A DNA stretch of 56,366 nt from a virus. The stretch is taken from positions 1 to 56,366 of IMG/VR virus record IMGVR_UViG_3300028920_000081; one strand, written 5' to 3'. Positions 1 to 56,366 of the stretch are shown piece after piece. A program made the translations under genes and the position numbers. Under the pieces are notes generated by a model that made no database searches, had not been told where the DNA came from, and worked only from the letters and a program-made list of their open reading frames with translations. How positions within the stretch are numbered: position 1 is the stretch's first letter; the number at the start of each line of letters is the position of its first letter.

Positions 1-162
1 GTAGATAAGATTATAGAAGATATGCCATTAAGATTATATCCTTTTATTAGATTCTGGGATTATCTTTCTTGGGAAAAGAAAGGATTAAGTTACCATGAAG
101 TAAGAAGATTAATAGGACAAGGTAGAGGATTAAAATATTTATATTTAAGGAGGAAAAAATGA
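1..162 (+). CDS. FkbM-family methyltransferase, C-terminal part (gene crosses the contig join)
   Basis: This open frame has no start here. Read from base 1 it gives 53 codons and stops at TGA 160-162, overlapping the next ATG at 159 (ATGA). Its first 14 bases equal the last 14 of the window, and the gene starting at 55780 runs into it in the same frame, giving one protein of about 244 residues. The tail is basic and aromatic. The N-terminal part at the other end carries the SAM-binding motif. Confidence 0.85.
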   Translation, partial: VDKIIEDMPLRLYPFIRFWDYLSWEKKGLSYHEVRRLIGQGRGLKYLYLRRKK

Positions 163-353
163 CTTATCAATATATTAAATTAAAAGGTAAAGAAAAACTT
201 GAATGGGCTATTAGTGAATTGAAAAGAGAGTTACAACCGGGAATTCATACTTATTCTCAATGCGATTGTGGAAGAAAGATGTGTAGAGCAAATAAATGTG
301 TTTATTGTTGGATTGAGGATATAGCAGAACAATTAAGGAAGAAAAAATGCTAG
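159..353 (+). CDS. Small Cys-rich protein, possible zinc binder
   Basis: This encodes 64 residues. AGGAGG lies six bases before the ATG, which overlaps the stop of the FkbM gene. The centre holds a cluster CDCGRKMC...CVYC, giving enough cysteines for one zinc site; the rest is charged and helical. It is translationally coupled to its neighbours. No family was recognised. Confidence 0.7.
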   Translation: MTYQYIKLKGKEKLEWAISELKRELQPGIHTYSQCDCGRKMCRANKCVYCWIEDIAEQLRKKKC

Positions 354-469
354 TATCTACAATAACCCTTTTTATGAGAAAGATAAATTATGAAGAATGG
401 CTATTTGGAATGTTAATTGAAACTATAGTATGGGCTTTGATAGTAGCAGGGGTTATTAATTTAATATGA
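347..469 (+). CDS. Small single-pass membrane protein
   Basis: This 40-residue ORF starts inside the end of the previous gene and ends at TGA overlapping the ATG of the next gene at 466. The C-terminal half (about residues 19-40) is a continuous hydrophobic segment. Coupling on both sides supports it as real. Function unknown. Confidence 0.55.
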   Translation: MLVSTITLFMRKINYEEWLFGMLIETIVWALIVAGVINLI

Positions 470-843
470 ATTTAAAAGAAGAAACTAAAAAATATTTAGA
501 ATCTCAGGGATTTACTTGTATTGAAAGACAGAAAGAATTTTCAGATTTCATAGCATATCATAGATGTGATTTTGAAATGACTGGAGTAATAAACAAACAA
601 AACGATAATACTCAAGTTCCATTCAAACTTTACCCTTTTGTTATATTTAAAATTAAATGCCAAAAAACCTTTAAAGTAAATAAGAAAGATAAGAAAAAGA
701 TAGATAAAATATTAGATGATAAACAATGTAATGCTTTTTTAATTGCTTTTAAGAAAAACAAAAAACTTTTATTCAATCAATTCTTTCTTACTGGGAAAGG
801 AGTACCAATCTTAAATGATAACAACACAGGATATATTAGGTGA
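466..843 (+). CDS. PD-(D/E)XK-like nuclease-fold protein, catalytic Glu apparently lost
   Basis: This encodes 125 residues. The layout resembles the resolvase-like nuclease at 53162: a helix, then SDFIAY (D27), then a beta strand and a helix leading to AFLIA. In the active relative the strand reads FVECK (ExK). Here it reads VIFKIKCQ (59-66) with no acidic residue, so the domain is probably non-catalytic. It lies immediately before the terminase, the usual place of a small terminase or accessory DNA-binding subunit; such a role is inference. It overlaps the terminase start by 29 bases. Confidence 0.5.
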   Translation: MNLKEETKKYLESQGFTCIERQKEFSDFIAYHRCDFEMTGVINKQNDNTQVPFKLYPFVIFKIKCQKTFKVNKKDKKKIDKILDDKQCNAFLIAFKKNKKLLFNQFFLTGKGVPILNDNNTGYIR

Positions 844-2218
844 TGATTTTGAGCATATGGCAGAATTTAATGCCGTAGCAAAAATAGATTTTAAACTTTT
901 TTGCAAAAGAATGCTTAACTTAGATTTACAAGAATATCATATGGATTGGTTTTATACCATAAGAAATAATCCAAGAGTTTCAATACTTGCTCCTACTGGT
1001 TTTGGTAAAACTGCAATTTTGGGAGCAGCTTATTCTATTTGGATGGCTTATTTTTATCAAAATAAAGAAATATTAATTATTTCTAATACTCTCCCCCAAT
1101 CTACCAGAGTTTTATCAGAAATTAAAAAACATATAGAAGATAATGAGATTCTTCAAATGCTTAAACCAAAGAACCATTTAGAAACTTGGAGTAAGCAAAC
1201 AATAAAAACTTCTTCACAATGTGTTATAAAATGCAGACCCTATTCTGAAAATATTAAAGGAGAACATGTTGATCATATTTTATTAGATGAGGCATCAAGT
1301 TATAGAGAATTACAAATTTATTTTGATTATATAGTTCCGAGAGTTAATTCAAAGGGGGGAAGAATAGTTTTAATTTCTACTCCAGAATCTCCAACAGATT
1401 TAATGGGAGTTATAAGAGCCAGGAAATTAGATTATGTATGTAAATCTTATCCAGCAGTAAATAAAAAAGGAGAATCTATTTGGCCTGAAAGATTTCCTTT
1501 AGAAAAGCTTGAAAAAATAAAAGCAGAATTAGGGGAACAATATTTTGAGAAGAATTATATGTGTAACCCAACTGCTGAAACTGAAGATGCTATTTATCCA
1601 TTATCTTCAATAATGAATTGTTATGATTATACTGAAAAATTCACAATGGCTCCAGAAGAAGAAGAACAAACATTTATGGCTTGTGATTTTGCTGTTAGTT
1701 CTGGTCCAACTGCTGACTTTGATGCTTATGTCATAATAGGTAAAGTTAGAAAACTTCATTATATAAGACATATAGAAATACATAAAGGCCTTCCAGTAAA
1801 TGCTAAAGTTGAAAGAATTAAAGAATTATTTGAAGCATATACCCCACTAAGAGTTATAGTTGATGAATCTAATGTTGGAAGCGCAATAATTGATGATTTA
1901 AGATTTGCTGGACTTCCAGTTGTTCCTCAATCATTCCAATATAAAGCCAGAAATAAATTATTAATGACTATGAAAAATATTATTGATGGAAAGAAACTTG
2001 TAATTCCTAGAAGCAAAGATGATCATAATGCTCTTAGATTAACAGATACATTAACAAAGCAATTATTAGGATTTAAAGAAACCAAATCCCCTAATACTCA
2101 AATGACTCAATATTTATCTACGGCTGCTCACGATGATATAGCAGTGTCATTAGCTATGGCGTTAAGTGAGTCTTCTAGGCAAAAGGACTTTGAAGGTAGT
2201 TTATTTGCTAGTGGGTAA
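815..2218 (+). CDS. terL: Terminase large subunit (genome-packaging ATPase/nuclease)
   Basis: This encodes 467 residues, a normal TerL length. The N-terminal ATPase has Walker A APTGFGKT (59-66) and Walker B HILLDEAS (154-161). The C-terminal RNase H-like nuclease has its acidic residues at ACDFAVSSG (D291), VIVDES (D350) and AAHDD (D440/D441). It docks on the portal and pumps DNA into procapsids. An alternative start is M15 at 857. A portal gene follows after one small membrane-protein gene, the usual tailed-virus order. Motifs are clear and complete. Confidence 0.95.
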   Translation: MITTQDILGDDFEHMAEFNAVAKIDFKLFCKRMLNLDLQEYHMDWFYTIRNNPRVSILAPTGFGKTAILGAAYSIWMAYFYQNKEILIISNTLPQSTRVLSEIKKHIEDNEILQMLKPKNHLETWSKQTIKTSSQCVIKCRPYSENIKGEHVDHILLDEASSYRELQIYFDYIVPRVNSKGGRIVLISTPESPTDLMGVIRARKLDYVCKSYPAVNKKGESIWPERFPLEKLEKIKAELGEQYFEKNYMCNPTAETEDAIYPLSSIMNCYDYTEKFTMAPEEEEQTFMACDFAVSSGPTADFDAYVIIGKVRKLHYIRHIEIHKGLPVNAKVERIKELFEAYTPLRVIVDESNVGSAIIDDLRFAGLPVVPQSFQYKARNKLLMTMKNIIDGKKLVIPRSKDDHNALRLTDTLTKQLLGFKETKSPNTQMTQYLSTAAHDDIAVSLAMALSESSRQKDFEGSLFASG

Positions 2219-2219
2219 A

Positions 2220-2228
2220 ATTTAAATA
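2220..2228 (+). promoter_or_regulatory. Archaeal TATA box before the portal operon
   Basis: TTTAAATAG lies just after the terminase stop and about 36 nt before the ATG at 2260, which predicts a transcript with a short leader. It is seen in sequence only. Confidence 0.5.
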
Positions 2229-2259
2229 GTTATAATCCCTTGTAATAAGGAATAAAAAG

Positions 2260-2484
2260 ATGGCAGAAACAAAATCTAAAGACAAATATAATTTTAAGAC
2301 AGAACTTTCTGTATTATTAGAATTTTTACTGAGAACAATAGGATACGGATTTCCGTTAAATGTTTTTCTTACTACTGTTTTTGGTCTTCCTTTTACCTTG
2401 TTTTCTTGGATAGGTTATGGAATAGGTTTTTGGTTTTTAGAATTTAAATTAACAAAAATTGTAAGGAGCATTTTTTTTAGATAA
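2260..2484 (+). CDS. Small membrane protein
   Basis: This encodes 74 residues: a charged N-terminus of about 14 residues, then two hydrophobic stretches (about 17-52 and 53-66), suggesting two membrane passes. It sits between terminase and portal behind its own TATA box, and its stop overlaps the portal ATG. Function unknown; holin-like or membrane-docking roles are possible but unsupported. Confidence 0.6.
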   Translation: MAETKSKDKYNFKTELSVLLEFLLRTIGYGFPLNVFLTTVFGLPFTLFSWIGYGIGFWFLEFKLTKIVRSIFFR

Positions 2485-3812
2485 TGGGTATAATTCAAGA
2501 ACTATTTGATACTCAAGGGAAGGCTTACGAATTAGCAGGTTCTAAAACTTCAGATGATTCTAATCCTATTTCAATTAAACTTTCTGATAAAAAAAATGAA
2601 GTTGAGAGAGTTGAACCTGTTGAATTGGAACAAGTATATTATTCTGATCCTATTTCTTTTAACTCTATTAATAAATCTACCCAAATGATTATGGCTGCTG
2701 GATATGAATTTAGAGGGGAAAATGCAGATTATTTTGAGGAATTTTTCAAGAATATAGGAAAGGTGGGGGATAATTTAACTTTTGATGAATTACTTGAAGG
2801 AATATTCAGAAATCAAATGATATATGGGAATGCTTATGTTGAATTAGTTAATGGGAAAAAAACAGGGGATATTGTTGATATTACTTTAATAGATTCTAAG
2901 AATATGGATTTAGCAAGAAATACAGATGGTAAAGTTGTTACGGATAATTATGGAAGACCAGTAGGATATGTTCAGAAAGTTCCTTATGGATATAATACAG
3001 ATGGTAAGGGAGATAAAGTTCCTCCAGAAGTTAATTTAAATAATGGGATATTTTTAAAGGCTGAAAGAATATGCCAATTTAAATTATATGCTATTGGTGA
3101 TAGATTTTCTGGAGTTGGATTAATAGAACCTGCTTATAAATCAATTTATAGGAGATTGAGCATTGAAGAAGCACAGACTAATTCAATTTATACTAAAGGA
3201 ACATTTCCTGTTCTTGCTTCAGTTGGAGATGAACTTCATCACCCAACACCTAGTATGACTAATGATACTCTTAAAATGTTAAGAAATTTAAAACATGATA
3301 GATACCTTGCTCACCCATATTATGTTAAACCTTATCCATTAGAAGTTAAGCAGCCAGATATAGTTGATCAATCTTTAATTTATTTGAGAAAAAATATTAC
3401 TGCATCTCTTGGAGTTCCAGAAGCTTTTGCTGTTGGAAGTGGAGAAGCAACAAATAGAGCTACTTTAAATAACCAACAAAGATTTTTAGAATTTACTTTA
3501 AGAGATATAATTAAAAGAACTATTTCTACTTTCCAAAAATATGTTTCTTCTAAAATTGCTGAAGTTAATTTAAAAACTGAAAAATATCCTGAACTGCACT
3601 TTGGAGATGTTGGAGTAGAGGAGATTAATGATAAGTCAAAAAGATTAGTTTCTTATGTTGAAAAGGGAATATTATTTCCAGAAGATATTAGGTCTTATGC
3701 TATAAAGTCTGAAGGTTTAGAAGCTGGGGAAAAAGGGGAAAGTAAAGAAGAAAAGAAAGAGGAACCAAAAGAAGAAAAGAAAGAAAAAGGAGGTAAGGAA
3801 GATGCCGAATAA
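2484..3812 (+). CDS. Portal protein
   Basis: This encodes 442 residues, in the size range of HK97/SPP1-type portals, and follows the terminase. The middle has the typical alpha/beta composition with a long run around IRSLS-like helices, including the segment ITASLGVPEAFAVGSGEAT near residue 310, which resembles the portal wing/stem region that precedes a Gln/Arg-rich helix. The last 35 residues are a Lys/Glu tail. Portals form the dodecameric DNA channel at one capsid vertex. The call rests on position, length and this conserved region. The end of the gene carries AAAGGAGG, which serves the next gene. Confidence 0.85.
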   Translation: MGIIQELFDTQGKAYELAGSKTSDDSNPISIKLSDKKNEVERVEPVELEQVYYSDPISFNSINKSTQMIMAAGYEFRGENADYFEEFFKNIGKVGDNLTFDELLEGIFRNQMIYGNAYVELVNGKKTGDIVDITLIDSKNMDLARNTDGKVVTDNYGRPVGYVQKVPYGYNTDGKGDKVPPEVNLNNGIFLKAERICQFKLYAIGDRFSGVGLIEPAYKSIYRRLSIEEAQTNSIYTKGTFPVLASVGDELHHPTPSMTNDTLKMLRNLKHDRYLAHPYYVKPYPLEVKQPDIVDQSLIYLRKNITASLGVPEAFAVGSGEATNRATLNNQQRFLEFTLRDIIKRTISTFQKYVSSKIAEVNLKTEKYPELHFGDVGVEEINDKSKRLVSYVEKGILFPEDIRSYAIKSEGLEAGEKGESKEEKKEEPKEEKKEKGGKEDAE

Positions 3813-4122
3813 TTTAATATTGACAGATGCTGGAGAAACTATTAATATTCAAAAAGCTTTTGCTGAAAGTTATGATTCAAATGCTGAAGTTATAAAGATT
3901 ATGCCTTATACTGATTTATTGACACAGGTAATATCTTATAATGGAAGTGGCTTTGCAGAATATCTTGGTTTTGCTCCTCCTGGAACTGCAAAAGATTCTG
4001 CAGGGTGGATGATTAAGAAATTAGTTTATTCTGGAACAAATGTAACAGATATTCAATTTGCTGATGGTGATACTAAGTTTGATAATATCTGGGATAATAG
4101 AGAATCTTTAAGTTATAGTTAA
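3802..4122 (+). CDS. Small virion-associated protein (unknown)
   Basis: This encodes 106 residues and starts inside the portal tail, 12 bases after AAAGGAGG. The C-terminal region around FAEYLGFAPPGTAKDSAGW and FADGDTKFDNIWDNR resembles short proteins or domains seen beside tail-fibre genes of bacterial phages (recalled, not searched). It is rich in Gly, Asp and Ser and probably beta-structured. A virion role is inferred from position. Confidence 0.6.
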   Translation: MPNNLILTDAGETINIQKAFAESYDSNAEVIKIMPYTDLLTQVISYNGSGFAEYLGFAPPGTAKDSAGWMIKKLVYSGTNVTDIQFADGDTKFDNIWDNRESLSYS

Positions 4123-4123
4123 A

Positions 4124-5245
4124 ATGAAAAAATTACTTTATTTGATTGGAGCAATATTTTTAATTGGATTGATTTCTGCATATTCTACTACCTTTAATCC
4201 ATTTACCGGAAAATTAGATTATGTTGGTATTGGAAGTGAAAATATTAATGTTACAGGATATAATGTTACTGCAGATTATTTTTGTATTGGAGATACTTGT
4301 TATAACACTTTTGGTGGTAATTCTTCTTGGAATGAAAGTCATGCAGACACTTTGTATTATTCTATTTTAAATCCTTATGGTTTTTATAATTCTACTGATT
4401 TTAATATCACTGATTATTATACTAAATCAAATATAAATAATTTTAATTATTGGAATAGCACAAGTAATGGATTTAATGAAACTTATGCTGATGGATTATA
4501 TGTTAATGTTGATGGAGATAATATGACCGGAAATTTGAATATGAGTGGAAACAATATTACAAATATCAGCAATTTAGTTGGTAGTGGAGATAATATTGTA
4601 ATAGGGGACGCAGGAGTAGATTCTCATTCTCTTACTAGCGATGACGATTTATTTGTTTCTGGAAAATTGGAAGTTGATGGAACTATAGAATTTGATAGTT
4701 TAGTTTCTTTTAATCCTTCTGGAGGACTTTCTTCATGGGTTATTAAAGAAAGTGGAAATTCATTTCTTGGAGCATTACCTATAGCAGATGATGGAGTTCA
4801 TTTTGGTATTGTTGGAACAGATGGAAGAAGTAATTACAACCTTATTTTCACAGATTATGCTAATAGGGAAGATGATTATGACCATAGCATTCCAAGCACC
4901 AATCCAACTATTTTTCTACATTCTGCAACAGACCCAGATACAGATAATACTCAATGGGGAAGTCTTTCTCACGATACTCAAAGCTTTCAAATAGATTCAG
5001 GAACTAATATGACAGAAATAACTTCACAAGCAGAAGTTAATCAAGAACTATATGCTGGTGATGATTTAATTGTTGGAGACCCTGGTTCTGAAATTGATTT
5101 ATTTACTATAAGTGTTAATGGAACTCATGTTGTAATTAATTCAAGTTATGGATTACCAGTTTCAATAGGAAATGCTACAGATATTTGGGCTACATTCCTT
5201 TCAAATGGAACACTACAATTAAATTACGGATGTATAGGATGTTAA
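4124..5245 (+). CDS. Secreted, sequon-rich fibre-like protein
   Basis: This encodes 373 residues. A classic signal peptide (KK, then LLYLIGAIFLIGLISA) occupies residues 2-20. The exported part has many N-x-S/T sequons and repeats of a YYTKSNINNF/TLYYSILNPYGFYNST type that recall fibre shafts, then a beta-rich Gly/Asp/Asn C-terminus ending CIGC. It is probably exported and N-glycosylated by the host, so it may sit on the cell surface or be built into virions in an unusual way. No enzymatic motif was seen. Confidence 0.65.
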   Translation: MKKLLYLIGAIFLIGLISAYSTTFNPFTGKLDYVGIGSENINVTGYNVTADYFCIGDTCYNTFGGNSSWNESHADTLYYSILNPYGFYNSTDFNITDYYTKSNINNFNYWNSTSNGFNETYADGLYVNVDGDNMTGNLNMSGNNITNISNLVGSGDNIVIGDAGVDSHSLTSDDDLFVSGKLEVDGTIEFDSLVSFNPSGGLSSWVIKESGNSFLGALPIADDGVHFGIVGTDGRSNYNLIFTDYANREDDYDHSIPSTNPTIFLHSATDPDTDNTQWGSLSHDTQSFQIDSGTNMTEITSQAEVNQELYAGDDLIVGDPGSEIDLFTISVNGTHVVINSSYGLPVSIGNATDIWATFLSNGTLQLNYGCIGC

Positions 5246-5246
5246 A

Positions 5247-5900
5247 ATGCCAGAAATAATTACTGAACCAAAAGAAACTAGCATAAAGTTAGGTATAGGA
5301 ATATTCATTTTAGTTGCACTTCTTGGAACTGCATTTATTATCCCAGAAGGTTATGATGCTTATCAATGTAATGATAATGATCAAACAATCGTTGGATTAT
5401 GTTTTAAGTTAAGTGCAGTAAATTCAGATGGATTACAAACAAGATGTTATTATAATGAATCTGCACCTAGAACTTATAAGAATTGTAAAACAGGCTGGAT
5501 TAAATACGACGAAAAAATTGTTGTTGGTAATGAAACCAAAATTCCTACTTACATAGAATATACTGAAAAATCACTTAGAAAGGATTTTGTTAAAAAAATA
5601 GATGCAGAAGAATATATTATTGATTTAAAGAAAGAAGTCAAATCTAATGTAACTATTTTAAGAACAGAACAAAGACCCTTTTCTGATGAAATAGAAGTAT
5701 TCTGGAATGCTTTAATATATACAGAAGGGTATGAGGAAATAGATAATGGAACAATTATTACAAGAGAAGTTTTAAGTAATGAAACTCTTAGTTCAAAATT
5801 TTCAGAAGATTCTACTGAAGAACAAATAAATGAAACTATTTCTAAGCATGCAGAGGAATATTTAAACAGATGGAATCCAAATATTATTATTTCCTCGTAA
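5247..5900 (+). CDS. Membrane-anchored exported protein
   Basis: This encodes 217 residues. A hydrophobic segment at about 14-31 follows a short charged N-terminus, consistent with a type II anchor. The outer part has paired cysteines (CNDND, GLC, RCYY, NCK) and several N-x-S/T sequons. It begins one base after the previous stop and overlaps the start of the LamG gene by 31 bases. Function unknown; the context is a surface-protein group. Confidence 0.6.
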   Translation: MPEIITEPKETSIKLGIGIFILVALLGTAFIIPEGYDAYQCNDNDQTIVGLCFKLSAVNSDGLQTRCYYNESAPRTYKNCKTGWIKYDEKIVVGNETKIPTYIEYTEKSLRKDFVKKIDAEEYIIDLKKEVKSNVTILRTEQRPFSDEIEVFWNALIYTEGYEEIDNGTIITREVLSNETLSSKFSEDSTEEQINETISKHAEEYLNRWNPNIIISS

Positions 5901-8614
5901 TTGCACTTCTTCTTCTAGTTGGTATTGCAGGAGCAACAATATGGGATTCTGATGGAGATTTAGAAGCATATTGGCATTTAGATGGAAATGGTTTAGATCA
6001 TTCATATAATTTAAATAATTTAAATATAAGTGGCCCAACAGTTGTAGATGGATATTATGGTCAAGCGTATCATTTTGATGGTGTTGATGATAATATGACT
6101 TTTTCTGATATAAATTTAACTGAATGGACTATAACTACTTGGATTAAACCAGATATGAATATGAACCAAGTTTTAATTGCAGGGTCTTATTCTCATTATA
6201 TTTATTATAATACCTTACAACTTTTTTATATTGTAGATTCTGGTGGAACTCATAACTTATTCTTAGATGGAGCAATTTCTACTGATTGGCAAATGTGGAC
6301 ATTAACCTATGATGGAACCGATTACCATGTGTATATTAATGGAGAAATAATTGATTTAATTCCTTCTTCAGATGCAGGTAATTATTTTACGGTTAATAGG
6401 TTAGGGGATGATGGAACTCACGTTCTTAATGGTAGTTTAGATGATTATAGAATTTATGATAGAGCCCTTACTGCTGCAGAAATTGGAGAACTTTATAATG
6501 CTTCCAATATTTCTAATCAAATAATCTTTAAGGGAAGCCCGGAACTTGTTTCATTTGAAAATGATAGTCTTCAAGGAAACCATACAACTACCAATTCTTC
6601 TGAAATGTTAGGACATTGGATGTTAGATGGAAATGCTTTGGATAATACTACAAATAATAATGATGGAACTCTTGGAGAAGATGTATTTTATTCAGATAAT
6701 TGTCTTGTAGGCCAATGTACTATATTTGATGCTATCGGAGATTATGTTGATGTAGGGGATATTGATTTTACTGGCAATTTTTCCATAAGTATGTGGGCTT
6801 ATTCTTATGATTGGGGTACTAATGATAGATTTATCTCCAAGGGATATACAAACAATGGTAATTTTTTTATAGCCTTTTATTCTGGAAGCACCCCAAGAGT
6901 TTATATGAAAGATTCAAATGGGAATATAATAGATAGTTCTAATAATTTTGATGATACTGAATTAGTTGCTGGAAAATGGTATCATCTTGTTTTAGTATAT
7001 AGCAATCTTTCTACGGTTAATCTTTATCTTAATGGTGAAAAAGATTCTTATACCTTGGACGCTAGTTCTTTAACAGGAATATTTAGTTCTGGAGATAATA
7101 TCTGGATTGGTAATGCAGATGATGGAAATGATGCCACTGCTTTTGATGGTGCCATAGACGAAGTAATAATTTTTAATAGGACTTTATCAGATTCTGAAGT
7201 TCAAGAAATTTATAATGAAAGTAAAGACCAAGGGAGTAATCTTGTAGGACATTGGAAACTAAACGGAAATGCTTTAGATTCTGGAGGAATTTTACACGGA
7301 AAAAATTATGGAAATTCTTACTTTTCAAATAAAGGAAAATTTTCTGGGGCAGCAAATGTTTATGGAGAGGGAGATTATATACAAAGCACACACTATTATG
7401 ATATAACTCCTATAAGGAATGAAACATTGTCTGTATGGTTCAAAAGGTTAGGAGATGGACCAAATGCTGCAACTTCTGAAGGTATTCTTTGCAATGCAGT
7501 TCCCACATTAAATGCACAATCAAATATATATCTTCAGGAATATGGAGAAGAAATAAATTGTGTTATGGCAACTAAAAATATTAATTATGGTTATTCTACA
7601 ACTAATGAATGGGTTCATGTTGTTTGCACAGAAGAATATGATAATTCTTCTGGGGAAGAAAGAGTAACAATATATATGTATGTCAATGGAGAACTTGTTA
7701 CTGGAGGTTATAAAACTGGAGTTTCTAGTTATCAATATATTTCAAATAGTATTTTGCTTGGGGTTCAAAAAACAAATGGTCATTCCTTTTTTAATGGATT
7801 AATAGACGATGCTAGAGTTTATGAAAGAGTATTAACAGTAGATGAAATAAAAGAATTATATAATGAATCCTTACAATCTCATAAAATTATTTTAAGAGGA
7901 AGTCCAGATAAAGAGGTAGTAGAAGATGATTTAGTAGGATATTGGAAAATGGATAATAACGCATCAGATTTATCTCCTTATAATAATGATGGGACTGTTT
8001 ATTCTGAAACAGGAAAAGCTTTTTTTGGAAATGGTAAATTCTTCAAGGGTTTTCAAACCTCTGGAGATGGTGGAGAAGATAATTATATTCTAGTTCCAGA
8101 TAGTGAGAGTATAGAGATGGACGGAAAAAATATGAGTGTTTCATTATGGTTTAAAATAAATAATTTAGATGATTCAATTAGTTATCTTTTTGCAAGAACA
8201 GGAAGGAGCAATGTGTCTTACACTGCAAGAGTTGGAAATAATGGAGGTTTATTGTTTGGAGGGTATTATTCTGGAGCAGGAGGATTTAATTCTGTAACTT
8301 CTTCTGGATTTGGAATAGGAAAATGGTATCATGCAGTATTTATAGCAAATGGGACTAATTTAAATATTTATATTAATGGAGAATTAAACGCAACCGATTC
8401 ACAAAATCCTTTATTTCCTTTTCATGGAAAAGATGATATAGCAGATTTAAAAATTGGGGGATATGGATATGCTTCCGCACAACAATTTCCTTTTGATGGT
8501 GTTATTGATGAATTCAGATTATATAATAGAACACTAACAGATTCTGAAATAAGATCTCTTTATAATGAATCTACTCATTCAAATAAATTCGTAATAAGAG
8601 GTAACATTTATTAA
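5870..8614 (+). CDS. Secreted four-domain LamG (concanavalin A-like lectin) protein
   Basis: This encodes 914 residues. A signal peptide (about 4-22, YYFLVIALLLLVGIAGA) is followed by four LamG/concanavalin A-like domains at roughly 30-210, 245-455, 460-680 and 690-905. Each ends in a DEVRIY-like strand, then an ELYNES-type helix and a short linker of the form IILRGSP. LamG jellyrolls bind sugars or serve as spacers in surface proteins. It is rich in N-x-S/T sequons. Its place in the virion operon suggests a receptor-binding or host-surface role, but the signal peptide means it must cross a membrane. Confidence 0.8.
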   Translation: MESKYYYFLVIALLLLVGIAGATIWDSDGDLEAYWHLDGNGLDHSYNLNNLNISGPTVVDGYYGQAYHFDGVDDNMTFSDINLTEWTITTWIKPDMNMNQVLIAGSYSHYIYYNTLQLFYIVDSGGTHNLFLDGAISTDWQMWTLTYDGTDYHVYINGEIIDLIPSSDAGNYFTVNRLGDDGTHVLNGSLDDYRIYDRALTAAEIGELYNASNISNQIIFKGSPELVSFENDSLQGNHTTTNSSEMLGHWMLDGNALDNTTNNNDGTLGEDVFYSDNCLVGQCTIFDAIGDYVDVGDIDFTGNFSISMWAYSYDWGTNDRFISKGYTNNGNFFIAFYSGSTPRVYMKDSNGNIIDSSNNFDDTELVAGKWYHLVLVYSNLSTVNLYLNGEKDSYTLDASSLTGIFSSGDNIWIGNADDGNDATAFDGAIDEVIIFNRTLSDSEVQEIYNESKDQGSNLVGHWKLNGNALDSGGILHGKNYGNSYFSNKGKFSGAANVYGEGDYIQSTHYYDITPIRNETLSVWFKRLGDGPNAATSEGILCNAVPTLNAQSNIYLQEYGEEINCVMATKNINYGYSTTNEWVHVVCTEEYDNSSGEERVTIYMYVNGELVTGGYKTGVSSYQYISNSILLGVQKTNGHSFFNGLIDDARVYERVLTVDEIKELYNESLQSHKIILRGSPDKEVVEDDLVGYWKMDNNASDLSPYNNDGTVYSETGKAFFGNGKFFKGFQTSGDGGEDNYILVPDSESIEMDGKNMSVSLWFKINNLDDSISYLFARTGRSNVSYTARVGNNGGLLFGGYYSGAGGFNSVTSSGFGIGKWYHAVFIANGTNLNIYINGELNATDSQNPLFPFHGKDDIADLKIGGYGYASAQQFPFDGVIDEFRLYNRTLTDSEIRSLYNESTHSNKFVIRGNIY

Positions 8615-8626
8615 TGAGCAAAAGAA

Positions 8627-8646
8627 TTATAAACTTTAAAATCTAT
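8627..8646 (+). promoter_or_regulatory. Probable TATA-type promoter, leaderless start
   Basis: An A/T-rich element (ATTATAAACTTTAAAATC) lies about 20-35 nt before the ATG at 8660, which has no GGAGG. This spacing fits leaderless transcription. Confidence 0.4.
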
Positions 8647-8659
8647 ATTACAATATAAA

Positions 8660-9244
8660 ATGGCATTTGTTTTTCCAGAAAATATAAAAAAAGGAGTTGA
8701 TTTAACTGAATTAGATGAATATTCTTTAATTTATTGGCATGATAAAATGCACATTCTTTGGCAGAAAATTTCTGAAGGATTAGTAATACCAGAGTGGGAT
8801 TTTATAAGTATTCATGCTATTCACGAAGAAGTTTTAGGTTTAATGATGGGTAAGGGAATACCTCATTTACATCCAATTAATTCTTTGGATATTGTTACTA
8901 ATGATGAAGATAAAGTTACGAAGTTTAATACGGATAATCTTATTTCTATTGAGAAGAAAGGAGAGGAAGTTAAAATACTTTCTAAAGATGGGGAAGATTT
9001 AACTAAAAAATTATATGGTAAATATAAAGACATTCATAAATCTCTTTTGAATCTTCATAAAGAAAATTTTGCTGCATTAGGAAATATTGAAGGAGATTCA
9101 ATAGTTTTATTTGATTTGATAGAATATAATGGGGTTAATGTTGGATATGTTCCATTTAAACAAAGAGTAAAATATCTTAATAACTTTTATTTTGATGAGA
9201 GGATAAAAAAGAATGAGAAAGAAATTAAGCCAAACAAAGATTAA
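8660..9244 (+). CDS. Conserved-looking hypothetical protein, His-rich N-terminus
   Basis: This encodes 194 residues. The first 75 residues have a striking pattern: YWHDKMHILW, then SIHAIHEEV and GIPHLHPI, giving several His and Glu residues that could hold a metal. The rest is charged with no clear motif. It lacks a signal peptide, unlike the genes before it. It starts a group of small cytoplasmic proteins (to 10103). No family recognised. Confidence 0.6.
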   Translation: MAFVFPENIKKGVDLTELDEYSLIYWHDKMHILWQKISEGLVIPEWDFISIHAIHEEVLGLMMGKGIPHLHPINSLDIVTNDEDKVTKFNTDNLISIEKKGEEVKILSKDGEDLTKKLYGKYKDIHKSLLNLHKENFAALGNIEGDSIVLFDLIEYNGVNVGYVPFKQRVKYLNNFYFDERIKKNEKEIKPNKD

Positions 9245-9455
9245 CAACGGATTAGATAGTGTTGTTGTTCAAATTCTTTTTTTTGAAACAGATGATACAC
9301 AAAGATTAGAAAAATTAAATAAATTTGGCTCTTGCTTGGATATTCTAGCAAAACAAGGATATGATGTTACAGAATATCGTGGGATTTATGAAGAATTAAA
9401 AGGTGATGAAGAAAAATACGGGTGGATTCATAATAATGGAAAAAGACATAGGTAA
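9213..9455 (+). CDS. Hypothetical small protein
   Basis: This encodes 80 residues, overlapping both neighbours. A GAGAGG lies 14 bases before the ATG. The middle (LDILAKQGYDVTEYRGIYEEL) looks helical. No family recognised. Confidence 0.5.
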   Translation: MRKKLSQTKINNGLDSVVVQILFFETDDTQRLEKLNKFGSCLDILAKQGYDVTEYRGIYEELKGDEEKYGWIHNNGKRHR

Positions 9456-9651
9456 AATAAAAAAGAACGAAGAAGTTGATATTGTAGTTAGAGTTGATGA
9501 CTTTGGTGGAAAACCAGGATTAACTATCAGAGAATTTGTTTGCTCAGAAAGATATACCGGGTTCACTAAATCTGGGGTTAGAATCTTGGCAAAAGATTTA
9601 CCTCTATTTAAAGAAATGATAAATTCTATTGAAGAAAAAGATTTAAACTAA
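9436..9651 (+). CDS. PC4/YdbC-like ssDNA-binding transcription cofactor
   Basis: This encodes 71 residues from the ATG at 9436; upstream in-frame ATGs exist at 9403 and 9406 but this start trims to the domain. The core reads EVDIVVRVDDFGGKPGLTI, REFV, then a G-V-R-I-L strand and the helix KDLPLFKEMINSI. This matches the PC4/Sub1/YdbC pattern (beta strands with an IRE motif, then an amphipathic helix). Family members bind melted DNA as dimers in transcription or replication. It is followed directly by an OB-like protein gene. Confidence 0.7.
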   Translation: MEKDIGKIKKNEEVDIVVRVDDFGGKPGLTIREFVCSERYTGFTKSGVRILAKDLPLFKEMINSIEEKDLN

Positions 9652-10103
9652 TGGAAAATTTAATTGAAACTGGTGGAAAAATAGAAGAAGTAAAAGAATC
9701 TCCAACGTCTAATAATAAGATTAAAACAGACGTTAAATTAGTTAATGATTTAAAAAGATATTCAATGTTTTCTACTCTCCCAGATAATGCTAATATAGGG
9801 GATAATATTTATTTTAAGTATAAGGAAGTTAAAAAAGATGACAGAACATTCTATAATATCGACCATATAATTGCTGTAGAAAAGGTAGGAGATACTCCAA
9901 CAGATGGTGAAAAAAAAGCTATTATTAGACCTGAAAGAACTGAAAGTGATGAAAAGTCATTGAAAGCTTCTGAAATTGATTCTAATAAAGCTATTCTTAT
10001 GAGGTCTGCAGTAGAATTGTGTATAAAAAGAAATGATTTATCTGATGAATCTGTAGAAAAATCATATAATAGATTATTAAATTTGGTGAATAAAAGTGGC
10101 TAA
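9651..10103 (+). CDS. OB-fold-like, possible single-stranded DNA-binding protein
   Basis: This encodes 150 residues. The middle (SMFSTLPDNANIGDNIYFKY, then a strand leading to YNIDHIIAV) looks like part of an OB barrel. It is followed by a charged linker and a C-terminal helix AILMRSAVELCIKRN. The protein at 39148-39594 has the same layout and the two may be paralogues. With the PC4-like gene before it, an ssDNA role is likely but not proven. Confidence 0.5.
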   Translation: MENLIETGGKIEEVKESPTSNNKIKTDVKLVNDLKRYSMFSTLPDNANIGDNIYFKYKEVKKDDRTFYNIDHIIAVEKVGDTPTDGEKKAIIRPERTESDEKSLKASEIDSNKAILMRSAVELCIKRNDLSDESVEKSYNRLLNLVNKSG

Positions 10104-10734
10104 AGTAGTTATGGCTGTTCCGATATATGTATCTCAAGACCCTAAAATTAGAAAGAACCACGAATGGATAAGAAAAACCTCTAAGCACGAAGTTCTTCTT
10201 TTGGAAGTTTCTGGAATTACAATAGTTAATGCAAGACAGATTATTCAAGATAAATTTTTAGAAACAGATGCAGATTATTTCTTTATGCTAGATGATGATT
10301 TATTCTTTTATGATGTCCCACATATCAATCCTCTAGATAAACTTATTGAATTAAATAAAGATGTTGTTGGAGCATTATACGTAATAAAACACCCTCCTCA
10401 TTATCCAGTTTATAGGCCAATAGATTTGCAGAGAGAATATGAGAAAACAGGAAAATTTCCAAATTATAAATTTGAAATTCCTACAGAAGTTTTTGAAGCT
10501 GAATGGATTGGGGGTGGTTGTATTCTTGCTAAAAGAGAAGTGATAGAAAAAATCGCAGCTAAATATCATTATGCTTATTGTCCTATGGTTCATTGTGGAG
10601 AATTTTTAGGGGAAGATTATTCTTTTTGTAAAAGAGCAAGAGATTTAGGATATTCTATTTGGATGGACCCCTCGATAAAAATTGGACATCAAGGAAAATA
10701 TTTCTATTCTTTAAGTGATTATAACCCTAATTGA
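10096..10734 (+). CDS. GT-A fold glycosyltransferase (GT2-like)
   Basis: This encodes 212 residues. The nucleotide-sugar metal site is ADYFFMLDDDLFFY (DDD near residue 75). Further on are VVGALYVIKHPP, GGGCILAKREVI and GEDYSFCKRARDLGY with the GED catalytic-type motif, then DPSIKIGHQG. It has the same plan as the transferase at 18442. It probably transfers a sugar in the cytoplasm. It begins as an ORF overlapping the previous stop, and the next gene has its own promoter. Confidence 0.8.
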   Translation: MAKVVMAVPIYVSQDPKIRKNHEWIRKTSKHEVLLLEVSGITIVNARQIIQDKFLETDADYFFMLDDDLFFYDVPHINPLDKLIELNKDVVGALYVIKHPPHYPVYRPIDLQREYEKTGKFPNYKFEIPTEVFEAEWIGGGCILAKREVIEKIAAKYHYAYCPMVHCGEFLGEDYSFCKRARDLGYSIWMDPSIKIGHQGKYFYSLSDYNPN

Positions 10735-10766
10735 AGTTCTTATAAAAAACCTTACATATACAAAGA

Positions 10767-10774
10767 TTTAAATA
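10767..10774 (+). promoter_or_regulatory. TATA box for the capsid operon
   Basis: TTTAAATA is centred about 29 nt before the ATG at 10799, which has no GGAGG in front, so the protease-scaffold mRNA is predicted to be leaderless. Confidence 0.65.
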
Positions 10775-10798
10775 TTAGTTATCCCTCTATATATTAGA

Positions 10799-11992
10799 AT
10801 GGCTTACAAAACTTTAATACTTGGAGAAGAAACTCTTTCTAAAAACGATGTTCTAAAAGTCCCTCATATTATAAAAAATAAAGTTTTGATGGCTCCTGGA
10901 ACTTGGAATGATATGAATTATACTTCTGAAGATATTAAACAAGCTTTTGAAAACACTAATTGGAGTGATAAAGATGTTTGTTCTTTAATTTTAGATCATG
11001 CAGATAAACCTCTCTCTTTAAAAGATTGGGTTGGCTGGGTTAAAAATCCTAGATTTGATGAAGCTAGTGGAAAAGTATTAGGAGATTTAGAATTTTATGA
11101 TGAAAATATTCTTACTAAGGTTTTAGTTGCTGGTGCTAGATGTGGAGTATCTCCAAAGGTTAGGGGAGATGAAATGGACGGTTTTTTAAGAAATTTTACT
11201 TTTGAAAATTTTTCAGTAGTTACAAATCCTGCTGTAAAAAAAGCTTACATAAATCTTTCTGAAAATTATTCTTGTGAATGTTTAAAATGTGGTCATACTA
11301 TTCAAACAAAAGAACATTGTAGGGATATTAAATGTCCTAAATGTGGAGGAGAAATGAGAAGGTCTGAAAGACCTGGCCCAGGTCAAGAAAATTCAAATTT
11401 TAAAGAGGTGAAAGGAGGTTTAAAAAAAGAAATGTCCGAAGATAAAATTGAAGAAAAAGTTGATGAAAAAGAAAAAGAAGAAAAATCTGAAGTAAAGGAA
11501 GAAGAAAAAGATGAAGAATCTAAGGAATCTGAATCTGAAGAAGAAGAAAAAACTTCTGAAGAAATGAGTGATTTATTAGAGGTTTCATCAAATGAAGACT
11601 GGCCTGGATTTGTTAAATCAATGAAAGAAAAGAAATCTGACGTTACTCTAAGTGAGATAATGAAAGCTTACAAAGAAGGAAGGGAAGCTTCTGCTAAGCT
11701 AGAAGAATTATCTACTGATGAGATTGTTAAGAGAGTAAATGAATTAACAGCAGTCTTGAAAAAGAGAAACAATGCAATTCCTGAACCTAAGAAAGATAAT
11801 ACTCAAGAAATGGCTAATGAAATAAAAGATTTGAAAAATCAAATCAAAGAAATGTCTGCTAAGATGAATGAACCAGATTCAAAATCTGTTCATAACCTTT
11901 CAGAACAAAGCTATACTTTAGAGGAAAAACATCATTCTGATGGTGTAATGGGAATGGCGGACTTTTTGAAAAAGTTAAAAAACGAACAATGA
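10799..11992 (+). CDS. Prohead protease fused to scaffold, with an inserted zinc ribbon
   Basis: This encodes 397 residues. Residues 1-155 form an XkdF/S78-like capsid protease domain, with LDHAD (65-69), GWVKNPRF (79-86) and GVSPK (116-120) as likely catalytic surroundings. Residues 159-195 hold a zinc ribbon (C161, C164, C179, C182 and others) followed by MRRSERPGPGQ, a signature I recall from phage proteases. Residues 212-397 are a Glu/Lys-rich coiled coil typical of scaffolds. An in-frame ATG (11432) could give scaffold alone. The MCP start overlaps its stop. Confidence 0.85.
   Translation: MAYKTLILGEETLSKNDVLKVPHIIKNKVLMAPGTWNDMNYTSEDIKQAFENTNWSDKDVCSLILDHADKPLSLKDWVGWVKNPRFDEASGKVLGDLEFYDENILTKVLVAGARCGVSPKVRGDEMDGFLRNFTFENFSVVTNPAVKKAYINLSENYSCECLKCGHTIQTKEHCRDIKCPKCGGEMRRSERPGPGQENSNFKEVKGGLKKEMSEDKIEEKVDEKEKEEKSEVKEEEKDEESKESESEEEEKTSEEMSDLLEVSSNEDWPGFVKSMKEKKSDVTLSEIMKAYKEGREASAKLEELSTDEIVKRVNELTAVLKKRNNAIPEPKKDNTQEMANEIKDLKNQIKEMSAKMNEPDSKSVHNLSEQSYTLEEKHHSDGVMGMADFLKKLKNEQ
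11432..11992 (+). CDS. Putative separate scaffold protein from an internal start
   Basis: This is the same frame as the protease gene, starting at Met212 (MSEDKIEEK). AAAGGAGG lies at 11411-11418, 13 bases before the ATG; that spacing is long but the match is strong. The product would be a 186-residue acidic coiled coil. The lambda C/Nu3 pair is the precedent for this arrangement. Inference from a ribosome site and domain boundary only. Confidence 0.4.
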   Translation: MSEDKIEEKVDEKEKEEKSEVKEEEKDEESKESESEEEEKTSEEMSDLLEVSSNEDWPGFVKSMKEKKSDVTLSEIMKAYKEGREASAKLEELSTDEIVKRVNELTAVLKKRNNAIPEPKKDNTQEMANEIKDLKNQIKEMSAKMNEPDSKSVHNLSEQSYTLEEKHHSDGVMGMADFLKKLKNEQ

Positions 11993-13095
11993 AACCAAAA
12001 AGTATAAGAGAATTAGCTGCAACTGAAACTCCTGATGTAAGAGGTGCTAGTAATACATTCTACGGATTGCAACCTGTACAATTTCTTAAGGAAATTGTTG
12101 ATGCTGCAAAGAAGCAATTATATTTTGCTAATTTTGTAAGAGTTATGTATGCTCCAAAAGGAGTACATGATGTTGTAATTCCAAAGAGAACTGCATTTGA
12201 GGGAAGATCTGGAATGACTTTCAATACTGCTGGTAGTGATACTGGTGGTAGTGGAGCTGGAACAGGTCCTTACGCAAATACTATAGCAGATATTAGCTGG
12301 ACATCATTGGATAATTTAACTTCTGTAACTGTAACACCACAACCGGTTCTTGCAGGGTATGCTCTTAGAAGATACGATATTGATACTAATGCCGTTAATC
12401 TTTTAGAAGCTGCTAGAGAAGAATTAAGTTATGCTATTGGTGATAGAGTTGATAGAGCTGTTGCTGTTGCTATTGGTGATGCAACTGTTGCTGCAGACAC
12501 AACTGTTGGTGCTCAAACACTATACGGTGGTGATGCAACTGGTGCTGACGAATTATCTGCTGGAGATGTTATTACAACTGATCTAGTAGCTAAGGGTAAA
12601 AGATATTTACAGCAAACAAAGATGTATTATCGTGCAGATGGAGCTAATGGAACAGAAACTTTAGCTACAAGTACTAAGAATCCTTGGAATAATACTTCAG
12701 ACGATCCTTTCGTTCTGTTTATTGCTCCTGCTCAAGAAGAAACTTTCTTGAAAGATTCTCAATTTGTAAATGCTGCTGAATATGGAAGTGATATGATTGT
12801 TAAGAATGGTGAAATTGGAACATATCTTGGTATCAGAGTTGTTGTAACAAACAATGTTGAACAAACTGCTGCTAGTGGAACTGCGCCAGACGCAACTAGT
12901 GCTGCTGTTGCTTGTACAAGATGTATTCTATGTAAGCCAAAAGCTGCATGTGCTTTAGTATGGGGAAAGAGTCCAGAAATAAAAGTATTTGATTACCCTA
13001 CTCAAGATCAGATGAGAATTGGATTGTACACTGCATATAATGTTGGTGTATTACAAGCTGATGCTATAGTTTTCATCGATGTTTCAGACGCATAA
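11989..13095 (+). CDS. Major capsid protein (HK97 fold)
   Basis: This encodes 368 residues directly after protease-scaffold, with an ATGA overlap. The sequence is rich in Ala, Gly, Thr and Val and has a more even codon choice than its neighbours, as for a highly expressed gene. N-terminal helix, an E-loop-like stretch near RTAFEGRSG, a spine helix (AVNLLEAAREELSYAIGDRV), and the late segment GTYLGIRVVVTNNV, which resembles the P-domain strand of phage capsid proteins. A strong T-run terminator follows. Confidence 0.88.
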   Translation: MKPKSIRELAATETPDVRGASNTFYGLQPVQFLKEIVDAAKKQLYFANFVRVMYAPKGVHDVVIPKRTAFEGRSGMTFNTAGSDTGGSGAGTGPYANTIADISWTSLDNLTSVTVTPQPVLAGYALRRYDIDTNAVNLLEAAREELSYAIGDRVDRAVAVAIGDATVAADTTVGAQTLYGGDATGADELSAGDVITTDLVAKGKRYLQQTKMYYRADGANGTETLATSTKNPWNNTSDDPFVLFIAPAQEETFLKDSQFVNAAEYGSDMIVKNGEIGTYLGIRVVVTNNVEQTAASGTAPDATSAAVACTRCILCKPKAACALVWGKSPEIKVFDYPTQDQMRIGLYTAYNVGVLQADAIVFIDVSDA

Positions 13096-13099
13096 ACAT

Positions 13100-13140
13100 T
13101 AATTTATTTTATTTTTTTTATGTTTTTTATTTTTTTTAGG
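13100..13140 (+). terminator. T-rich archaeal terminator after the major capsid gene
   Basis: Several runs of 4-9 T follow the stop, with no strong stem. Archaeal RNA polymerase stops at such oligo-T tracts. Confidence 0.6.
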
Positions 13141-13164
13141 TAAAAACATACCATTCGTGTGGAA

Positions 13165-13218
13165 GTTGTTAAAACAACAGGCCTCCTTAGGAGGTATCAC
13201 GAAATTAAATTTAGGAGG
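13165..13218 (+). promoter_or_regulatory. Structured 5' leader with alternative pairing around the ribosome site
   Basis: A small stem GTTGTT/AACAAC (13165-13178) is followed by the perfect dyad CCTCC-TTA-GGAGG (13182-13194). The true ribosome site AGGAGG is at 13213-13218. CCTCCT (13182-13187) can pair with either GGAGG copy, so this leader could switch or tune translation of the gene at 13225, or stabilise its mRNA. Confidence 0.45.
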
Positions 13219-13224
13219 AAAAAA

Positions 13225-13515
13225 ATGGGAAGATATGGATTACACTCAGGTTACGGAAAATTCCAAAATATTCAAAGTGGGAATACAGACATTACTGTAG
13301 ATGGAAATGGAGATGGAACTCAAGCAGTTGTTTTTGCTAAACCTATGAAGAATACGCCTTCTGTATTATTAACTCAACAAGAAGAAGATACTACAGGAAC
13401 TTTGAATGCTACAAGTATTACTGGTGCTGGATTCACTGCAAAAATTGATGGTTCATCAGTTACTGGTGATGATGTAACAGTTGGTTGGTTAGCAATAGAT
13501 GACGAACAAAACTAA
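13225..13515 (+). CDS. Small capsid/head-associated beta protein (possible decoration)
   Basis: This encodes 96 residues starting at ATG 13225, which has AGGAGG 6 bases before it; an in-frame GTG at 13159 is less likely. The protein is rich in Gly, Thr and Asp with alternating hydrophobics and the end VGWLAIDDEQN. It lies right after the capsid gene behind a strong ribosome site, suggesting an abundant virion component such as a decoration protein. That role is inferred. Confidence 0.55.
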   Translation: MGRYGLHSGYGKFQNIQSGNTDITVDGNGDGTQAVVFAKPMKNTPSVLLTQQEEDTTGTLNATSITGAGFTAKIDGSSVTGDDVTVGWLAIDDEQN

Positions 13516-13532
13516 TTCTTCTCTGTTTAAAA

Positions 13533-13787
13533 ATGAAGGAAAAAGTTAACCTAAAACATGAATATAAGAAGTTAGTAAGATCTGGAGATAGCTCTAAGGC
13601 TCAAAAAGTTTTAGAAAAAATTTGGAAACTTTGTGGTATTGTTAAAAATACTATTACTCCAAAGAAATATACAAAAGAAGAATTGGAGTCAAAAAGTTTT
13701 TTTGAATTAAGAAAAATTGGATATAAAGTAGGAACAAAAGGCAGAGGAAAAGAAGAATTAGTTAAAGAGATCTTGGAATTACAATAA
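13533..13787 (+). CDS. HeH/SAP-like domain protein
   Basis: This encodes 84 residues. The C-terminal 35 residues (EELESKSFFELRKIGYKVG, then KGRGKEELVKEIL) match the HeH/SAP/Rho-N type helix-extended loop-helix that many phages encode beside capsid and connector genes. The N-terminal half is basic and helical. It probably binds nucleic acid or a head protein. A T-run terminator follows. Confidence 0.65.
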   Translation: MKEKVNLKHEYKKLVRSGDSSKAQKVLEKIWKLCGIVKNTITPKKYTKEELESKSFFELRKIGYKVGTKGRGKEELVKEILELQ

Positions 13788-13789
13788 AA

Positions 13790-13820
<31 letters not shown>

Positions 13821-13827
13821 AAAAAGA

Positions 13828-13866
13828 TTTATAAAGTCCATTATACATAGGATTATATAATGGATA
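13828..13866 (+). promoter_or_regulatory. Promoter with embedded operator; (+) copy of a 39-bp inverted repeat
   Basis: TATA box TTTATAAA (13828-13835) lies about 28 nt before the ATG at 13860, so the mRNA is leaderless. Between them CCATTATA (13838-13845) and TATAATGG (13856-13863) form a perfect dyad with a 10-nt spacer that includes the start codon. The whole 39 bp recurs exactly, on the other strand, at 39758-39796. A repressor here would block transcription of the glycan cassette. Confidence 0.75.
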
Positions 13867-14540
13867 CATTAATTGTTGGTCGTGGGGAGATTGGTAAATC
13901 TCTTTATTCTGTTTTAAAGGATTCTTATAATGTTAATATAGTGGACATTAGTGATACTAGTGAGATGCTTCCAGGAATAATGCATATTTGTTTTCCTTAT
14001 TCTGAAAGATTTGTAGAACAAGTTAAAGCATATCAAAAATATTATGAACCTACATATACAATAATTCATTCTACTGTTCCTGTTGGAGTATCTAAGAAAT
14101 GTAATGCAATTCATTCTCCTTGCGTCGGGATACACCCTCATTTAGCAAAGAGTCTGAAAACTTTTACTAAGTTTCTTGGAGGAGAAAAAGCTAGTGAAGT
14201 TGCTCAATATTTTAGAAGGGCTGGAATTAATATTTATTTATTTGATAAGTCGGAAACAACAGAATTAATGAAAGTTCTTTCTACAAGTTTTTATGGATTG
14301 CTAATAGAATGGACTAAGGAAGTTAAAAGACAATGCGAAAAATATGATGTTCCTTTTGAAGCATGGACTTTATGGACTAATAATTATAACAGAGGATATA
14401 ATCTTCTTGGGTACCCAGAATATACCAGACCAAATTTAATTCCTATAAAAACTAAGATTGGTGGGCATTGCATTATTCCTAATTTAGATTTTTTAGAAGG
14501 AACTTTTTTTAAATTAATTAAGGAGTTGAATAATGGTTAA
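13860..14540 (+). CDS. NDP-sugar dehydrogenase-like protein (truncated UDP-Glc/GDP-Man DH)
   Basis: This encodes 226 residues. It opens with a Rossmann site LIVGRGEIGKSL and has IIHSTVPVG in the family position, a TTELMKVLSTSFYG helix like the central-domain segment that normally holds Glu and Lys, and GGHCIIPN near residue 204, which matches the GGHC motif with the catalytic Cys. Full enzymes have 400 or more residues, so the C-terminal NDP-sugar domain is missing. It may make a uronic-acid donor, or act with a partner. It starts the glycan cassette. Confidence 0.7.
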   Translation: MDTLIVGRGEIGKSLYSVLKDSYNVNIVDISDTSEMLPGIMHICFPYSERFVEQVKAYQKYYEPTYTIIHSTVPVGVSKKCNAIHSPCVGIHPHLAKSLKTFTKFLGGEKASEVAQYFRRAGINIYLFDKSETTELMKVLSTSFYGLLIEWTKEVKRQCEKYDVPFEAWTLWTNNYNRGYNLLGYPEYTRPNLIPIKTKIGGHCIIPNLDFLEGTFFKLIKELNNG

Positions 14541-15600
14541 ATTTAATTGGAGGCAAAAAGATAATTATGTTTTTCTTCAGAATAAAGATATTGAAATCCA
14601 CTTTGAAGTTCCAAATAATTTTAAATTAAATGATACCCATCCAACTTTATTAAGATTAGTTGAATATTTAGTCTTTGGTCCTTTTGAGAAAGAGGTTTTT
14701 AAAAGAAGTGATATTCTTAAATGGAAGAAAAGAGTATTTAAAAAAACAGGAGATATTGCTCTTTCATGGAGTACTGGAAAGGACTCTACTGCTGCAATGT
14801 TAGTTCTCCCAGAAAATACTTTATTATTTTATCATCAAAGAGATGAATATCTTGGAGGTTCACTAGACCAAGATAACGCATTTAGATTTATAAATCATAT
14901 TAAAGGAAAAAAGAGATTATTTGTTTCTAAATCTAATCAAGAAAAAGTTAGAATGTTGCATGGAAAAGAAAGGGGTTTTTCTACACCCTTTAGTTGTGTT
15001 GCTGGTCTTGTTTTATTAGCTGATCATTTTAAATTAAATTATATCGCTACTGGGACTATGTTAGATTCTACTTTTATTGAAAAAGGATGTAAATATAGAG
15101 ATTTAAAAGAATTTTGGAGTAGATGGGGGCTTATTTTTGGTAGAGCTGGTTTAAAGCTTGTGCTTCCTGTTGGAAATATTTCAGAGGTTTTAACAAGCAA
15201 GATAGTTTCTATGAGTGAATATGATGAATATTCTTTTTCTTGTATAAGAGGGAATAATGGAAAGGCTTGTGGGAAATGTTATAAATGTTTTAGAAAAAAT
15301 CTTTTAGATGGAAAGGAAGTGATTTATTCTTCAAATGCAGATAGAGCTCTTTATCATTCAGATCATTTACATCAAGGAGATGCTTTAATTTGGGCGTATC
15401 AAAGGAGTAATTTAAAAATTCCTAGATTAGAAGAATATAGAAATCTTGATTTGTCTTTTTTGGAAAGATATTATCCTCTTGGGAATCATTTAATTCCAGA
15501 AAAATATAGATCTTTTGTATTGGAAAAATTTAAAGAATATGATATTAAACCAATGAATAAGGAGGATATTAAGAAACTCAAAAAAATAGATATAAAATGA
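14533..15600 (+). CDS. PP-loop ATP pyrophosphatase (QueC-like or sugar amidotransferase-like)
   Basis: This encodes 355 residues. The PP-loop is SWSTGKDST (78-86). The second half has a cysteine cluster SCIRGNNGKACGKCYKCFRK that resembles the QueC zinc site (C...CGxCxxC). Relatives include 7-cyano-7-deazaguanine synthase and N-acetyl-sugar amidotransferases. No other deazaguanine gene is visible, and the flanking genes act on glycans, so a sugar role fits better; both remain open. It overlaps both neighbours by a few bases. Confidence 0.7.
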   Translation: MVKFNWRQKDNYVFLQNKDIEIHFEVPNNFKLNDTHPTLLRLVEYLVFGPFEKEVFKRSDILKWKKRVFKKTGDIALSWSTGKDSTAAMLVLPENTLLFYHQRDEYLGGSLDQDNAFRFINHIKGKKRLFVSKSNQEKVRMLHGKERGFSTPFSCVAGLVLLADHFKLNYIATGTMLDSTFIEKGCKYRDLKEFWSRWGLIFGRAGLKLVLPVGNISEVLTSKIVSMSEYDEYSFSCIRGNNGKACGKCYKCFRKNLLDGKEVIYSSNADRALYHSDHLHQGDALIWAYQRSNLKIPRLEEYRNLDLSFLERYYPLGNHLIPEKYRSFVLEKFKEYDIKPMNKEDIKKLKKIDIK

Positions 15601-16511
15601 TAAAAGTTTTTTTAATTGCTACTGGTTATTCTGATAATTTTAATCATGTATTTGGTGGAAGTCCAATGGAATATTTGTCTCTCAAAACTGCTTTTGATAG
15701 GGAAAAAGATTATATCTTTGAAGTTATGCCTCAATCAAAATTTGATTTTGAAGTAGTAAAGAGGAAAAGAGAAGAAGGTTATATTATCCATTGTGAATCT
15801 TGGACTTGCCTATGTAAATTATATAAGGAAAATTTTATTCCAGATGTTTTAGGTCCAACAATTCAATCTCCTTTTAAAAATGAACAAAGATTACAAAGTT
15901 TAAAGGATATAAATTTTCCTATTGATAATTACTTTTTATCTACAGTTATTAGAAATAATTCTGCAGAAGAAAGATCTTATCCAGAAATGGCCAAAAAAAT
16001 TAAGTATATTCACTTGGGGGTTGATACTGATAAGCTTAAACCTTCTAATAATGAAAAAAAATTAATTCTTTGGGCAGGAGATTCTTCTCGTTCTTGTAAG
16101 AATTTTGAATTAATGAAAGAAATAATGAAGATTACTAAACTTCCAAAACCTTATGAATTTAAGATATTATCTCAGTATAATGTATTAGATTATTGGAATA
16201 TCCTTAATCAAACAAAGATAGTTATTAATACAAGCAAATGGGAAAGCTTTTGTTTTGCTATGTTTGAAGCAGAATCTAAAGGAGTTCCAGTTATTTATAA
16301 AAAAGGCTTACATGGAAATGTTCATAAAGACAATCATATACAAGTAGAAAATACTCCAGAAGCATATAGGGACAAAATATTAGAATTATTAAATAATGAA
16401 GAATTATATAAAAAAGAAAGCAAATATGCCAGAGATTATACTATTAAAAATTCAAGTTATGAGATGATGGTTAAAACTTTTGGGGATATTTATAAGGGGA
16501 TTAAAAAATGA
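15597..16511 (+). CDS. GT-B fold glycosyltransferase (GT4-like)
   Basis: This encodes 304 residues, somewhat short. The C-terminal half is typical GT4: IHLGVDTDKLKP, the strand ILWAGDSSRSCKNFELM, then VINTSKWESFCFAMFEAESKGVPVIY, where the E-x7-E motif holds the donor sugar. The N-terminal acceptor domain is less conserved. It likely transfers a sugar in the cytoplasm. It overlaps its neighbours with ATGA junctions. Confidence 0.85.
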   Translation: MIKVFLIATGYSDNFNHVFGGSPMEYLSLKTAFDREKDYIFEVMPQSKFDFEVVKRKREEGYIIHCESWTCLCKLYKENFIPDVLGPTIQSPFKNEQRLQSLKDINFPIDNYFLSTVIRNNSAEERSYPEMAKKIKYIHLGVDTDKLKPSNNEKKLILWAGDSSRSCKNFELMKEIMKITKLPKPYEFKILSQYNVLDYWNILNQTKIVINTSKWESFCFAMFEAESKGVPVIYKKGLHGNVHKDNHIQVENTPEAYRDKILELLNNEELYKKESKYARDYTIKNSSYEMMVKTFGDIYKGIKK

Positions 16512-17200
16512 TAGTTTTTTTTAGAGATGATGATGTAGATGAAGTTAATCCTCAATTAACTAATTTGGTTAAGATGTTTGCAGAGGAAAAAGTTCCTATT
16601 AATTTAGAAGTTGTTCCTGGGAGAGTTGGAATTAGTACAACGCCAATAAATAATTTAAAGAATTTTTTTAATAAATATAAAGATTTTATAGAGGTTCATC
16701 AACATGGATTTAATCATTTTGAATATGCTCCAAGAAATGAATTTCCTGATGAGAGGATAAATTTAGTGGTTAGTGAAGAAATTAAGGCAGGAAAGATATT
16801 TTTAGAAACTTATTTCAAGGAATTTTTTTATCCTGCATTTACTCCCCCCTGGCATAGAATAGGAAAATTTCATATCCCAGTAATAGAAAAATTAGGCTTT
16901 AAGATAATTTCTGCAGGATTTAATTTAAATCATAAACTAAAAGATTTATCTGTTTATACTGACCTCTCTATATTTGATAATAAACTTAAAAAAAGTAGAT
17001 TTGCTACAAAAGAAGAATTAATTGAAAAGTTTGAAAAACTTAAGAAAGAAAAATCTTCTGAAATGATAGGATTTTATCTTCACCATAAGTTCTATAAAAC
17101 TCCGGAATCTATAGAACCTATAAGAGAATTTATTAAATATTTAAAAGAAAAGGAGGTAAAAATTAAAACATTTAGTCAAATATGGGAGCTTCACAAATAA
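16508..17200 (+). CDS. Polysaccharide deacetylase-like protein (NodB/DUF2334 type)
   Basis: This encodes 230 residues. It opens with FFRDDDVDE (D7-D9) and has HQHGFNHFEY (H64, H66, H70), then FTPPWHRIG and FYLHHKFYKT near the end. These are the metal-binding and catalytic motifs of carbohydrate esterase 4-type deacetylases. It has no signal peptide, so it would act on cytoplasmic sugar intermediates. Confidence 0.75.
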   Translation: MIVFFRDDDVDEVNPQLTNLVKMFAEEKVPINLEVVPGRVGISTTPINNLKNFFNKYKDFIEVHQHGFNHFEYAPRNEFPDERINLVVSEEIKAGKIFLETYFKEFFYPAFTPPWHRIGKFHIPVIEKLGFKIISAGFNLNHKLKDLSVYTDLSIFDNKLKKSRFATKEELIEKFEKLKKEKSSEMIGFYLHHKFYKTPESIEPIREFIKYLKEKEVKIKTFSQIWELHK

Positions 17201-17673
17201 GTTACGTTCCAGCATTATGGGATATTGCAAATAGTGGATTTAAACCTAATAAGGTTTTAGAATTAGGTTGTGGTTGTAGTTCTTTCATGCTTAGATGGTT
17301 ATTTGAAAAGTCAAAATTACATATAATAGATGATAATTCCATTTGGTTTAATTGTACTGAAAATATGGGGGGATATTCAGCAGATTTTAGAAAATTAGCT
17401 AGAACCAAGCAGGATTTTTTAGACGGAATATTACAATTTGGAAAAATGGATTTGATCTTTGTAGATTGTGGACGTAGAGGGGATTATTCAGATAAATGGA
17501 GAAGTGATTTTTTGAAATTAATTAGGGAGAAAAAAATATTAAATCCAGAAGGGTTGATAATTTTACATGATGCAACTCGTCCTGAATATCAAGAAGAATG
17601 TAAAAATTGGGAATGTGATAAAAAGAAAGAGGAGGATACTTACATTTTAAAATGGCCTTTGAACCAAAAATAG
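17182..17673 (+). CDS. Class I SAM-dependent methyltransferase
   Basis: This encodes 163 residues. Motif I is VLELGCGCSSFMLRW and the motif IV-like strand is MDLIFVDCGRRGDY, followed by GLIILHDATR. It is compact, with little beyond the Rossmann core. Glycan O-methylation is likely from context. It overlaps the previous gene by 19 bases. Confidence 0.75.
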   Translation: MGASQISYVPALWDIANSGFKPNKVLELGCGCSSFMLRWLFEKSKLHIIDDNSIWFNCTENMGGYSADFRKLARTKQDFLDGILQFGKMDLIFVDCGRRGDYSDKWRSDFLKLIREKKILNPEGLIILHDATRPEYQEECKNWECDKKKEEDTYILKWPLNQK

Positions 17674-18485
17674 ATTTTGTAATTTCAGTAAGGGATAGAG
17701 ACAATAAAAGAATACAGATATGTGTAAATAGTCTTTTATCTAATATTACAAATAAGATATATGTTGTGGACTATGGTTCTAAAAAACCTATTAAGGGTTT
17801 AAAAAATTGTAAAGTAATAAGAGTTGATACTAAAAATAGATGGAACAAATGCCATGCTTTAAATATAGGAATAAAAAAATGCAAATCTTCCTATATTGGA
17901 ACAGTTGATTGTGATATGGTTATTGGGAATTGTTTTATGAAAAAAGTAAAGGAACATTTAAAGGGAGATGTTTTTCTTTTTACTCGTTCTGTTGCTAGGA
18001 TTGCTCCAGATCTTTTAGATTGGGGATTAGATAGAGAAAAGCTTATTAGACTTTCTTCTCCTTGGTCTGAAACAAAACTTCCGAGTTTGCATGCTGCTGT
18101 TGGAGGAATACAAATATTTCCAAAATGGTGGATTTTTAGAATAAGAGGATATGATGAAAATCTTACTTATTGGGGGGGAATGGATAATGATATATATGAA
18201 AGAGCATTTAGAACAGAATTGATTATGATTGATATTAATGAAATAATCTTTCATCAAGAACATAAGAATGTTAAAGAACAGAATTTAACTTCTAAAAAAG
18301 AGCAGGAAACTGCTTTATCTGAAAGACAAAAAAGAAGAATATATCTTATGTATAAATGGACTAAAAATATTAATGTTGGACCTAAAACATGGGGTGCTCC
18401 AACTAAACCTCAACAAAATCAAATAAATATTAATTTTCAAAATGGCAAAAAGAAAAAAGATACTGTTAGCAATAATAAGCAATAG
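17652..18485 (+). CDS. GT-A glycosyltransferase (GT2/GT7-like)
   Basis: This encodes 277 residues. It starts with DFVISVRDRDNKRI, has the donor site IGTVDCDMVIG and later YWGGMDNDIYERAFR, which resembles the C-terminal GGxDxD motif of the chondroitin-synthase/GT7C type. It then has FHQEH and a Lys/Asn-rich tail. It overlaps the next gene by 44 bases, so its tail and the next N-terminus share DNA. Confidence 0.8.
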   Translation: MAFEPKIDFVISVRDRDNKRIQICVNSLLSNITNKIYVVDYGSKKPIKGLKNCKVIRVDTKNRWNKCHALNIGIKKCKSSYIGTVDCDMVIGNCFMKKVKEHLKGDVFLFTRSVARIAPDLLDWGLDREKLIRLSSPWSETKLPSLHAAVGGIQIFPKWWIFRIRGYDENLTYWGGMDNDIYERAFRTELIMIDINEIIFHQEHKNVKEQNLTSKKEQETALSERQKRRIYLMYKWTKNINVGPKTWGAPTKPQQNQININFQNGKKKKDTVSNNKQ

Positions 18486-19077
18486 AAAATATTATCCTGC
18501 ATATTTTGTTAGGAGTGTTTTTGCAATAGCAAATCATACAAGACAATTTCATGACTTGGATATACAAACTTTTGAATCAGTTGAAGTTCAGCAAATGAGA
18601 AATAACGCATGCCATTTTGCTATTCATCATAAATATGATTATCTCTTTATGTTAGATGATGATATGAATTATCCTCAAAAATGTATAGTTGAATTAATGA
18701 AGCATAAGAAAGAATTTGTTGTTGGGAGTGCAACTCAAAGACGACCTCCATTCTATCCTACTCAATATAAAAATTTAAATGCAAAAAGATTTAAGGATAA
18801 AGTTAATAGAGTTTTTATAACAAAAGAAGATAAAAAATTAATAGAAGTTGATGGCTCTGGAGTTGTTGGAGCTCTAATAAAGGTTGATTCTCTTAAAAAA
18901 TTAAAGGCACCTTATTTTAGATTAGTTTGGAAGAAAAATGGATTTGATATAATTGGGAGTGATGTTTATTTTTGTAAGGAATGGAGAAAAACAGGGAAAA
19001 AAATTTATTTAGACCCTAAAATAAATTATGATCACGAAATAACTGCTTTTTCTAATAGTTTTGGAATTGTAACATAA
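18442..19077 (+). CDS. GT-A glycosyltransferase, paralogue of the one at 10096
   Basis: This encodes 211 residues. It has YDYLFMLDDDMNYP as donor site, VVGSATQRRPPFYP in the position of the VVGALYVIKHPP strand of the earlier gene, GSGVVGALIKVD, and a late DVYFCKEWRKTG, DPKINYDHE. The same order of motifs as at 10096-10734 argues for common origin. It is the last gene of the first glycan run. Confidence 0.8.
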   Translation: MAKRKKILLAIISNRKYYPAYFVRSVFAIANHTRQFHDLDIQTFESVEVQQMRNNACHFAIHHKYDYLFMLDDDMNYPQKCIVELMKHKKEFVVGSATQRRPPFYPTQYKNLNAKRFKDKVNRVFITKEDKKLIEVDGSGVVGALIKVDSLKKLKAPYFRLVWKKNGFDIIGSDVYFCKEWRKTGKKIYLDPKINYDHEITAFSNSFGIVT

Positions 19078-19079
19078 GA

Positions 19080-19113
19080 TTTATATAGTTTATTGTATTA
19101 TCTATTTTGGAGG
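19080..19113 (+). promoter_or_regulatory. TATA box and ribosome site for the connector operon
   Basis: TTTATATA starts at about 19080 and GGAGG lies at 19109-19113, 5 bases before the ATG at 19119. Structural transcription seems to restart here after the glycan genes. Confidence 0.5.
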
Positions 19114-19118
19114 TTAAT

Positions 19119-19277
19119 ATGACAGTATCTGTTACTCAAAAAGGAAAATTGGTGAGGCTTTCTGGAACTATCGCTGAAGTTCTAACTGAAATAGACGACC
19201 AGAATTTAGTTCAAGTTGTTTATTGGTCTGACAATGGAACAACTGCTACAGCATTATGCAGTAGAATAAAATTTTAA
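19119..19277 (+). CDS. Small virion-type protein
   Basis: This encodes 52 residues with a strong GGAGG. The sequence alternates hydrophobic and polar residues and ends near YWSDNGTTATALCSRIKF; it looks beta-structured. It ends two bases before the connector gene. Function unknown, perhaps a head or neck component. Confidence 0.55.
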   Translation: MTVSVTQKGKLVRLSGTIAEVLTEIDDQNLVQVVYWSDNGTTATALCSRIKF

Positions 19278-19278
19278 T

Positions 19279-20286
19279 ATGGCTTATACAACTTATTCGA
19301 AAGTTTATTTATTGTCCAATTTAACAACTTCTGATGTTTCTGCGGATGATGTAACTGATATAATTTCTGAAGTTACTAAGGAATTAAATAATGATATTAA
19401 CATTCGAGTCTCTAGGGAATATGTAGATTACATAGACCAAACAAGACAAAATAAAAGAGATGGTTCTAACACCACTTATTACATTACAAATTGGAGAAAA
19501 TATCTTGCAGATATGAATAATGATGGAAGAATAACTCCCGAAGATATTGCAGTATATAAGATTGATTCTGATGGTAATGAAACTAAGGTTGCTGTTAAAA
19601 CAATAGCAGGATGTTCTTCTTATCAAAAATGGGGATTTAGTGCAAAAAAAACTAAAAACTCTCCAACTGGTTTAACAAATGATTCTACAGCTTATACAGC
19701 TTCTATATCTGTTGATGGAACTACAAATTCTATTTCAGTTACTGGTTCTGATGCTCAAACACTTTCTACTTTAATTGACGAAATAAATTCCGATTTAAGT
19801 GGCGCAACTGCTAGTTGGGATACAACTGGAAATGGGTATATCAAAATAACTTCTAATTCTTCTGGGGAGGAAACTTCAGAATCTTCTATTGCTATTACTG
19901 ATACTGACTTATTTTCTTCACTTACTAATATTAATGCTTCTGTTGAAACTGCTGTTACTGGGGTTAGCAATAAGGATTATCCTGGACAATTTGTTCTTGA
20001 AACTGCGGTTGATGCAGATTACAAATTATATGTTACTTATGAATATTGTAATAGAGATCCTTCTGAACCAGATGAAAAAATTAATTTAGCTTGTACATTT
20101 CTTGCTATAGCATACTGTTATGCTAAAGAAAATATTGGTAGAGCTCCACAAGTTGCTTTTGGGAATACTAAACTTTTCAGACACATGCCCTCTTTTGAAC
20201 ATTATTATCAAAGATATAAAAATATGGTAAGTCAAGTTAACCAAGAAGGTTTATTTGATTTTACTGAATCTAAAATCAAGATATAA
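19279..20286 (+). CDS. Head-tail connector-like protein with inserted domains
   Basis: This encodes 335 residues. Ends match a connector of the gp6/gp15 type: an N-terminal helical part (VYLLSNLTTSDVSADDVTDI) and a C-terminal helical part (NLACTFLAIAYCYAKENIG onward). Between lie an EF-hand or dockerin-like calcium loop (DMNNDGRITPED, near 78-90) and a flagellin hook-like IN-motif domain (about 135-220). The inserts make it about twice the usual length. Confidence 0.65.
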   Translation: MAYTTYSKVYLLSNLTTSDVSADDVTDIISEVTKELNNDINIRVSREYVDYIDQTRQNKRDGSNTTYYITNWRKYLADMNNDGRITPEDIAVYKIDSDGNETKVAVKTIAGCSSYQKWGFSAKKTKNSPTGLTNDSTAYTASISVDGTTNSISVTGSDAQTLSTLIDEINSDLSGATASWDTTGNGYIKITSNSSGEETSESSIAITDTDLFSSLTNINASVETAVTGVSNKDYPGQFVLETAVDADYKLYVTYEYCNRDPSEPDEKINLACTFLAIAYCYAKENIGRAPQVAFGNTKLFRHMPSFEHYYQRYKNMVSQVNQEGLFDFTESKIKI

Positions 20287-20516
20287 TGGGAGAAGGGTGT
20301 TCATATGGTAAAGTTACCAGGCAAATGGTAAGCGACATGAAAGAATCTACTGATAAAGGTCTTAAATTAATAGATACTCGATTGGAAAAAATGGAAAATA
20401 ATATGACTGATATGTTTAATCATCAATCTTCTAGACTACCTCCATGGGTAGCTATTATTTTTACTATAGGAGGAAGTCTCATTACAGGAATGTTAATGTG
20501 GATAATTACTCATTAA
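20286..20516 (+). CDS. Small coiled-coil membrane protein (XhlA-like)
   Basis: This encodes 76 residues. A helical N-terminus (KLIDTRLEKMENNMTDMFNH) leads to one C-terminal membrane segment (WVAIIFTIGGSLITGMLMWI). This arrangement is that of the XhlA/holin-accessory family in bacterial phages. A lysis or membrane role is likely but unproven in archaea. Confidence 0.65.
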   Translation: MGEGCSYGKVTRQMVSDMKESTDKGLKLIDTRLEKMENNMTDMFNHQSSRLPPWVAIIFTIGGSLITGMLMWIITH

Positions 20517-20873
20517 ATGGTTAATTTAGATGCACAACATATAACTAATGAAATTGATTATTATGGAAGTACTGTTACATTAAGAACAGTTACAGATGGT
20601 TCATATTCTAAATGGGGTGATGCTTCAGAAACAACCTCTGATGAAACAAGTTTAAAAGCCATGGTTCAGGTTCTTGATCAATCTGATGATTTAGTTCAAG
20701 AAGGAATTTTCCAAACAGGAGATAAAATATTCTGGTTTAAATCTACTCAAACAGGCCTAAATAGAGGAAATAGAATACAACATAATTCTAAATGGTATGA
20801 GATAGATGAAGTAATTGAACATGATGTTGCTGATTCTTCTTATGTAATAGAAATAAGAACCAAAAAAATATGA
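20517..20873 (+). CDS. Head-closure/adaptor protein
   Basis: This encodes 118 residues, beta-rich, with the C-terminal pattern RGNRIQHNSKWYEIDEVIEH that resembles the neck stopper (SPP1 gp16, HK97 head-tail joining) fold. It sits between the connector and the gp10-like tail genes, as expected. The call rests on position and this pattern. Confidence 0.6.
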   Translation: MVNLDAQHITNEIDYYGSTVTLRTVTDGSYSKWGDASETTSDETSLKAMVQVLDQSDDLVQEGIFQTGDKIFWFKSTQTGLNRGNRIQHNSKWYEIDEVIEHDVADSSYVIEIRTKKI

Positions 20874-21457
20874 TACACTTTGTCCATGTTCCTAAGACTG
20901 GGGGGACTACGTTTATTACTAATCTTAAAAAGAATAAAGTTAAATTTGAAGCAGGGCATAATGTTTGGTGTGAGAAGAAAAATTTTGGTAAGTATATCAC
21001 TTTCTTAAGACATCCCCTTTATAGAACGTTATCACAAGCTAAATGGGAGATTGAAAAATCTCATATAGTTGATTCTGATTTTTTAGACTGGTTTGTTTTC
21101 AGGCAGCATAATTTTCAAGTAAAGTTTTTACGTAATAGATTTTTTAAAATTCCAGAATCTAAGGAAGTAACTAAAACTGATGTTAATAATATTAAGAAAT
21201 TTCTAAAGAAGAATTTTTTATTTGTTTTTCTTACTGAAGAATTAGATATTAGTCTCCCTAAATTGCTGAAGTTTTTTGATTTAAAACTTTATAAAGAAAA
21301 GGCTAACGTATCTAAAAGAGATATTAGAGTCTCCGAATCTACTATTAAACATATTATAGAGAGCAATAAATTAGATTTTGAATTATATGAGTGGGTTAGA
21401 AAAATATATAAAGATGGTATGCTTAATAATAGTAACTTCAGGGGAAGCAATTTATAG
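20870..21457 (+). CDS. PAPS-dependent sulfotransferase
   Basis: This encodes 195 residues. The 5'-phosphosulfate loop is VPKTGGTTF (7-15) and the 3'-phosphate site is TFLRHPLYRTLS (44-55), both diagnostic for the sulfotransferase superfamily. The C-terminus is helical. It would sulfate a glycan using host PAPS. It is inserted between neck and tail genes with an ATGA start. Confidence 0.85.
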   Translation: MIHFVHVPKTGGTTFITNLKKNKVKFEAGHNVWCEKKNFGKYITFLRHPLYRTLSQAKWEIEKSHIVDSDFLDWFVFRQHNFQVKFLRNRFFKIPESKEVTKTDVNNIKKFLKKNFLFVFLTEELDISLPKLLKFFDLKLYKEKANVSKRDIRVSESTIKHIIESNKLDFELYEWVRKIYKDGMLNNSNFRGSNL

Positions 21458-21479
21458 CGAGTTGTTTTCCCTTTGGCTT

Positions 21480-21512
21480 GCCTCGGGTGAGGCAAAAACT
21501 TTCAGGTGAAAG
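21480..21512 (+). promoter_or_regulatory. Tandem hairpins in the leader of the tail gene
   Basis: GCCTC-GGGT-GAGGC (21480-21493) is followed by CTTTC-AGGT-GAAAG (21499-21512). The ribosome site AGGTG lies in the second loop and the ATG follows directly. The first hairpin could be an RNA end or processing site; the second could restrict initiation. Confidence 0.5.
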
Positions 21513-21995
21513 ATGGCGACAACTCCAAGTGCCTTAAGTAAGAGCACTATAATCCAAAAAGTATTTGAGAATATATATGATAGATTAGCAGATAATGTTT
21601 CTTCTGTTACAATTACTGGAAGCAATTCAATAACAATTCAAACTTATACTAATTCTTATGGAGATAAAAATGTTGATGAAAAATCAGATTATCCTATTTT
21701 AGTTGTTAATTCTCCAGAAATAGATTGGGAAGATTTTACATTTACTACAAAAAAATGTATGGGAACTTTTTCAGTAGATATATTATGCACCCAATCAGAA
21801 GCTGCAGATAAATTCATAGATGCAATAATTAATTCAATAGAAACTTATAGAGATGATTTAAAATCTGTTGGAATGCAATTTGTTAATCTTGAAGGAACAT
21901 CAAGAGATCAATTTTTCAGAGGTAAAATTAAAATTCATGTAAGGAGTTGCGAATTTTCATTCGAATATATCTTTACAAAATCACAAACAAGATGA
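21513..21995 (+). CDS. Tail-completion or tail-terminator-like protein
   Basis: This encodes 160 residues. Length and position (between neck and gp10-like genes), with the C-terminal part RDQFFRGKIKIHVRSCEF, fit a minor tail-completion protein. No specific motif was seen; the label rests on synteny. Confidence 0.55.
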   Translation: MATTPSALSKSTIIQKVFENIYDRLADNVSSVTITGSNSITIQTYTNSYGDKNVDEKSDYPILVVNSPEIDWEDFTFTTKKCMGTFSVDILCTQSEAADKFIDAIINSIETYRDDLKSVGMQFVNLEGTSRDQFFRGKIKIHVRSCEFSFEYIFTKSQTR

Positions 21996-22423
21996 TAAAA
22001 GTTCAAGTTAAAGGTTTAAACAAAGTTAGAAGATATTTATCTAACTTAGGTCCTAGAATAAATAAACAGATTATGAAAGCAGGAGATGAATTTACTGGAT
22101 TTGTTCAAAAGTCTGCTAAACTTAGAGCTCCAAGAATGACAGGAGAATTGGCTAGAAGCATTAAAAAGAAAAAAGGTAGAAAACATATAACTGTATTTTC
22201 AGATTCTCCTTATGCAGCATTCCAGGAATTTGGTTTTAAACCACATTGGGTTCATGCAGGAACATCTACAAGGAACTCTGCAGGAACTATCGGAGCAGCT
22301 TATAATGTATCTGGTTTCTTATTTGTTAAGAAACATACTCCCTTTATTCTCCCAGCATTTGAAATGGGAATTTCACAGTTGCCTAATTTAATTGAAAGGA
22401 AGATGGCAAAGGCATTAAAATGA
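21992..22423 (+). CDS. HK97 gp10-like neck/tail-completion protein
   Basis: This encodes 143 residues from ATG 21992 (ATGA overlap), preferred over an in-frame ATG at 21947. It has the family layout: helix KVRRYLSNLGPRI, then APRMTGELARSIKKK, SDSPYAAFQEFGFKPHW, and FILPAFE near the end. This is the PF04883 pattern. Confidence 0.85.
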   Translation: MIKVQVKGLNKVRRYLSNLGPRINKQIMKAGDEFTGFVQKSAKLRAPRMTGELARSIKKKKGRKHITVFSDSPYAAFQEFGFKPHWVHAGTSTRNSAGTIGAAYNVSGFLFVKKHTPFILPAFEMGISQLPNLIERKMAKALK

Positions 22424-22473
22424 ATAGTCGAAGAAGTCGAAGCGTTGAAACAATGAAAGGAGGTTTTAATTAA
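22420..22473 (+). CDS. Possible 17-residue coupling peptide
   Basis: This tiny ORF (MNSRRSRSVETMKGGFN) starts on the previous stop and ends on the ATG of the tail tube gene (TAATG). It carries AAAGGAGG for that gene. It may serve only to couple translation. Seen in sequence; expression is uncertain. Confidence 0.3.
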   Translation: MNSRRSRSVETMKGGFN

Positions 22474-23078
22474 TGGTATCAAGACCTGATACATGGAGTG
22501 AAACAGCAAAAGTAGCAATAGCTGCTCAAAGTGGAAGTGATGTTCATTTCGATACAATCACAGAAACTGTTGACGTAGATATTGGAAATAAAGATTTCGA
22601 TGTAATAGCAACTCTTGGCGGAGGAAGATTAGTAAAATTTACCCCCCAAGAACCAACAACAATTACTCTGGAAGCATATCCATTAGATGCAGGAACTGAC
22701 TCTGGGACTACTGGAGAAGGTTTTTTTGATTTAATGAATAGTTCAGATACATCACAACCAGTTGTTGTGAGTGCAGATAGAGAAAGAAACAAATATAGAA
22801 TTGCTATTATGTGGACTACTGATACTGCTAGCACTACATATGCGGAAAGTCAAGTTGCTTCCCCAACTCAAGCTTGTATGAGAGTTGTGGCTGCAGATGG
22901 ATTTTTTACTAGCGTTAAGCCAAGTTATACAGATGGTGTTTTGAAGTTTACTATAACTTACAAAGTTCCACCGTTTGATAAATCTGGAAATGCTAATTTA
23001 AAGATTGAATCTATAGATGGAAGTGCAACTGCGACATTGACAGCTCTAGCTTCATATACTTCTACGACTAAGTGGTGA
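22473..23078 (+). CDS. Major tail tube protein
   Basis: This encodes 201 residues with a strong AAAGGAGG upstream. It is rich in Thr, Ser, Asp and Ala with alternating strands, and has the compact DGVLKFTITYKVPPFDKSG end common to tail tube proteins. It lies between gp10-like and chaperone genes, the standard place. A contractile sheath gene was not seen, so the tail is probably non-contractile. Confidence 0.75.
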   Translation: MVSRPDTWSETAKVAIAAQSGSDVHFDTITETVDVDIGNKDFDVIATLGGGRLVKFTPQEPTTITLEAYPLDAGTDSGTTGEGFFDLMNSSDTSQPVVVSADRERNKYRIAIMWTTDTASTTYAESQVASPTQACMRVVAADGFFTSVKPSYTDGVLKFTITYKVPPFDKSGNANLKIESIDGSATATLTALASYTSTTKW

Positions 23079-23087
23079 GGTAACTAT

Positions 23088-24011
23088 ATGAAGAATATTG
23101 CTCCAAAGATTTTGATTTGCGCTCCAACGAGTGCAAGACATAAGCATCTTATTGATAAATGGCTTAAACATTTAGATAAGCTAGATTATCCTTATTTTGA
23201 TGTTTGCTTAGTTGATACTACACCAGATAAAACCGATTATTTTAATTTTATAAAGAATAAAAAAGTTAAAGATAAAAAGATTATTTCTTGGAGATATAAC
23301 TGGGATTATAAAAAAGAATATTCCCTACAAATGTTAGCAAATGTTAGGGAGGAAATTAGGAAATATTTTGTTGATCATAAAGAGTATGATTTCTTATTTT
23401 GGTTAGATGATGATATATTTATACCAAAATGGGGCTTACAAAGGCTTCTAAGCTACAATAAAGATTTGGTAGGGTTTTATGTTCATGTTTATTATAAACC
23501 CAGCAGAAGGCCTTGTGTGTTTAAATCAGGCGAAATTGTAGTAGGGAAAGGACTAGAATACTATACTTTTAAAGAAATCCTTAAATATAAGGAATTTGCA
23601 AGGAAATATGAGAAGGGTAATTTATCAAAAGAAGAAAAACTTCTAATACCTTATTTAATAAAAGATAGATGGCATCCTTATATTTTTCCAACTTATGCTG
23701 TTGGATTAGGGTGTTGTATGTGCAGTAGAAAAGTTAGTGAAGCTGTTCCTTTTAGGACTCATCCTACTTTTTTAATGGGGGAAGACCTTTGGTGGTTTGC
23801 TGAATGCAATGATAAAAATTTTCAATTTTGGTGTGATAGTAAAACAAGATGTAAGCATGAGAATACTAGCTGGAGTCCTGTAAATAAATTAGATTTGGCT
23901 TATAAAAAGAAAACAGGAATATATATCGTTCAAGGTAAAGAAGGCCCTCCAACAGGAGCTGTATTTTTACAACATAATAAAGAATGGGAGAAGAAAAATG
24001 ATAAGAAGTGA
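23088..24011 (+). CDS. GT-A glycosyltransferase (GT2-like)
   Basis: This encodes 307 residues. The start IAPKILICAPTSARHK, then DFLFWLDDDIFIPKWGLQ as donor site, DLVGFYVHVYYKPSRRP, the Cys pair GCCMCSRKV and the GEDLWWFAECNDKNF motif identify a GT-A transferase of the same broad type as the others. It lies inside the tail module and overlaps the next gene by 14 bases. Confidence 0.8.
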   Translation: MKNIAPKILICAPTSARHKHLIDKWLKHLDKLDYPYFDVCLVDTTPDKTDYFNFIKNKKVKDKKIISWRYNWDYKKEYSLQMLANVREEIRKYFVDHKEYDFLFWLDDDIFIPKWGLQRLLSYNKDLVGFYVHVYYKPSRRPCVFKSGEIVVGKGLEYYTFKEILKYKEFARKYEKGNLSKEEKLLIPYLIKDRWHPYIFPTYAVGLGCCMCSRKVSEAVPFRTHPTFLMGEDLWWFAECNDKNFQFWCDSKTRCKHENTSWSPVNKLDLAYKKKTGIYIVQGKEGPPTGAVFLQHNKEWEKKNDKK

Positions 24012-24486
24012 TTATGAAAATTATTTTGACCCTTATACCCAGGGGGTTATAAGAAATCACGGATTAGATGAAGCTACCTTAAATTTTTTAAAAAATCATC
24101 ATAAAATTCTTGATGCTGGTTCTGGAGCAGGAGTATTGGCTCTAAAACTAAAGGAACTAGGAAAAGATGTTACTTGTATTGATATTTTTAGTAAAAATGT
24201 TGAATACATGAAATCTAAGGGTTTAAACGCCTTAAAAGGCAATATTTGTAATCTCCCTTTCAAGGATAAAGAATTTGATTGTGTAGTTTGTCAAGAAGTT
24301 TTAGAACATTTAATTAATCCTGGGGAAGGGTTAAAGGAATTATGTAGGATTGGGAAAAATGTTGTTTTTACTTTACCTAAAATGTTTCCTGAGGAGTGGC
24401 ATTTTTGGGATATTGATTACGTTCCTTCTGTTTCTAATGCTAATTGTATTATTATTAAATTAATTGATAAGGAGGCAAATAAATGA
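23998..24486 (+). CDS. Class I methyltransferase (Methyltransf_11-like)
   Basis: This encodes 162 residues. Motif I is ILDAGSGAGVLALKL, followed by VTCIDIF and DCVVCQEVLEHLINPGE. This is the ordinary small-molecule or glycan methyltransferase core. It follows a transferase, so glycan methylation is likely. Confidence 0.8.
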   Translation: MIRSDYENYFDPYTQGVIRNHGLDEATLNFLKNHHKILDAGSGAGVLALKLKELGKDVTCIDIFSKNVEYMKSKGLNALKGNICNLPFKDKEFDCVVCQEVLEHLINPGEGLKELCRIGKNVVFTLPKMFPEEWHFWDIDYVPSVSNANCIIIKLIDKEANK

Positions 24487-24791
24487 CTGCAGATGCTATT
24501 TTAAGGAAAGCTAAATCACAAGGTTTGGTTATTAGTAATGTTCCTCAAAAAGTAAGAGATGAATTTACTCATTTTGCAGAAGAAGAATTTGCAGATAATT
24601 ATGCTTCTTGTTTAAAATATGTATGGGATAGTTTTAAACTATGGAAAATGTATTTTGAAAATATGGATATGAAGTTAGATAATATCCTTGAATTATTAAA
24701 TAAAAAAGATAATGTTCCACATAACAAAGAAGAAATAAAACTTCTTTCTGGAAAAACAATTTATAAAACTAAAAAGGAGGTAACGCCATGA
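24483..24791 (+). CDS. Hypothetical protein before the tail chaperones
   Basis: This encodes 102 residues, helical, with VPQKVRDEFTHFAEEEFADN, which resembles ribbon-helix-helix-like or small viral DNA-binding proteins. The end AAGGAGGT serves the next gene. Function unknown. Confidence 0.55.
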   Translation: MTADAILRKAKSQGLVISNVPQKVRDEFTHFAEEEFADNYASCLKYVWDSFKLWKMYFENMDMKLDNILELLNKKDNVPHNKEEIKLLSGKTIYKTKKEVTP

Positions 24792-25108
24792 GTAAATTAG
24801 GAAATTTTTTAGGGCAGTCTAAAAAGATTCAGATAAAAGAGCAAGAGCTTGAATTATTTCCTCTAAAAGTTAAGGATTTGAAGAAGTTTAATGGTATGGA
24901 AAAGGCTTCAGTAGAAGAACAAGAAAAATTAACTTATGATATGATTAGACTATCATTAAGAGACGAAACAATAACTAATGATGAAATCGGTTCAATGCCA
25001 ATAGAAATATTCAAACAATTAACTAATGAAATAATGGAGTTTAATGGAATGAAAGATGAAAGAGTTGAATCAATTAAAGAGAAGATTGCTCAAGCAAGAA
25101 ACAAGTGA
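24788..25108 (+). CDS. Tail assembly chaperone (G-like)
   Basis: This encodes 106 residues, small, acidic and helical, just before the tape-measure gene, where the G/GT chaperone pair of siphoviruses lies. The next ORF overlaps it in the +1 frame and lacks a good ribosome site. Confidence 0.65.
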   Translation: MSKLGNFLGQSKKIQIKEQELELFPLKVKDLKKFNGMEKASVEEQEKLTYDMIRLSLRDETITNDEIGSMPIEIFKQLTNEIMEFNGMKDERVESIKEKIAQARNK

Positions 25109-25277
25109 AAAGGATTTAATATTTAATCTCTGTGAGGTTATGAAGATTGTTGGAGGATATGAACAATTAATGAATCTTCCAATTCCAGCATTAATGGAAA
25201 TATTAAAATACTTGGAACACGTTAATAAAGAGGAGCAGAAAGCTATGGAAAAGGCAAAAAATAGGGGTAAAAGATAA
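25056..25277 (+). CDS. Tail chaperone C-terminal part (T-like), possibly made by frameshift
   Basis: This is an ORF of up to 73 residues, overlapping the G-like gene in the +1 frame and ending directly before the tape measure. No GGAGG precedes its ATG at 25056, and a weak one precedes the internal ATG at 25140. A +1 slip at the G-like stop (AAG TGA) would join the two into one protein. Helical and charged, with LPIPALMEIL. Confidence 0.45.
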   Translation: MKELNQLKRRLLKQETSEKDLIFNLCEVMKIVGGYEQLMNLPIPALMEILKYLEHVNKEEQKAMEKAKNRGKR

Positions 25278-26480
25278 ATGGTAGATCACAATGAAAGAGT
25301 TAATGTATTCTGGAATTTTATTAATCAAGGTTCTGCTTCTTTAAAAGAAGTTACCAATCAACATCAAAAATTGAGTAATGGAATGGCTCAAACTCAACAG
25401 ATTACTGCTAAGGCAAATACTGGCATGAAAAAGCTTAATCAGTCTGCAGGTAAAGGTATTGGTATTGGAAAAGGTTTTCAATTTGCTTGGTTAGGAGTTA
25501 TGTTTGCTGGTATGGCTTTATATAGAGTATTTGGAGGATTAATTAAACAACAATTAGAAATGTGGGGTGTTACAGAATTATTAAGTCAAACATTGAGTGT
25601 TGTGTTTATACCTTTAATGTCTTTATTAACTCCAATTTTATACGGTTTATTAGCTTTTTTTATGGATCTTCCAGATGGTGTTAAAATGGCTATTGGTGTT
25701 TTTATTCTTTTGGCTGCTGGATTAGGATTATTTTTAATGGTTGTTGGGCAGATAATGTTGGGAGTTTTAGCATTTATTGCCTTATGGCCTACGTTAAGTG
25801 CTGTTGCAACCCCAATAATAGCTGGTTTGGGGGCTAGTTTAGGATTAATTCTTATTATTATTGCTGTAGTAATAGCTGTTGTTGCTGGTATGTATATTGC
25901 TTGGAAAAATAATTTTTTGGGCATGCAACAGGTAGTTCAGAATATTGTTAATGGTATTAAACAATGGTTTGAAGGTTTAAAACAATTTTTTGGTGGAATA
26001 TTAAAAGTTATAAAAGGTTTATTTACAGGAGATTTTGAAATGGTTAAGGAAGGGATTATTATGATTTTTAAGGGATTATGGAATATGTTAATTGGTGGTT
26101 GGCATGCAACAATGAATGCTATTAAAGCAATAGTAATTGGAGCTATTCAAATTGTTTGGAATATTATCAAAGTTGTTATTGATGGTATAAAATGGGTTTT
26201 TGAAAAAATTCCTGGTTTAAATAAATTAAATCCTTTTGGAGCCATAACTTCTATAGGAAAAGGAATATTGGGAAGTTTTGCAACTGGAGGAGTAGTCCCT
26301 CAAACAGGACCTTATGTTCTTCATAAGGGAGAAACAGTAGTTCCAAATGGAAGTGGTTCTGGAATTAATATGAATGTTTCTTACAATGTTACTGTTTCTG
26401 ATAAAAGAGAATTTGAAAATATGTTAAAAGATAATAACAATAAACTTACTCAGGATGTAAGGAGGTTAGTAAATGGCTGA
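25278..26480 (+). CDS. Tail tape-measure protein (short)
   Basis: This encodes 400 residues. A helical N-terminus is followed by hydrophobic segments (about 70-90, 100-125, 130-170, 175-205), amphipathic helices and a Gly-rich stretch (SFATGGVVPQTGPYVLHKGE). It lies after the chaperone pair. At about 0.15 nm per residue it predicts a tail near 60 nm. The length is short for the family. Confidence 0.8.
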   Translation: MVDHNERVNVFWNFINQGSASLKEVTNQHQKLSNGMAQTQQITAKANTGMKKLNQSAGKGIGIGKGFQFAWLGVMFAGMALYRVFGGLIKQQLEMWGVTELLSQTLSVVFIPLMSLLTPILYGLLAFFMDLPDGVKMAIGVFILLAAGLGLFLMVVGQIMLGVLAFIALWPTLSAVATPIIAGLGASLGLILIIIAVVIAVVAGMYIAWKNNFLGMQQVVQNIVNGIKQWFEGLKQFFGGILKVIKGLFTGDFEMVKEGIIMIFKGLWNMLIGGWHATMNAIKAIVIGAIQIVWNIIKVVIDGIKWVFEKIPGLNKLNPFGAITSIGKGILGSFATGGVVPQTGPYVLHKGETVVPNGSGSGINMNVSYNVTVSDKREFENMLKDNNNKLTQDVRRLVNG

Positions 26481-26907
26481 AATAACTATATCAAAAGGGG
26501 ATTATAGTGTTACAGTATATGCTACAGAGATAGATGAAGAATATAGTAATAAAATTTTTAATATCATTCCTCCACAATCTAAAAGTTCTCAAGGTTCTGG
26601 ACCTAAAGATGTTAAATTGGTAGATTTGCTTAGAATAACGCATCAAATTGCTATTAAAAGAGCTTATATAACTGCTAGTGATACAAAAACTGCAAAAGAA
26701 GTTAAAGATGATTTAAAATCTATTTTTAATGGTGGAGATGAAAATGGAGGAGAAGTGACATTAACCTATGATGGGGATAGTTTTACAGGATATATAGAAA
26801 AGTTAGGAATTACAGAAGATGCTAATGATGAACCAGATAATTATACCGGAAAAGATAATGCAAAATATCATATCCAAATCACATTCATAGAAGGGGTATC
26901 AATATAA
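26473..26907 (+). CDS. Distal-tail or baseplate protein
   Basis: This encodes 144 residues between tape measure and fibre or hub genes, as for distal tail proteins. It opens AEITISKGDYSVTVYATE, is beta-rich with Asp/Gly loops and has YTGKDNAKYHIQITFIEG at the end. The call rests mainly on synteny. Confidence 0.6.
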   Translation: MAEITISKGDYSVTVYATEIDEEYSNKIFNIIPPQSKSSQGSGPKDVKLVDLLRITHQIAIKRAYITASDTKTAKEVKDDLKSIFNGGDENGGEVTLTYDGDSFTGYIEKLGITEDANDEPDNYTGKDNAKYHIQITFIEGVSI

Positions 26908-29900
26908 TGGTAACAAAAAAATTAGTTGGTGGATTGCTTTTATTAGTTATTCTTACCGCTTCTGTTTATTTAGTATTTGATAATAAATATAAAATTCTTG
27001 TAGAGAACACCAGAACTCAATATTTTGTAAATGAAAATAGTTCTTGGGTTTTAGCTGCAACTGAATATGTTAATTTATTTGATGGAACAACTAAAATGAG
27101 AGCAAGTTCCAGAGATATAAATTATTCTTTTGATAATTATTATACTACCATAGTTAGAACTTCAGAATGGAAAGATAATATTACTACAATTCAAACTTAT
27201 GTCTTTGAAAATAATGCAACAGATATAGAAGAAGTTCCAATTAAAAATACTCTTGAATGTATTAATTGTGTTGGTAAGATAGTTCATTATGAGATTAGAG
27301 ATATACTCTATGAAGGAGAAACAGAAGTAATTTCTAGTCCATTTGAATTTGGTCATAATATGAAAATTAGTTGGCAAGATGGAGCTTATTATTCTAAGGT
27401 CTTCCAACAAAAAGTAGCAAGTGATAAGATTATAATTAGATATAGACCAGAAGATAATTATGAAACTTATGAAGTTAGATTATTTGATCCAAGTTGGTGG
27501 AATAGTTCTTTCCTTTACAAAAAAGAAATTACTATTAATGAAACTTCCGGAGAGGATTTAATAAATTTTTCGGTTTTAATGAATGTTTCTTATGAAGAAA
27601 ATATGCTTAATGATTTTGCTGATTTAAGGTTTGTTAATTCTACTGATGATGTTGAATTGGGCTATTGGATTGAAAATAAATCAGATGGGGCTTATGCCTG
27701 GATTTGGGTTAATGTTAATTTAACTGCTAGTTCAAATAATACAATTTATATGTATTATGGGAATAATACAGAAGTTGAATCTAATTCTAATGAAAATAAA
27801 ACTTTTTGGTTTTATTATTATGACGATTCAACTCATCAATCTTCATCTCATCACGTTGTTGAGCCAGTTACTGAGGTTAATGTTACTCTTTGGGACGAGT
27901 GGGAATATAAAATTGCTCATTTGACTTCTTATAAAAGTGGGACTACTTGGAGCCAATATGCTGGAGCAGGTTTTGATTATGATGGGACTTCTTATAGAGA
28001 TGGTGATGATGTTTTATTGTTTGGTTCTCAGTCTTGTGATGCAGGAGGGATATATTGGGAAGATGACCCATCTCATTCTGGTTGTAGATTTGGTAATCCT
28101 GATGGAGAGATAGCTTCGGAAGGGACATATACACACCCCTCTACTTATAACGCATCAATAGGTGATGTTCACGAATTGACTATTTTTCAATGGATAGATA
28201 CTTCAGGTAAAACTGCTCAGATAAGATTAACGCAATTTATTCTTAAAGGATATGCAAGTTCAGATCCAATAGTTTATTTTGGAGAGGAAGAAGAATTATC
28301 TGGTGATGCTCCAAATATAACATTAAATGCTCCAGAAGATACATACAACTCATCAAGTCAAACAATAGTCTTTAATTGTACAGGAACAGATGATCAATTA
28401 GTTCAGAATATTTCTTTAATTTTAAATTCAACATATAATGAGACTCTCGTTAGGTCTTATTTATTCACTCCTTCAAATTATTTGGAAGATATTTATTTTT
28501 ATTACTCTTTGAATGATTCTACTAATAGTATTATAGATTATTCTGGTAATGGAATTAATGGTACAAATAGTGGAGGGCAATTAAATTCCCAAGGATATGT
28601 TGATGATGGAATTTATTTTTCTGGAGGATATTCTCAATATATTAATGGAACTTCTACTCCTTTAATATCTCCCAAAAATGGTTCCGTTGTTTTTTGGGTA
28701 AATATAACAAATAGGAGTGATGAAAATTATTTATTCCTTTCTTCTGGTAATCTCGGAAATTTATATATGAGAGCTGGTTTAACTTCTTCAGGAAATTTAA
28801 AACTAAACTTTTATGATTATGATTCAACACCATCACATTTGGAAAAATTTGAAGTTGATTTTATTCCAAATTTAAATGAATGGTATCAAATTGGTTATTC
28901 TTGGGGCGATGCAGGGAGAAAAATTTATGTTAATGGAACCCTTATTGATTCTGACTTAAGTTACCTTGGTAATGGTGGAAGTTCTGATCATGACCCAGGA
29001 TTATATATTGGAAGTTTGTATATGATTGCTCCCCAACAAAAATCTATAAATGGAACAATAGATGATGTGATATTATGGAATAGAAGTTTATCTGATGAAG
29101 AATTTTCATTAATATATAAGGAATATAATAATATAAAGAATGAAACTACTCTTACATTAATAACCACAAAAACATTAGATGATGGAGCATATAATTGGAC
29201 GTGTGAAGCCTGTGATAATGATTCTCAATGCACTAATGCTACTCCAAGACAAGTAAATATTGACACAACTTATCCTCTTATTGAATTTATAGCATATACT
29301 GAAGATAATAATTCTTATGTTTCTCAAGATTGGATTTTAGCAAATGTAAGTATGACTGAAATTAATCCTAAGAATGTTACTTATAGACTTTGGAAGGATA
29401 TAACTTATTGCTATCAAGAAAGTGTTAATGTTTCAAATCAAACAGGAATTGATGGAAATTGTGGATTGAATTATTCTGGTAATTATTCATTTGAAGATTA
29501 TTATTTTTATATTAATTATACTAAACCAGAAGGAGTATTTAATGCTAAATGGTTAGTTAAACATGGTACTTTAGGAATATATAATATAACAATTTTACCA
29601 GAATGTTTTAATGATTTAATAGAATTAAGAATCATTTCAAATGGTACAGATGATGGAGCAAATAGTGTATTTTGGTCAAGACCTCAATGTTATAACACTA
29701 CACATTGGATTGATATAGGTAGTTTATCAAATGGAACTGTTACAAGTTTTAGTTTAAATTATGATAATAATTGGAGTAAAATGTATGATGGGGATTGGAA
29801 TACTTATGCGACTTTTATAACAGATTTAGGGGCTACTCAGATTTGGGATAATCTTGTTACAGGAGATGCTTTTAGAAGTACAGTTTATGAGGAAGGAATG

Positions 29901-32900
29901 TATTGGGTTTATTCTAATACTACTACATATGAACTTTCAGATGTAACGGAAAATAATACAATTAATTGGACAGATCTTTCTAATGGAGAATATTTTTATA
30001 ATGTTACAATCTGTGATAGTTTTGATTTATGTAATTCAACAGAGACAAGATACATAACTTTAGATACAACTGAGCCAATGATTTATTTAGAAACAGAAAA
30101 CAATACAATAGAATATATGAATAGAACCCCCACTTTTTCTTTTAATGTAAGTGATAACCTAAATGATACTTTAGAATGTTTACTTTATTTAAATAATGGT
30201 TCAGATATTGCTGCAGGAATTAATAGTTCTGTTCTAAATGCCACAAGCACATCAATTACTTCAAACACAACTTTAGCAAATGGAAATTATACTTGGTGGG
30301 TTAATTGTTCAGATGGATTACAAGAAAATAAATCAGTAGATTATAGAATAAATATTTCAGTAGTTCCTCCTAGTGTAACTTTAAACTCTCCTGAAAATGC
30401 TTATAATTCATCAAGTTCAAGTATAACTTTTAATTGCTCTGCTACATCACTTAGTGGAAATTTAACTAATATGTCTTTAATTTTAAATGGAGTTTATAAT
30501 GAAAGTATTGATTTAGAAGAAGGTATTTGTTATCAAGAAAGTGTTAATGTTTCAGATCAAACAGGAATTGATGGAAATTGTGGATTGAATTATTCTGGTA
30601 ATTGGTCATCAACTGCTACTGGAACTATTCCTGTAAGTGCAGTTTTTGATGGTTTATGGGTTAGTAGTTATAATCGTGCTCCATTTACAGATTATTATCA
30701 TTATATTAATTATTCTATTCCTTCTTCAAGTTTTGGGGCTATTTGGAAAAGTTCAATGCGAGTTTATCCATATAACCAACCAATATCTAATGAAACTATA
30801 GATGTAAATTGTCTTAGTGGGGATTTTCTTCAAATAAGAATTTCTCAATTAGGAAATTCTACATTATATGGACAGTGTTATAATGGAACTGATTGGATTG
30901 GAGCTTATAATTCAATGTCTTCAAGTCAATTAGGAAATACTAATATTGATGAAGAAGCAGTTTATTGGAATGTTTCCTTTGGGAGTAATTATACATTAAC
31001 TGCCACAAAGACTTTAAGTGATGGATTAAATCAAAATTGGACTTGCGAAGCATGTAGTGCTATTGGTTGCACAAAGGGAACATCAAGGAATATTTCTGTT
31101 GATACTCTTTACCCTGGAATTAATTTTGATGACCCTACCCCCGACAATAATAGTGCTTATGGTGCAAGTTATTTAGATATTGCTGTTAGAATTAATGAAT
31201 CTAATACGAACAATGTAACTTATAGGATTTATAATGATACTGGAGTAATTTGGAATGAAACTACTTATTTACAAGATTCTAAATTAGATAATGTAACAAT
31301 TAATTGGACTCCTCTTGCAGAAGATACTTACCTATATAATGTAACTGCTTGTGATGATTTTGATCAATGTAATTCTACTGGAACTAGATATGTTGTAATT
31401 GATAATACTTATCCTCTTATTGATTATGAAGATAATTCAGATCCTATAAATGAATCTGGAGATTTTGATGTTAAGGATTGGGTTTTTGTTAATGTAAGTG
31501 TAACAGAAACTAATGAGAAAAATATAACTTTTACTCTTTGGGATGTAAGTGGAATAGAAAATCAAACAACCTATACTACTGCTGTTAGAGATATTAACTG
31601 GACTGATTTGCCAGAATCTATGTGGTTTTGGAATGTAACTGTATGTGATGACGCTTCTCTTTGCAATACAACTTCTACCAGACACTATGGTGTTGAATTA
31701 GTTAATTTATCTTTTGAAGGAACTTATGATAATGTTACTGCAGAATTAGGAGGTAATGTTTCTATTTCTGCTATAAATACAAATAATACAGTTTGTATTG
31801 ATATAGACCACCCAGATTATGGTTTAAATTATTCTTGTGCGTCTCAAAATAATACAATAAATTTAGATATTGATTATTTTAGAAAAACAACCTTTGCTAA
31901 TGGAAATGAATATCAAAATAGAACTTTTTCAGGAGATAATATTTCTATAAATATTACTGGACATGAATACGATGAAATAGATAATTTAACTGTTAATATA
32001 TCCAGTGATGATAGTCTTAAAGATATTATATTTTACAATACAAATTCTTCTTCAATAGATAGAATATTTTATGGATATTTGATTGGAAGTAATATTTATC
32101 AAAATGTAACTTATGAAGATGAAAGCTCTAAGAATTTTACTTATGTTGGAGAGGAAAGCAAAGAAACTTATCTTGAGATGGATGGAAGCTCTACTTTAAT
32201 TAATTTATCTTTTAATGTTACTGGATTTGAATATGGATTTAGTACAGTAGATTGGTTAAATAATTCCTTTGAAAATATAGATAGAGATACTCCAAAAACT
32301 ACAGCACATTTATCTGGAGGATTTATTACTGCTCAAGGAACAGACCCAGTAAGTATGACTTATGATGATTTTGACGATGATTCAATAAGTGATATTTTGT
32401 GGAGTTTTGGTTTAGCTAATGGAGCAGGGAATACAGACCCTGGAGACCCAGACGAAGGATATGATTATACTATTGCTAACTTTGAAGGAGGAGATGAGAT
32501 TTCTCTTTATGTTACTGGATTTGATGAGGATTGGTCAGGAGATGAAAGAGGAACAGATACTCTATCTAATACAATGTGGAGTAATATAAGCCATATGAAT
32601 ATTTGGACTGCTGAAGGAATACTTTTGCAATTTGATTATTCTTTTACAGCTCATGAAGATGAAGAATATGGAGATTGTATCTTCTATAACCAAGTACAAT
32701 TAGGAGATAAAACAGCTTGGCAAAGTCAAAGAGATAGATGTAAAGATAGAGGGGAATTAACTTATGATTGTGATGATCATTCCTTAACTTTAGAGCCAAT
32801 TATTTTAAATATAACTAAGAATTTAAACAATAGTTGGAATGTTTCTATCTCTGGTGTTGAACTAACTTATGGAGATTATGTGGATAGAGATGATAGTGAT

Positions 32901-34325
32901 TGTGGAACAAGATACATAGTTTATAATTATTCTAATGGTTCTAAACATACTTATTTTACAGGGTATGATGATTCTGGTGGTGATGCTTGTGAGGAAACTT
33001 TAGATTCTTACGAAACTCTTTCAAATACTACCATGATTTCTGATTTAGATTGGAACATATCAGACCAATTATATTTCAAACAATTTATGCAGGGAAGCTG
33101 GGATAATGAAGATGGAACTGGATGTGAATATTATTCTAATCCTTGGTGGAATATATCTTATGTTAATCAAACACTACTTAATAGAAGTAATGGAACTGTT
33201 TATTCTTATAGTATGTATAGTTCAGAGCAAATTCCAAAAGCAACTTTAAATGTAAGCAACTATACTAATTCTACTCTAACTGGAGATAATATAACTCTCT
33301 ATATGTCTGCAGATAATGTTAATTATGAATCAGTTATAGAAGCAACAGAGCATACATTTACTAATTCTGGAGGAGAATTAACTTATAAAATTGAGTTTAA
33401 CATTACAAATACAGGATATGTTAATAGCACCCCTATGATTTATAATATAAATATTTCTACTCCTCAAGATAATGCGAGTAATGTAGATTTTGATTTTGGT
33501 GATGATGGAAATGTTGATTATACAATCTCTGGAGATTTAACAAATACACAAACAATAAATATCTCTAGTGCAACATTATCTTCTGTTTTTTCTGGAATAG
33601 CAGATTATGGAGATTATGGTTATTATGTTCCTTTAATCATTTCTTCTGATACTCCAGGAATAATACAAATAAGTGCAATTAATTTAACATATAATCCTAA
33701 TCCTGTCTCATTAAATGTTACAAAAATATATGATTTTATGAATACCTATGGAGCAAATGAAACTAATTTCACTATTAATCTTTCATCAAATTCTACTGGA
33801 ACTATTAACTTAACTGATTTAAGATATGATTATGCAGGAGGAAATGATACAATAGTTATTAGTGCCTCTAATGATGACGATTCTCAAATTGTTACTAGAA
33901 ATATAACCTATTATTATTCTAAATGGGATTATAATTTTGTTCCTTCTGGAATAAACTTTTTAGAATTTTCTCCTAGAAAACCAACTTCAGATAATGTTAC
34001 TCCTTATGGACAAAGTTCAAGCACACCTATATTAAATATAACAAATTATGGTTATGGGGGAAGGGTGGCAGATTTATCTGTTTATGTAAATGATTCTCTT
34101 GAATGTGTTAATTTAACAATAAGTACAGATAATAATAAATCTAATGGAGTAATGGTTAATGAATCTTGGAATAATTTAAGCCAGGATTTAGATTATTTAG
34201 ATTCTGTTGATATTTGGATGTGGGCTGACTTTGAATGTGATTATTCTACTTGGAATTATTTTAATCCATATATTTATTTTAGACAATGTGCTAATAATTC
34301 CCTTTGTTCCGAGGAGGTTTTATAA
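26907..34325 (+). CDS. Giant sequon-rich surface or fibre protein with DUF2341 and LamG domains
   Basis: This encodes 2472 residues. A signal or anchor (about 5-24) is followed by a beta region, a DUF2341-like domain (about 195-330, WWNSSFLYKKEITI), a LamG domain (about 525-745) and several Ig-like modules with WTCEAC, TYPLI and TRYITLDTTEP phrases. Near residues 835 and 1208 a duplicated stretch occurs. N-x-S/T sequons are very dense. It lies exactly where tail fibres lie, between distal tail and hub genes, but it must cross a membrane. It may be a host-displayed or virion receptor-binding glycoprotein. Confidence 0.8.
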   Translation: MVTKKLVGGLLLLVILTASVYLVFDNKYKILVENTRTQYFVNENSSWVLAATEYVNLFDGTTKMRASSRDINYSFDNYYTTIVRTSEWKDNITTIQTYVFENNATDIEEVPIKNTLECINCVGKIVHYEIRDILYEGETEVISSPFEFGHNMKISWQDGAYYSKVFQQKVASDKIIIRYRPEDNYETYEVRLFDPSWWNSSFLYKKEITINETSGEDLINFSVLMNVSYEENMLNDFADLRFVNSTDDVELGYWIENKSDGAYAWIWVNVNLTASSNNTIYMYYGNNTEVESNSNENKTFWFYYYDDSTHQSSSHHVVEPVTEVNVTLWDEWEYKIAHLTSYKSGTTWSQYAGAGFDYDGTSYRDGDDVLLFGSQSCDAGGIYWEDDPSHSGCRFGNPDGEIASEGTYTHPSTYNASIGDVHELTIFQWIDTSGKTAQIRLTQFILKGYASSDPIVYFGEEEELSGDAPNITLNAPEDTYNSSSQTIVFNCTGTDDQLVQNISLILNSTYNETLVRSYLFTPSNYLEDIYFYYSLNDSTNSIIDYSGNGINGTNSGGQLNSQGYVDDGIYFSGGYSQYINGTSTPLISPKNGSVVFWVNITNRSDENYLFLSSGNLGNLYMRAGLTSSGNLKLNFYDYDSTPSHLEKFEVDFIPNLNEWYQIGYSWGDAGRKIYVNGTLIDSDLSYLGNGGSSDHDPGLYIGSLYMIAPQQKSINGTIDDVILWNRSLSDEEFSLIYKEYNNIKNETTLTLITTKTLDDGAYNWTCEACDNDSQCTNATPRQVNIDTTYPLIEFIAYTEDNNSYVSQDWILANVSMTEINPKNVTYRLWKDITYCYQESVNVSNQTGIDGNCGLNYSGNYSFEDYYFYINYTKPEGVFNAKWLVKHGTLGIYNITILPECFNDLIELRIISNGTDDGANSVFWSRPQCYNTTHWIDIGSLSNGTVTSFSLNYDNNWSKMYDGDWNTYATFITDLGATQIWDNLVTGDAFRSTVYEEGMYWVYSNTTTYELSDVTENNTINWTDLSNGEYFYNVTICDSFDLCNSTETRYITLDTTEPMIYLETENNTIEYMNRTPTFSFNVSDNLNDTLECLLYLNNGSDIAAGINSSVLNATSTSITSNTTLANGNYTWWVNCSDGLQENKSVDYRINISVVPPSVTLNSPENAYNSSSSSITFNCSATSLSGNLTNMSLILNGVYNESIDLEEGICYQESVNVSDQTGIDGNCGLNYSGNWSSTATGTIPVSAVFDGLWVSSYNRAPFTDYYHYINYSIPSSSFGAIWKSSMRVYPYNQPISNETIDVNCLSGDFLQIRISQLGNSTLYGQCYNGTDWIGAYNSMSSSQLGNTNIDEEAVYWNVSFGSNYTLTATKTLSDGLNQNWTCEACSAIGCTKGTSRNISVDTLYPGINFDDPTPDNNSAYGASYLDIAVRINESNTNNVTYRIYNDTGVIWNETTYLQDSKLDNVTINWTPLAEDTYLYNVTACDDFDQCNSTGTRYVVIDNTYPLIDYEDNSDPINESGDFDVKDWVFVNVSVTETNEKNITFTLWDVSGIENQTTYTTAVRDINWTDLPESMWFWNVTVCDDASLCNTTSTRHYGVELVNLSFEGTYDNVTAELGGNVSISAINTNNTVCIDIDHPDYGLNYSCASQNNTINLDIDYFRKTTFANGNEYQNRTFSGDNISINITGHEYDEIDNLTVNISSDDSLKDIIFYNTNSSSIDRIFYGYLIGSNIYQNVTYEDESSKNFTYVGEESKETYLEMDGSSTLINLSFNVTGFEYGFSTVDWLNNSFENIDRDTPKTTAHLSGGFITAQGTDPVSMTYDDFDDDSISDILWSFGLANGAGNTDPGDPDEGYDYTIANFEGGDEISLYVTGFDEDWSGDERGTDTLSNTMWSNISHMNIWTAEGILLQFDYSFTAHEDEEYGDCIFYNQVQLGDKTAWQSQRDRCKDRGELTYDCDDHSLTLEPIILNITKNLNNSWNVSISGVELTYGDYVDRDDSDCGTRYIVYNYSNGSKHTYFTGYDDSGGDACEETLDSYETLSNTTMISDLDWNISDQLYFKQFMQGSWDNEDGTGCEYYSNPWWNISYVNQTLLNRSNGTVYSYSMYSSEQIPKATLNVSNYTNSTLTGDNITLYMSADNVNYESVIEATEHTFTNSGGELTYKIEFNITNTGYVNSTPMIYNINISTPQDNASNVDFDFGDDGNVDYTISGDLTNTQTINISSATLSSVFSGIADYGDYGYYVPLIISSDTPGIIQISAINLTYNPNPVSLNVTKIYDFMNTYGANETNFTINLSSNSTGTINLTDLRYDYAGGNDTIVISASNDDDSQIVTRNITYYYSKWDYNFVPSGINFLEFSPRKPTSDNVTPYGQSSSTPILNITNYGYGGRVADLSVYVNDSLECVNLTISTDNNKSNGVMVNESWNNLSQDLDYLDSVDIWMWADFECDYSTWNYFNPYIYFRQCANNSLCSEEVL
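29409..29485 (+). repeat. Intragenic duplicated segment, copy 1
   Basis: Almost identical to 30528-30604: it encodes the CYQESVNVSNQTGIDGNCG type stretch of the giant protein. Only a couple of base changes are seen, so the duplication looks recent or is under strong constraint. Confidence 0.7.
30528..30604 (+). repeat. Intragenic duplicated segment, copy 2
   Basis: Partner of 29409-29485, about 1.1 kb downstream in the same frame. Confidence 0.7.
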
Positions 34326-35857
34326 TGCCAGTTAGAAATATTGGAGCAATAGGCGTTAAGAATAGAGATAGAGATAAACCAATACCAATTCATGTTCCAA
34401 TTCCTCCACTATATGACGCTGTTTATAAAATTGAAGTAATTTCTGATGGAACTACCTATGATATAACTCTTGATTTAATTGAGGGAAAATATACAGATGG
34501 GATTACAGATACTATTGGAGATTTTGAGTTTAAAATACAAAATGGTGGGGAGGATTATACTGATATTTTTAGTGTTTATGATGAAGTTAGAGTGTATCTT
34601 GATTATGGAAGTTCAGCGGATAATCAAAGATTTACAGGATACATAGAAAGAGTTAGCAGATCAAATAATAATATTGTTCTTAGTGGTAAAGGTGGAGCGA
34701 TTAAAGTTATGGGAAAAAAGGTTATCTATTCTGCAACAAGCAAAGCAAGAAGTACTATCCTTGCTGAAATAATCTCTGAAAATTTTTCAGATATATTAAC
34801 TACAAATAATTTAGAATCTGATACCGGAACTGCTACTGTTAGTTATTCCGAAAAACCTTTTTGGGAAATAGTTCAAGAATTATGCAGACAAGGAGGATAT
34901 GATGCTTATATTGATAAGGATTTAGATTTTAATTATTTTGAATCTGGTTCTAGGAAAACAACTACAGAATCTATAGTTCATGATAGAAATTTAATTGAAA
35001 CAGGAGATTTTGCTCCAGATGCAGAAGGAATTTATAATAAAGTTAGAGTTTATGGAAAAGAATATAATGGAATTCCTATAATTGCAACTGCAAAAGATTC
35101 AACATCTATTTCTACTTATGGCCCTAAAGAATTAAAAATTAATGATTCAAATATCACTACTCAATCACAAGCACAAGCAAGAGCTGATTTTGAATTATCC
35201 TCCTCTCAAAATCCTCCAACAGTTGGGACTTTAAAATCCTTATGTCTTCCTACTCTTGCTCCAGGAGAGCAACTTCCAATAAGTGATCCAATGAATGGCT
35301 TAGAACCAGGGTATTATTCAATTCAAAAATTCACTCATACTTTTTCAAATGATGACCCTCTTATGACTGAAGTAACAATCCAACAAGAAAGATCTTCTAT
35401 TCCTACTATTATGAAAAAAAGAATAAAATTTGAATCAGAGATAACAGCTATTACTAATCTTAATGATATGGATTATACAATTCTTTATAATTTTAATTCA
35501 GATATTGGAAGCAATTCAAATACTACTATCACTAAAACAAATCCAGACCCTAATACTGGAGAATTTCAAGATGGTTATTTAGCTATTTCTGAAGGAAGTA
35601 GTGTTGGAACATGGACAAGTGCTACAACTACCTTAGATTCAAATGTTGATTCTGTTGAAATGAGAATTAGTGGGGATAACATAGGCGTTGATAGTATGAG
35701 TGGATGGGTGAGTACTGATGGAGGAACTACTTGGACAGAAGCTACAAGAACTCAAGGTATTTCTGTTCCTAGTGGAAAGAGATTAGCAATCAAATTAGAA
35801 TTATTTGATACAGATACTAAAATAAATACTGTTGCATTATTATATAAATTAGAATAG
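34325..35857 (+). CDS. Baseplate hub / tail-tip protein
   Basis: This encodes 510 residues from ATG 34325, with GAGGAGG 7 bases before it; it shares one base with the previous stop (TAATG). The first half resembles the gp27/gpD-like hub fold (YTDIFSVYDEVRVYLDYG, RFTGYIERV, FWEIVQELCRQGGYDAYID). The second half is beta-rich (GWVSTDGGTTWTEATR). The hub is the ring at the tail end on which fibres are mounted. Confidence 0.75.
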   Translation: MPVRNIGAIGVKNRDRDKPIPIHVPIPPLYDAVYKIEVISDGTTYDITLDLIEGKYTDGITDTIGDFEFKIQNGGEDYTDIFSVYDEVRVYLDYGSSADNQRFTGYIERVSRSNNNIVLSGKGGAIKVMGKKVIYSATSKARSTILAEIISENFSDILTTNNLESDTGTATVSYSEKPFWEIVQELCRQGGYDAYIDKDLDFNYFESGSRKTTTESIVHDRNLIETGDFAPDAEGIYNKVRVYGKEYNGIPIIATAKDSTSISTYGPKELKINDSNITTQSQAQARADFELSSSQNPPTVGTLKSLCLPTLAPGEQLPISDPMNGLEPGYYSIQKFTHTFSNDDPLMTEVTIQQERSSIPTIMKKRIKFESEITAITNLNDMDYTILYNFNSDIGSNSNTTITKTNPDPNTGEFQDGYLAISEGSSVGTWTSATTTLDSNVDSVEMRISGDNIGVDSMSGWVSTDGGTTWTEATRTQGISVPSGKRLAIKLELFDTDTKINTVALLYKLE

Positions 35858-35867
35858 GAGGTTAAAA

Positions 35868-36071
35868 ATGGCAAAATCTAAGTATAGCAAGTTAGTTGGA
35901 TTGTGGAAGTCGGTTAAGAATGTCTTAGTTGTATGGGGTATTCCTGCAGCTTTGTTCTTATTAAATAACTGGCTTGATTGGGTTCCAACAAAATATCAAG
36001 CTTCGCTTACTCCTGTAATGGGATGTATTGCTTACTTTGTTAAGAACTGGGTTCAAAACAAGGATAAGTAA
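35868..36071 (+). CDS. Holin-like small membrane protein
   Basis: This encodes 67 residues with AGGAGG before it. One or two hydrophobic segments (NVLVVWGIPAALFLLNNWL and a TPVMGCIAYFV stretch) with charged ends match a phage holin-type protein at the end of the virion operon. No lysin gene is recognised nearby. Confidence 0.55.
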   Translation: MAKSKYSKLVGLWKSVKNVLVVWGIPAALFLLNNWLDWVPTKYQASLTPVMGCIAYFVKNWVQNKDK

Positions 36072-36075
36072 AATT

Positions 36076-36105
36076 CTTTATTTTTTATTTTTCTTTTTTT
36101 ATTTA
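36076..36105 (+). terminator. T-rich terminator
   Basis: Runs of 5-7 T follow the holin-like gene and close the late operon. Confidence 0.6.
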
Positions 36106-36111
36106 GAAAAG

Positions 36112-36182
36112 TATTTAAATTACTAATTCTATTTCTAATTGTCTGCATTAGCGGACTTAATTTGGTTAAATAAACTGGAGGT
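36112..36182 (+). promoter_or_regulatory. TATA box and structured leader for the gene at 36187
   Basis: TATTTAAAT (36112-36120) would start a leader of about 45 nt containing the stem GTCTGC-ATTA-GCGGAC and a GGAGGT ribosome site (36177-36182). This gene has its own promoter right after the terminator. Confidence 0.5.
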
Positions 36183-36186
36183 GTAA

Positions 36187-36510
36187 ATGGCAGAAATAGA
36201 TTTTTATATAGATTGGGATAAAGAAGTCTTAGAAAAATTAATCCCTATTGGGCATAAGGAATCTCTTGAAAGAGATGGTGATGAATATAATAATGTCTTA
36301 TTGAGTGATTGTAATCTTGTATCAGATGAATTTTATTTTGATGATGGAGATAATTGTATTAAGTTGAATGGTCAAGTATTGAAAGGTGAATCGAATTTAG
36401 GTTATGTTTCTTTAGATATTCCTTTGCCTTTTGATATGTTAATAGAGATTATTGAAACATATAGAAAAAGATTGGCTAAACTTAAGAACGTTCTCGAATC
36501 TACTAAATAA
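36187..36510 (+). CDS. Hypothetical acidic protein
   Basis: This encodes 107 residues, strongly acidic (DFYIDWDKEVL, FYFDDGDN), with no Cys pair arrangement of known type. It is the last (+) gene before the convergent (-) array. An acidic DNA-mimic type role is conceivable but unsupported. Confidence 0.5.
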   Translation: MAEIDFYIDWDKEVLEKLIPIGHKESLERDGDEYNNVLLSDCNLVSDEFYFDDGDNCIKLNGQVLKGESNLGYVSLDIPLPFDMLIEIIETYRKRLAKLKNVLESTK

Positions 36511-36543
36511 AATAAATAATTTTCTTTTCTTTTTTTAATTTTT
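36511..36543 (+). terminator. T-rich terminator between convergent genes
   Basis: TTTTCTTTTCTTTTTTTAATTTTTTT lies between the converging (+) and (-) operons and stops (+) transcripts. Confidence 0.5.
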
Positions 36544-36831
36544 TTATAGAACTAATATAAAGAATATTGTTAGGGCTGTGCTTGTTATTGTTGCAGGAAT
36601 AATGTCCCTCCAATCTGTTAAAACAGACCAAATTCTATACTCAAATATATAAGATAATTTTGTATGATACAATTTATTATCTCTAACGATAAAATCAGAT
36701 GTTAATAAAAACCATTTTAATTTCTTAAAAGTATCATATTCTGGACTTGAACTAATCCAGCATATATTATCTATACACATATTAAATATTGTGAATAAAT
36801 AACAGCATATCCAAAGTAATATAGGGTTCAT
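36544..36831 (-). CDS. Small membrane protein
   Basis: This encodes 95 residues. A hydrophobic N-terminus (about 4-27, with Cys-rich CCY) and a C-terminal segment (ATITSTALTIFFILVL) flank a charged middle, so both ends probably sit in the membrane. It is the last gene of the (-) array. Function unknown. Confidence 0.5.
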   Translation of the reverse strand: MNPILLWICCYLFTIFNMCIDNICWISSSPEYDTFKKLKWFLLTSDFIVRDNKLYHTKLSYIFEYRIWSVLTDWRDIIPATITSTALTIFFILVL

Positions 36832-37196
36832 ATTAACTCCAAATTATCTATATCTTTCTGAGTTTTAATTTTTATAATTGTTACTTCTGAAGGATATTTT
36901 TTTATTTTCTCACTAAGTTCTTTATCTGTTTCTGTTTCCAATATTTCATAACCAGTCCAAATTCCATCTTTAAATGCTAAAATATCAAATCTAATCCCAG
37001 TGTCAAAGATTGGCTCAGTCCATACTTCATATCCAGCTTTTCTTAACTTATACCATACAAGGAATTTTTTATTAATATGATTCCATGTTTCAGACATATA
37101 ACAATAGAAGAATCCTTCTTTATTTCCAGATAATGAATTAAATCTTATTTGGTTTAATATACTTCTTTTTTCCATTTGTTCTTTAACCTTATTCAT
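36828..37196 (-). CDS. PD-(D/E)XK-like nuclease-fold protein
   Basis: This encodes 122 residues. RFDILAFKDGIWTGYEILET (about 68-87) gives the D and E of a restriction-like fold, followed by a helix and VTIIKIKTQ. The usual Lys after the second acidic residue is unclear. It could be a nuclease for DNA repair, defence or host DNA. It starts with ATGA coupling to the next gene upstream. Confidence 0.45.
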   Translation of the reverse strand: MNKVKEQMEKRSILNQIRFNSLSGNKEGFFYCYMSETWNHINKKFLVWYKLRKAGYEVWTEPIFDTGIRFDILAFKDGIWTGYEILETETDKELSEKIKKYPSEVTIIKIKTQKDIDNLELI

Positions 37197-37510
37197 TCTT
37201 CTTCCTCCTCTTTAATAATATCCTTTTTTACTATCTTAATTATTTTATTAAGGTTTATAGCTACGTGAATATTTTGATTTTTAATCTTATGTGTTTTTGG
37301 GTCTATATGAAGAAATATCTGCTTTCTTGCGTTAAATTCTTTTGAAATTTCTAATAGATGATTATAGAAATTATCCCTATCTATTTCTTTATCAAACAAA
37401 CAATCCCCTCCTGCATATTCTTCCATATGAATATAAACAGAAAAATATTTAGTGTAAACTTTTGGCTTAATTTCTTTTTTAGTAAAGTAGTTTTTTATCT
37501 TTTCTAACAT
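37193..37510 (-). CDS. Hypothetical protein
   Basis: This encodes 105 residues with the pattern KVYTKYFSVYIHMEEYAGGD and FLHIDPKTHKIKNQNIHV, a likely alpha/beta small domain, and a poly-Glu tail which carries the GGAGG for the next gene. No family recognised. Confidence 0.5.
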   Translation of the reverse strand: MLEKIKNYFTKKEIKPKVYTKYFSVYIHMEEYAGGDCLFDKEIDRDNFYNHLLEISKEFNARKQIFLHIDPKTHKIKNQNIHVAINLNKIIKIVKKDIIKEEEEE

Positions 37511-37737
37511 TTTAATTCTCCTTTTTTCTTTAATTGTTCAAATGCTTCTTTTATGTGTTTGCATGTGCTTTTGTTTTTTATATTATTCTCGCTAAATCTA
37601 AATGCACTTCCAAAAGGACAATCACAATTCCAGGATATTAATTCTTTATCACATATTACTATCCTTTGGTTGTAATCCTTACTTCCTTTGATATTAAAAT
37701 AAAAAACAAAACAATTATTTTTAGCTATTTTTTCCAT
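37504..37737 (-). CDS. SWIM zinc-finger protein
   Basis: This encodes 77 residues. C38xC40...C59xH61 in NCDCPFGSAF...STCKHIKEAF is the SWIM CxCx(n)CxH pattern, followed by a helix. SWIM fingers bind nucleic acid or proteins and occur in archaeal and bacterial DNA-repair or helicase contexts. It stands alone here. Confidence 0.75.
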   Translation of the reverse strand: MEKIAKNNCFVFYFNIKGSKDYNQRIVICDKELISWNCDCPFGSAFRFSENNIKNKSTCKHIKEAFEQLKKKGELKC

Positions 37738-37998
37738 TTACATATATTTCTCAGTTTTAGTTCTTATCTGTTTCTCATATACCTTTATGTTTGAATCCAG
37801 AATCTTTTGATTATTCTGTAATTTTCTTAAAAGGTTTCTTGCTCTTTTCATTGGAAATTCTCTCTTTATTTCTTCTTCAATTTTTCTAATTTCATTTTCT
37901 GTATCAAAAAGTTGCAATTCTAATTCTTCCATAGCTTGTCTTCTCTTTTTAATATCTTCGTCTGTTAGCTTCCTTGATTTTAATTCTGGTTTAGCCAT
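37738..37998 (-). CDS. Coiled-coil protein
   Basis: This encodes 86 residues, almost wholly charged helix with heptad-like spacing (ELEL..TENEIRKIEEEIKREF) and many Lys/Arg. Its start overlaps the end of the Alba gene, so the two are coupled. Function unknown. Confidence 0.5.
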   Translation of the reverse strand: MAKPELKSRKLTDEDIKKRRQAMEELELQLFDTENEIRKIEEEIKREFPMKRARNLLRKLQNNQKILDSNIKVYEKQIRTKTEKYM

Positions 37999-38293
37999 TT
38001 TTTACTCCCATAACTATTTCTATTGTAGAAATAGGTATTTTTTTCCCATTCTTATCCAATTCTACTGAGCCAATAAGAACTTTTTTAATTTCCTTGTTGA
38101 TATTATCAAAGCCTTTCTTAACTACTACTTGAGAAACATCTACTGCTCTACCAACCCATTTCCCTCTAGCTTTCATAATCACTTCTTTTTGTCCATTTTT
38201 GAATTGCATATTAACTGCAGTAACGTAATTCATAAAATTTTTCATTCCAACAAGGACAACGTTTCCTAAATCTTTTGGTTCTTTTTTATCCAT
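37991..38293 (-). CDS. alba: Alba-type chromatin protein
   Basis: This encodes 100 residues from ATG 38293 (GGAGG 4 bases before); a longer frame to 38347 has no such site. It matches Alba along the length: GNVVLVGMKNFMNYVTAV, EVIMKARGKWVGRAVDVS, then IGSVELDKNGKKIPISTIEI. Alba dimers coat DNA or RNA in archaea. Viral Alba may compact or protect the genome or change host transcription. It is one of the strongest archaeal markers in the window. Confidence 0.93.
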   Translation of the reverse strand: MDKKEPKDLGNVVLVGMKNFMNYVTAVNMQFKNGQKEVIMKARGKWVGRAVDVSQVVVKKGFDNINKEIKKVLIGSVELDKNGKKIPISTIEIVMGVKNG

Positions 38294-38303
38294 TTTTCCT
38301 CCA

Positions 38304-38453
38304 TTATTTATTTGATTTCTTCTTCCACGAAGAAAAGCATACAGCAAGTCTTTGTTTTTTATCAGGGTATTCTTTTTTCATTATTGAATTACTCATACAT
38401 CTTGCTACAAATTCCCCTTCAATTTCTCCTTTACTTGGTTTTGGTATTGGCAT
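38304..38453 (-). CDS. Short MPxPKxGE...RCM...QRxAVC protein
   Basis: This encodes 49 residues, missed if only longer ORFs are counted. MPIPKPSKGE, then FVARCMSNSIMKKEYP and QRLAVCFSSW match a short conserved sequence that I recall from bacterial phage head regions (function unknown). A GGAGG lies before the start. Two cysteines are conserved. Confidence 0.7.
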   Translation of the reverse strand: MPIPKPSKGEIEGEFVARCMSNSIMKKEYPDKKQRLAVCFSSWKKKSNK

Positions 38454-38571
38454 TTTTTTCCTCCAATTTATTTATTTTTATAACTAACTCATTTATTTTC
38501 TTTCTTATAACTTCTAATTTTTCATATAAATTTTGCTGCTTTCCAGAGTGTATAGTTATTTCTTTAATCAT
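38431..38571 (-). CDS. Small coiled-coil protein
   Basis: This encodes 46 residues starting on the stop of the HTH gene, mostly one amphipathic helix (LYEKLEVIRKKINELVIKI). Its end contains the GGAGG for the next gene. Plausible, but small. Confidence 0.45.
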   Translation of the reverse strand: MIKEITIHSGKQQNLYEKLEVIRKKINELVIKINKLEEKNANTKTK

Positions 38572-39142
38572 TATCTGTAGAATATTGTATTGGTTTAAGT
38601 ATTTTCACAAATCCCTTTTCTCTTAGATATTCCAAACTCTTAGATAAATGTGCATTTATCTGAATCGGGTTAATTAAATAATTCTTTTGTTGAACTTGTA
38701 TCTTTTCCTGTTCTTGCTTCAAATAATTTAATTGATTAACCACTTCTCTTGATAGATTGATAAGTAATGGAATATATTCTTTAGCGTATTTTAAATGTAA
38801 TTGAGGCATATCTTCTTGACTTAATTCTTCTCTTAATTTTTCCATCTCGTCCATAAGATTATCTATTACCTTACAGGCTTTGACATATCTTTTATGTATC
38901 ATTTGATAATCTTTATATGATTGATCATCAACTCTTTTATCATTTAATATTGCCTTAGAAGTCTTTCTGAAATATGCTTTTTGAATAGTTGCATAGACAT
39001 AATCTGTTCCAAATTCTTTATTAAATTTTTCAGTAGTCTTTTTCCAGTTTAATTTTTCTTTAGTCCTTAATTCAACTATTCTTCTTTCTTGTTCATCTGT
39101 AAATTCTACCTTTCTAAATCTATTATCTTTTCTTTTATCCAT
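38564..39142 (-). CDS. HTH plus coiled-coil protein (possible small terminase-like)
   Basis: This encodes 192 residues. The first 60 residues include a Myb/HTH-like segment (DEQERRIVELRTKEKLNWKK, then TTEKFNKEFGTDYVYATIQ). The rest is a long coiled coil. HTH with an oligomerising coil is the plan of small terminase subunits, but it is far from TerL and on the other strand, so a DNA-binding regulator is equally possible. Confidence 0.5.
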   Translation of the reverse strand: MDKRKDNRFRKVEFTDEQERRIVELRTKEKLNWKKTTEKFNKEFGTDYVYATIQKAYFRKTSKAILNDKRVDDQSYKDYQMIHKRYVKACKVIDNLMDEMEKLREELSQEDMPQLHLKYAKEYIPLLINLSREVVNQLNYLKQEQEKIQVQQKNYLINPIQINAHLSKSLEYLREKGFVKILKPIQYSTDND

Positions 39143-39147
39143 TCTAT

Positions 39148-39594
39148 TTATTCTAATAATTTGTTTTTGGTATTTTTATAAGTTTCTACAAGTGCAGTAA
39201 CATTACTTTTTAAAGAACCAACTTCAATCTTACCTGCTACAACTAAATCTTTAACATAAGAAATAAGCATTCCAGCAACTCTACTCGCTTCTGCTTCTTT
39301 TCCATAAGAAGAATTTTTTGTAGGTTCTCCTGGTTTTTCTACTGGAACATGTGGTGTTTCTGTAGGAAGATCTCCTTCATATTTTATCATAGATTGTATA
39401 TTATTATATTGGCCATTAATTTCATAAACTACTTGAACAGCATCTCCTATATTAAAATTTAAATTATCAAAAGTACTAAATATTTTTCCATTTATTTTAA
39501 AAGCAGTTCTTGTATAAGGAGTTTTATCTGAACTTTTAATTCCAGATTTAGAATCCTTTGAAAGAATTTTTCCAATTATTTCAGGCATTTGCAA
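39148..39594 (-). CDS. OB-fold-like, possible ssDNA-binding protein
   Basis: This encodes 148 residues. RTAFKINGKIFSTFDNLNF, then NIGDAVQVVYEINGQYNNI suggest an OB barrel; after a Pro-rich linker, a helical end (AGMLISYVKDLVV...). The layout matches the gene at 9651-10103. It lies next to a winged-helix regulator and may coat ssDNA in replication. Confidence 0.5.
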   Translation of the reverse strand: MQMPEIIGKILSKDSKSGIKSSDKTPYTRTAFKINGKIFSTFDNLNFNIGDAVQVVYEINGQYNNIQSMIKYEGDLPTETPHVPVEKPGEPTKNSSYGKEAEASRVAGMLISYVKDLVVAGKIEVGSLKSNVTALVETYKNTKNKLLE

Positions 39595-39764
39595 TAAGTA
39601 ATCCTCCCTAAAACTTCTATTTGAACTTTATTGTCTCTTTCTAGGTCCTTTAATTCAGAACGAACATAATACCAGTTAGAACCTATTCCCTTAGCAATTT
39701 CATTAATTGTCTTTAAACTATCTTGTTTTTTTAGAAAATCTAATATCTTATCTTTTATATCCAT
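39576..39764 (-). CDS. Small winged-helix regulator
   Basis: This encodes 62 residues with a helix-turn-helix LKTINEIAKGIGSNWYYVRSE and a wing (NKVQIEVLGRITYCKCLK). Its own promoter contains the perfect CCATTATA/TATAATGG dyad also present before the glycan cassette at 13828, so it is the natural candidate for the factor that binds it, as an autorepressor and a regulator in trans. Binding is inference. Confidence 0.7.
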   Translation of the reverse strand: MDIKDKILDFLKKQDSLKTINEIAKGIGSNWYYVRSELKDLERDNKVQIEVLGRITYCKCLK

Positions 39765-39796
39765 TATATAATCCTATGTATAATGGACTTTATAAA
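39758..39796 (-). promoter_or_regulatory. Promoter/operator; (-) copy of the 39-bp inverted repeat
   Basis: It is the exact reverse complement of 13828-13866: TATA box, CCATTATA/TATAATGG dyad and the first codons. The ATG of the winged-helix gene is inside it at the same distance, so transcription is leaderless. Confidence 0.8.
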
Positions 39797-39806
39797 TGTT
39801 TTGGAA

Positions 39807-40025
39807 TTACTCTTTTAACATTTTTTTAAGCCTATTATAGTAATTATGATATAAATTAAACTCTTCTATATTTTCTGTTACACTTCTTAACCAATTTCTT
39901 GTAGCTAAATCTGTTTCTTCTTGTTGTCTTTCTGTTTCATTAAGAGAATAATTTTTAGCATATCTATCTAAAGTATTAGCAATATTATCCCCATCATTAA
40001 ATATTCTGTCTATTATCATTTTCAT
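39807..40025 (-). CDS. Hypothetical helical protein
   Basis: This encodes 72 residues from ATG 40025 (MKMIIDRIFNDG), chosen because GAGGAG lies just before it; a longer frame to 40061 exists. Charged and helical, with RQQEETDLATRNWL and NLYHNYYNRLKKML. Function unknown. Confidence 0.5.
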   Translation of the reverse strand: MKMIIDRIFNDGDNIANTLDRYAKNYSLNETERQQEETDLATRNWLRSVTENIEEFNLYHNYYNRLKKMLKE

Positions 40026-40384
40026 TTCTCCTCTTTTTTCTTTATTTCCTCTCTCATACATTTACACATTTCATCAATTCCATTAACTTCTTCTCCACAA
40101 ATGAGACATTTCCACCCTTTCTCCTCAAAACCAAACTTCTCTTTGTTTAGTTTGTCTACTATACTATTTACTAACATTTCAGAAGCATCATCTTTAATAA
40201 ATAAATCTGAAACTCTCTGTTTCAATTCCTTAACAAATTCCTCAACTGCTTTTTTGACATCTTCAGAATAGAATACCTTTTGTTTAAGATTATGTCCTCT
40301 ATTATGAGTATGTTCTTTATCTTTTAATGTAGTTGTATGATTTTGTTGTTTTTCTAATGGTGTTTCTTTTCTTGTGTTATTCAT
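40022..40384 (-). CDS. Helical protein with a C-terminal zinc knuckle
   Basis: This encodes 120 residues from ATG 40384 (MNNTRKE), which GAGGAGG precedes within the end of the previous gene. A Lys/Glu helical body leads to a CLICGEE...MCKC cluster that may bind zinc. Function unknown. Confidence 0.55.
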   Translation of the reverse strand: MNNTRKETPLEKQQNHTTTLKDKEHTHNRGHNLKQKVFYSEDVKKAVEEFVKELKQRVSDLFIKDDASEMLVNSIVDKLNKEKFGFEEKGWKCLICGEEVNGIDEMCKCMREEIKKKEEK

Positions 40385-40575
40385 TTTAAATCCTCCTCTG
40401 TGATGTTGAATCTCTTCATCCATTTCTTAGTTGTTTTGTCCACTTCACTAAAACCCAAATATCCTTCTTCTATAATATCTTCTTTTATCCACTTGATTGC
40501 TTCTGCTCTTAATTCTTTTCTTTTAACTTCTCCATGCCAAGAAGTTAAATCATTTAATGTTTTAAGTTCTGTCAT
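40381..40575 (-). CDS. Small ITEEDL-type protein
   Basis: This encodes 64 residues: MTELKTLNDL at the start, EAIKWIKED in the middle and FNITEEDLK at the end. The protein at 41120 has the same plan. The codons of the final EED (GAGGAGG) also form the ribosome site of the next gene. Function unknown. Confidence 0.6.
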   Translation of the reverse strand: MTELKTLNDLTSWHGEVKRKELRAEAIKWIKEDIIEEGYLGFSEVDKTTKKWMKRFNITEEDLK

Positions 40576-40580
40576 TTTAT

Positions 40581-40841
40581 TTAGTCATACAAATAGTTAT
40601 ACAAAGTATTTAAATGTTTTGCTATTTTTTTTCCTAATGGAGTTATATTAATAGTTAATTCTCTACCTTTTTTTGTTGTAGTTACAAATCCTTTTTCAAT
40701 AAATAGTTTTAAAACTTTTCTTCCAGAAGCTTCTGTGAAAAATTCCCTACTTAATCTCGTGAAGTTTTTAACTACGCCTTTTTTATCATTTAGGTATAAT
40801 TTTATTAACAATTCTGTTCTTTTTTTATTTAGTATTTCCAT
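40581..40841 (-). CDS. Winged-helix transcription regulator
   Basis: This encodes 86 residues: a helix pair with KKRTELLIKLYLNDKKGVV, a recognition-type helix (EASGRKVLKLFIEKGFV), a wing (TTTKKGRELTINIT) and a C-terminal helix GKKIAKHLNTLYNYL. This is the MarR or archaeal wHTH layout. Confidence 0.7.
   Translation of the reverse strand: MEILNKKRTELLIKLYLNDKKGVVKNFTRLSREFFTEASGRKVLKLFIEKGFVTTTKKGRELTINITPLGKKIAKHLNTLYNYLYD
40607..40614 (-). promoter_or_regulatory. TATA-type element upstream of 40575
   Basis: On the (-) strand TTTAAATA lies about 35 nt before the ATG at 40575, within the end of the previous gene. Two TTTGTAT-type repeats follow it. An internal promoter is likely but weakly supported. 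Confidence 0.35.
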
Positions 40842-41145
40842 TTCTTAAATCTATTAGTTTATTTATGAGTATAAATTCTTCCCTAATTGGATCTCTTTCA
40901 AAAACTTCTCTAAAAACATCTAAAGCAAATCTAACATCATCTTCAATTTTAGTATCTATCTGTTCTTTATCTTTTATCTTTTCCAATTCTTGTAATGAAA
41001 TAATTTTCTTCTTCTTCTTATCTAAATAAACAATATCCCCTTTTTTTATTTTTCCTTTGAAAGAAAATTCATTAAACCACTCCTGTCCATCATATATGTT
41101 TATTTTTCCTTTTGCTTCTTTAAGGGCCACAACTTTTATTTCCAT
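40825..41145 (-). CDS. Hypothetical, possible small OB-like domain
   Basis: This encodes 106 residues. The first half (KINIYDGQEWFNEFSFKGKI, then KKGDIVYLDKKKKK) suggests a short beta barrel; the second half is a charged helix. Its start uses the GAGGAGG that encodes EED of the previous gene. Confidence 0.5.
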   Translation of the reverse strand: MEIKVVALKEAKGKINIYDGQEWFNEFSFKGKIKKGDIVYLDKKKKKIISLQELEKIKDKEQIDTKIEDDVRFALDVFREVFERDPIREEFILINKLIDLRNGNTK

Positions 41146-41350
41146 TTAAATCCTCCTCAGTTATATCAAATTTAACTAAAATATAATCAATAGCAGTCAT
41201 CTTCTTAACTCTTTCATTTCTTAAATCTTTGATTGCTTCTTTTTTTAAATCTTTATGAAAATACTCTTGTATAATTTGTATTAACTCTTTCATATCTTTA
41301 TCCTTTTCTGTTATATTAAACCTTAAATCCTTTAATGTTTTTATTTCCAT
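41120..41350 (-). CDS. Small ITEEDL-type protein, second copy
   Basis: This encodes 76 residues: MEIKTLKDLRFNITEK at the start and FDITEEDLNG near the end, with KEAIKDLR in the middle. It resembles the protein at 40381 and again carries the next ribosome site in its EED codons. GGGGGT precedes its own start. Confidence 0.6.
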   Translation of the reverse strand: MEIKTLKDLRFNITEKDKDMKELIQIIQEYFHKDLKKEAIKDLRNERVKKMTAIDYILVKFDITEEDLNGNKSCGP

Positions 41351-41609
41351 TTTTTACCCCCATTCTTTTATGTTGTCTTTTAAAATCTTGAGTATCTCTA
41401 ATTTCCTTTAAAATTACATTAGAAGTTATCTTTTTAGCAGCAAAAAGTTTAACATCAAAGTGCCTTAAAATTAACTTTTGTAATTCCCTTAAAAAAATTT
41501 TATTCTCCCCTTGAACACCACAGGTTAATGTAAAATGAGTATTTGAATTTCTAAATTTTAATGTTCCAGATTTATTGAAGTTATGCTTACTTCTTAAGGA
41601 TATTATCAT
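41316..41609 (-). CDS. Hypothetical basic protein
   Basis: This encodes 97 residues from ATG 41609, which shares a base with the previous stop (TAATG) and has GGAG 8 bases before it. A long FRNSNTHFTLTCGVQGENKI stretch is followed by a helix with RELQKLILRHF and a basic end. No family recognised. Confidence 0.5.
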   Translation of the reverse strand: MIISLRSKHNFNKSGTLKFRNSNTHFTLTCGVQGENKIFLRELQKLILRHFDVKLFAAKKITSNVILKEIRDTQDFKRQHKRMGVKNGNKNIKGFKV

Positions 41610-41890
41610 TATATATCTCTCCTGCATTTCCAAAATATAGTTTTTTTGTTTGTAATAGGGCAGAGATCTTTTTTGTAAAAGATAACAACCCCCATTTTTC
41701 TTAACTCATAGATTCTTGGAACAACTGAATTTATTGGAAGTCCTATTTTTTCTGCTATCATAGTATTATTAGCAGTTTTTAATTCTCTAAGAACTCTAAA
41801 TACTTCTTTTTGTCTTTCCCCTAATTGTTCTAAAACATCTGCATAAGCTAATAAACTTGTATCCCTCATCTTATGTTTTTTATGTTCCAT
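41609..41890 (-). CDS. Winged-helix protein
   Basis: This encodes 93 residues. LGERQKEVFRVLRELKTANN, then AEKIGLPINSVVPRIYELRK and a wing GVVIFYKKDLCPITNKKTIF fit an ordinary wHTH, like those of phage regulators and O-type replication initiators. It starts next to the large gene at 41890. Confidence 0.65.
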   Translation of the reverse strand: MEHKKHKMRDTSLLAYADVLEQLGERQKEVFRVLRELKTANNTMIAEKIGLPINSVVPRIYELRKMGVVIFYKKDLCPITNKKTIFWKCRRDI

Positions 41891-42795
41891 TATAATTTTA
41901 CCTGTTCCTCAACTAATTTAACTTGTTTTTCTTGATAATCTTCATTTAAATCATTATTAACCCACAATTCTTTTGGAGTCCAATTTTCCATTATGTATGG
42001 TAATTCTTCCCACTCTTTGCTTCTTTCAGTAATTCCCTTAAGTAAATTCCCAAAAGTTTCCTCACTTCCTGTATATCTGTTCTTATAAATTGCTTTTAAA
42101 TCATAACTCCAACCCAAGTCATCAAGTAGTTTCTTCCCTCTTTTATGAATTTCATCAATAATTTCCATTCTCGTATAAAACTCCCCTTTTTCATCGGGGT
42201 GTCCCATTCTCATTATTTCTAAAATTCTTTGTGGAGTTTCCTTGCTTAAATCATATCCAAATCTTTTCATAAGAGATTTTCTCATATCTTCTTCTGAATA
42301 AAATAACTCACTATCTTTTAATTTATCTACCTTAGGAGCATTTTCAAATTCCCATTTTTTTAGAGTATTTAATTTTTGCAGTTTTTTTGTTAGGTTTTGT
42401 ATTTCTTCCTTAAGTTCTTGCCTTGCTCTTTCAATACTTCTCTTATCTATGTCTATACTCCACTCCTCGTGCCTTATTATTCTATCTTTATCGGATTCAA
42501 ATTCCTTATTATTATAAGGGATTTCTACAAGAAATATGTTTTCTTCTTTATATCCTTTCTCTTTTAATTCTTGTTTCATTTCCTTTATTAGAAATTTTAG
42601 CTTTGCTTCCTTATCATTTTCATCACCCTCAAAGTTATTTCCTGCTCCCCCAGATGAGTGATAGATACACATATCCCCCATAATTCTGCAATTCCAATCT
42701 TCTTTTAAATCACTATCTATCCCTCTAATTACTTGAATTACTGCTCTCTTATCGTGTTTTATTGTTTCTGTTTTTAAGCTGTTTTCAATAGGCAT
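41890..42795 (-). CDS. Large hypothetical protein of the early array
   Basis: This encodes 301 residues with a long charged helical middle (about 120-165), a basic/acidic C-terminal half (GHPDEKGEFYTRMEIIDEI) and an N-terminal HSSGGAGNNFEGDEND segment. No known motif was recognised. Size and place suggest a replication or DNA-processing role, which is a guess. Confidence 0.5.
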   Translation of the reverse strand: MPIENSLKTETIKHDKRAVIQVIRGIDSDLKEDWNCRIMGDMCIYHSSGGAGNNFEGDENDKEAKLKFLIKEMKQELKEKGYKEENIFLVEIPYNNKEFESDKDRIIRHEEWSIDIDKRSIERARQELKEEIQNLTKKLQKLNTLKKWEFENAPKVDKLKDSELFYSEEDMRKSLMKRFGYDLSKETPQRILEIMRMGHPDEKGEFYTRMEIIDEIHKRGKKLLDDLGWSYDLKAIYKNRYTGSEETFGNLLKGITERSKEWEELPYIMENWTPKELWVNNDLNEDYQEKQVKLVEEQVKL

Positions 42796-43106
42796 TTTTC
42801 TTCCTCACTTATAAAATTTTTAATTAAAACTTTCTTTTCTTCCAAGATATTTGTTATTTCTTTTATCTTGTATTCTGTGAAATTTCTTCTTTGATAAAGA
42901 ATTTTAATCTTATCTACTAATTCCTTTATCTCTAATCCCTTAATTTCTTGCTTAAATCTCCATTTCATTAAGCTAAATCTTCCTTTTGGTTTCTTCCTAT
43001 ATCTTTGTCTATACTTATCTCTACATTTATTTGAACAAACTTTTCCTAATTTGGTGTGATATTTATTACACTCAACGCATCTTTTTGGTGGTTTTAATCT
43101 TCCCAT
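42774..43106 (-). CDS. Zinc-finger plus coiled-coil protein
   Basis: This encodes 110 residues. N-terminal CVECNKYHTKLGKVCSNKCRD gives four cysteines for zinc; then a basic stretch and a helix. It resembles many small viral zinc-finger proteins. Probably binds nucleic acid. Confidence 0.6.
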   Translation of the reverse strand: MGRLKPPKRCVECNKYHTKLGKVCSNKCRDKYRQRYRKKPKGRFSLMKWRFKQEIKGLEIKELVDKIKILYQRRNFTEYKIKEITNILEEKKVLIKNFISEEEKCLLKTA

Positions 43107-43327
43107 AGTTCATCTACCTCTTTTACTATTATGTTTTCTATCTTCACATTATATTCATCTGCAAGTTCTTTGATTATCTCTTTTTCTGAAGAATATCTTA
43201 TGTTTGTTTGTATAGTTAGGGGGAAAGTAACTTCATCATCAAAGTCATCACTATTTTCAACTGCATAAACCCCCTCTTTCTTTCTTATAATCAATTTCTT
43301 TTCAGATTTGAATAAAGTTACTTGCAT
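43094..43327 (-). CDS. Hypothetical protein
   Basis: This encodes 77 residues, acidic with a beta-rich start (MQVTLFKSEKKLIIRKKEGV) and a helical EIIKELADEYNVKIENI end. No family recognised. It is coupled to both neighbours. Confidence 0.45.
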   Translation of the reverse strand: MQVTLFKSEKKLIIRKKEGVYAVENSDDFDDEVTFPLTIQTNIRYSSEKEIIKELADEYNVKIENIIVKEVDELWED

Positions 43328-43782
43328 TATTTCATCTCCACGCAGAATAACCGATTTTGATCAATCATGCAATAACCCTCATCTGCATAAACAAAAGCTA
43401 CTCTATGTGCTATTCCACCTTTTTCGTAAATTCTTTTAGTTGTAGCATTAACTCCTCTTTGATTTGCTAAATCTTGGTATAACATAGCCCAATTTCTACA
43501 ATCCCCACCCTCATCTATTAACTCTTTTAGTGTCATATTTCTACTATCTTCTTGGGATTTAAATTTGTAAATTGTTTTTACATAATCATTTAAACAACTT
43601 GCAGTTTCAAAGAAAGTTAGATTATAGCAACCACCAAATTCTGTTTCCTTAAAAACTTCATTAGGATATTTGATTACTTCTTCATCACAAACTTTGAAAT
43701 AATTTGCTATTAACCCTATCTGCATTACTACCACAACTGCTAAAATTACTAAAATTATTTTATCTATTTTCATTTTCCTCAT
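43327..43782 (-). CDS. Membrane-anchored transglutaminase-like protein
   Basis: This encodes 151 residues. A membrane segment (about 9-27) leads to an outer domain with the catalytic triad in order: GGDCRNWA (C95), GGIAHRVAF (H126) and YCMIDQ (D141). The pattern C, H, D of transglutaminase-like peptidases is complete though the domain is short. It may act on cell-surface or envelope proteins; two possible starts exist (43782 or 43773). Confidence 0.7.
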   Translation of the reverse strand: MRKMKIDKIILVILAVVVVMQIGLIANYFKVCDEEVIKYPNEVFKETEFGGCYNLTFFETASCLNDYVKTIYKFKSQEDSRNMTLKELIDEGGDCRNWAMLYQDLANQRGVNATTKRIYEKGGIAHRVAFVYADEGYCMIDQNRLFCVEMK

Positions 43783-44938
43783 CTTTTTGTGTCATGTCAT
43801 TTTGGCACTTAGTTTTAATTCTATAAAATTGCCTACGAGAATACCCTGTTTCATCAGTAAATTTCTGTTGTGCTTCTTTTATAGTATTGCTCTCTTGAAG
43901 AAACTTCTTAAGCAAATATAATCTTTCATCTCTTTTAAACAAGTTCTTTGATAGTTCTTTCCAATTTTCTTTATCTGCTATATACAAATCATATAGTTTA
44001 ATCAGAGTCCTAAAGTTTAAGTCCTTTACACTTTCATCTATGCTTTCTTGTAAAAAATTGAAGATTTCTTGTCTTTTCTCTAAAGTTAAGTTCTTATAAG
44101 GTATCTTAACAAATTCTGCTAATATCTGAAGTATCTCTGAATAGCTAAAGTTAATCTCATAAACTAAACTTCTACTTAATAATGCCTTAACTAACTCATC
44201 ATTTTCATTTGGTTTCTTGTTTAGTAGGAAAAACATTTTTCCAGTAAATTCAAATTGATGTGGGGCTTTCAATCTCTTATCTGTTGTAAGGTATGAAATA
44301 ATCCTTTTGTTGTTTTTACCAATACCCCATAATCCCCCTTTTAGAAGATTAATGAACTTACTTCCTAAACTAAAAATTCCCTCAACATCATCTAAAACAA
44401 TAGTTTTATCTTTATGTTCATATAAGAAATTGATAAATTCTACACAAGTAGTATAATTACTTAGATAAACATAATCTACTTTTTCTTCCTTTAATGTGCT
44501 TAATACCTGAGTTGTTTTCCCATATCCACCACTACTCACAACAAATAAACTATTAAGATAACCTTTACTTTTAGCTACTGCTTTTACATAATTCTTTAGA
44601 TTTCCAAAGTATTTTTCTAAATCTGCATTTTTGTTTTTAGAAATTTCCTTGATTTCATTATCTAATTTCTGTTGTGCTTCTGCTTGTTCTAAAACAAATT
44701 GTTCTTTTTCTGCTTTGCTTACTTCTTCTTTCTCTTGCTTAATTCCTTTCTCTTTTTTCTTTGGTTCTATTGTATTTTCAATCCCTTTAGAAGTGCTTAA
44801 TGTTAAAACCACTTCTTTTATAGCATTAAAGTTTTCTTCATCTGTTAGTGATTTATCTATTAAACTTTCTGTATCTATCAAATCTGTTTCAACATTATAC
44901 TCTTTACATAGCTTCTCAATTTTTTCTTTAATCTTCAT
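43760..44938 (-). CDS. AAA+ ATPase with a C-terminal HTH (replication or partition-type)
   Basis: This encodes 392 residues. A charged N-terminal helical region is followed by an AAA+ core: Walker A SGGYGKTT (136-143) and Walker B IVLDDVEG (180-187). A sensor-like FFLLNKKPNEND and a C-terminal helix-turn-helix-like end (QQKFTDETGYSRRQFYRIK) follow. It is the only recognisable replication-type NTPase in the window. Confidence 0.75.
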   Translation of the reverse strand: MKIKEKIEKLCKEYNVETDLIDTESLIDKSLTDEENFNAIKEVVLTLSTSKGIENTIEPKKKEKGIKQEKEEVSKAEKEQFVLEQAEAQQKLDNEIKEISKNKNADLEKYFGNLKNYVKAVAKSKGYLNSLFVVSSGGYGKTTQVLSTLKEEKVDYVYLSNYTTCVEFINFLYEHKDKTIVLDDVEGIFSLGSKFINLLKGGLWGIGKNNKRIISYLTTDKRLKAPHQFEFTGKMFFLLNKKPNENDELVKALLSRSLVYEINFSYSEILQILAEFVKIPYKNLTLEKRQEIFNFLQESIDESVKDLNFRTLIKLYDLYIADKENWKELSKNLFKRDERLYLLKKFLQESNTIKEAQQKFTDETGYSRRQFYRIKTKCQNDMTQKDEENENR

Positions 44939-45113
44939 CTTCTTCGTACTCCTCTTTAGTTAATGCTCTAACACAAAAATCAAAATCTTCCGAGTAAGAA
45001 TTTAAAAATGTATTTATCATCTCTTTTTCCACTCTATTGTGAGTTTCAAATTCCTCTCCAGTTTCTTTGTCTATTAAAACAACAACCCAATATCTTAAGT
45101 GTTCTTTACTCAT
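44928..45113 (-). CDS. Hypothetical small acidic protein
   Basis: This encodes 61 residues, acidic tail EEYEEDED. WVVVLIDKETGEEFETHNRV suggests a beta hairpin. It overlaps the AAA+ start, so it is coupled to it. Confidence 0.45.
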   Translation of the reverse strand: MSKEHLRYWVVVLIDKETGEEFETHNRVEKEMINTFLNSYSEDFDFCVRALTKEEYEEDED

Positions 45114-45204
45114 TTTCTATTAACTCCCTTGATTTTCTTTCAAAATCTCTTTCTCTTGCTTCTTCCAATAAATAATCCTCTTGTTCTGCATTTAGTTCTA
45201 TCAT
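45106..45204 (-). CDS. 32-residue acidic peptide
   Basis: MIELNAEQEDYLLEEARERD and a short charged end. GGGGGT lies before the start and the stop overlaps the next ATG. Small but well coupled. Confidence 0.4.
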   Translation of the reverse strand: MIELNAEQEDYLLEEARERDFERKSRELIENE

Positions 45205-45971
45205 TTTTTACCCCCATTAAGACACATAGAGAAAGGATTTGACTCCTCTCTCTTATGTGTTTGGCTACTTACAACTCCATTTCTAATTTGGCTTACAAAA
45301 CTTTTCAGTAGTTGTTTCTTTTCCTCAATTACTGAGTCTTGTGTTACAAGATTTTTGTAACTATTAAGAAATTCTTTGGCTTGTTCTACATATTCTAATT
45401 TGTTTAGTTCTTTACCCTCGTGTTCTATTATCTCTTTTAATCTGCTTACTTCCTCGTTATTACTATAAGAGTTAAATGGTATTTCAACATAAATCAAGTC
45501 CTCTTTATTGTTTAACATAATAACTAAATGCTCTTTTCCTCTAATCACTAATTTACATATAGCATAGTAATCTGTTAAACTTTCTTTGAAAGAATAGAAA
45601 GTTTTAAAGTCAGATTTCTTATATCCTTTGGCTATGCTTGGTAACAGAATCTTTGAATTTTTAACATAAGGAAAGATATTACTAATGGTATCTTTTCCTA
45701 ATTTCTTAATTCCTAATACTTCTAATCTTCCATTTTCAAGCAATTCCTTTAGTTTATTTTCTTGTTCTTTTGAAAGTATTGTGTCCTTATCTAATCCCTT
45801 AAGAATATCATTTCCTAAAAGTTCTTTATCGCAATTCTTACAATATTTCTTATATCCTACCCTTGCTTTACAACACTCGCTAAATTGATGAAGTGATGAA
45901 TAACCACTTTGATTATTGTAAAGATTTAATGTCATTACAGGTATTTTTATTAGTCCTATTTGTATCTGCAT
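45201..45971 (-). CDS. ku: Ku-like DNA end-binding protein
   Basis: This encodes 256 residues, near the length of bacterial and archaeal Ku. It has IGLIKIPVMTLNLY (5-18), LHQFSECCKARVGYKKYCKN (27-46), GNDILKGLD (53-61) and AICKLVIRGKEHLVIM (137-152) in the order of Ku: FGLVNVPV, FHQLH...RIRYKRVC, DIVKGYE and AIGKVVLRGREHLV. Ku threads onto broken DNA ends for end joining or protection. GAGGAG precedes its start. An RNA-ligase-type gene is at 52153. The C-terminal 60 residues are helical and not Ku-like. Confidence 0.85.
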   Translation of the reverse strand: MQIQIGLIKIPVMTLNLYNNQSGYSSLHQFSECCKARVGYKKYCKNCDKELLGNDILKGLDKDTILSKEQENKLKELLENGRLEVLGIKKLGKDTISNIFPYVKNSKILLPSIAKGYKKSDFKTFYSFKESLTDYYAICKLVIRGKEHLVIMLNNKEDLIYVEIPFNSYSNNEEVSRLKEIIEHEGKELNKLEYVEQAKEFLNSYKNLVTQDSVIEEKKQLLKSFVSQIRNGVVSSQTHKREESNPFSMCLNGGKK

Positions 45972-45972
45972 T

Positions 45973-46131
45973 TTATAACTCCTCTATAATTTTTTGTTTA
46001 AATTCTTCTATCCTATGTCCTCTTTCGCATAGTTCTATTAACTTATCCTTACAACTTACTTCGTCAGGATAGGTATCCATTAACCACTCTGAATATAAGT
46101 CCATAATTCTATCAGTAAAACTTAAACTCAT
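45973..46131 (-). CDS. Hypothetical small protein
   Basis: This encodes 52 residues from ATG 46131 (MSLSFTDRIMDLY), with GGAG nearby; a longer frame to 46161 exists. Helical, with a Cys pair CKDKLIELC. Its ATG overlaps the stop of the zinc-finger gene. Confidence 0.5.
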   Translation of the reverse strand: MSLSFTDRIMDLYSEWLMDTYPDEVSCKDKLIELCERGHRIEEFKQKIIEEL

Positions 46132-46244
46132 TTTTGTAACTCCTTTAAACACTCGTAGCAAATCCTTAATTCTACCATAGTTTCTGAATCGTCATAAGGG
46201 TATGTTTTATTTACTTCTTTGTTACAGAATTGACATTTTTCCAT
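46128..46244 (-). CDS. 38-residue zinc-finger protein
   Basis: CQFC near residue 4 and CYEC near 30 with basic spacing form one zinc site. It ends in ATGA with the next gene, so it is coupled. It is too short for the standard ORF threshold but is supported by the cysteine pattern. Confidence 0.55.
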   Translation of the reverse strand: MEKCQFCNKEVNKTYPYDDSETMVELRICYECLKELQK

Positions 46245-46444
46245 TTTTCTCTATTTACCTCAAGTTGTTTAATTTTTTCCTTAAGTGCCTTAAATTGTTC
46301 TTCAGTTAAGATAGTTATATGACTAAGGTTATGAAATCCCTCATCAAGATAGTCATTTAAATCATCTTCGTCCTTAAATTCTTCCTCAAATATATCAACC
46401 CTTTCGTCTAAGGCATTTGTTTCAATAAAATATCTGTTTATCAT
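46211..46444 (-). CDS. Hypothetical acidic protein
   Basis: This encodes 77 residues, very acidic (EEEFKDEDDLNDYLDEG) with a helical end. No family recognised. Confidence 0.45.
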   Translation of the reverse strand: MINRYFIETNALDERVDIFEEEFKDEDDLNDYLDEGFHNLSHITILTEEQFKALKEKIKQLEVNREKWKNVNSVTKK

Positions 46445-46587
46445 CTTGAATTTTGTATGATTAACCTATCTAAATTAACCTCAAGGTAATCATTTAGTTT
46501 ATTTGGATTTTTTTCTAATGCTTTGAAAGTTTCAGTATCTAAAAACTTCTTAAGCAAGTTTATTTTTTCTTCTTTTGTTAAGTTCAT
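46441..46587 (-). CDS. 48-residue helical protein
   Basis: MNLTKEEKINLLKKFLDTET and a LNDYLEVNLDRLI segment. The stop overlaps the next ATG, and the start overlaps the gene upstream, so both ends are coupled. Function unknown. Confidence 0.45.
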   Translation of the reverse strand: MNLTKEEKINLLKKFLDTETFKALEKNPNKLNDYLEVNLDRLIIQNSR

Positions 46588-46844
46588 TTTCTACTCCCTA
46601 ATTTTTCAAGCAGTTTTTTATTTTCTACTTCTTCAAGAGTCAGTATAACTCCCCCTAATTGTTCTAAACAATTTAGATTAAATATCGTAGCAGGTAAGTT
46701 GTATTTTTCCAAAACTTCTTTAATTTTATCCTTTAAAGCATACGAAATATAACCATTTCTATCCTTGTGCAGTTTTTCCCATAGTGGATTATTTACCTTA
46801 AATGGTTCTATACTCCACTCGGTTAATAAATAATAAGTTTTCAT
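46584..46844 (-). CDS. Hypothetical protein
   Basis: This encodes 86 residues: YYLLTEWSIEPFKVNNPLWE, GYISYALKDK and a LGGVILTLEEVENK segment. Mixed alpha/beta. Not recognised. Confidence 0.45.
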   Translation of the reverse strand: MKTYYLLTEWSIEPFKVNNPLWEKLHKDRNGYISYALKDKIKEVLEKYNLPATIFNLNCLEQLGGVILTLEEVENKKLLEKLGSRK

Positions 46845-47062
46845 AGTTCCCTCACTCCTAAAAACTCAAAAATAGATTTTTTAGGTTTAATTTTATTAAA
46901 GTCCTTTCCAAATTTTCTTATTTTCTCTTGCTCTATTAAGTTTAAGACATCTTCATAAGTGTTTATAATATCCTCACATCTCTTTTTTAATATCGGTTCT
47001 TCTTCTGCCTTGTCCTTAAAATATTCTATTTTTCTTTGAATTTTTATTATTAATTCTTTCAT
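46841..47062 (-). CDS. Hypothetical helical protein
   Basis: This encodes 73 residues, a Lys/Glu-rich helical body with a conserved-looking end (KKSIFEFLGVREL). Coupled to neighbours by ATGA. Confidence 0.45.
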   Translation of the reverse strand: MKELIIKIQRKIEYFKDKAEEEPILKKRCEDIINTYEDVLNLIEQEKIRKFGKDFNKIKPKKSIFEFLGVREL

Positions 47063-47193
47063 TTTTGGTCTTGCTCCTTATCCCACTCTTTTAAAAGAAT
47101 ATCTTGTATTTTATTGAAAACCTCAACATTTGTTATTTCTTTTTTAAAGTGATAATTCTTACTTTTTAATTCTATAATATATTTTTCTTTCAT
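47059..47193 (-). CDS. 44-residue hypothetical protein
   Basis: MKEKYIIELKSKNYHFKKEI, then VFNKIQDILLKEWDKEQDQK. ATGA overlaps on both sides. Function unknown. Confidence 0.45.
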   Translation of the reverse strand: MKEKYIIELKSKNYHFKKEITNVEVFNKIQDILLKEWDKEQDQK

Positions 47194-47438
47194 TATAATA
47201 CCTCAAATGTAGTAAATCCATTTTTACTCACTGCTTTAAAGTGTGTGTCATCTATTTTAAAAAACTCATTTTCTAATCCTAAAATAAACTTAGGTGTGCA
47301 GAATCCATATCTTTTATCCTTGTTTATATAAAACTTCTGAACTTCCCACTCTCTAACTTTTAAAGGATTTTTCCATTTATATTTTACTTTCTTATGGTGT
47401 GTTTCTTTCTTAAATCTATTAAAACTTATTTCTTTCAT
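47193..47438 (-). CDS. Hypothetical basic protein
   Basis: This encodes 81 residues: basic, with VREWEVQKFYINKDKRYGFC and a KNGFTTFEVL end. Probably a small beta-rich fold. Not recognised. Confidence 0.45.
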   Translation of the reverse strand: MKEISFNRFKKETHHKKVKYKWKNPLKVREWEVQKFYINKDKRYGFCTPKFILGLENEFFKIDDTHFKAVSKNGFTTFEVL

Positions 47439-47485
47439 TTTATTTTTATTCCTCTGTGTCTAAATCTTCCCAAAAATTACCCATT

Positions 47486-47614
47486 TTAAAAACCCTCAAA
47501 TACTAATTTAATTAACTTTACAAATTCTTTAATTTCTTCTTTTTTAAACTCCTCGTGCCTATCTAAAATGTCTGTAACTGCTAAATAAACTTCTCTTAAT
47601 CTTCCTTTAATCAT
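47486..47614 (-). CDS. 42-residue helical protein
   Basis: MIKGRLREVYLAVTDILDRH, then EEIKEFVKLIKLVFEGF. Coupled to the next gene upstream by ATGA. The 47 bases between 47439 and 47485 hold only a 12-codon ORF (MGNFWEDLDTEE) and may be leader. Confidence 0.4.
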   Translation of the reverse strand: MIKGRLREVYLAVTDILDRHEEFKKEEIKEFVKLIKLVFEGF

Positions 47615-47763
47615 TTTAAACACTCCTTAATTCTTAATTCCATAGCTTGTTTTAAGCTCAAAACTACAATTTTTAATCTTAAAAAATCACTTTCCTTTAT
47701 ATGATTTCCAAAATATAAACTCTTTATAAGTTCAAAATCCTTATTTATTTGTTTTTCTTCCAT
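47611..47763 (-). CDS. 50-residue helical protein
   Basis: MEEKQINKDFELIKSLYFGN, a LRLKIVVLSLKQAMELRI segment. Its end carries AAGGAG for the next gene. ATGA coupling supports it. Confidence 0.45.
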   Translation of the reverse strand: MEEKQINKDFELIKSLYFGNHIKESDFLRLKIVVLSLKQAMELRIKECLK

Positions 47764-47764
47764 T

Positions 47765-48130
47765 TTAATAACCCCTTATAATAAACCCTTCGTCTAAGTC
47801 ATCACCCAATTTAATTAAAGTTGTTTTGTTTCTTATTTCTTCCTCTATTATCTTTGAAATATCCCCTTCTCCATTTTCTTTTAAATCTTGTATTTTTTCG
47901 TTTATCTCGTCTGTTGTATAATAATTATTTAAGTATTCTTCAATGTTTCCATATTCGCAAAACTCACAACATAAAGCTATAATGTCCAGTTCTAATTCCT
48001 CTCCTGTATCTTCCTCGTAATCTTCCAAATAATCAAATAATACTCTTTTACCCTCATAACTAAAATTGTTATCTCTATTCATCTGTTTAAATCTATCGCA
48101 AAATTGACTAAAATTTACTTCTTCTTTCAT
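47765..48130 (-). CDS. Conserved phage-type hypothetical (YLEDYEEDTGEE family)
   Basis: This encodes 121 residues. The stretch RVLFDYLEDYEEDTGEELEL, then DIIALCCEFCEYGNIEEYL is a pattern I recall from many bacterial phage hypothetical proteins (function not known). It is strongly acidic and could mimic DNA. Here it occurs in an archaeal virus. Confidence 0.65.
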   Translation of the reverse strand: MKEEVNFSQFCDRFKQMNRDNNFSYEGKRVLFDYLEDYEEDTGEELELDIIALCCEFCEYGNIEEYLNNYYTTDEINEKIQDLKENGEGDISKIIEEEIRNKTTLIKLGDDLDEGFIIRGY

Positions 48131-48258
48131 TTTGAAACCTCAATATTTATTTTATAATCCCTATCATCTGTTAATTCTTCCATAATTAACTTTATGACTT
48201 CTTCTTTTGAGAGTTGTTTTAAGTCGTAGCACTTATTTATATATACTAAATCTATCAT
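48127..48258 (-). CDS. 43-residue hypothetical protein
   Basis: MIDLVYINKCYDLKQLSKEE, then a KLIMEELTDD helix. Coupled to both neighbours by overlapping stops and starts. Confidence 0.45.
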   Translation of the reverse strand: MIDLVYINKCYDLKQLSKEEVIKLIMEELTDDRDYKINIEVSK

Positions 48259-48548
48259 TTTAACCACCTCTTAAATTTATTATAACTTCCTTGTTTGTTT
48301 TCTGTAAATCCAACAATATACCCTAACATTTCCCACTTATTAATAAAAAACTTCTGTTCAGAAATACAACTTTTTAAATCAACTAAGCTAATACTAATAG
48401 CTCCCCTTATATCTTGCTTTCCAAACTCTACTCTTTTAATTAATTTTGGATTAAATAACTCGGCAAATTCTTTTAATTTACTTAGGTAATAGTTCTTATA
48501 ATCCCCAGTAATTCTTATATTTAAAATTGCAGTTTCCATTTTAAGCAA
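48255..48548 (-). CDS. Hypothetical alpha/beta protein
   Basis: This encodes 97 residues (or 94 from Met4). METAILNIRITGDYKNYYL, then a KFFINKWEMLGYIVG segment. It may be a small ferredoxin-like or RRM-like fold, unproven. Confidence 0.45.
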   Translation of the reverse strand: MLKMETAILNIRITGDYKNYYLSKLKEFAELFNPKLIKRVEFGKQDIRGAISISLVDLKSCISEQKFFINKWEMLGYIVGFTENKQGSYNKFKRWLK

Positions 48549-48684
48549 AAACCTTTATGCTAAAATTGGGCATAATCCCAACTTCTGCACTATTAAAGTT
48601 CTTATTGTATTTAATTCTTGAAAGTTCTATAAACTTTCTTAAGTCAGCTAAGCCAACCCTTTTGTTTTGTCTTTTGTAAGCCAT
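48541..48684 (-). CDS. 47-residue basic protein
   Basis: MAYKRQNKRVGLADLRKFIE, then FNSAEVGIMPNFSIKVFA. Overlaps the next gene start. Basic start may bind nucleic acid. Not recognised. Confidence 0.4.
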   Translation of the reverse strand: MAYKRQNKRVGLADLRKFIELSRIKYNKNFNSAEVGIMPNFSIKVFA

Positions 48685-48700
48685 TTTATTTCTTATTTTT

Positions 48701-49570
48701 TTATAAGGTTTCTTTCCTTGTTTTATTTAGTTTAATAGAGGTAACCCCTATTTTATTATGATTTTTTGCTTTCTTACTTCCCTTATATTGATTATTAAAA
48801 AATCTATCCTTAAATTGTCTTATATGCTTAATTTTAACACTATTAGAACTTACTTTAAGATTATTATAATTATTATAACTCTTATCAATATTCGTATTAT
48901 GAATAGAGGTTTTATTTTTACCATTTCTTTTAGAAAAATAAAGTGCCTTATCTGTCCTTAATATACTTAAATTTAAGTCATTTGAGTATTTAGCTATACC
49001 TAAACTTAAGGTGTTACTTGTATTTTTATATACTGCTTTCCTTATTCTCTCACTAATTTTATAAGCTGTTTTAAGTTCTGTGTTTGGTAGTATAATAATA
49101 AATTCTTCCCCACCATACCTATAAACCTTATCTATGCCTTGTCTTAAACTGCCTTGTATTTGCTCAGAAACTTGTTTTAAGAGCATATCGCCTTGTAAGT
49201 GTCCATAAGTATCATTAACTTTCTTAAAGTCGTCTATATCTGCTAATATAAAGCATAGTGAGTAATTAAGAGTAATTGCTTTATTTACTTCTTGTATTAC
49301 TTCATAATTAAATGTATTTCTGTTCTTTATGCCTGTTAATTTATCATAATACATAATAGTTTTTAATATCTCTTGTTCTTCTATTGATAGTTTATTAAGA
49401 ATTTGATTTATTAAACTTCTATTTTCTATTTTATTTAACCTTTGTTTCTTATGGAGATTTACCTTTTTAAGTCCTAATTCTTGTAAATTTAAGCTATTTG
49501 CTTTATTAGTTTCCACTGGAAATATAGGTGTTTTGTCCATAGGGCATAGTTTTTGTTGTTCTGCTCTCAT
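48701..49570 (-). CDS. GGDEF-domain protein (diguanylate cyclase-type)
   Basis: This encodes 289 residues. The GGDEF core runs about 74-220: DKLTGIKNR (76-84), ADIDDFKKVND (110-120), YGGEEF (152-157) and DKALYFSKRNGKN (207-219). The metal and active-site residues (D111, E155, E156) are in place, so an active cyclase is likely. The inhibitory RxxD site before GGEEF is not exact (RQGID). The N-terminal 70 residues are helical with no sensor domain; the last 70 are Lys/Asn-rich. GGDEF enzymes make c-di-GMP in bacteria and are rare in archaea. Confidence 0.88.
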   Translation of the reverse strand: MRAEQQKLCPMDKTPIFPVETNKANSLNLQELGLKKVNLHKKQRLNKIENRSLINQILNKLSIEEQEILKTIMYYDKLTGIKNRNTFNYEVIQEVNKAITLNYSLCFILADIDDFKKVNDTYGHLQGDMLLKQVSEQIQGSLRQGIDKVYRYGGEEFIIILPNTELKTAYKISERIRKAVYKNTSNTLSLGIAKYSNDLNLSILRTDKALYFSKRNGKNKTSIHNTNIDKSYNNYNNLKVSSNSVKIKHIRQFKDRFFNNQYKGSKKAKNHNKIGVTSIKLNKTRKETL

Positions 49571-49782
49571 TTTAAGCTAAACCTCACTATAAAGGGTATT
49601 AACCAATTAGTGCAAGGAGTAAGCAGACAGGCAATAACTCCTATACTTCCAAATCCTACCCTCACTTTATTTAATTTAGGTGTATATGTTTCAAAGCTAT
49701 ACCTTGTTTTTACTGGTTTGATAAATCTTATAATATTCATTACTTTCTTTTGTATAATGTTCTGTCTATGATAGTAAATCAT
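49567..49782 (-). CDS. Small membrane protein
   Basis: This encodes 71 residues from ATG 49782, which overlaps the stop of the gene upstream; a frame to 49827 is possible. A basic start (MIYYHRQNIIQKKV) leads to a C-terminal segment FGSIGVIACLLTPCTNWLIP. Coupled by ATGA to the GGDEF gene, so the two are co-translated and may interact. Confidence 0.5.
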   Translation of the reverse strand: MIYYHRQNIIQKKVMNIIRFIKPVKTRYSFETYTPKLNKVRVGFGSIGVIACLLTPCTNWLIPFIVRFSLK

Positions 49783-49895
49783 TTTAAACTCCATACTAAA
49801 GCCAAGCCAAGCAATAAGAAGGGGCATACTACTTTAAGTGTATCAAGTAATACCCCCCTGCTTATGTGAGATTTAATTTTAAGTATTAACTGCAT
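49779..49895 (-). CDS. 38-residue membrane protein
   Basis: A short charged start (MQLILKIKSHISRG) and a hydrophobic segment (VVCPFLLLGLALVW). ATGA overlap with the next gene. Found only when short ORFs are read. Confidence 0.5.
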   Translation of the reverse strand: MQLILKIKSHISRGVLLDTLKVVCPFLLLGLALVWSLK

Positions 49896-50173
49896 TTTAA
49901 CCCCTTTGTGTCTTTATTTTCAATTATGACCCAATCGTGTTGTTTTGCTTGTTCTCTTTGTCTTTCTATCGTTTTTATAAAATCCTCTCTTGTTGCCTTT
50001 CTTACTATTGGTTTTTTATATGCTTGTAACTCTTTTATTTCTTGTCTTAAACTTTCTATTCTTCTTTTTATGCTTTCTTTAGTTCTTTTGTATTCTTCTT
50101 TATTATATTGGTTACTATTTTTTATACTCTCTTTATAATCCTTATAGTTCCATAGTGTAAATGTGTATTTCAT
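49886..50173 (-). CDS. Coiled-coil protein
   Basis: This encodes 95 residues. A helix from about 20 to 80 (ESIKRRIESLRQEIKELQAY and more) is very charged. The start overlaps the upstream gene. Function unknown. Confidence 0.5.
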   Translation of the reverse strand: MKYTFTLWNYKDYKESIKNSNQYNKEEYKRTKESIKRRIESLRQEIKELQAYKKPIVRKATREDFIKTIERQREQAKQHDWVIIENKDTKGLKCS

Positions 50174-50355
50174 TTCTTTATCCTATGACTACAAATAAAA
50201 AGTTCTTTCTTTGTGTCGTGTTCTATCTGTCTTGTTATACACTTACAAATACTACAATACAAATCTTTATAAATAACCTTATCCTTATCAGAATTGTTAT
50301 AAAGATTTGTATCCTCTTGTCTTTCTATCTGTGTTCTTTGTTTGTTTATTTCCAT
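50170..50355 (-). CDS. Zinc-ribbon-like protein, first gene of the (-) array
   Basis: This encodes 61 residues. CSICKCITRQ...FICSHR gives three cysteines and a histidine for zinc. It is the first gene of the (-) operon and its promoter is at 50376-50386; the mRNA is predicted to be leaderless. Being first, it may be a regulator. Confidence 0.6.
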   Translation of the reverse strand: MEINKQRTQIERQEDTNLYNNSDKDKVIYKDLYCSICKCITRQIEHDTKKELFICSHRIKK

Positions 50356-50375
50356 AATATAATAATATGAATATT

Positions 50376-50386
50376 CTTTATAAATC
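50376..50386 (-). promoter_or_regulatory. TATA box for the (-) array
   Basis: On the (-) strand GATTTATAAAG lies 26 nt before the ATG at 50355, which predicts a leaderless start. Confidence 0.7.
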
Positions 50387-50390
50387 TTTT

Positions 50391-50406
50391 GTATAATCTA
50401 TTATAC
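50391..50406. promoter_or_regulatory. Palindromic operator GTATAAT-CT-ATTATAC
   Basis: A perfect 7-bp dyad with a 2-nt spacer lies between the two divergent TATA boxes. Similar half-sites occur at 51983 and inside the 39-bp repeat. It could bind a virus-encoded winged-helix protein. Confidence 0.55.
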
Positions 50407-50425
50407 ATACTCTATTACAATAATA

Positions 50426-50433
50426 TTTATAAA
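50426..50433 (+). promoter_or_regulatory. TATA box, no ORF directly downstream
   Basis: TTTATAAA would start transcription near 50455. The next ATG gene begins only at 50588 and has its own TATA, so this may give a small RNA or a long leader. Confidence 0.4.
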
Positions 50434-50558
50434 GGGAGTTATTCGGTTATAATTTCACGAAGAATAATCTGAAAATTGCTAATAGTCAACTTTATAATTT
50501 ATTTAGACCAAAATCAAAAGTGAAGATTGTAAGACACATTGTATAATGAAACAAAAAG

Positions 50559-50567
50559 TATTTAAAG
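50559..50567 (+). promoter_or_regulatory. TATA box for 50588
   Basis: TATTTAAAG lies about 25 nt before the ATG at 50588 and fits a leaderless start; a half-site GTATAAT lies just upstream (50541). Confidence 0.6.
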
Positions 50568-50587
50568 TTTAGGCGTCTTGTTTTTCT

Positions 50588-50728
50588 ATGAAAGAAATAA
50601 AACAATGTCCTGTTTGTCAATCAAGAAAGATTTCTCAAAAAGGATCTGAGATGAGATGTAATAATTGTGGTTACACTCACTCCGATAAAGAGGAGGCGTA
50701 TGTCAAAACTTTAAATGAAACTAAATAA
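50588..50728 (+). CDS. 46-residue zinc-ribbon protein
   Basis: KEIKQCPVCQSRKISQKG, then MRCNNCGYTHSDKEE. Two CxxC knuckles (C7, C10, C24, C27) form a zinc ribbon like those of archaeal TFB or RNA polymerase-associated proteins. It is the first (+) early gene and overlaps the HNH gene by 14 bases. A role in early transcription is possible. Confidence 0.7.
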   Translation: MKEIKQCPVCQSRKISQKGSEMRCNNCGYTHSDKEEAYVKTLNETK

Positions 50729-51173
50729 AACAAAATTTCATTTGGACATTTTGAAGCATCAAAAACTCTTAGGCGTAACAGCTTATAATTTGGATTCCAT
50801 AGAAAGAAAAGATGAAGATTTCAATAAACTCTTGTCCAAAATTGTTGGACAAGGAGAGGATTTAGCCATTGCAAGGTCTGGTTTTAAATGTGAAAATCCT
50901 AATTGTTTTGAAACAAAAAATCTTCAAATCCATCATTTAATTATGAGAAAAACAAAAGAAATAATACCTCCAAATATTTATTTATCTCAAAGAAATTATT
51001 TTGCAAACATGGTAATTTTATGTGCTACATGCCATAAAAAGATTCACAAGATTACTGAAGGGAAGAACAATAAAGATTTAGTTCTTTCAGATGAGAGGAA
51101 AGATAAAATAATTAAAAAATATTACAAAAAAGTCGATATACCCGGCGAAACGACGGCTAACGCCGTTTTATAA
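50715..51173 (+). CDS. HNH endonuclease
   Basis: This encodes 152 residues. CENPNCFETKNLQIHHLIMR followed by NMVILCATCHKKIH contains the ribbon cysteines, the HH of the motif, the central N and final H. It may be a homing, packaging or host-degrading nuclease. It sits before the tRNA cluster. Confidence 0.85.
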   Translation: MKLNKTKFHLDILKHQKLLGVTAYNLDSIERKDEDFNKLLSKIVGQGEDLAIARSGFKCENPNCFETKNLQIHHLIMRKTKEIIPPNIYLSQRNYFANMVILCATCHKKIHKITEGKNNKDLVLSDERKDKIIKKYYKKVDIPGETTANAVL

Positions 51174-51388
51174 TGTTTGAAGATGCTAAAACAAGAGTTG
51201 TTAAAGCTAAAGATGAGATTCAAGCGTATAAATTTCACAATAAAGGACATGAAGTTAAAATACCTAAATCAGTAAAGCAGGGTAAAGGAAAATGGATCAA
51301 AGATACAAAATCATCACAATCACATGGAGTTGAAAAAAAAGTAAAAAATGCAACAAAATATTATACAAAATTTGCAAGAAGAACATAA
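51173..51388 (+). CDS. Small basic protein
   Basis: This encodes 71 residues, Lys-rich throughout with no hydrophobic core of note (KQGKGKWIKDTKSSQSHGV). It probably binds DNA or RNA. ATG overlaps the HNH stop. Confidence 0.55.
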   Translation: MFEDAKTRVVKAKDEIQAYKFHNKGHEVKIPKSVKQGKGKWIKDTKSSQSHGVEKKVKNATKYYTKFARRT

Positions 51389-51533
51389 TCCCCTACATTG
51401 CAGGGCAGAGATGTCCGAGTTTCAAGGTTCTATGGCTTAGTTAAAAGCTAAGTTTTAGCCTGAGTGAACAAAGAGATGTTGGTTGGGGAAAGAAACATTA
51501 CTGAAGTTGTTTGTTTGACCACATCTCAATCAT

Positions 51534-51644
51534 GCTCCAGTAGCATAAAGGCATTGCATCTGCCTTGTAAGGAAGGTTATTCATCTCAGTTTAATACTTC
51601 TTTAAGAAAGCAGAAGGTTGCAGGTTCGACTCCTGTCTGGAGCT
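51534..51644 (+). tRNA. tRNA-Thr (TGT) with intron
   Basis: Acceptor GCTCCAG/CTGGAGC, D arm 51543-51557, anticodon stem TCTGC/GCAGA and T arm GCAGG-TTCGACT-CCTGT are all present. The anticodon TGT is at 51566-51568. A 39-nt intron (about 51570-51608) sits after position 37, the canonical place for archaeal bulge-helix-bulge introns. It would read ACA codons, common in this genome. Confidence 0.85.
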
Positions 51645-51646
51645 TT

Positions 51647-51701
51647 TGGCCATAGCATAATACTAGTTATGGTGTTGGTGCGTTCGATTCGCACATGGTT
51701 A
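51647..51701 (+). tRNA. tRNA-like stub (T arm and acceptor only; likely non-functional or atypical)
   Basis: TGGCCAT/ATGGTTA form a 7-bp acceptor and GTGCG-TTCGATT-CGCAC a perfect T arm. Only 24 bases lie between them, where 42 or so are needed for D and anticodon arms; they fold as CATAA-TACTAG-TTATG. It could be a deletion relic, a tRNA-like decoy or part of a split tRNA. Confidence 0.45.
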
Positions 51702-51769
51702 AAGGACAACTGGAAAGACAGCTTTATTCCGGAGTTCTCCCTTCCGGTAAAATAAATAAGGGGGACCAA

Positions 51770-51914
51770 TGCTCGGTAGTCTAATGGTAGGATATGAGAC
51801 TCATGCAGCCACGCTTGATAACTAAGTTTGAAACCATTGAAAAATTCTCCTTTTGAAGTGTGTTTCTGTGGCTGGAGAAATCTCAAGATGGAGGTTCAAA
51901 TCCTCCCTGAGCAA
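51770..51914 (+). tRNA. tRNA with CAT anticodon (Met or Ile2) and 74-nt intron
   Basis: Acceptor TGCTCGG/CTGAGCA, D arm GTCT-AATGGTA-GGAT, anticodon stem TGAGA/TCTCA and T arm GGAGG-TTCAAAT-CCTCC are complete. Anticodon CAT is at 51802-51804 and the intron about 51806-51879, with its own stem CAGCCAC/GTGGCTG. An Ile2 (AUA-reading) identity fits the many ATA codons, but elongator Met cannot be excluded. Confidence 0.85.
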
Positions 51915-51969
51915 TTAAATAAGACAAAAATTAAATAAGGGAATAAGGCATTTAACAATAACCCAAACC

Positions 51970-51977
51970 TTTAAATA
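51970..51977 (+). promoter_or_regulatory. TATA box with downstream dyad
   Basis: TTTAAATA lies about 34 nt before the ATG at 52007. The dyad TATAAT-TG-ATTATA (51983-51996) lies between and resembles the operator at 50391. Confidence 0.55.
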
Positions 51978-52006
51978 GTTTATATAATTGATTATACAAA
52001 GATAAA

Positions 52007-52156
52007 ATGACAAATATAGAATTAAAAGATAACTTCGCATTGATTGCATGTGATCCTCCATTAAATAAAGAATCTAAACTATTCTGGTTAGCTGTTGCTT
52101 CTGCATTATTTTTGTTATCCGGTATTGGAGTATTCTTATACATATTCCTAAGATGA
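52007..52156 (+). CDS. Small membrane protein
   Basis: This encodes 49 residues: a soluble start then a C-terminal hydrophobic anchor (LFWLAVASALFLLSGIGVFL). The stop overlaps the ligase ATG. Function unknown. Confidence 0.55.
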   Translation: MTNIELKDNFALIACDPPLNKESKLFWLAVASALFLLSGIGVFLYIFLR

Positions 52157-52752
52157 AAATAAAAGATATGCCTAAACTTGAATGTCCTTTTGTTAGAAAG
52201 GAAGTTAATGGAAAATATATTGTAATAAATGAAGTTAATCCTGGATATGAATGGGTATTTGAAGATGAAAGTGTTATGGCAATAGAAAAACTTCATGGAA
52301 CTAATGTTAGTATTTTAATTCAAGAGGGAACTGTTACTGCTGTTTTTAATAGAACAGAGAGAATACCATTTATTAATAAAGGTAAGAAGTGGATAATTGA
52401 AGGTTTACTTAATTCTAAAGAAAGAGGATATTTAGAGTTTTTAAGTGATGGCCAACATTTTGGTGAATTAATTGGACCTAAAGTAAATGGAAATCCGTAT
52501 AAGTTAGATGAACATTTATGGATTCCTTTTGAAACATTTTGCCAAAAACATTTAAAATATAAATCATGGGGGAAATATCCTAAAGATTTTCAAACAATTA
52601 GTAATTGGTTTAAAGAATTACTTCCTCTATATACTTCTATGAAAGGAGATAGAAATGGATTTGTAGAAGGAATAGTATTTACTCACCCAGATGGAAGAAT
52701 GGCTAAATTAAGATGTGATATGTTTGATTGGTTTGAAGGGAGGAGGCATTAA
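52153..52752 (+). CDS. RNA-ligase-type nucleotidyltransferase
   Basis: This encodes 199 residues. Motif I is EKLHGTN (45-51, nucleophile K46), motif III FGELIGPKVNGNPY (103-116), motif IV VEGIVF (171-176) and motif V MAKLRC (183-188). These are those of RNA ligase 2/DNA-ligase-fold enzymes. Short length with no C-terminal domain. It might seal RNA nicks (for instance cut tRNAs near by) or DNA ends together with Ku. Confidence 0.85.
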   Translation: MKIKDMPKLECPFVRKEVNGKYIVINEVNPGYEWVFEDESVMAIEKLHGTNVSILIQEGTVTAVFNRTERIPFINKGKKWIIEGLLNSKERGYLEFLSDGQHFGELIGPKVNGNPYKLDEHLWIPFETFCQKHLKYKSWGKYPKDFQTISNWFKELLPLYTSMKGDRNGFVEGIVFTHPDGRMAKLRCDMFDWFEGRRH

Positions 52753-53165
52753 TGAAAAACAAAAAAGCAGAAGAATACAAATTAAAATTTTTAGAAAGCG
52801 AATTAGAAAGAGTAAAACAGAGGTATGAAACTTATTTAAAAGTATTAATAAAATATAAACTTCCAGAAACAGCTTATGCTGCTATAATGTATGATGAATT
52901 ATATCACGATATGTTATTAAAATATATGGAGGATGGTGGAAAGTTTACTGATTTTATATTTGGAAATAATAAAACTCCAATAGATAAAATAAACTCAGAA
53001 ATAAAAAATTATGAAACTCTAATAAAATTAATAATAGGAAAGATAACAATGTTTGATGATAAAACTAAAAGAGAAATAGTAGATGATGCTATAACTTATA
53101 AAAAATTGTGGTTAGAAATTCCAAATCCATTAGGTAAAAAGAAATGCAAACAAAGGAAAAAATGA
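52752..53165 (+). CDS. Hypothetical helical protein
   Basis: This encodes 137 residues. A charged N-terminal helix (about 1-40, VKQRYETYLKVLIKYKLPET) and a mixed C-terminal half with YITF-like stretches. Its end overlaps the next ATG (ATGA). Not recognised. Confidence 0.5.
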   Translation: MKNKKAEEYKLKFLESELERVKQRYETYLKVLIKYKLPETAYAAIMYDELYHDMLLKYMEDGGKFTDFIFGNNKTPIDKINSEIKNYETLIKLIIGKITMFDDKTKREIVDDAITYKKLWLEIPNPLGKKKCKQRKK

Positions 53166-53680
53166 TAGATAAGAAAAAACAAGGAAAAAAGAATAGAGCA
53201 TCAGGAGCTGCTTGGGAAAGGAAAGTAAGAGCAGATTTACAAAGCAAGGGATGGATTGTTTGTAAATGGATGAATAATGTTGAGTTTGAAAATTTTGCAG
53301 AGGTTAATGATGAAGGATTTAAATTTGGAGTTAGAATTCCAAGAACAGGAAAATGCGTTCCAGCTAAAAGAAAATATAATCCATTTAATAGAGCATTAAG
53401 TGTAGGAGTTGGATTTCCTGATTTTATTGCTTACAAATACGCTTATAATCAATCTTGTGGAGGATTTGGAGATGTAATAAATAAATCTCCAGAACTGAGT
53501 GGAAAAATTGAATATTGTATTATTTTTGTAGAATGCAAAACTAATGGTTATTTAGATAAAGAAGAAAAAGAGAAAGCTAGATGGTATTTAGATAACAACT
53601 ATTGCAGTAAGTTCCTTATTGCATCAAAAGTAAAAGAAGGAAGAAAAGTTATAGTTAAGTATAAGGAGTTACAAAAATGA
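53162..53680 (+). CDS. Hjc/VRR-NUC-like PD-(D/E)XK nuclease (resolvase type)
   Basis: This encodes 172 residues from ATG 53162, preferred over an upstream in-frame ATG at 53144. E19 in SGAAWERKVRADL, PD at 86-87 in GFPDFIAYKY and ECK at 124-126 in FVECKTNGY form the nuclease active site. Hjc-like enzymes resolve branched DNA before packaging. The gene at 466 looks like a derived, inactive copy. Confidence 0.75.
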   Translation: MIDKKKQGKKNRASGAAWERKVRADLQSKGWIVCKWMNNVEFENFAEVNDEGFKFGVRIPRTGKCVPAKRKYNPFNRALSVGVGFPDFIAYKYAYNQSCGGFGDVINKSPELSGKIEYCIIFVECKTNGYLDKEEKEKARWYLDNNYCSKFLIASKVKEGRKVIVKYKELQK

Positions 53681-53898
53681 TAACAAATAATAGAGATATA
53701 CTTTATAGATTAGAAGAAATTTATCAAGTAAGAGGAATGGCTGGTTTTGAACATTATTCTAGATATGAATGCTTTAGAGAAGAAACAACTATCTTAGAAG
53801 CTTTAATGCCAATATTAAGAGAAAGAAATTCACAGGCAAGTACAAGAGTATGGAGTTTCACAGATGATTTAGTAAAGGAGGTATTGGAAAGAATATGA
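53677..53898 (+). CDS. Hypothetical protein
   Basis: This encodes 73 residues: LYRLEEIYQVRGMAGFEHYS, a helical middle and a VWSFTDDLVKEVLERI end. The gene starts on the nuclease stop. Not recognised. Confidence 0.5.
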   Translation: MITNNRDILYRLEEIYQVRGMAGFEHYSRYECFREETTILEALMPILRERNSQASTRVWSFTDDLVKEVLERI

Positions 53899-54134
53899 AT
53901 CTACAAGAAGATTGGATTGAAGGAAGACTTTGTGAAAAAGGTTTTTTAAAAGAAACTTTTACTGGAGGAGATTTGAAAAGAGAATTTACATCTAAAGGAC
54001 TTAAGGAAGTAAAAAGACTTCTTGAAACAGATGATGGAGCAAGAGCATTTATGCTTAAATACTTAATTTCTCTGCCAGAAGATCAAAGAAAAGAAACAAT
54101 AAGAAAAATTAAATCACGATTAGGAGGTATTTAA
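53895..54134 (+). CDS. Hypothetical protein
   Basis: This encodes 79 residues; EGRLCEKGFLKETFTGGDLK and a second helical half SLPEDQRKETIRKIKSRL suggest a small winged or helical DNA-binding fold. The next gene begins immediately. Not recognised. Confidence 0.5.
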   Translation: MNLQEDWIEGRLCEKGFLKETFTGGDLKREFTSKGLKEVKRLLETDDGARAFMLKYLISLPEDQRKETIRKIKSRLGGI

Positions 54135-54443
54135 ATGAAAGATATAATTATTTTATTATGTTGTTTAGATATTGCCTTGTTTTTTTTAATATTGGGAATA
54201 TTAAGTTTAACTTCAGAGATTAAATTAATTGGATGGACATTAAAGAAAAAAGAGGAGAAACAAAAAATGAAAGAGGTTGATAAAATAATTGAAATAGTTA
54301 AAGAGGTATTTAATGAATTTGAAGAAGGATATTCAAGTAATCAATGTTGGTGTGGTTGTCATGAAGGTGATATTAATGAATGTTATAAAGGAACTAAAGA
54401 GAATTTTATTAAAGAATTAAGGAAAAAACTGGAGAGGAAATAA
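54135..54443 (+). CDS. Membrane-anchored protein with Cys/His motif
   Basis: This encodes 102 residues. A hydrophobic segment (about 4-25, IIILLCCLDIALFFLILGIL) leads to a charged helix and CWCGCHEGDINEC, a likely metal site. Coupled to neighbours. Confidence 0.5.
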   Translation: MKDIIILLCCLDIALFFLILGILSLTSEIKLIGWTLKKKEEKQKMKEVDKIIEIVKEVFNEFEEGYSSNQCWCGCHEGDINECYKGTKENFIKELRKKLERK

Positions 54444-54634
54444 TGGGAACTTATGGAGTATCTGCACAAGAGTTGGTAGGAGAATTAACAGAGTGTTTAG
54501 ATAATATTGAAGGAGATTTTACAACTCAAGAATTAAGTGAAGCATTAGATTTTTTGAAGGGTTATTGTCCAACAATAGATTCTACTAAAAAACAAGAAAA
54601 GTGGTGGAGAAAAAAATTGGAGGATTTGAAATGA
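54443..54634 (+). CDS. Hypothetical small protein
   Basis: This encodes 63 residues: SAQELVGELTECLDNIEGDF, then an LKGYCPTIDSTKKQE stretch. Its final codons (LEDLK) contain GGAGG, the ribosome site of the next gene. Confidence 0.5.
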   Translation: MGTYGVSAQELVGELTECLDNIEGDFTTQELSEALDFLKGYCPTIDSTKKQEKWWRKKLEDLK

Positions 54635-54897
54635 CATTAAAAGATAACTTTTGGGAGATATTTAATGAAAATGGAGAAGACCAATCTAAAGAAGCAATTT
54701 ATAGAAGAGAGAGTTTAATAAGATTAAGAAATAAAATAAAGAAAGCAGTTGAGGAATTGATTAATTTTCATAAAGATAGAATTGAGGAGTTATCTAAATT
54801 TGAGTGTTTTGCAGGAATAATGTTACAAAAAGAAGAGCATAAGAGTTCATTAAAGAAAATAAACAAAATATTTGGTTTTGAGGAGGAAGAAGAATGA
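54631..54897 (+). CDS. Hypothetical helical protein
   Basis: This encodes 88 residues from ATG 54631 (GGAGG 7 bases upstream, ATGA overlap), rather than 54601. Charged helices with INFHKDRIEELSKFECFAGI; the end is a run of Glu that encodes the next GGAGG. Not recognised. Confidence 0.5.
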   Translation: MTLKDNFWEIFNENGEDQSKEAIYRRESLIRLRNKIKKAVEELINFHKDRIEELSKFECFAGIMLQKEEHKSSLKKINKIFGFEEEEE

Positions 54898-55172
54898 AGC
54901 AAATTTTATATGCTTTTTGTCCATATTGTAAAAGTCCTTTGATTTTGAAAAAAGATTTTAAGGTTTCTGGAAAAACAAAGGCAAGAAGTTTAGAAAAGGC
55001 TTGGTGGAGCTGTAGAAATGATAAATGCCATCACTCATTTCAACATGGTTGGTTCCAAAGATTTAACCAATATGATAAATTTTTAATCCTTAAAGGACAA
55101 GATGTAGTAAGTAGGGTTAGTGAGATAAAGCAGATTGAAATTTATAAATCAGTTTTTGAAAAACAATGGTAG
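54894..55172 (+). CDS. Zinc-ribbon protein
   Basis: This encodes 92 residues. CPYCKSPLILKKD and, later, WWSCRNDKCHHSFQHGWF give a 4-cysteine zinc ribbon with flanking His. Such proteins often assist transcription. GAGGAGG lies before the start. Confidence 0.6.
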   Translation: MKQILYAFCPYCKSPLILKKDFKVSGKTKARSLEKAWWSCRNDKCHHSFQHGWFQRFNQYDKFLILKGQDVVSRVSEIKQIEIYKSVFEKQW

Positions 55173-55453
55173 AAAAAATTATAATAGATCCAGATAAAGA
55201 AGAAGATATAGCAGACGATGTAGCTGAATTAAATAAAGAGATAGAAGATTCTGGAATGTTCCTTAAAGGCCCTGGATATATTTATTCCAAAAAATTAGAT
55301 GCTTATGTTTTTAGAAAAAAGAAAGTATCTTATGCTGGAAGTTCTGGTTGTATTTTCATTCCAAAGGAATTTATAGGTAAACATTTTAGGATAGTACTTA
55401 TGAAATTAAAAGAGGAAGAAGTAAAAAGAGAGGAGGAAGGATTAGATATATGA
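55166..55453 (+). CDS. AbrB/DUF2080-like protein
   Basis: This encodes 95 residues. An acidic start leads to VSYAGSSGCIFIPKEFIGKH followed by FRIVLMKL, the swapped-hairpin pattern of AbrB-type and archaeal DUF2080 proteins (KVxxxGNSxxIxIPKxxxG). Such proteins bind DNA as dimers. Confidence 0.6.
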   Translation: MVEKIIIDPDKEEDIADDVAELNKEIEDSGMFLKGPGYIYSKKLDAYVFRKKKVSYAGSSGCIFIPKEFIGKHFRIVLMKLKEEEVKREEEGLDI

Positions 55454-55617
55454 GTAGAGTAGTATTTTCTGGGGTTATTGAAACAGAAGAATCAGAAGAA
55501 TTAATCTTTGCTGCATTAAAAAAGTGGATGAATGAGAATTTCCAAAAATTCAATATGCAGGTAGCAGGAAAAGAAAAAACATTAAGACATGAAGGAGATA
55601 TGAAAAAGAATGAATAG
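55450..55617 (+). CDS. 55-residue hypothetical protein
   Basis: MSRVVFSGVIETEESEELIF, then a LKKWMNENFQKFNM helix. The start uses GAGGAGG in the previous gene and the end overlaps the next ATG. Not recognised. Confidence 0.5.
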   Translation: MSRVVFSGVIETEESEELIFAALKKWMNENFQKFNMQVAGKEKTLRHEGDMKKNE

Positions 55618-55783
55618 ACATGGATTAAAACAAAAGTTAAAGGAAGCTACAAAGGAACTAAATGGAGGACGTAAACTTAGTTTAAAAAGAACTAATAGTC
55701 TTAAAAGAAGGATACTTATGTATAGAAACTTATTGCAATATAAACACCCTAAGAAAAAGAAAGGGTTTGGGAATAAAAAATGA
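55610..55783 (+). CDS. 57-residue basic protein
   Basis: Strongly basic (LKRTNSLKRRILMYRN and KHPKKKKGFGNKK). It probably binds RNA or DNA. Its TGA overlaps the FkbM ATG. Confidence 0.5.
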   Translation: MNRHGLKQKLKEATKELNGGRKLSLKRTNSLKRRILMYRNLLQYKHPKKKKGFGNKK

Positions 55784-56366
55784 AAAATTTTATAGAAAAA
55801 CTAACGTGGCTGCCATTTCATTTAAATAGAATTATTTCTCATAAAAAATCAATAGTATGTGTAGATGTTGATGGGTTTAAGTTTAAAATGAAATTAATAG
55901 AAGATGATTCTCCCTATTCTTTAACAAGTACTTTAAGAAGTTGTGGAATGAGAGAACCAAGAAATGTTAGAAATTATATCAAATTTATTGATAAAAATGA
56001 TATTGTATTAGATGTAGGAGCAAATGTTGGTTTCTTTACCCTTCTTTCAAGAAATGCTAAGAAGATTATTGCTATTGAACCTATTAAAAGATGTTTAGGA
56101 ATATTAGAAGATAATTTAAAATTAAATAATATAAATAATGTAGAGATTTACAATTTAGCATTAGGAGATGGTAAAGATGTTAATTTTATGGAAGCAGAAT
56201 CATTAAATCAATCTAGAGTTGTTAAAGGTAAAGGTTATAAAGTTAAATCAAAAAAATTAAATTATTTTGTTAAAAAATTTAAAGTAAATATGATTAAAAT
56301 TGATGTTGAGGGTTATGAATATGAGGTATTTAAGAAGGGTATTCCTAAAAGGGTAGATAAGATTAT
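55780..56366 (+). CDS. FkbM-family methyltransferase, N-terminal part (continues at base 1)
   Basis: The frame runs open to the last base. It has IVLDVGANVGFFTLLSRNAK as motif I (about 71-90), IIAIEPIKRC and VNMIKIDVEGYEYEVFKKGI near the end; the DVEG signature is typical of FkbM methyltransferases, which O-methylate sugars and other small molecules. Joined to 1-162 it is about 244 residues. It belongs with the glycan-modifying genes. Confidence 0.88.
   Translation, partial: MKNFIEKLTWLPFHLNRIISHKKSIVCVDVDGFKFKMKLIEDDSPYSLTSTLRSCGMREPRNVRNYIKFIDKNDIVLDVGANVGFFTLLSRNAKKIIAIEPIKRCLGILEDNLKLNNINNVEIYNLALGDGKDVNFMEAESLNQSRVVKGKGYKVKSKKLNYFVKKFKVNMIKIDVEGYEYEVFKKGIPKRVDKI

Follow-up and report, generated by a model that had tools for sequence, protein, structure and literature searches.

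An apparently intact GGDEF protein of bacterial-type ancestry encoded by a tailed virus that almost certainly infects archaea

Results

The GGDEF gene and the predicted fold of its product

The window analysed here is a stretch of viral DNA of 56,366 nucleotides (IMG/VR record IMGVR_UViG_3300028920_000081, positions 1 to 56,366). On its minus strand, an open reading frame that starts with ATG at 49570 and ends with TAA at 48701 encodes a GGDEF protein with the following parts.

48701..49570, minus strand: GGDEF (diguanylate cyclase-type) protein, 289 residues (open reading frame, PF00990, AlphaFold, Foldseek)
49352..49570, minus strand: N-terminal extension, with ~25 low-confidence residues followed by predicted helices 26-60 and 63-74 (stalk)
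48911..49351, minus strand: GGDEF catalytic domain (domain search, 5.4e-38; invariant residues)
48704..48910, minus strand: C-terminal lysine/asparagine-rich (basic) tail, ~69 residues, mostly of low confidence past residue 240 (AlphaFold)

The Pfam family PF00990 covers residues 74-220 (1e-35; 123.3 bits against a cut-off of 23.8) and the NCBIfam model TIGR00254 matches at 3.7e-37 (127.6 bits against a cut-off of 37.4), so that a chance match is excluded. Seven PHROG families also match the protein, the best at 3.2e-44. In the single-chain AlphaFold model, the mean pLDDT is 81 for the whole protein and 96-98 for the GGDEF domain. The best Foldseek matches are solved diguanylate cyclases, namely WspR, SiaD, Caulobacter DgcB and PleD (best E 1.8e-16), and several isolated solved cyclase domains superpose with an rmsd of 1.3-2 Å, indicating that the domain has the GGDEF fold.

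It had been claimed from the sequence that the protein has no sensor domain. Consistent with this claim, Pfam and NCBIfam recognised none in residues 1-70 or 224-289. No membrane segment is predicted, and both termini are unique and partly of low confidence. With WspR, SiaD and DgcB the protein shares a common fold in which an N-terminal helix runs into the GGDEF domain, and this helix is similar to the stalk found in WspR or in DgcB, the latter a coiled coil joined to GGDEF. Helix 26-60 would be compatible with a homodimer, but gave no clear coiled coil in a crude heptad test, and we infer that the protein may dimerise via its N-terminal helical stalk. The NCBIfam model of SiaD matches at 2e-38, but with 132 bits against a cut-off of 290. 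Neither a receiver domain like that of WspR nor a counterpart of SiaC, the dedicated activator of SiaD, was recognised for the window protein.

Catalytic residues, guanine site and I-site

We aligned 48 sequences, the window protein and 47 relatives, and found that the window protein keeps 18 of the 18 invariant columns, including D76, D111, N119, D128, R143, R151 and GGEEF at 153-157. The core residues are D76 of DxLTG, the metal-binding D111, RYGGEEF at 151-157 (R151, E155, E156), D207 and Y211. Among the phosphate-binding positions, K214 is present and the lysine or arginine expected at 218 is K218. The original prediction that the core residues of a GGDEF cyclase are complete is borne out, as each catalytic or guanine-binding position tested is canonical, and the residues kept rule out a degenerate GGDEF domain. 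Placement by phylogeny among non-catalytic GGDEF remnants would have spoken against the proposed viral cyclase; the aligned relatives are, however, catalytically conserved. Judged by its residues, the protein is intact-looking with respect to catalysis and probably an active cyclase.

The guanine-binding residues N119 and D128, equivalent to N335 and D344 of PleD, are invariant in the 48 aligned sequences. Because both are canonical, c-di-GMP is predicted rather than a hybrid product such as cGAMP, and if the cyclase is active, c-di-GMP is very likely its main product. The I-site reads RQGID (RxxxD), with one residue inserted relative to the RxxD found in 43 of the 47 relatives. The alignment rules out a loss of the I-site, since R and D are both kept, one residue further apart; the RxxD motif of I-site-regulated cyclases is not found as such. 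In this respect the window protein is unlike the stalk-GGDEF cyclases WspR, SiaD and DgcB, and it is possible that product inhibition is weaker via the altered I-site.

A five-gene operon behind an archaeal-type TATA box

The GGDEF gene is the fifth of a leftward operon (50355-50170, 50173-49886, 49895-49779, 49782-49567, 49570-48701) in which each reading frame overlaps the next by a few bases, i.e. with stop-start coupling. The features upstream of the GGDEF gene are as follows.

50376..50384, minus strand: archaeal-type TATA box TTTATAAA in a leaderless arrangement, the operon's first ATG lying 28-29 bases downstream
50170..50355, minus strand: 61-residue reading frame, first operon gene, with an ATGA overlap with the 95-residue reading frame
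49886..50173, minus strand: 95-residue charged reading frame, operon member with no assigned function
49779..49895, minus strand: small protein of 38 residues, a single hydrophobic stretch seen by eye, ATGA overlap with the 71-residue reading frame
49567..49782, minus strand: small protein of 71 residues, likewise a single hydrophobic stretch seen by eye, its TGA overlapping the GGDEF start (ATGA)

The GGDEF gene had been described as coupled by ATGA to two small membrane proteins (49567, 49779). The overlaps are real and each of the two products carries a hydrophobic stretch, so that the 38-residue and 71-residue products are probable membrane proteins. No family was found for the 71-residue protein in Pfam or NCBIfam, and its sole relative is that of the near-identical contig described below. 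A match in one virus with a related capsid gene (9.6e-4) is antisense to another reading frame and was judged to be a chance hit.

A divergent gene at 50588 is preceded by TATTTAAA, with the box at -27. Such leaderless spacing from TATA box to ATG is typical of archaea. Standing at the front of a non-structural operon, these genes would be expressed early in infection. Elsewhere in the window, two genes on opposite strands are preceded by a near-identical stretch of ~40 bases (13815-13860, plus strand; 39764-39802, minus strand), in which TTTATAAAGTCCATTATACATAGGATTATATA is directly followed by ATGGAT. This shared stretch probably arose by duplication of a leaderless promoter of archaeal type.

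A tailed virus of an archaeal host

The window carries the hallmarks of a tailed virus, with terminase, portal, major capsid and tape measure proteins recognised by PHROGs. The features that bear on its host include the following.

11989..13095, plus strand: major capsid protein, with one match among 50,697 phage records
51534..51644, plus strand: tRNA-Thr(UGU), anticodon loop interrupted by a 39-nt intron, an archaeal marker
51770..51914, plus strand: tRNA-Met(CAU), anticodon loop likewise interrupted by an intron (56 nt by ARAGORN), an archaeal marker

In those records the capsid protein matches a single entry, its counterpart from an Altiarchaeum virus (3e-13). The same virus is among the terminase matches, some others of which are phages of bacteria. 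Short anticodon-loop introns are archaeal, not bacterial. TATA boxes are found ~27-32 bases before several ATGs of the window, and for a 46-residue zinc ribbon (50588-50728, plus strand) the best match is archaeal transcription factor S4/TFS (1.7e-5, below the cut-off). Because of the intron-containing tRNAs, the TATA boxes upstream of starts, the TFS-like zinc ribbon and the capsid match, we regard the virus as archaeal; the archaeal features noted in the original prediction were thus recovered independently. The host is almost certainly an archaeon, and a host of the DPANN type is plausible. A scan of bacterial and archaeal genomes with the capsid profile found no relative. As a separate observation, the TFS-like zinc ribbon might act on the host RNA polymerase.

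A second assembly of the same genome

A second contig, IMGVR_UViG_3300028883_000104 (31,765 bp; L020), has an identical copy (100%) of the GGDEF gene with the same surroundings, and its capsid region is 99.95% identical to the window over 18.9 kb. This contig joins base 56366 of the window to base 1 with ~79 bases between them (window 1-100 and 56267-56366; L020 1381-1461). The window is a near-complete genome of ~56.4 kb, circular or circularly permuted. An assembly chimera is ruled out, since the second contig has the same gene in the same place and closes the genome.

Several other genes of the window deserve mention. A protein with a Ku70/Ku80 beta-barrel domain (45201-45971, minus strand; 3.4e-14) is a candidate for DNA end binding and has a weak match to a type II restriction enzyme in PADLOC. 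An RNA ligase-like protein (52153-52752, plus strand) lies beside the two intron-containing tRNA genes and is possibly involved in tRNA repair or splicing; just upstream of its gene, the second contig differs in frame. Inside the structural region there is a sugar-related-looking cluster (13860-19077 and 23088-24486, plus strand), with products that by eye are glycosyltransferase-like, dehydrogenase-like, deacetylase-like and methyltransferase-like, together with a DUF6395 protein (1.5e-25). A protein of 914 residues (5870-8614, plus strand) has four Laminin_G_3 (concanavalin A-like) domains and is possibly a virion adhesin.

Relatives and origin of the GGDEF gene

The best 80 cellular matches listed are all bacterial, come from many phyla and share 33-46% identity with the window protein, 46% being the highest identity to relatives among the matches listed; no close cellular source is found among these 80. 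In the tree, the window GGDEF domain has no strongly supported neighbour, the bootstrap having not settled, and pairs weakly (80/77) with the GGDEF domain of a 300-kb phage contig. The GGDEF protein of that contig (5440-6459 of L004) is membrane-anchored and is the closest sequence to the window domain, at 45%; its gene adjoins an apparent T4-type capsid gene (by eye). By its sequence relatives, the window protein appears to be of bacterial-type ancestry. Archaeal cellular GGDEF sequences (DPANN, Asgard, Methanocella) are absent from the tree and the comparison, and the gene may instead have been captured from an archaeal host.

No GGDEF gene was found in 34 records with related capsid genes (~1 Mb in total, many of them fragments), which suggests a lineage-specific gain; the gene was seen in one virus lineage only. 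In codon usage the gene does not stand out from the rest of the virus (rank 15 of 65), suggesting a gain old enough for the composition to fit the virus.

Virus-encoded GGDEF proteins are already known from bacteriophages. Names in the 128 phage records with a GGDEF match are those of bacterial-host phages or the unassigned 'Bacteriophage sp.'. Among viral proteins, the diguanylate cyclases of Bacillus phages G (gp350, annotated as GGDEF motif diguanylate cyclase, 254 residues) and SP-15 (183 residues) are the top and third structural matches (E 7.6e-16 and 3.5e-13). They are likewise virus-encoded and short, but these phages infect bacteria and the identity is only ~28-36%. Short GGDEF proteins are likewise found in the tailed-phage genomes of Bordetella phages CN1, MW2 and FP1 and of Pseudomonas Yua-like phages; again the hosts are bacteria, the identity is ~28-33%, and the signature is altered in one of them or more (RIAGDEF, Psa21-HRN). 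In Mu-like viruses of the Cariaco Basin, also environmental but bacterial, a cyclase has been proposed as a viral auxiliary gene (PMC7785012). GGDEF domains have been reported in polyvalent proteins of phages, with interference with host nucleotide responses suggested (PMC5512222). The GGDEF proteins of DPANN and Asgard genomes (PMC8646023) and of Methanocella (PMC5847659), set beside ours by description only, share the archaeal setting but are cellular. We found no GGDEF protein in a named archaeal virus in the phage records or in the literature, which was incompletely covered. The archaeal virus setting is what is new here.

Discussion

Here, we describe a GGDEF protein in an archaeal tailed virus, and on balance we favour the reading that a sensorless, competent cyclase of bacterial descent serves as an accessory early gene and makes c-di-GMP in infection. 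A TATA-driven leaderless transcript would be made early, and its stop-start coupled translation would yield the cyclase after two small proteins that are probably membrane proteins. Two GGDEF domains would be brought together by the helical stalk at the N-terminus, as in other stalk-GGDEF enzymes, and two GTP would be joined into 3',5'-c-di-GMP. As the enzyme lacks a sensor and its I-site is altered, it would be weakly regulated and c-di-GMP may be raised during infection. Since no receptor is recognisable in the virus (neither PilZ nor EAL is found in the window), the signal would need targets of the host, or competing systems that sense nucleotides, to act on. In bacteria, c-di-GMP classically changes surface or adhesion, and the purpose could be an altered surface, adhesion or motility of a host that has c-di-GMP receptors. 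We rank such a change as the most likely purpose, with counter-defence second. Whether the cyclase has a purposeful role in infection is, in our judgement, evenly balanced. That the archaeal virus uses c-di-GMP as an infection-time signal, to change the surface or behaviour of the host or to blunt a nucleotide-sensing defence, is a suggestion that we make tentatively.

What is known of c-di-GMP in archaea bears on this suggestion. An early census found no archaeal diguanylate cyclases save diverged, probably inactive reading frames (PMC1183210), and in 2018 one archaeal GGDEF protein was accepted (PMC5847659). In 2021, c-di-GMP was reported as undetectable in Haloferax and Sulfolobus, while more than 300 putative archaeal GGDEF matches, uncharacterised and many of them from Asgard and DPANN genomes, were noted (PMC8646023). 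In our analysis, four archaeal control genomes had neither GGDEF nor PilZ, and no PilZ was found in one bacterial genome or in seven viral records with a GGDEF gene. As the controls lack both domains and c-di-GMP was not detected in two archaea, it is conceivable that the host has no use for c-di-GMP.

These observations lend some weight to the view that the gene was captured from bacteria and has little or no role, being a chance passenger or a mere GTP- or c-di-GMP-binding protein. The scarce use of c-di-GMP by archaea in those three reports, the confinement of the gene to one lineage, its absence from the 34 capsid relatives and the unique, partly low-confidence termini would all fit a passenger. 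Such a passenger would, however, hardly keep an intact frame in a compact genome of overlapping genes, nor all catalytic positions at no more than 46% identity to relatives among the matches listed, and since the codon usage fits the virus, the gene is not a fresh arrival. We therefore hold this view to be rather unlikely. Counter-defence we consider unlikely as well. According to this explanation, c-di-GMP, or the protein acting as a nucleotide sink, competes with or saturates CBASS-type or related receptors of the host. It draws on the setting of the gene, an early-type accessory operon of small unique reading frames, a kind of location in which counter-defence genes are frequent, on the interference suggested for the GGDEF domains of polyvalent proteins (PMC5512222), and on the finding that phages deplete immune nucleotides (PMC12657218). 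Against it, PADLOC gave no match for the GGDEF protein and nothing convincing among the neighbouring reading frames, and the known cases degrade or sponge signals, synthesis of c-di-GMP for this purpose being undocumented in the literature found.

Two further explanations are, in our view, highly improbable. One takes the host to be a bacterium and the protein to be an ordinary phage cyclase like those of phages G and SP-15. The bacterial GGDEF relatives (the best 80 listed), the many bacteriophages with GGDEF proteins and the terminase matches to phages of bacteria would agree with it, but the short introns in the anticodon loops of two tRNA genes, the TATA boxes and the TFS-like zinc ribbon do not, nor does the capsid protein, which matches an archaeal virus and nothing else in the phage records. 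The other is a different product, such as 3',3'-cGAMP or a linear or oligomeric nucleotide, to which we give very little credence. Hypr GGDEF enzymes and Cas10 are enzymes of the GGDEF fold with other products, and in the Hypr enzymes, which are cGAMP synthases, the guanine-site aspartate is commonly replaced by serine. D128, which we take to be the position altered in Hypr enzymes, is canonical in the window protein, and N119 is kept, as in 47 of the 47 aligned relatives. Another such enzyme is mCpol, a minimal CRISPR polymerase in which the GGDEF signature is nearly absent (PMC12657218). The full GGEEF signature of the window protein argues against mCpol or Cas10; its match to Csm1_B is weak and below the cut-off (0.00074, against 1e-35 for GGDEF), so that its best similarity is to GGDEF rather than to an mCpol/OptS or Cas10 palm. 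The shared palm fold would explain this weak match.

We would like to point out what production of c-di-GMP by this virus would mean. As c-di-GMP is regarded as a bacterial signal and archaea hardly use it, an intact-looking cyclase in an archaeal virus is unexpected. With such a cyclase kept by the virus, it becomes possible to test directly if c-di-GMP has any effect in archaea of this kind, and if second-messenger chemistry of bacteria can be carried from one domain to another by viruses. The protein is small, no membrane segment is predicted in it, and its assay would not depend on knowledge of the host. If true, the suggested use of c-di-GMP as an infection-time signal would be the first known manipulation of c-di-GMP by an archaeal virus.
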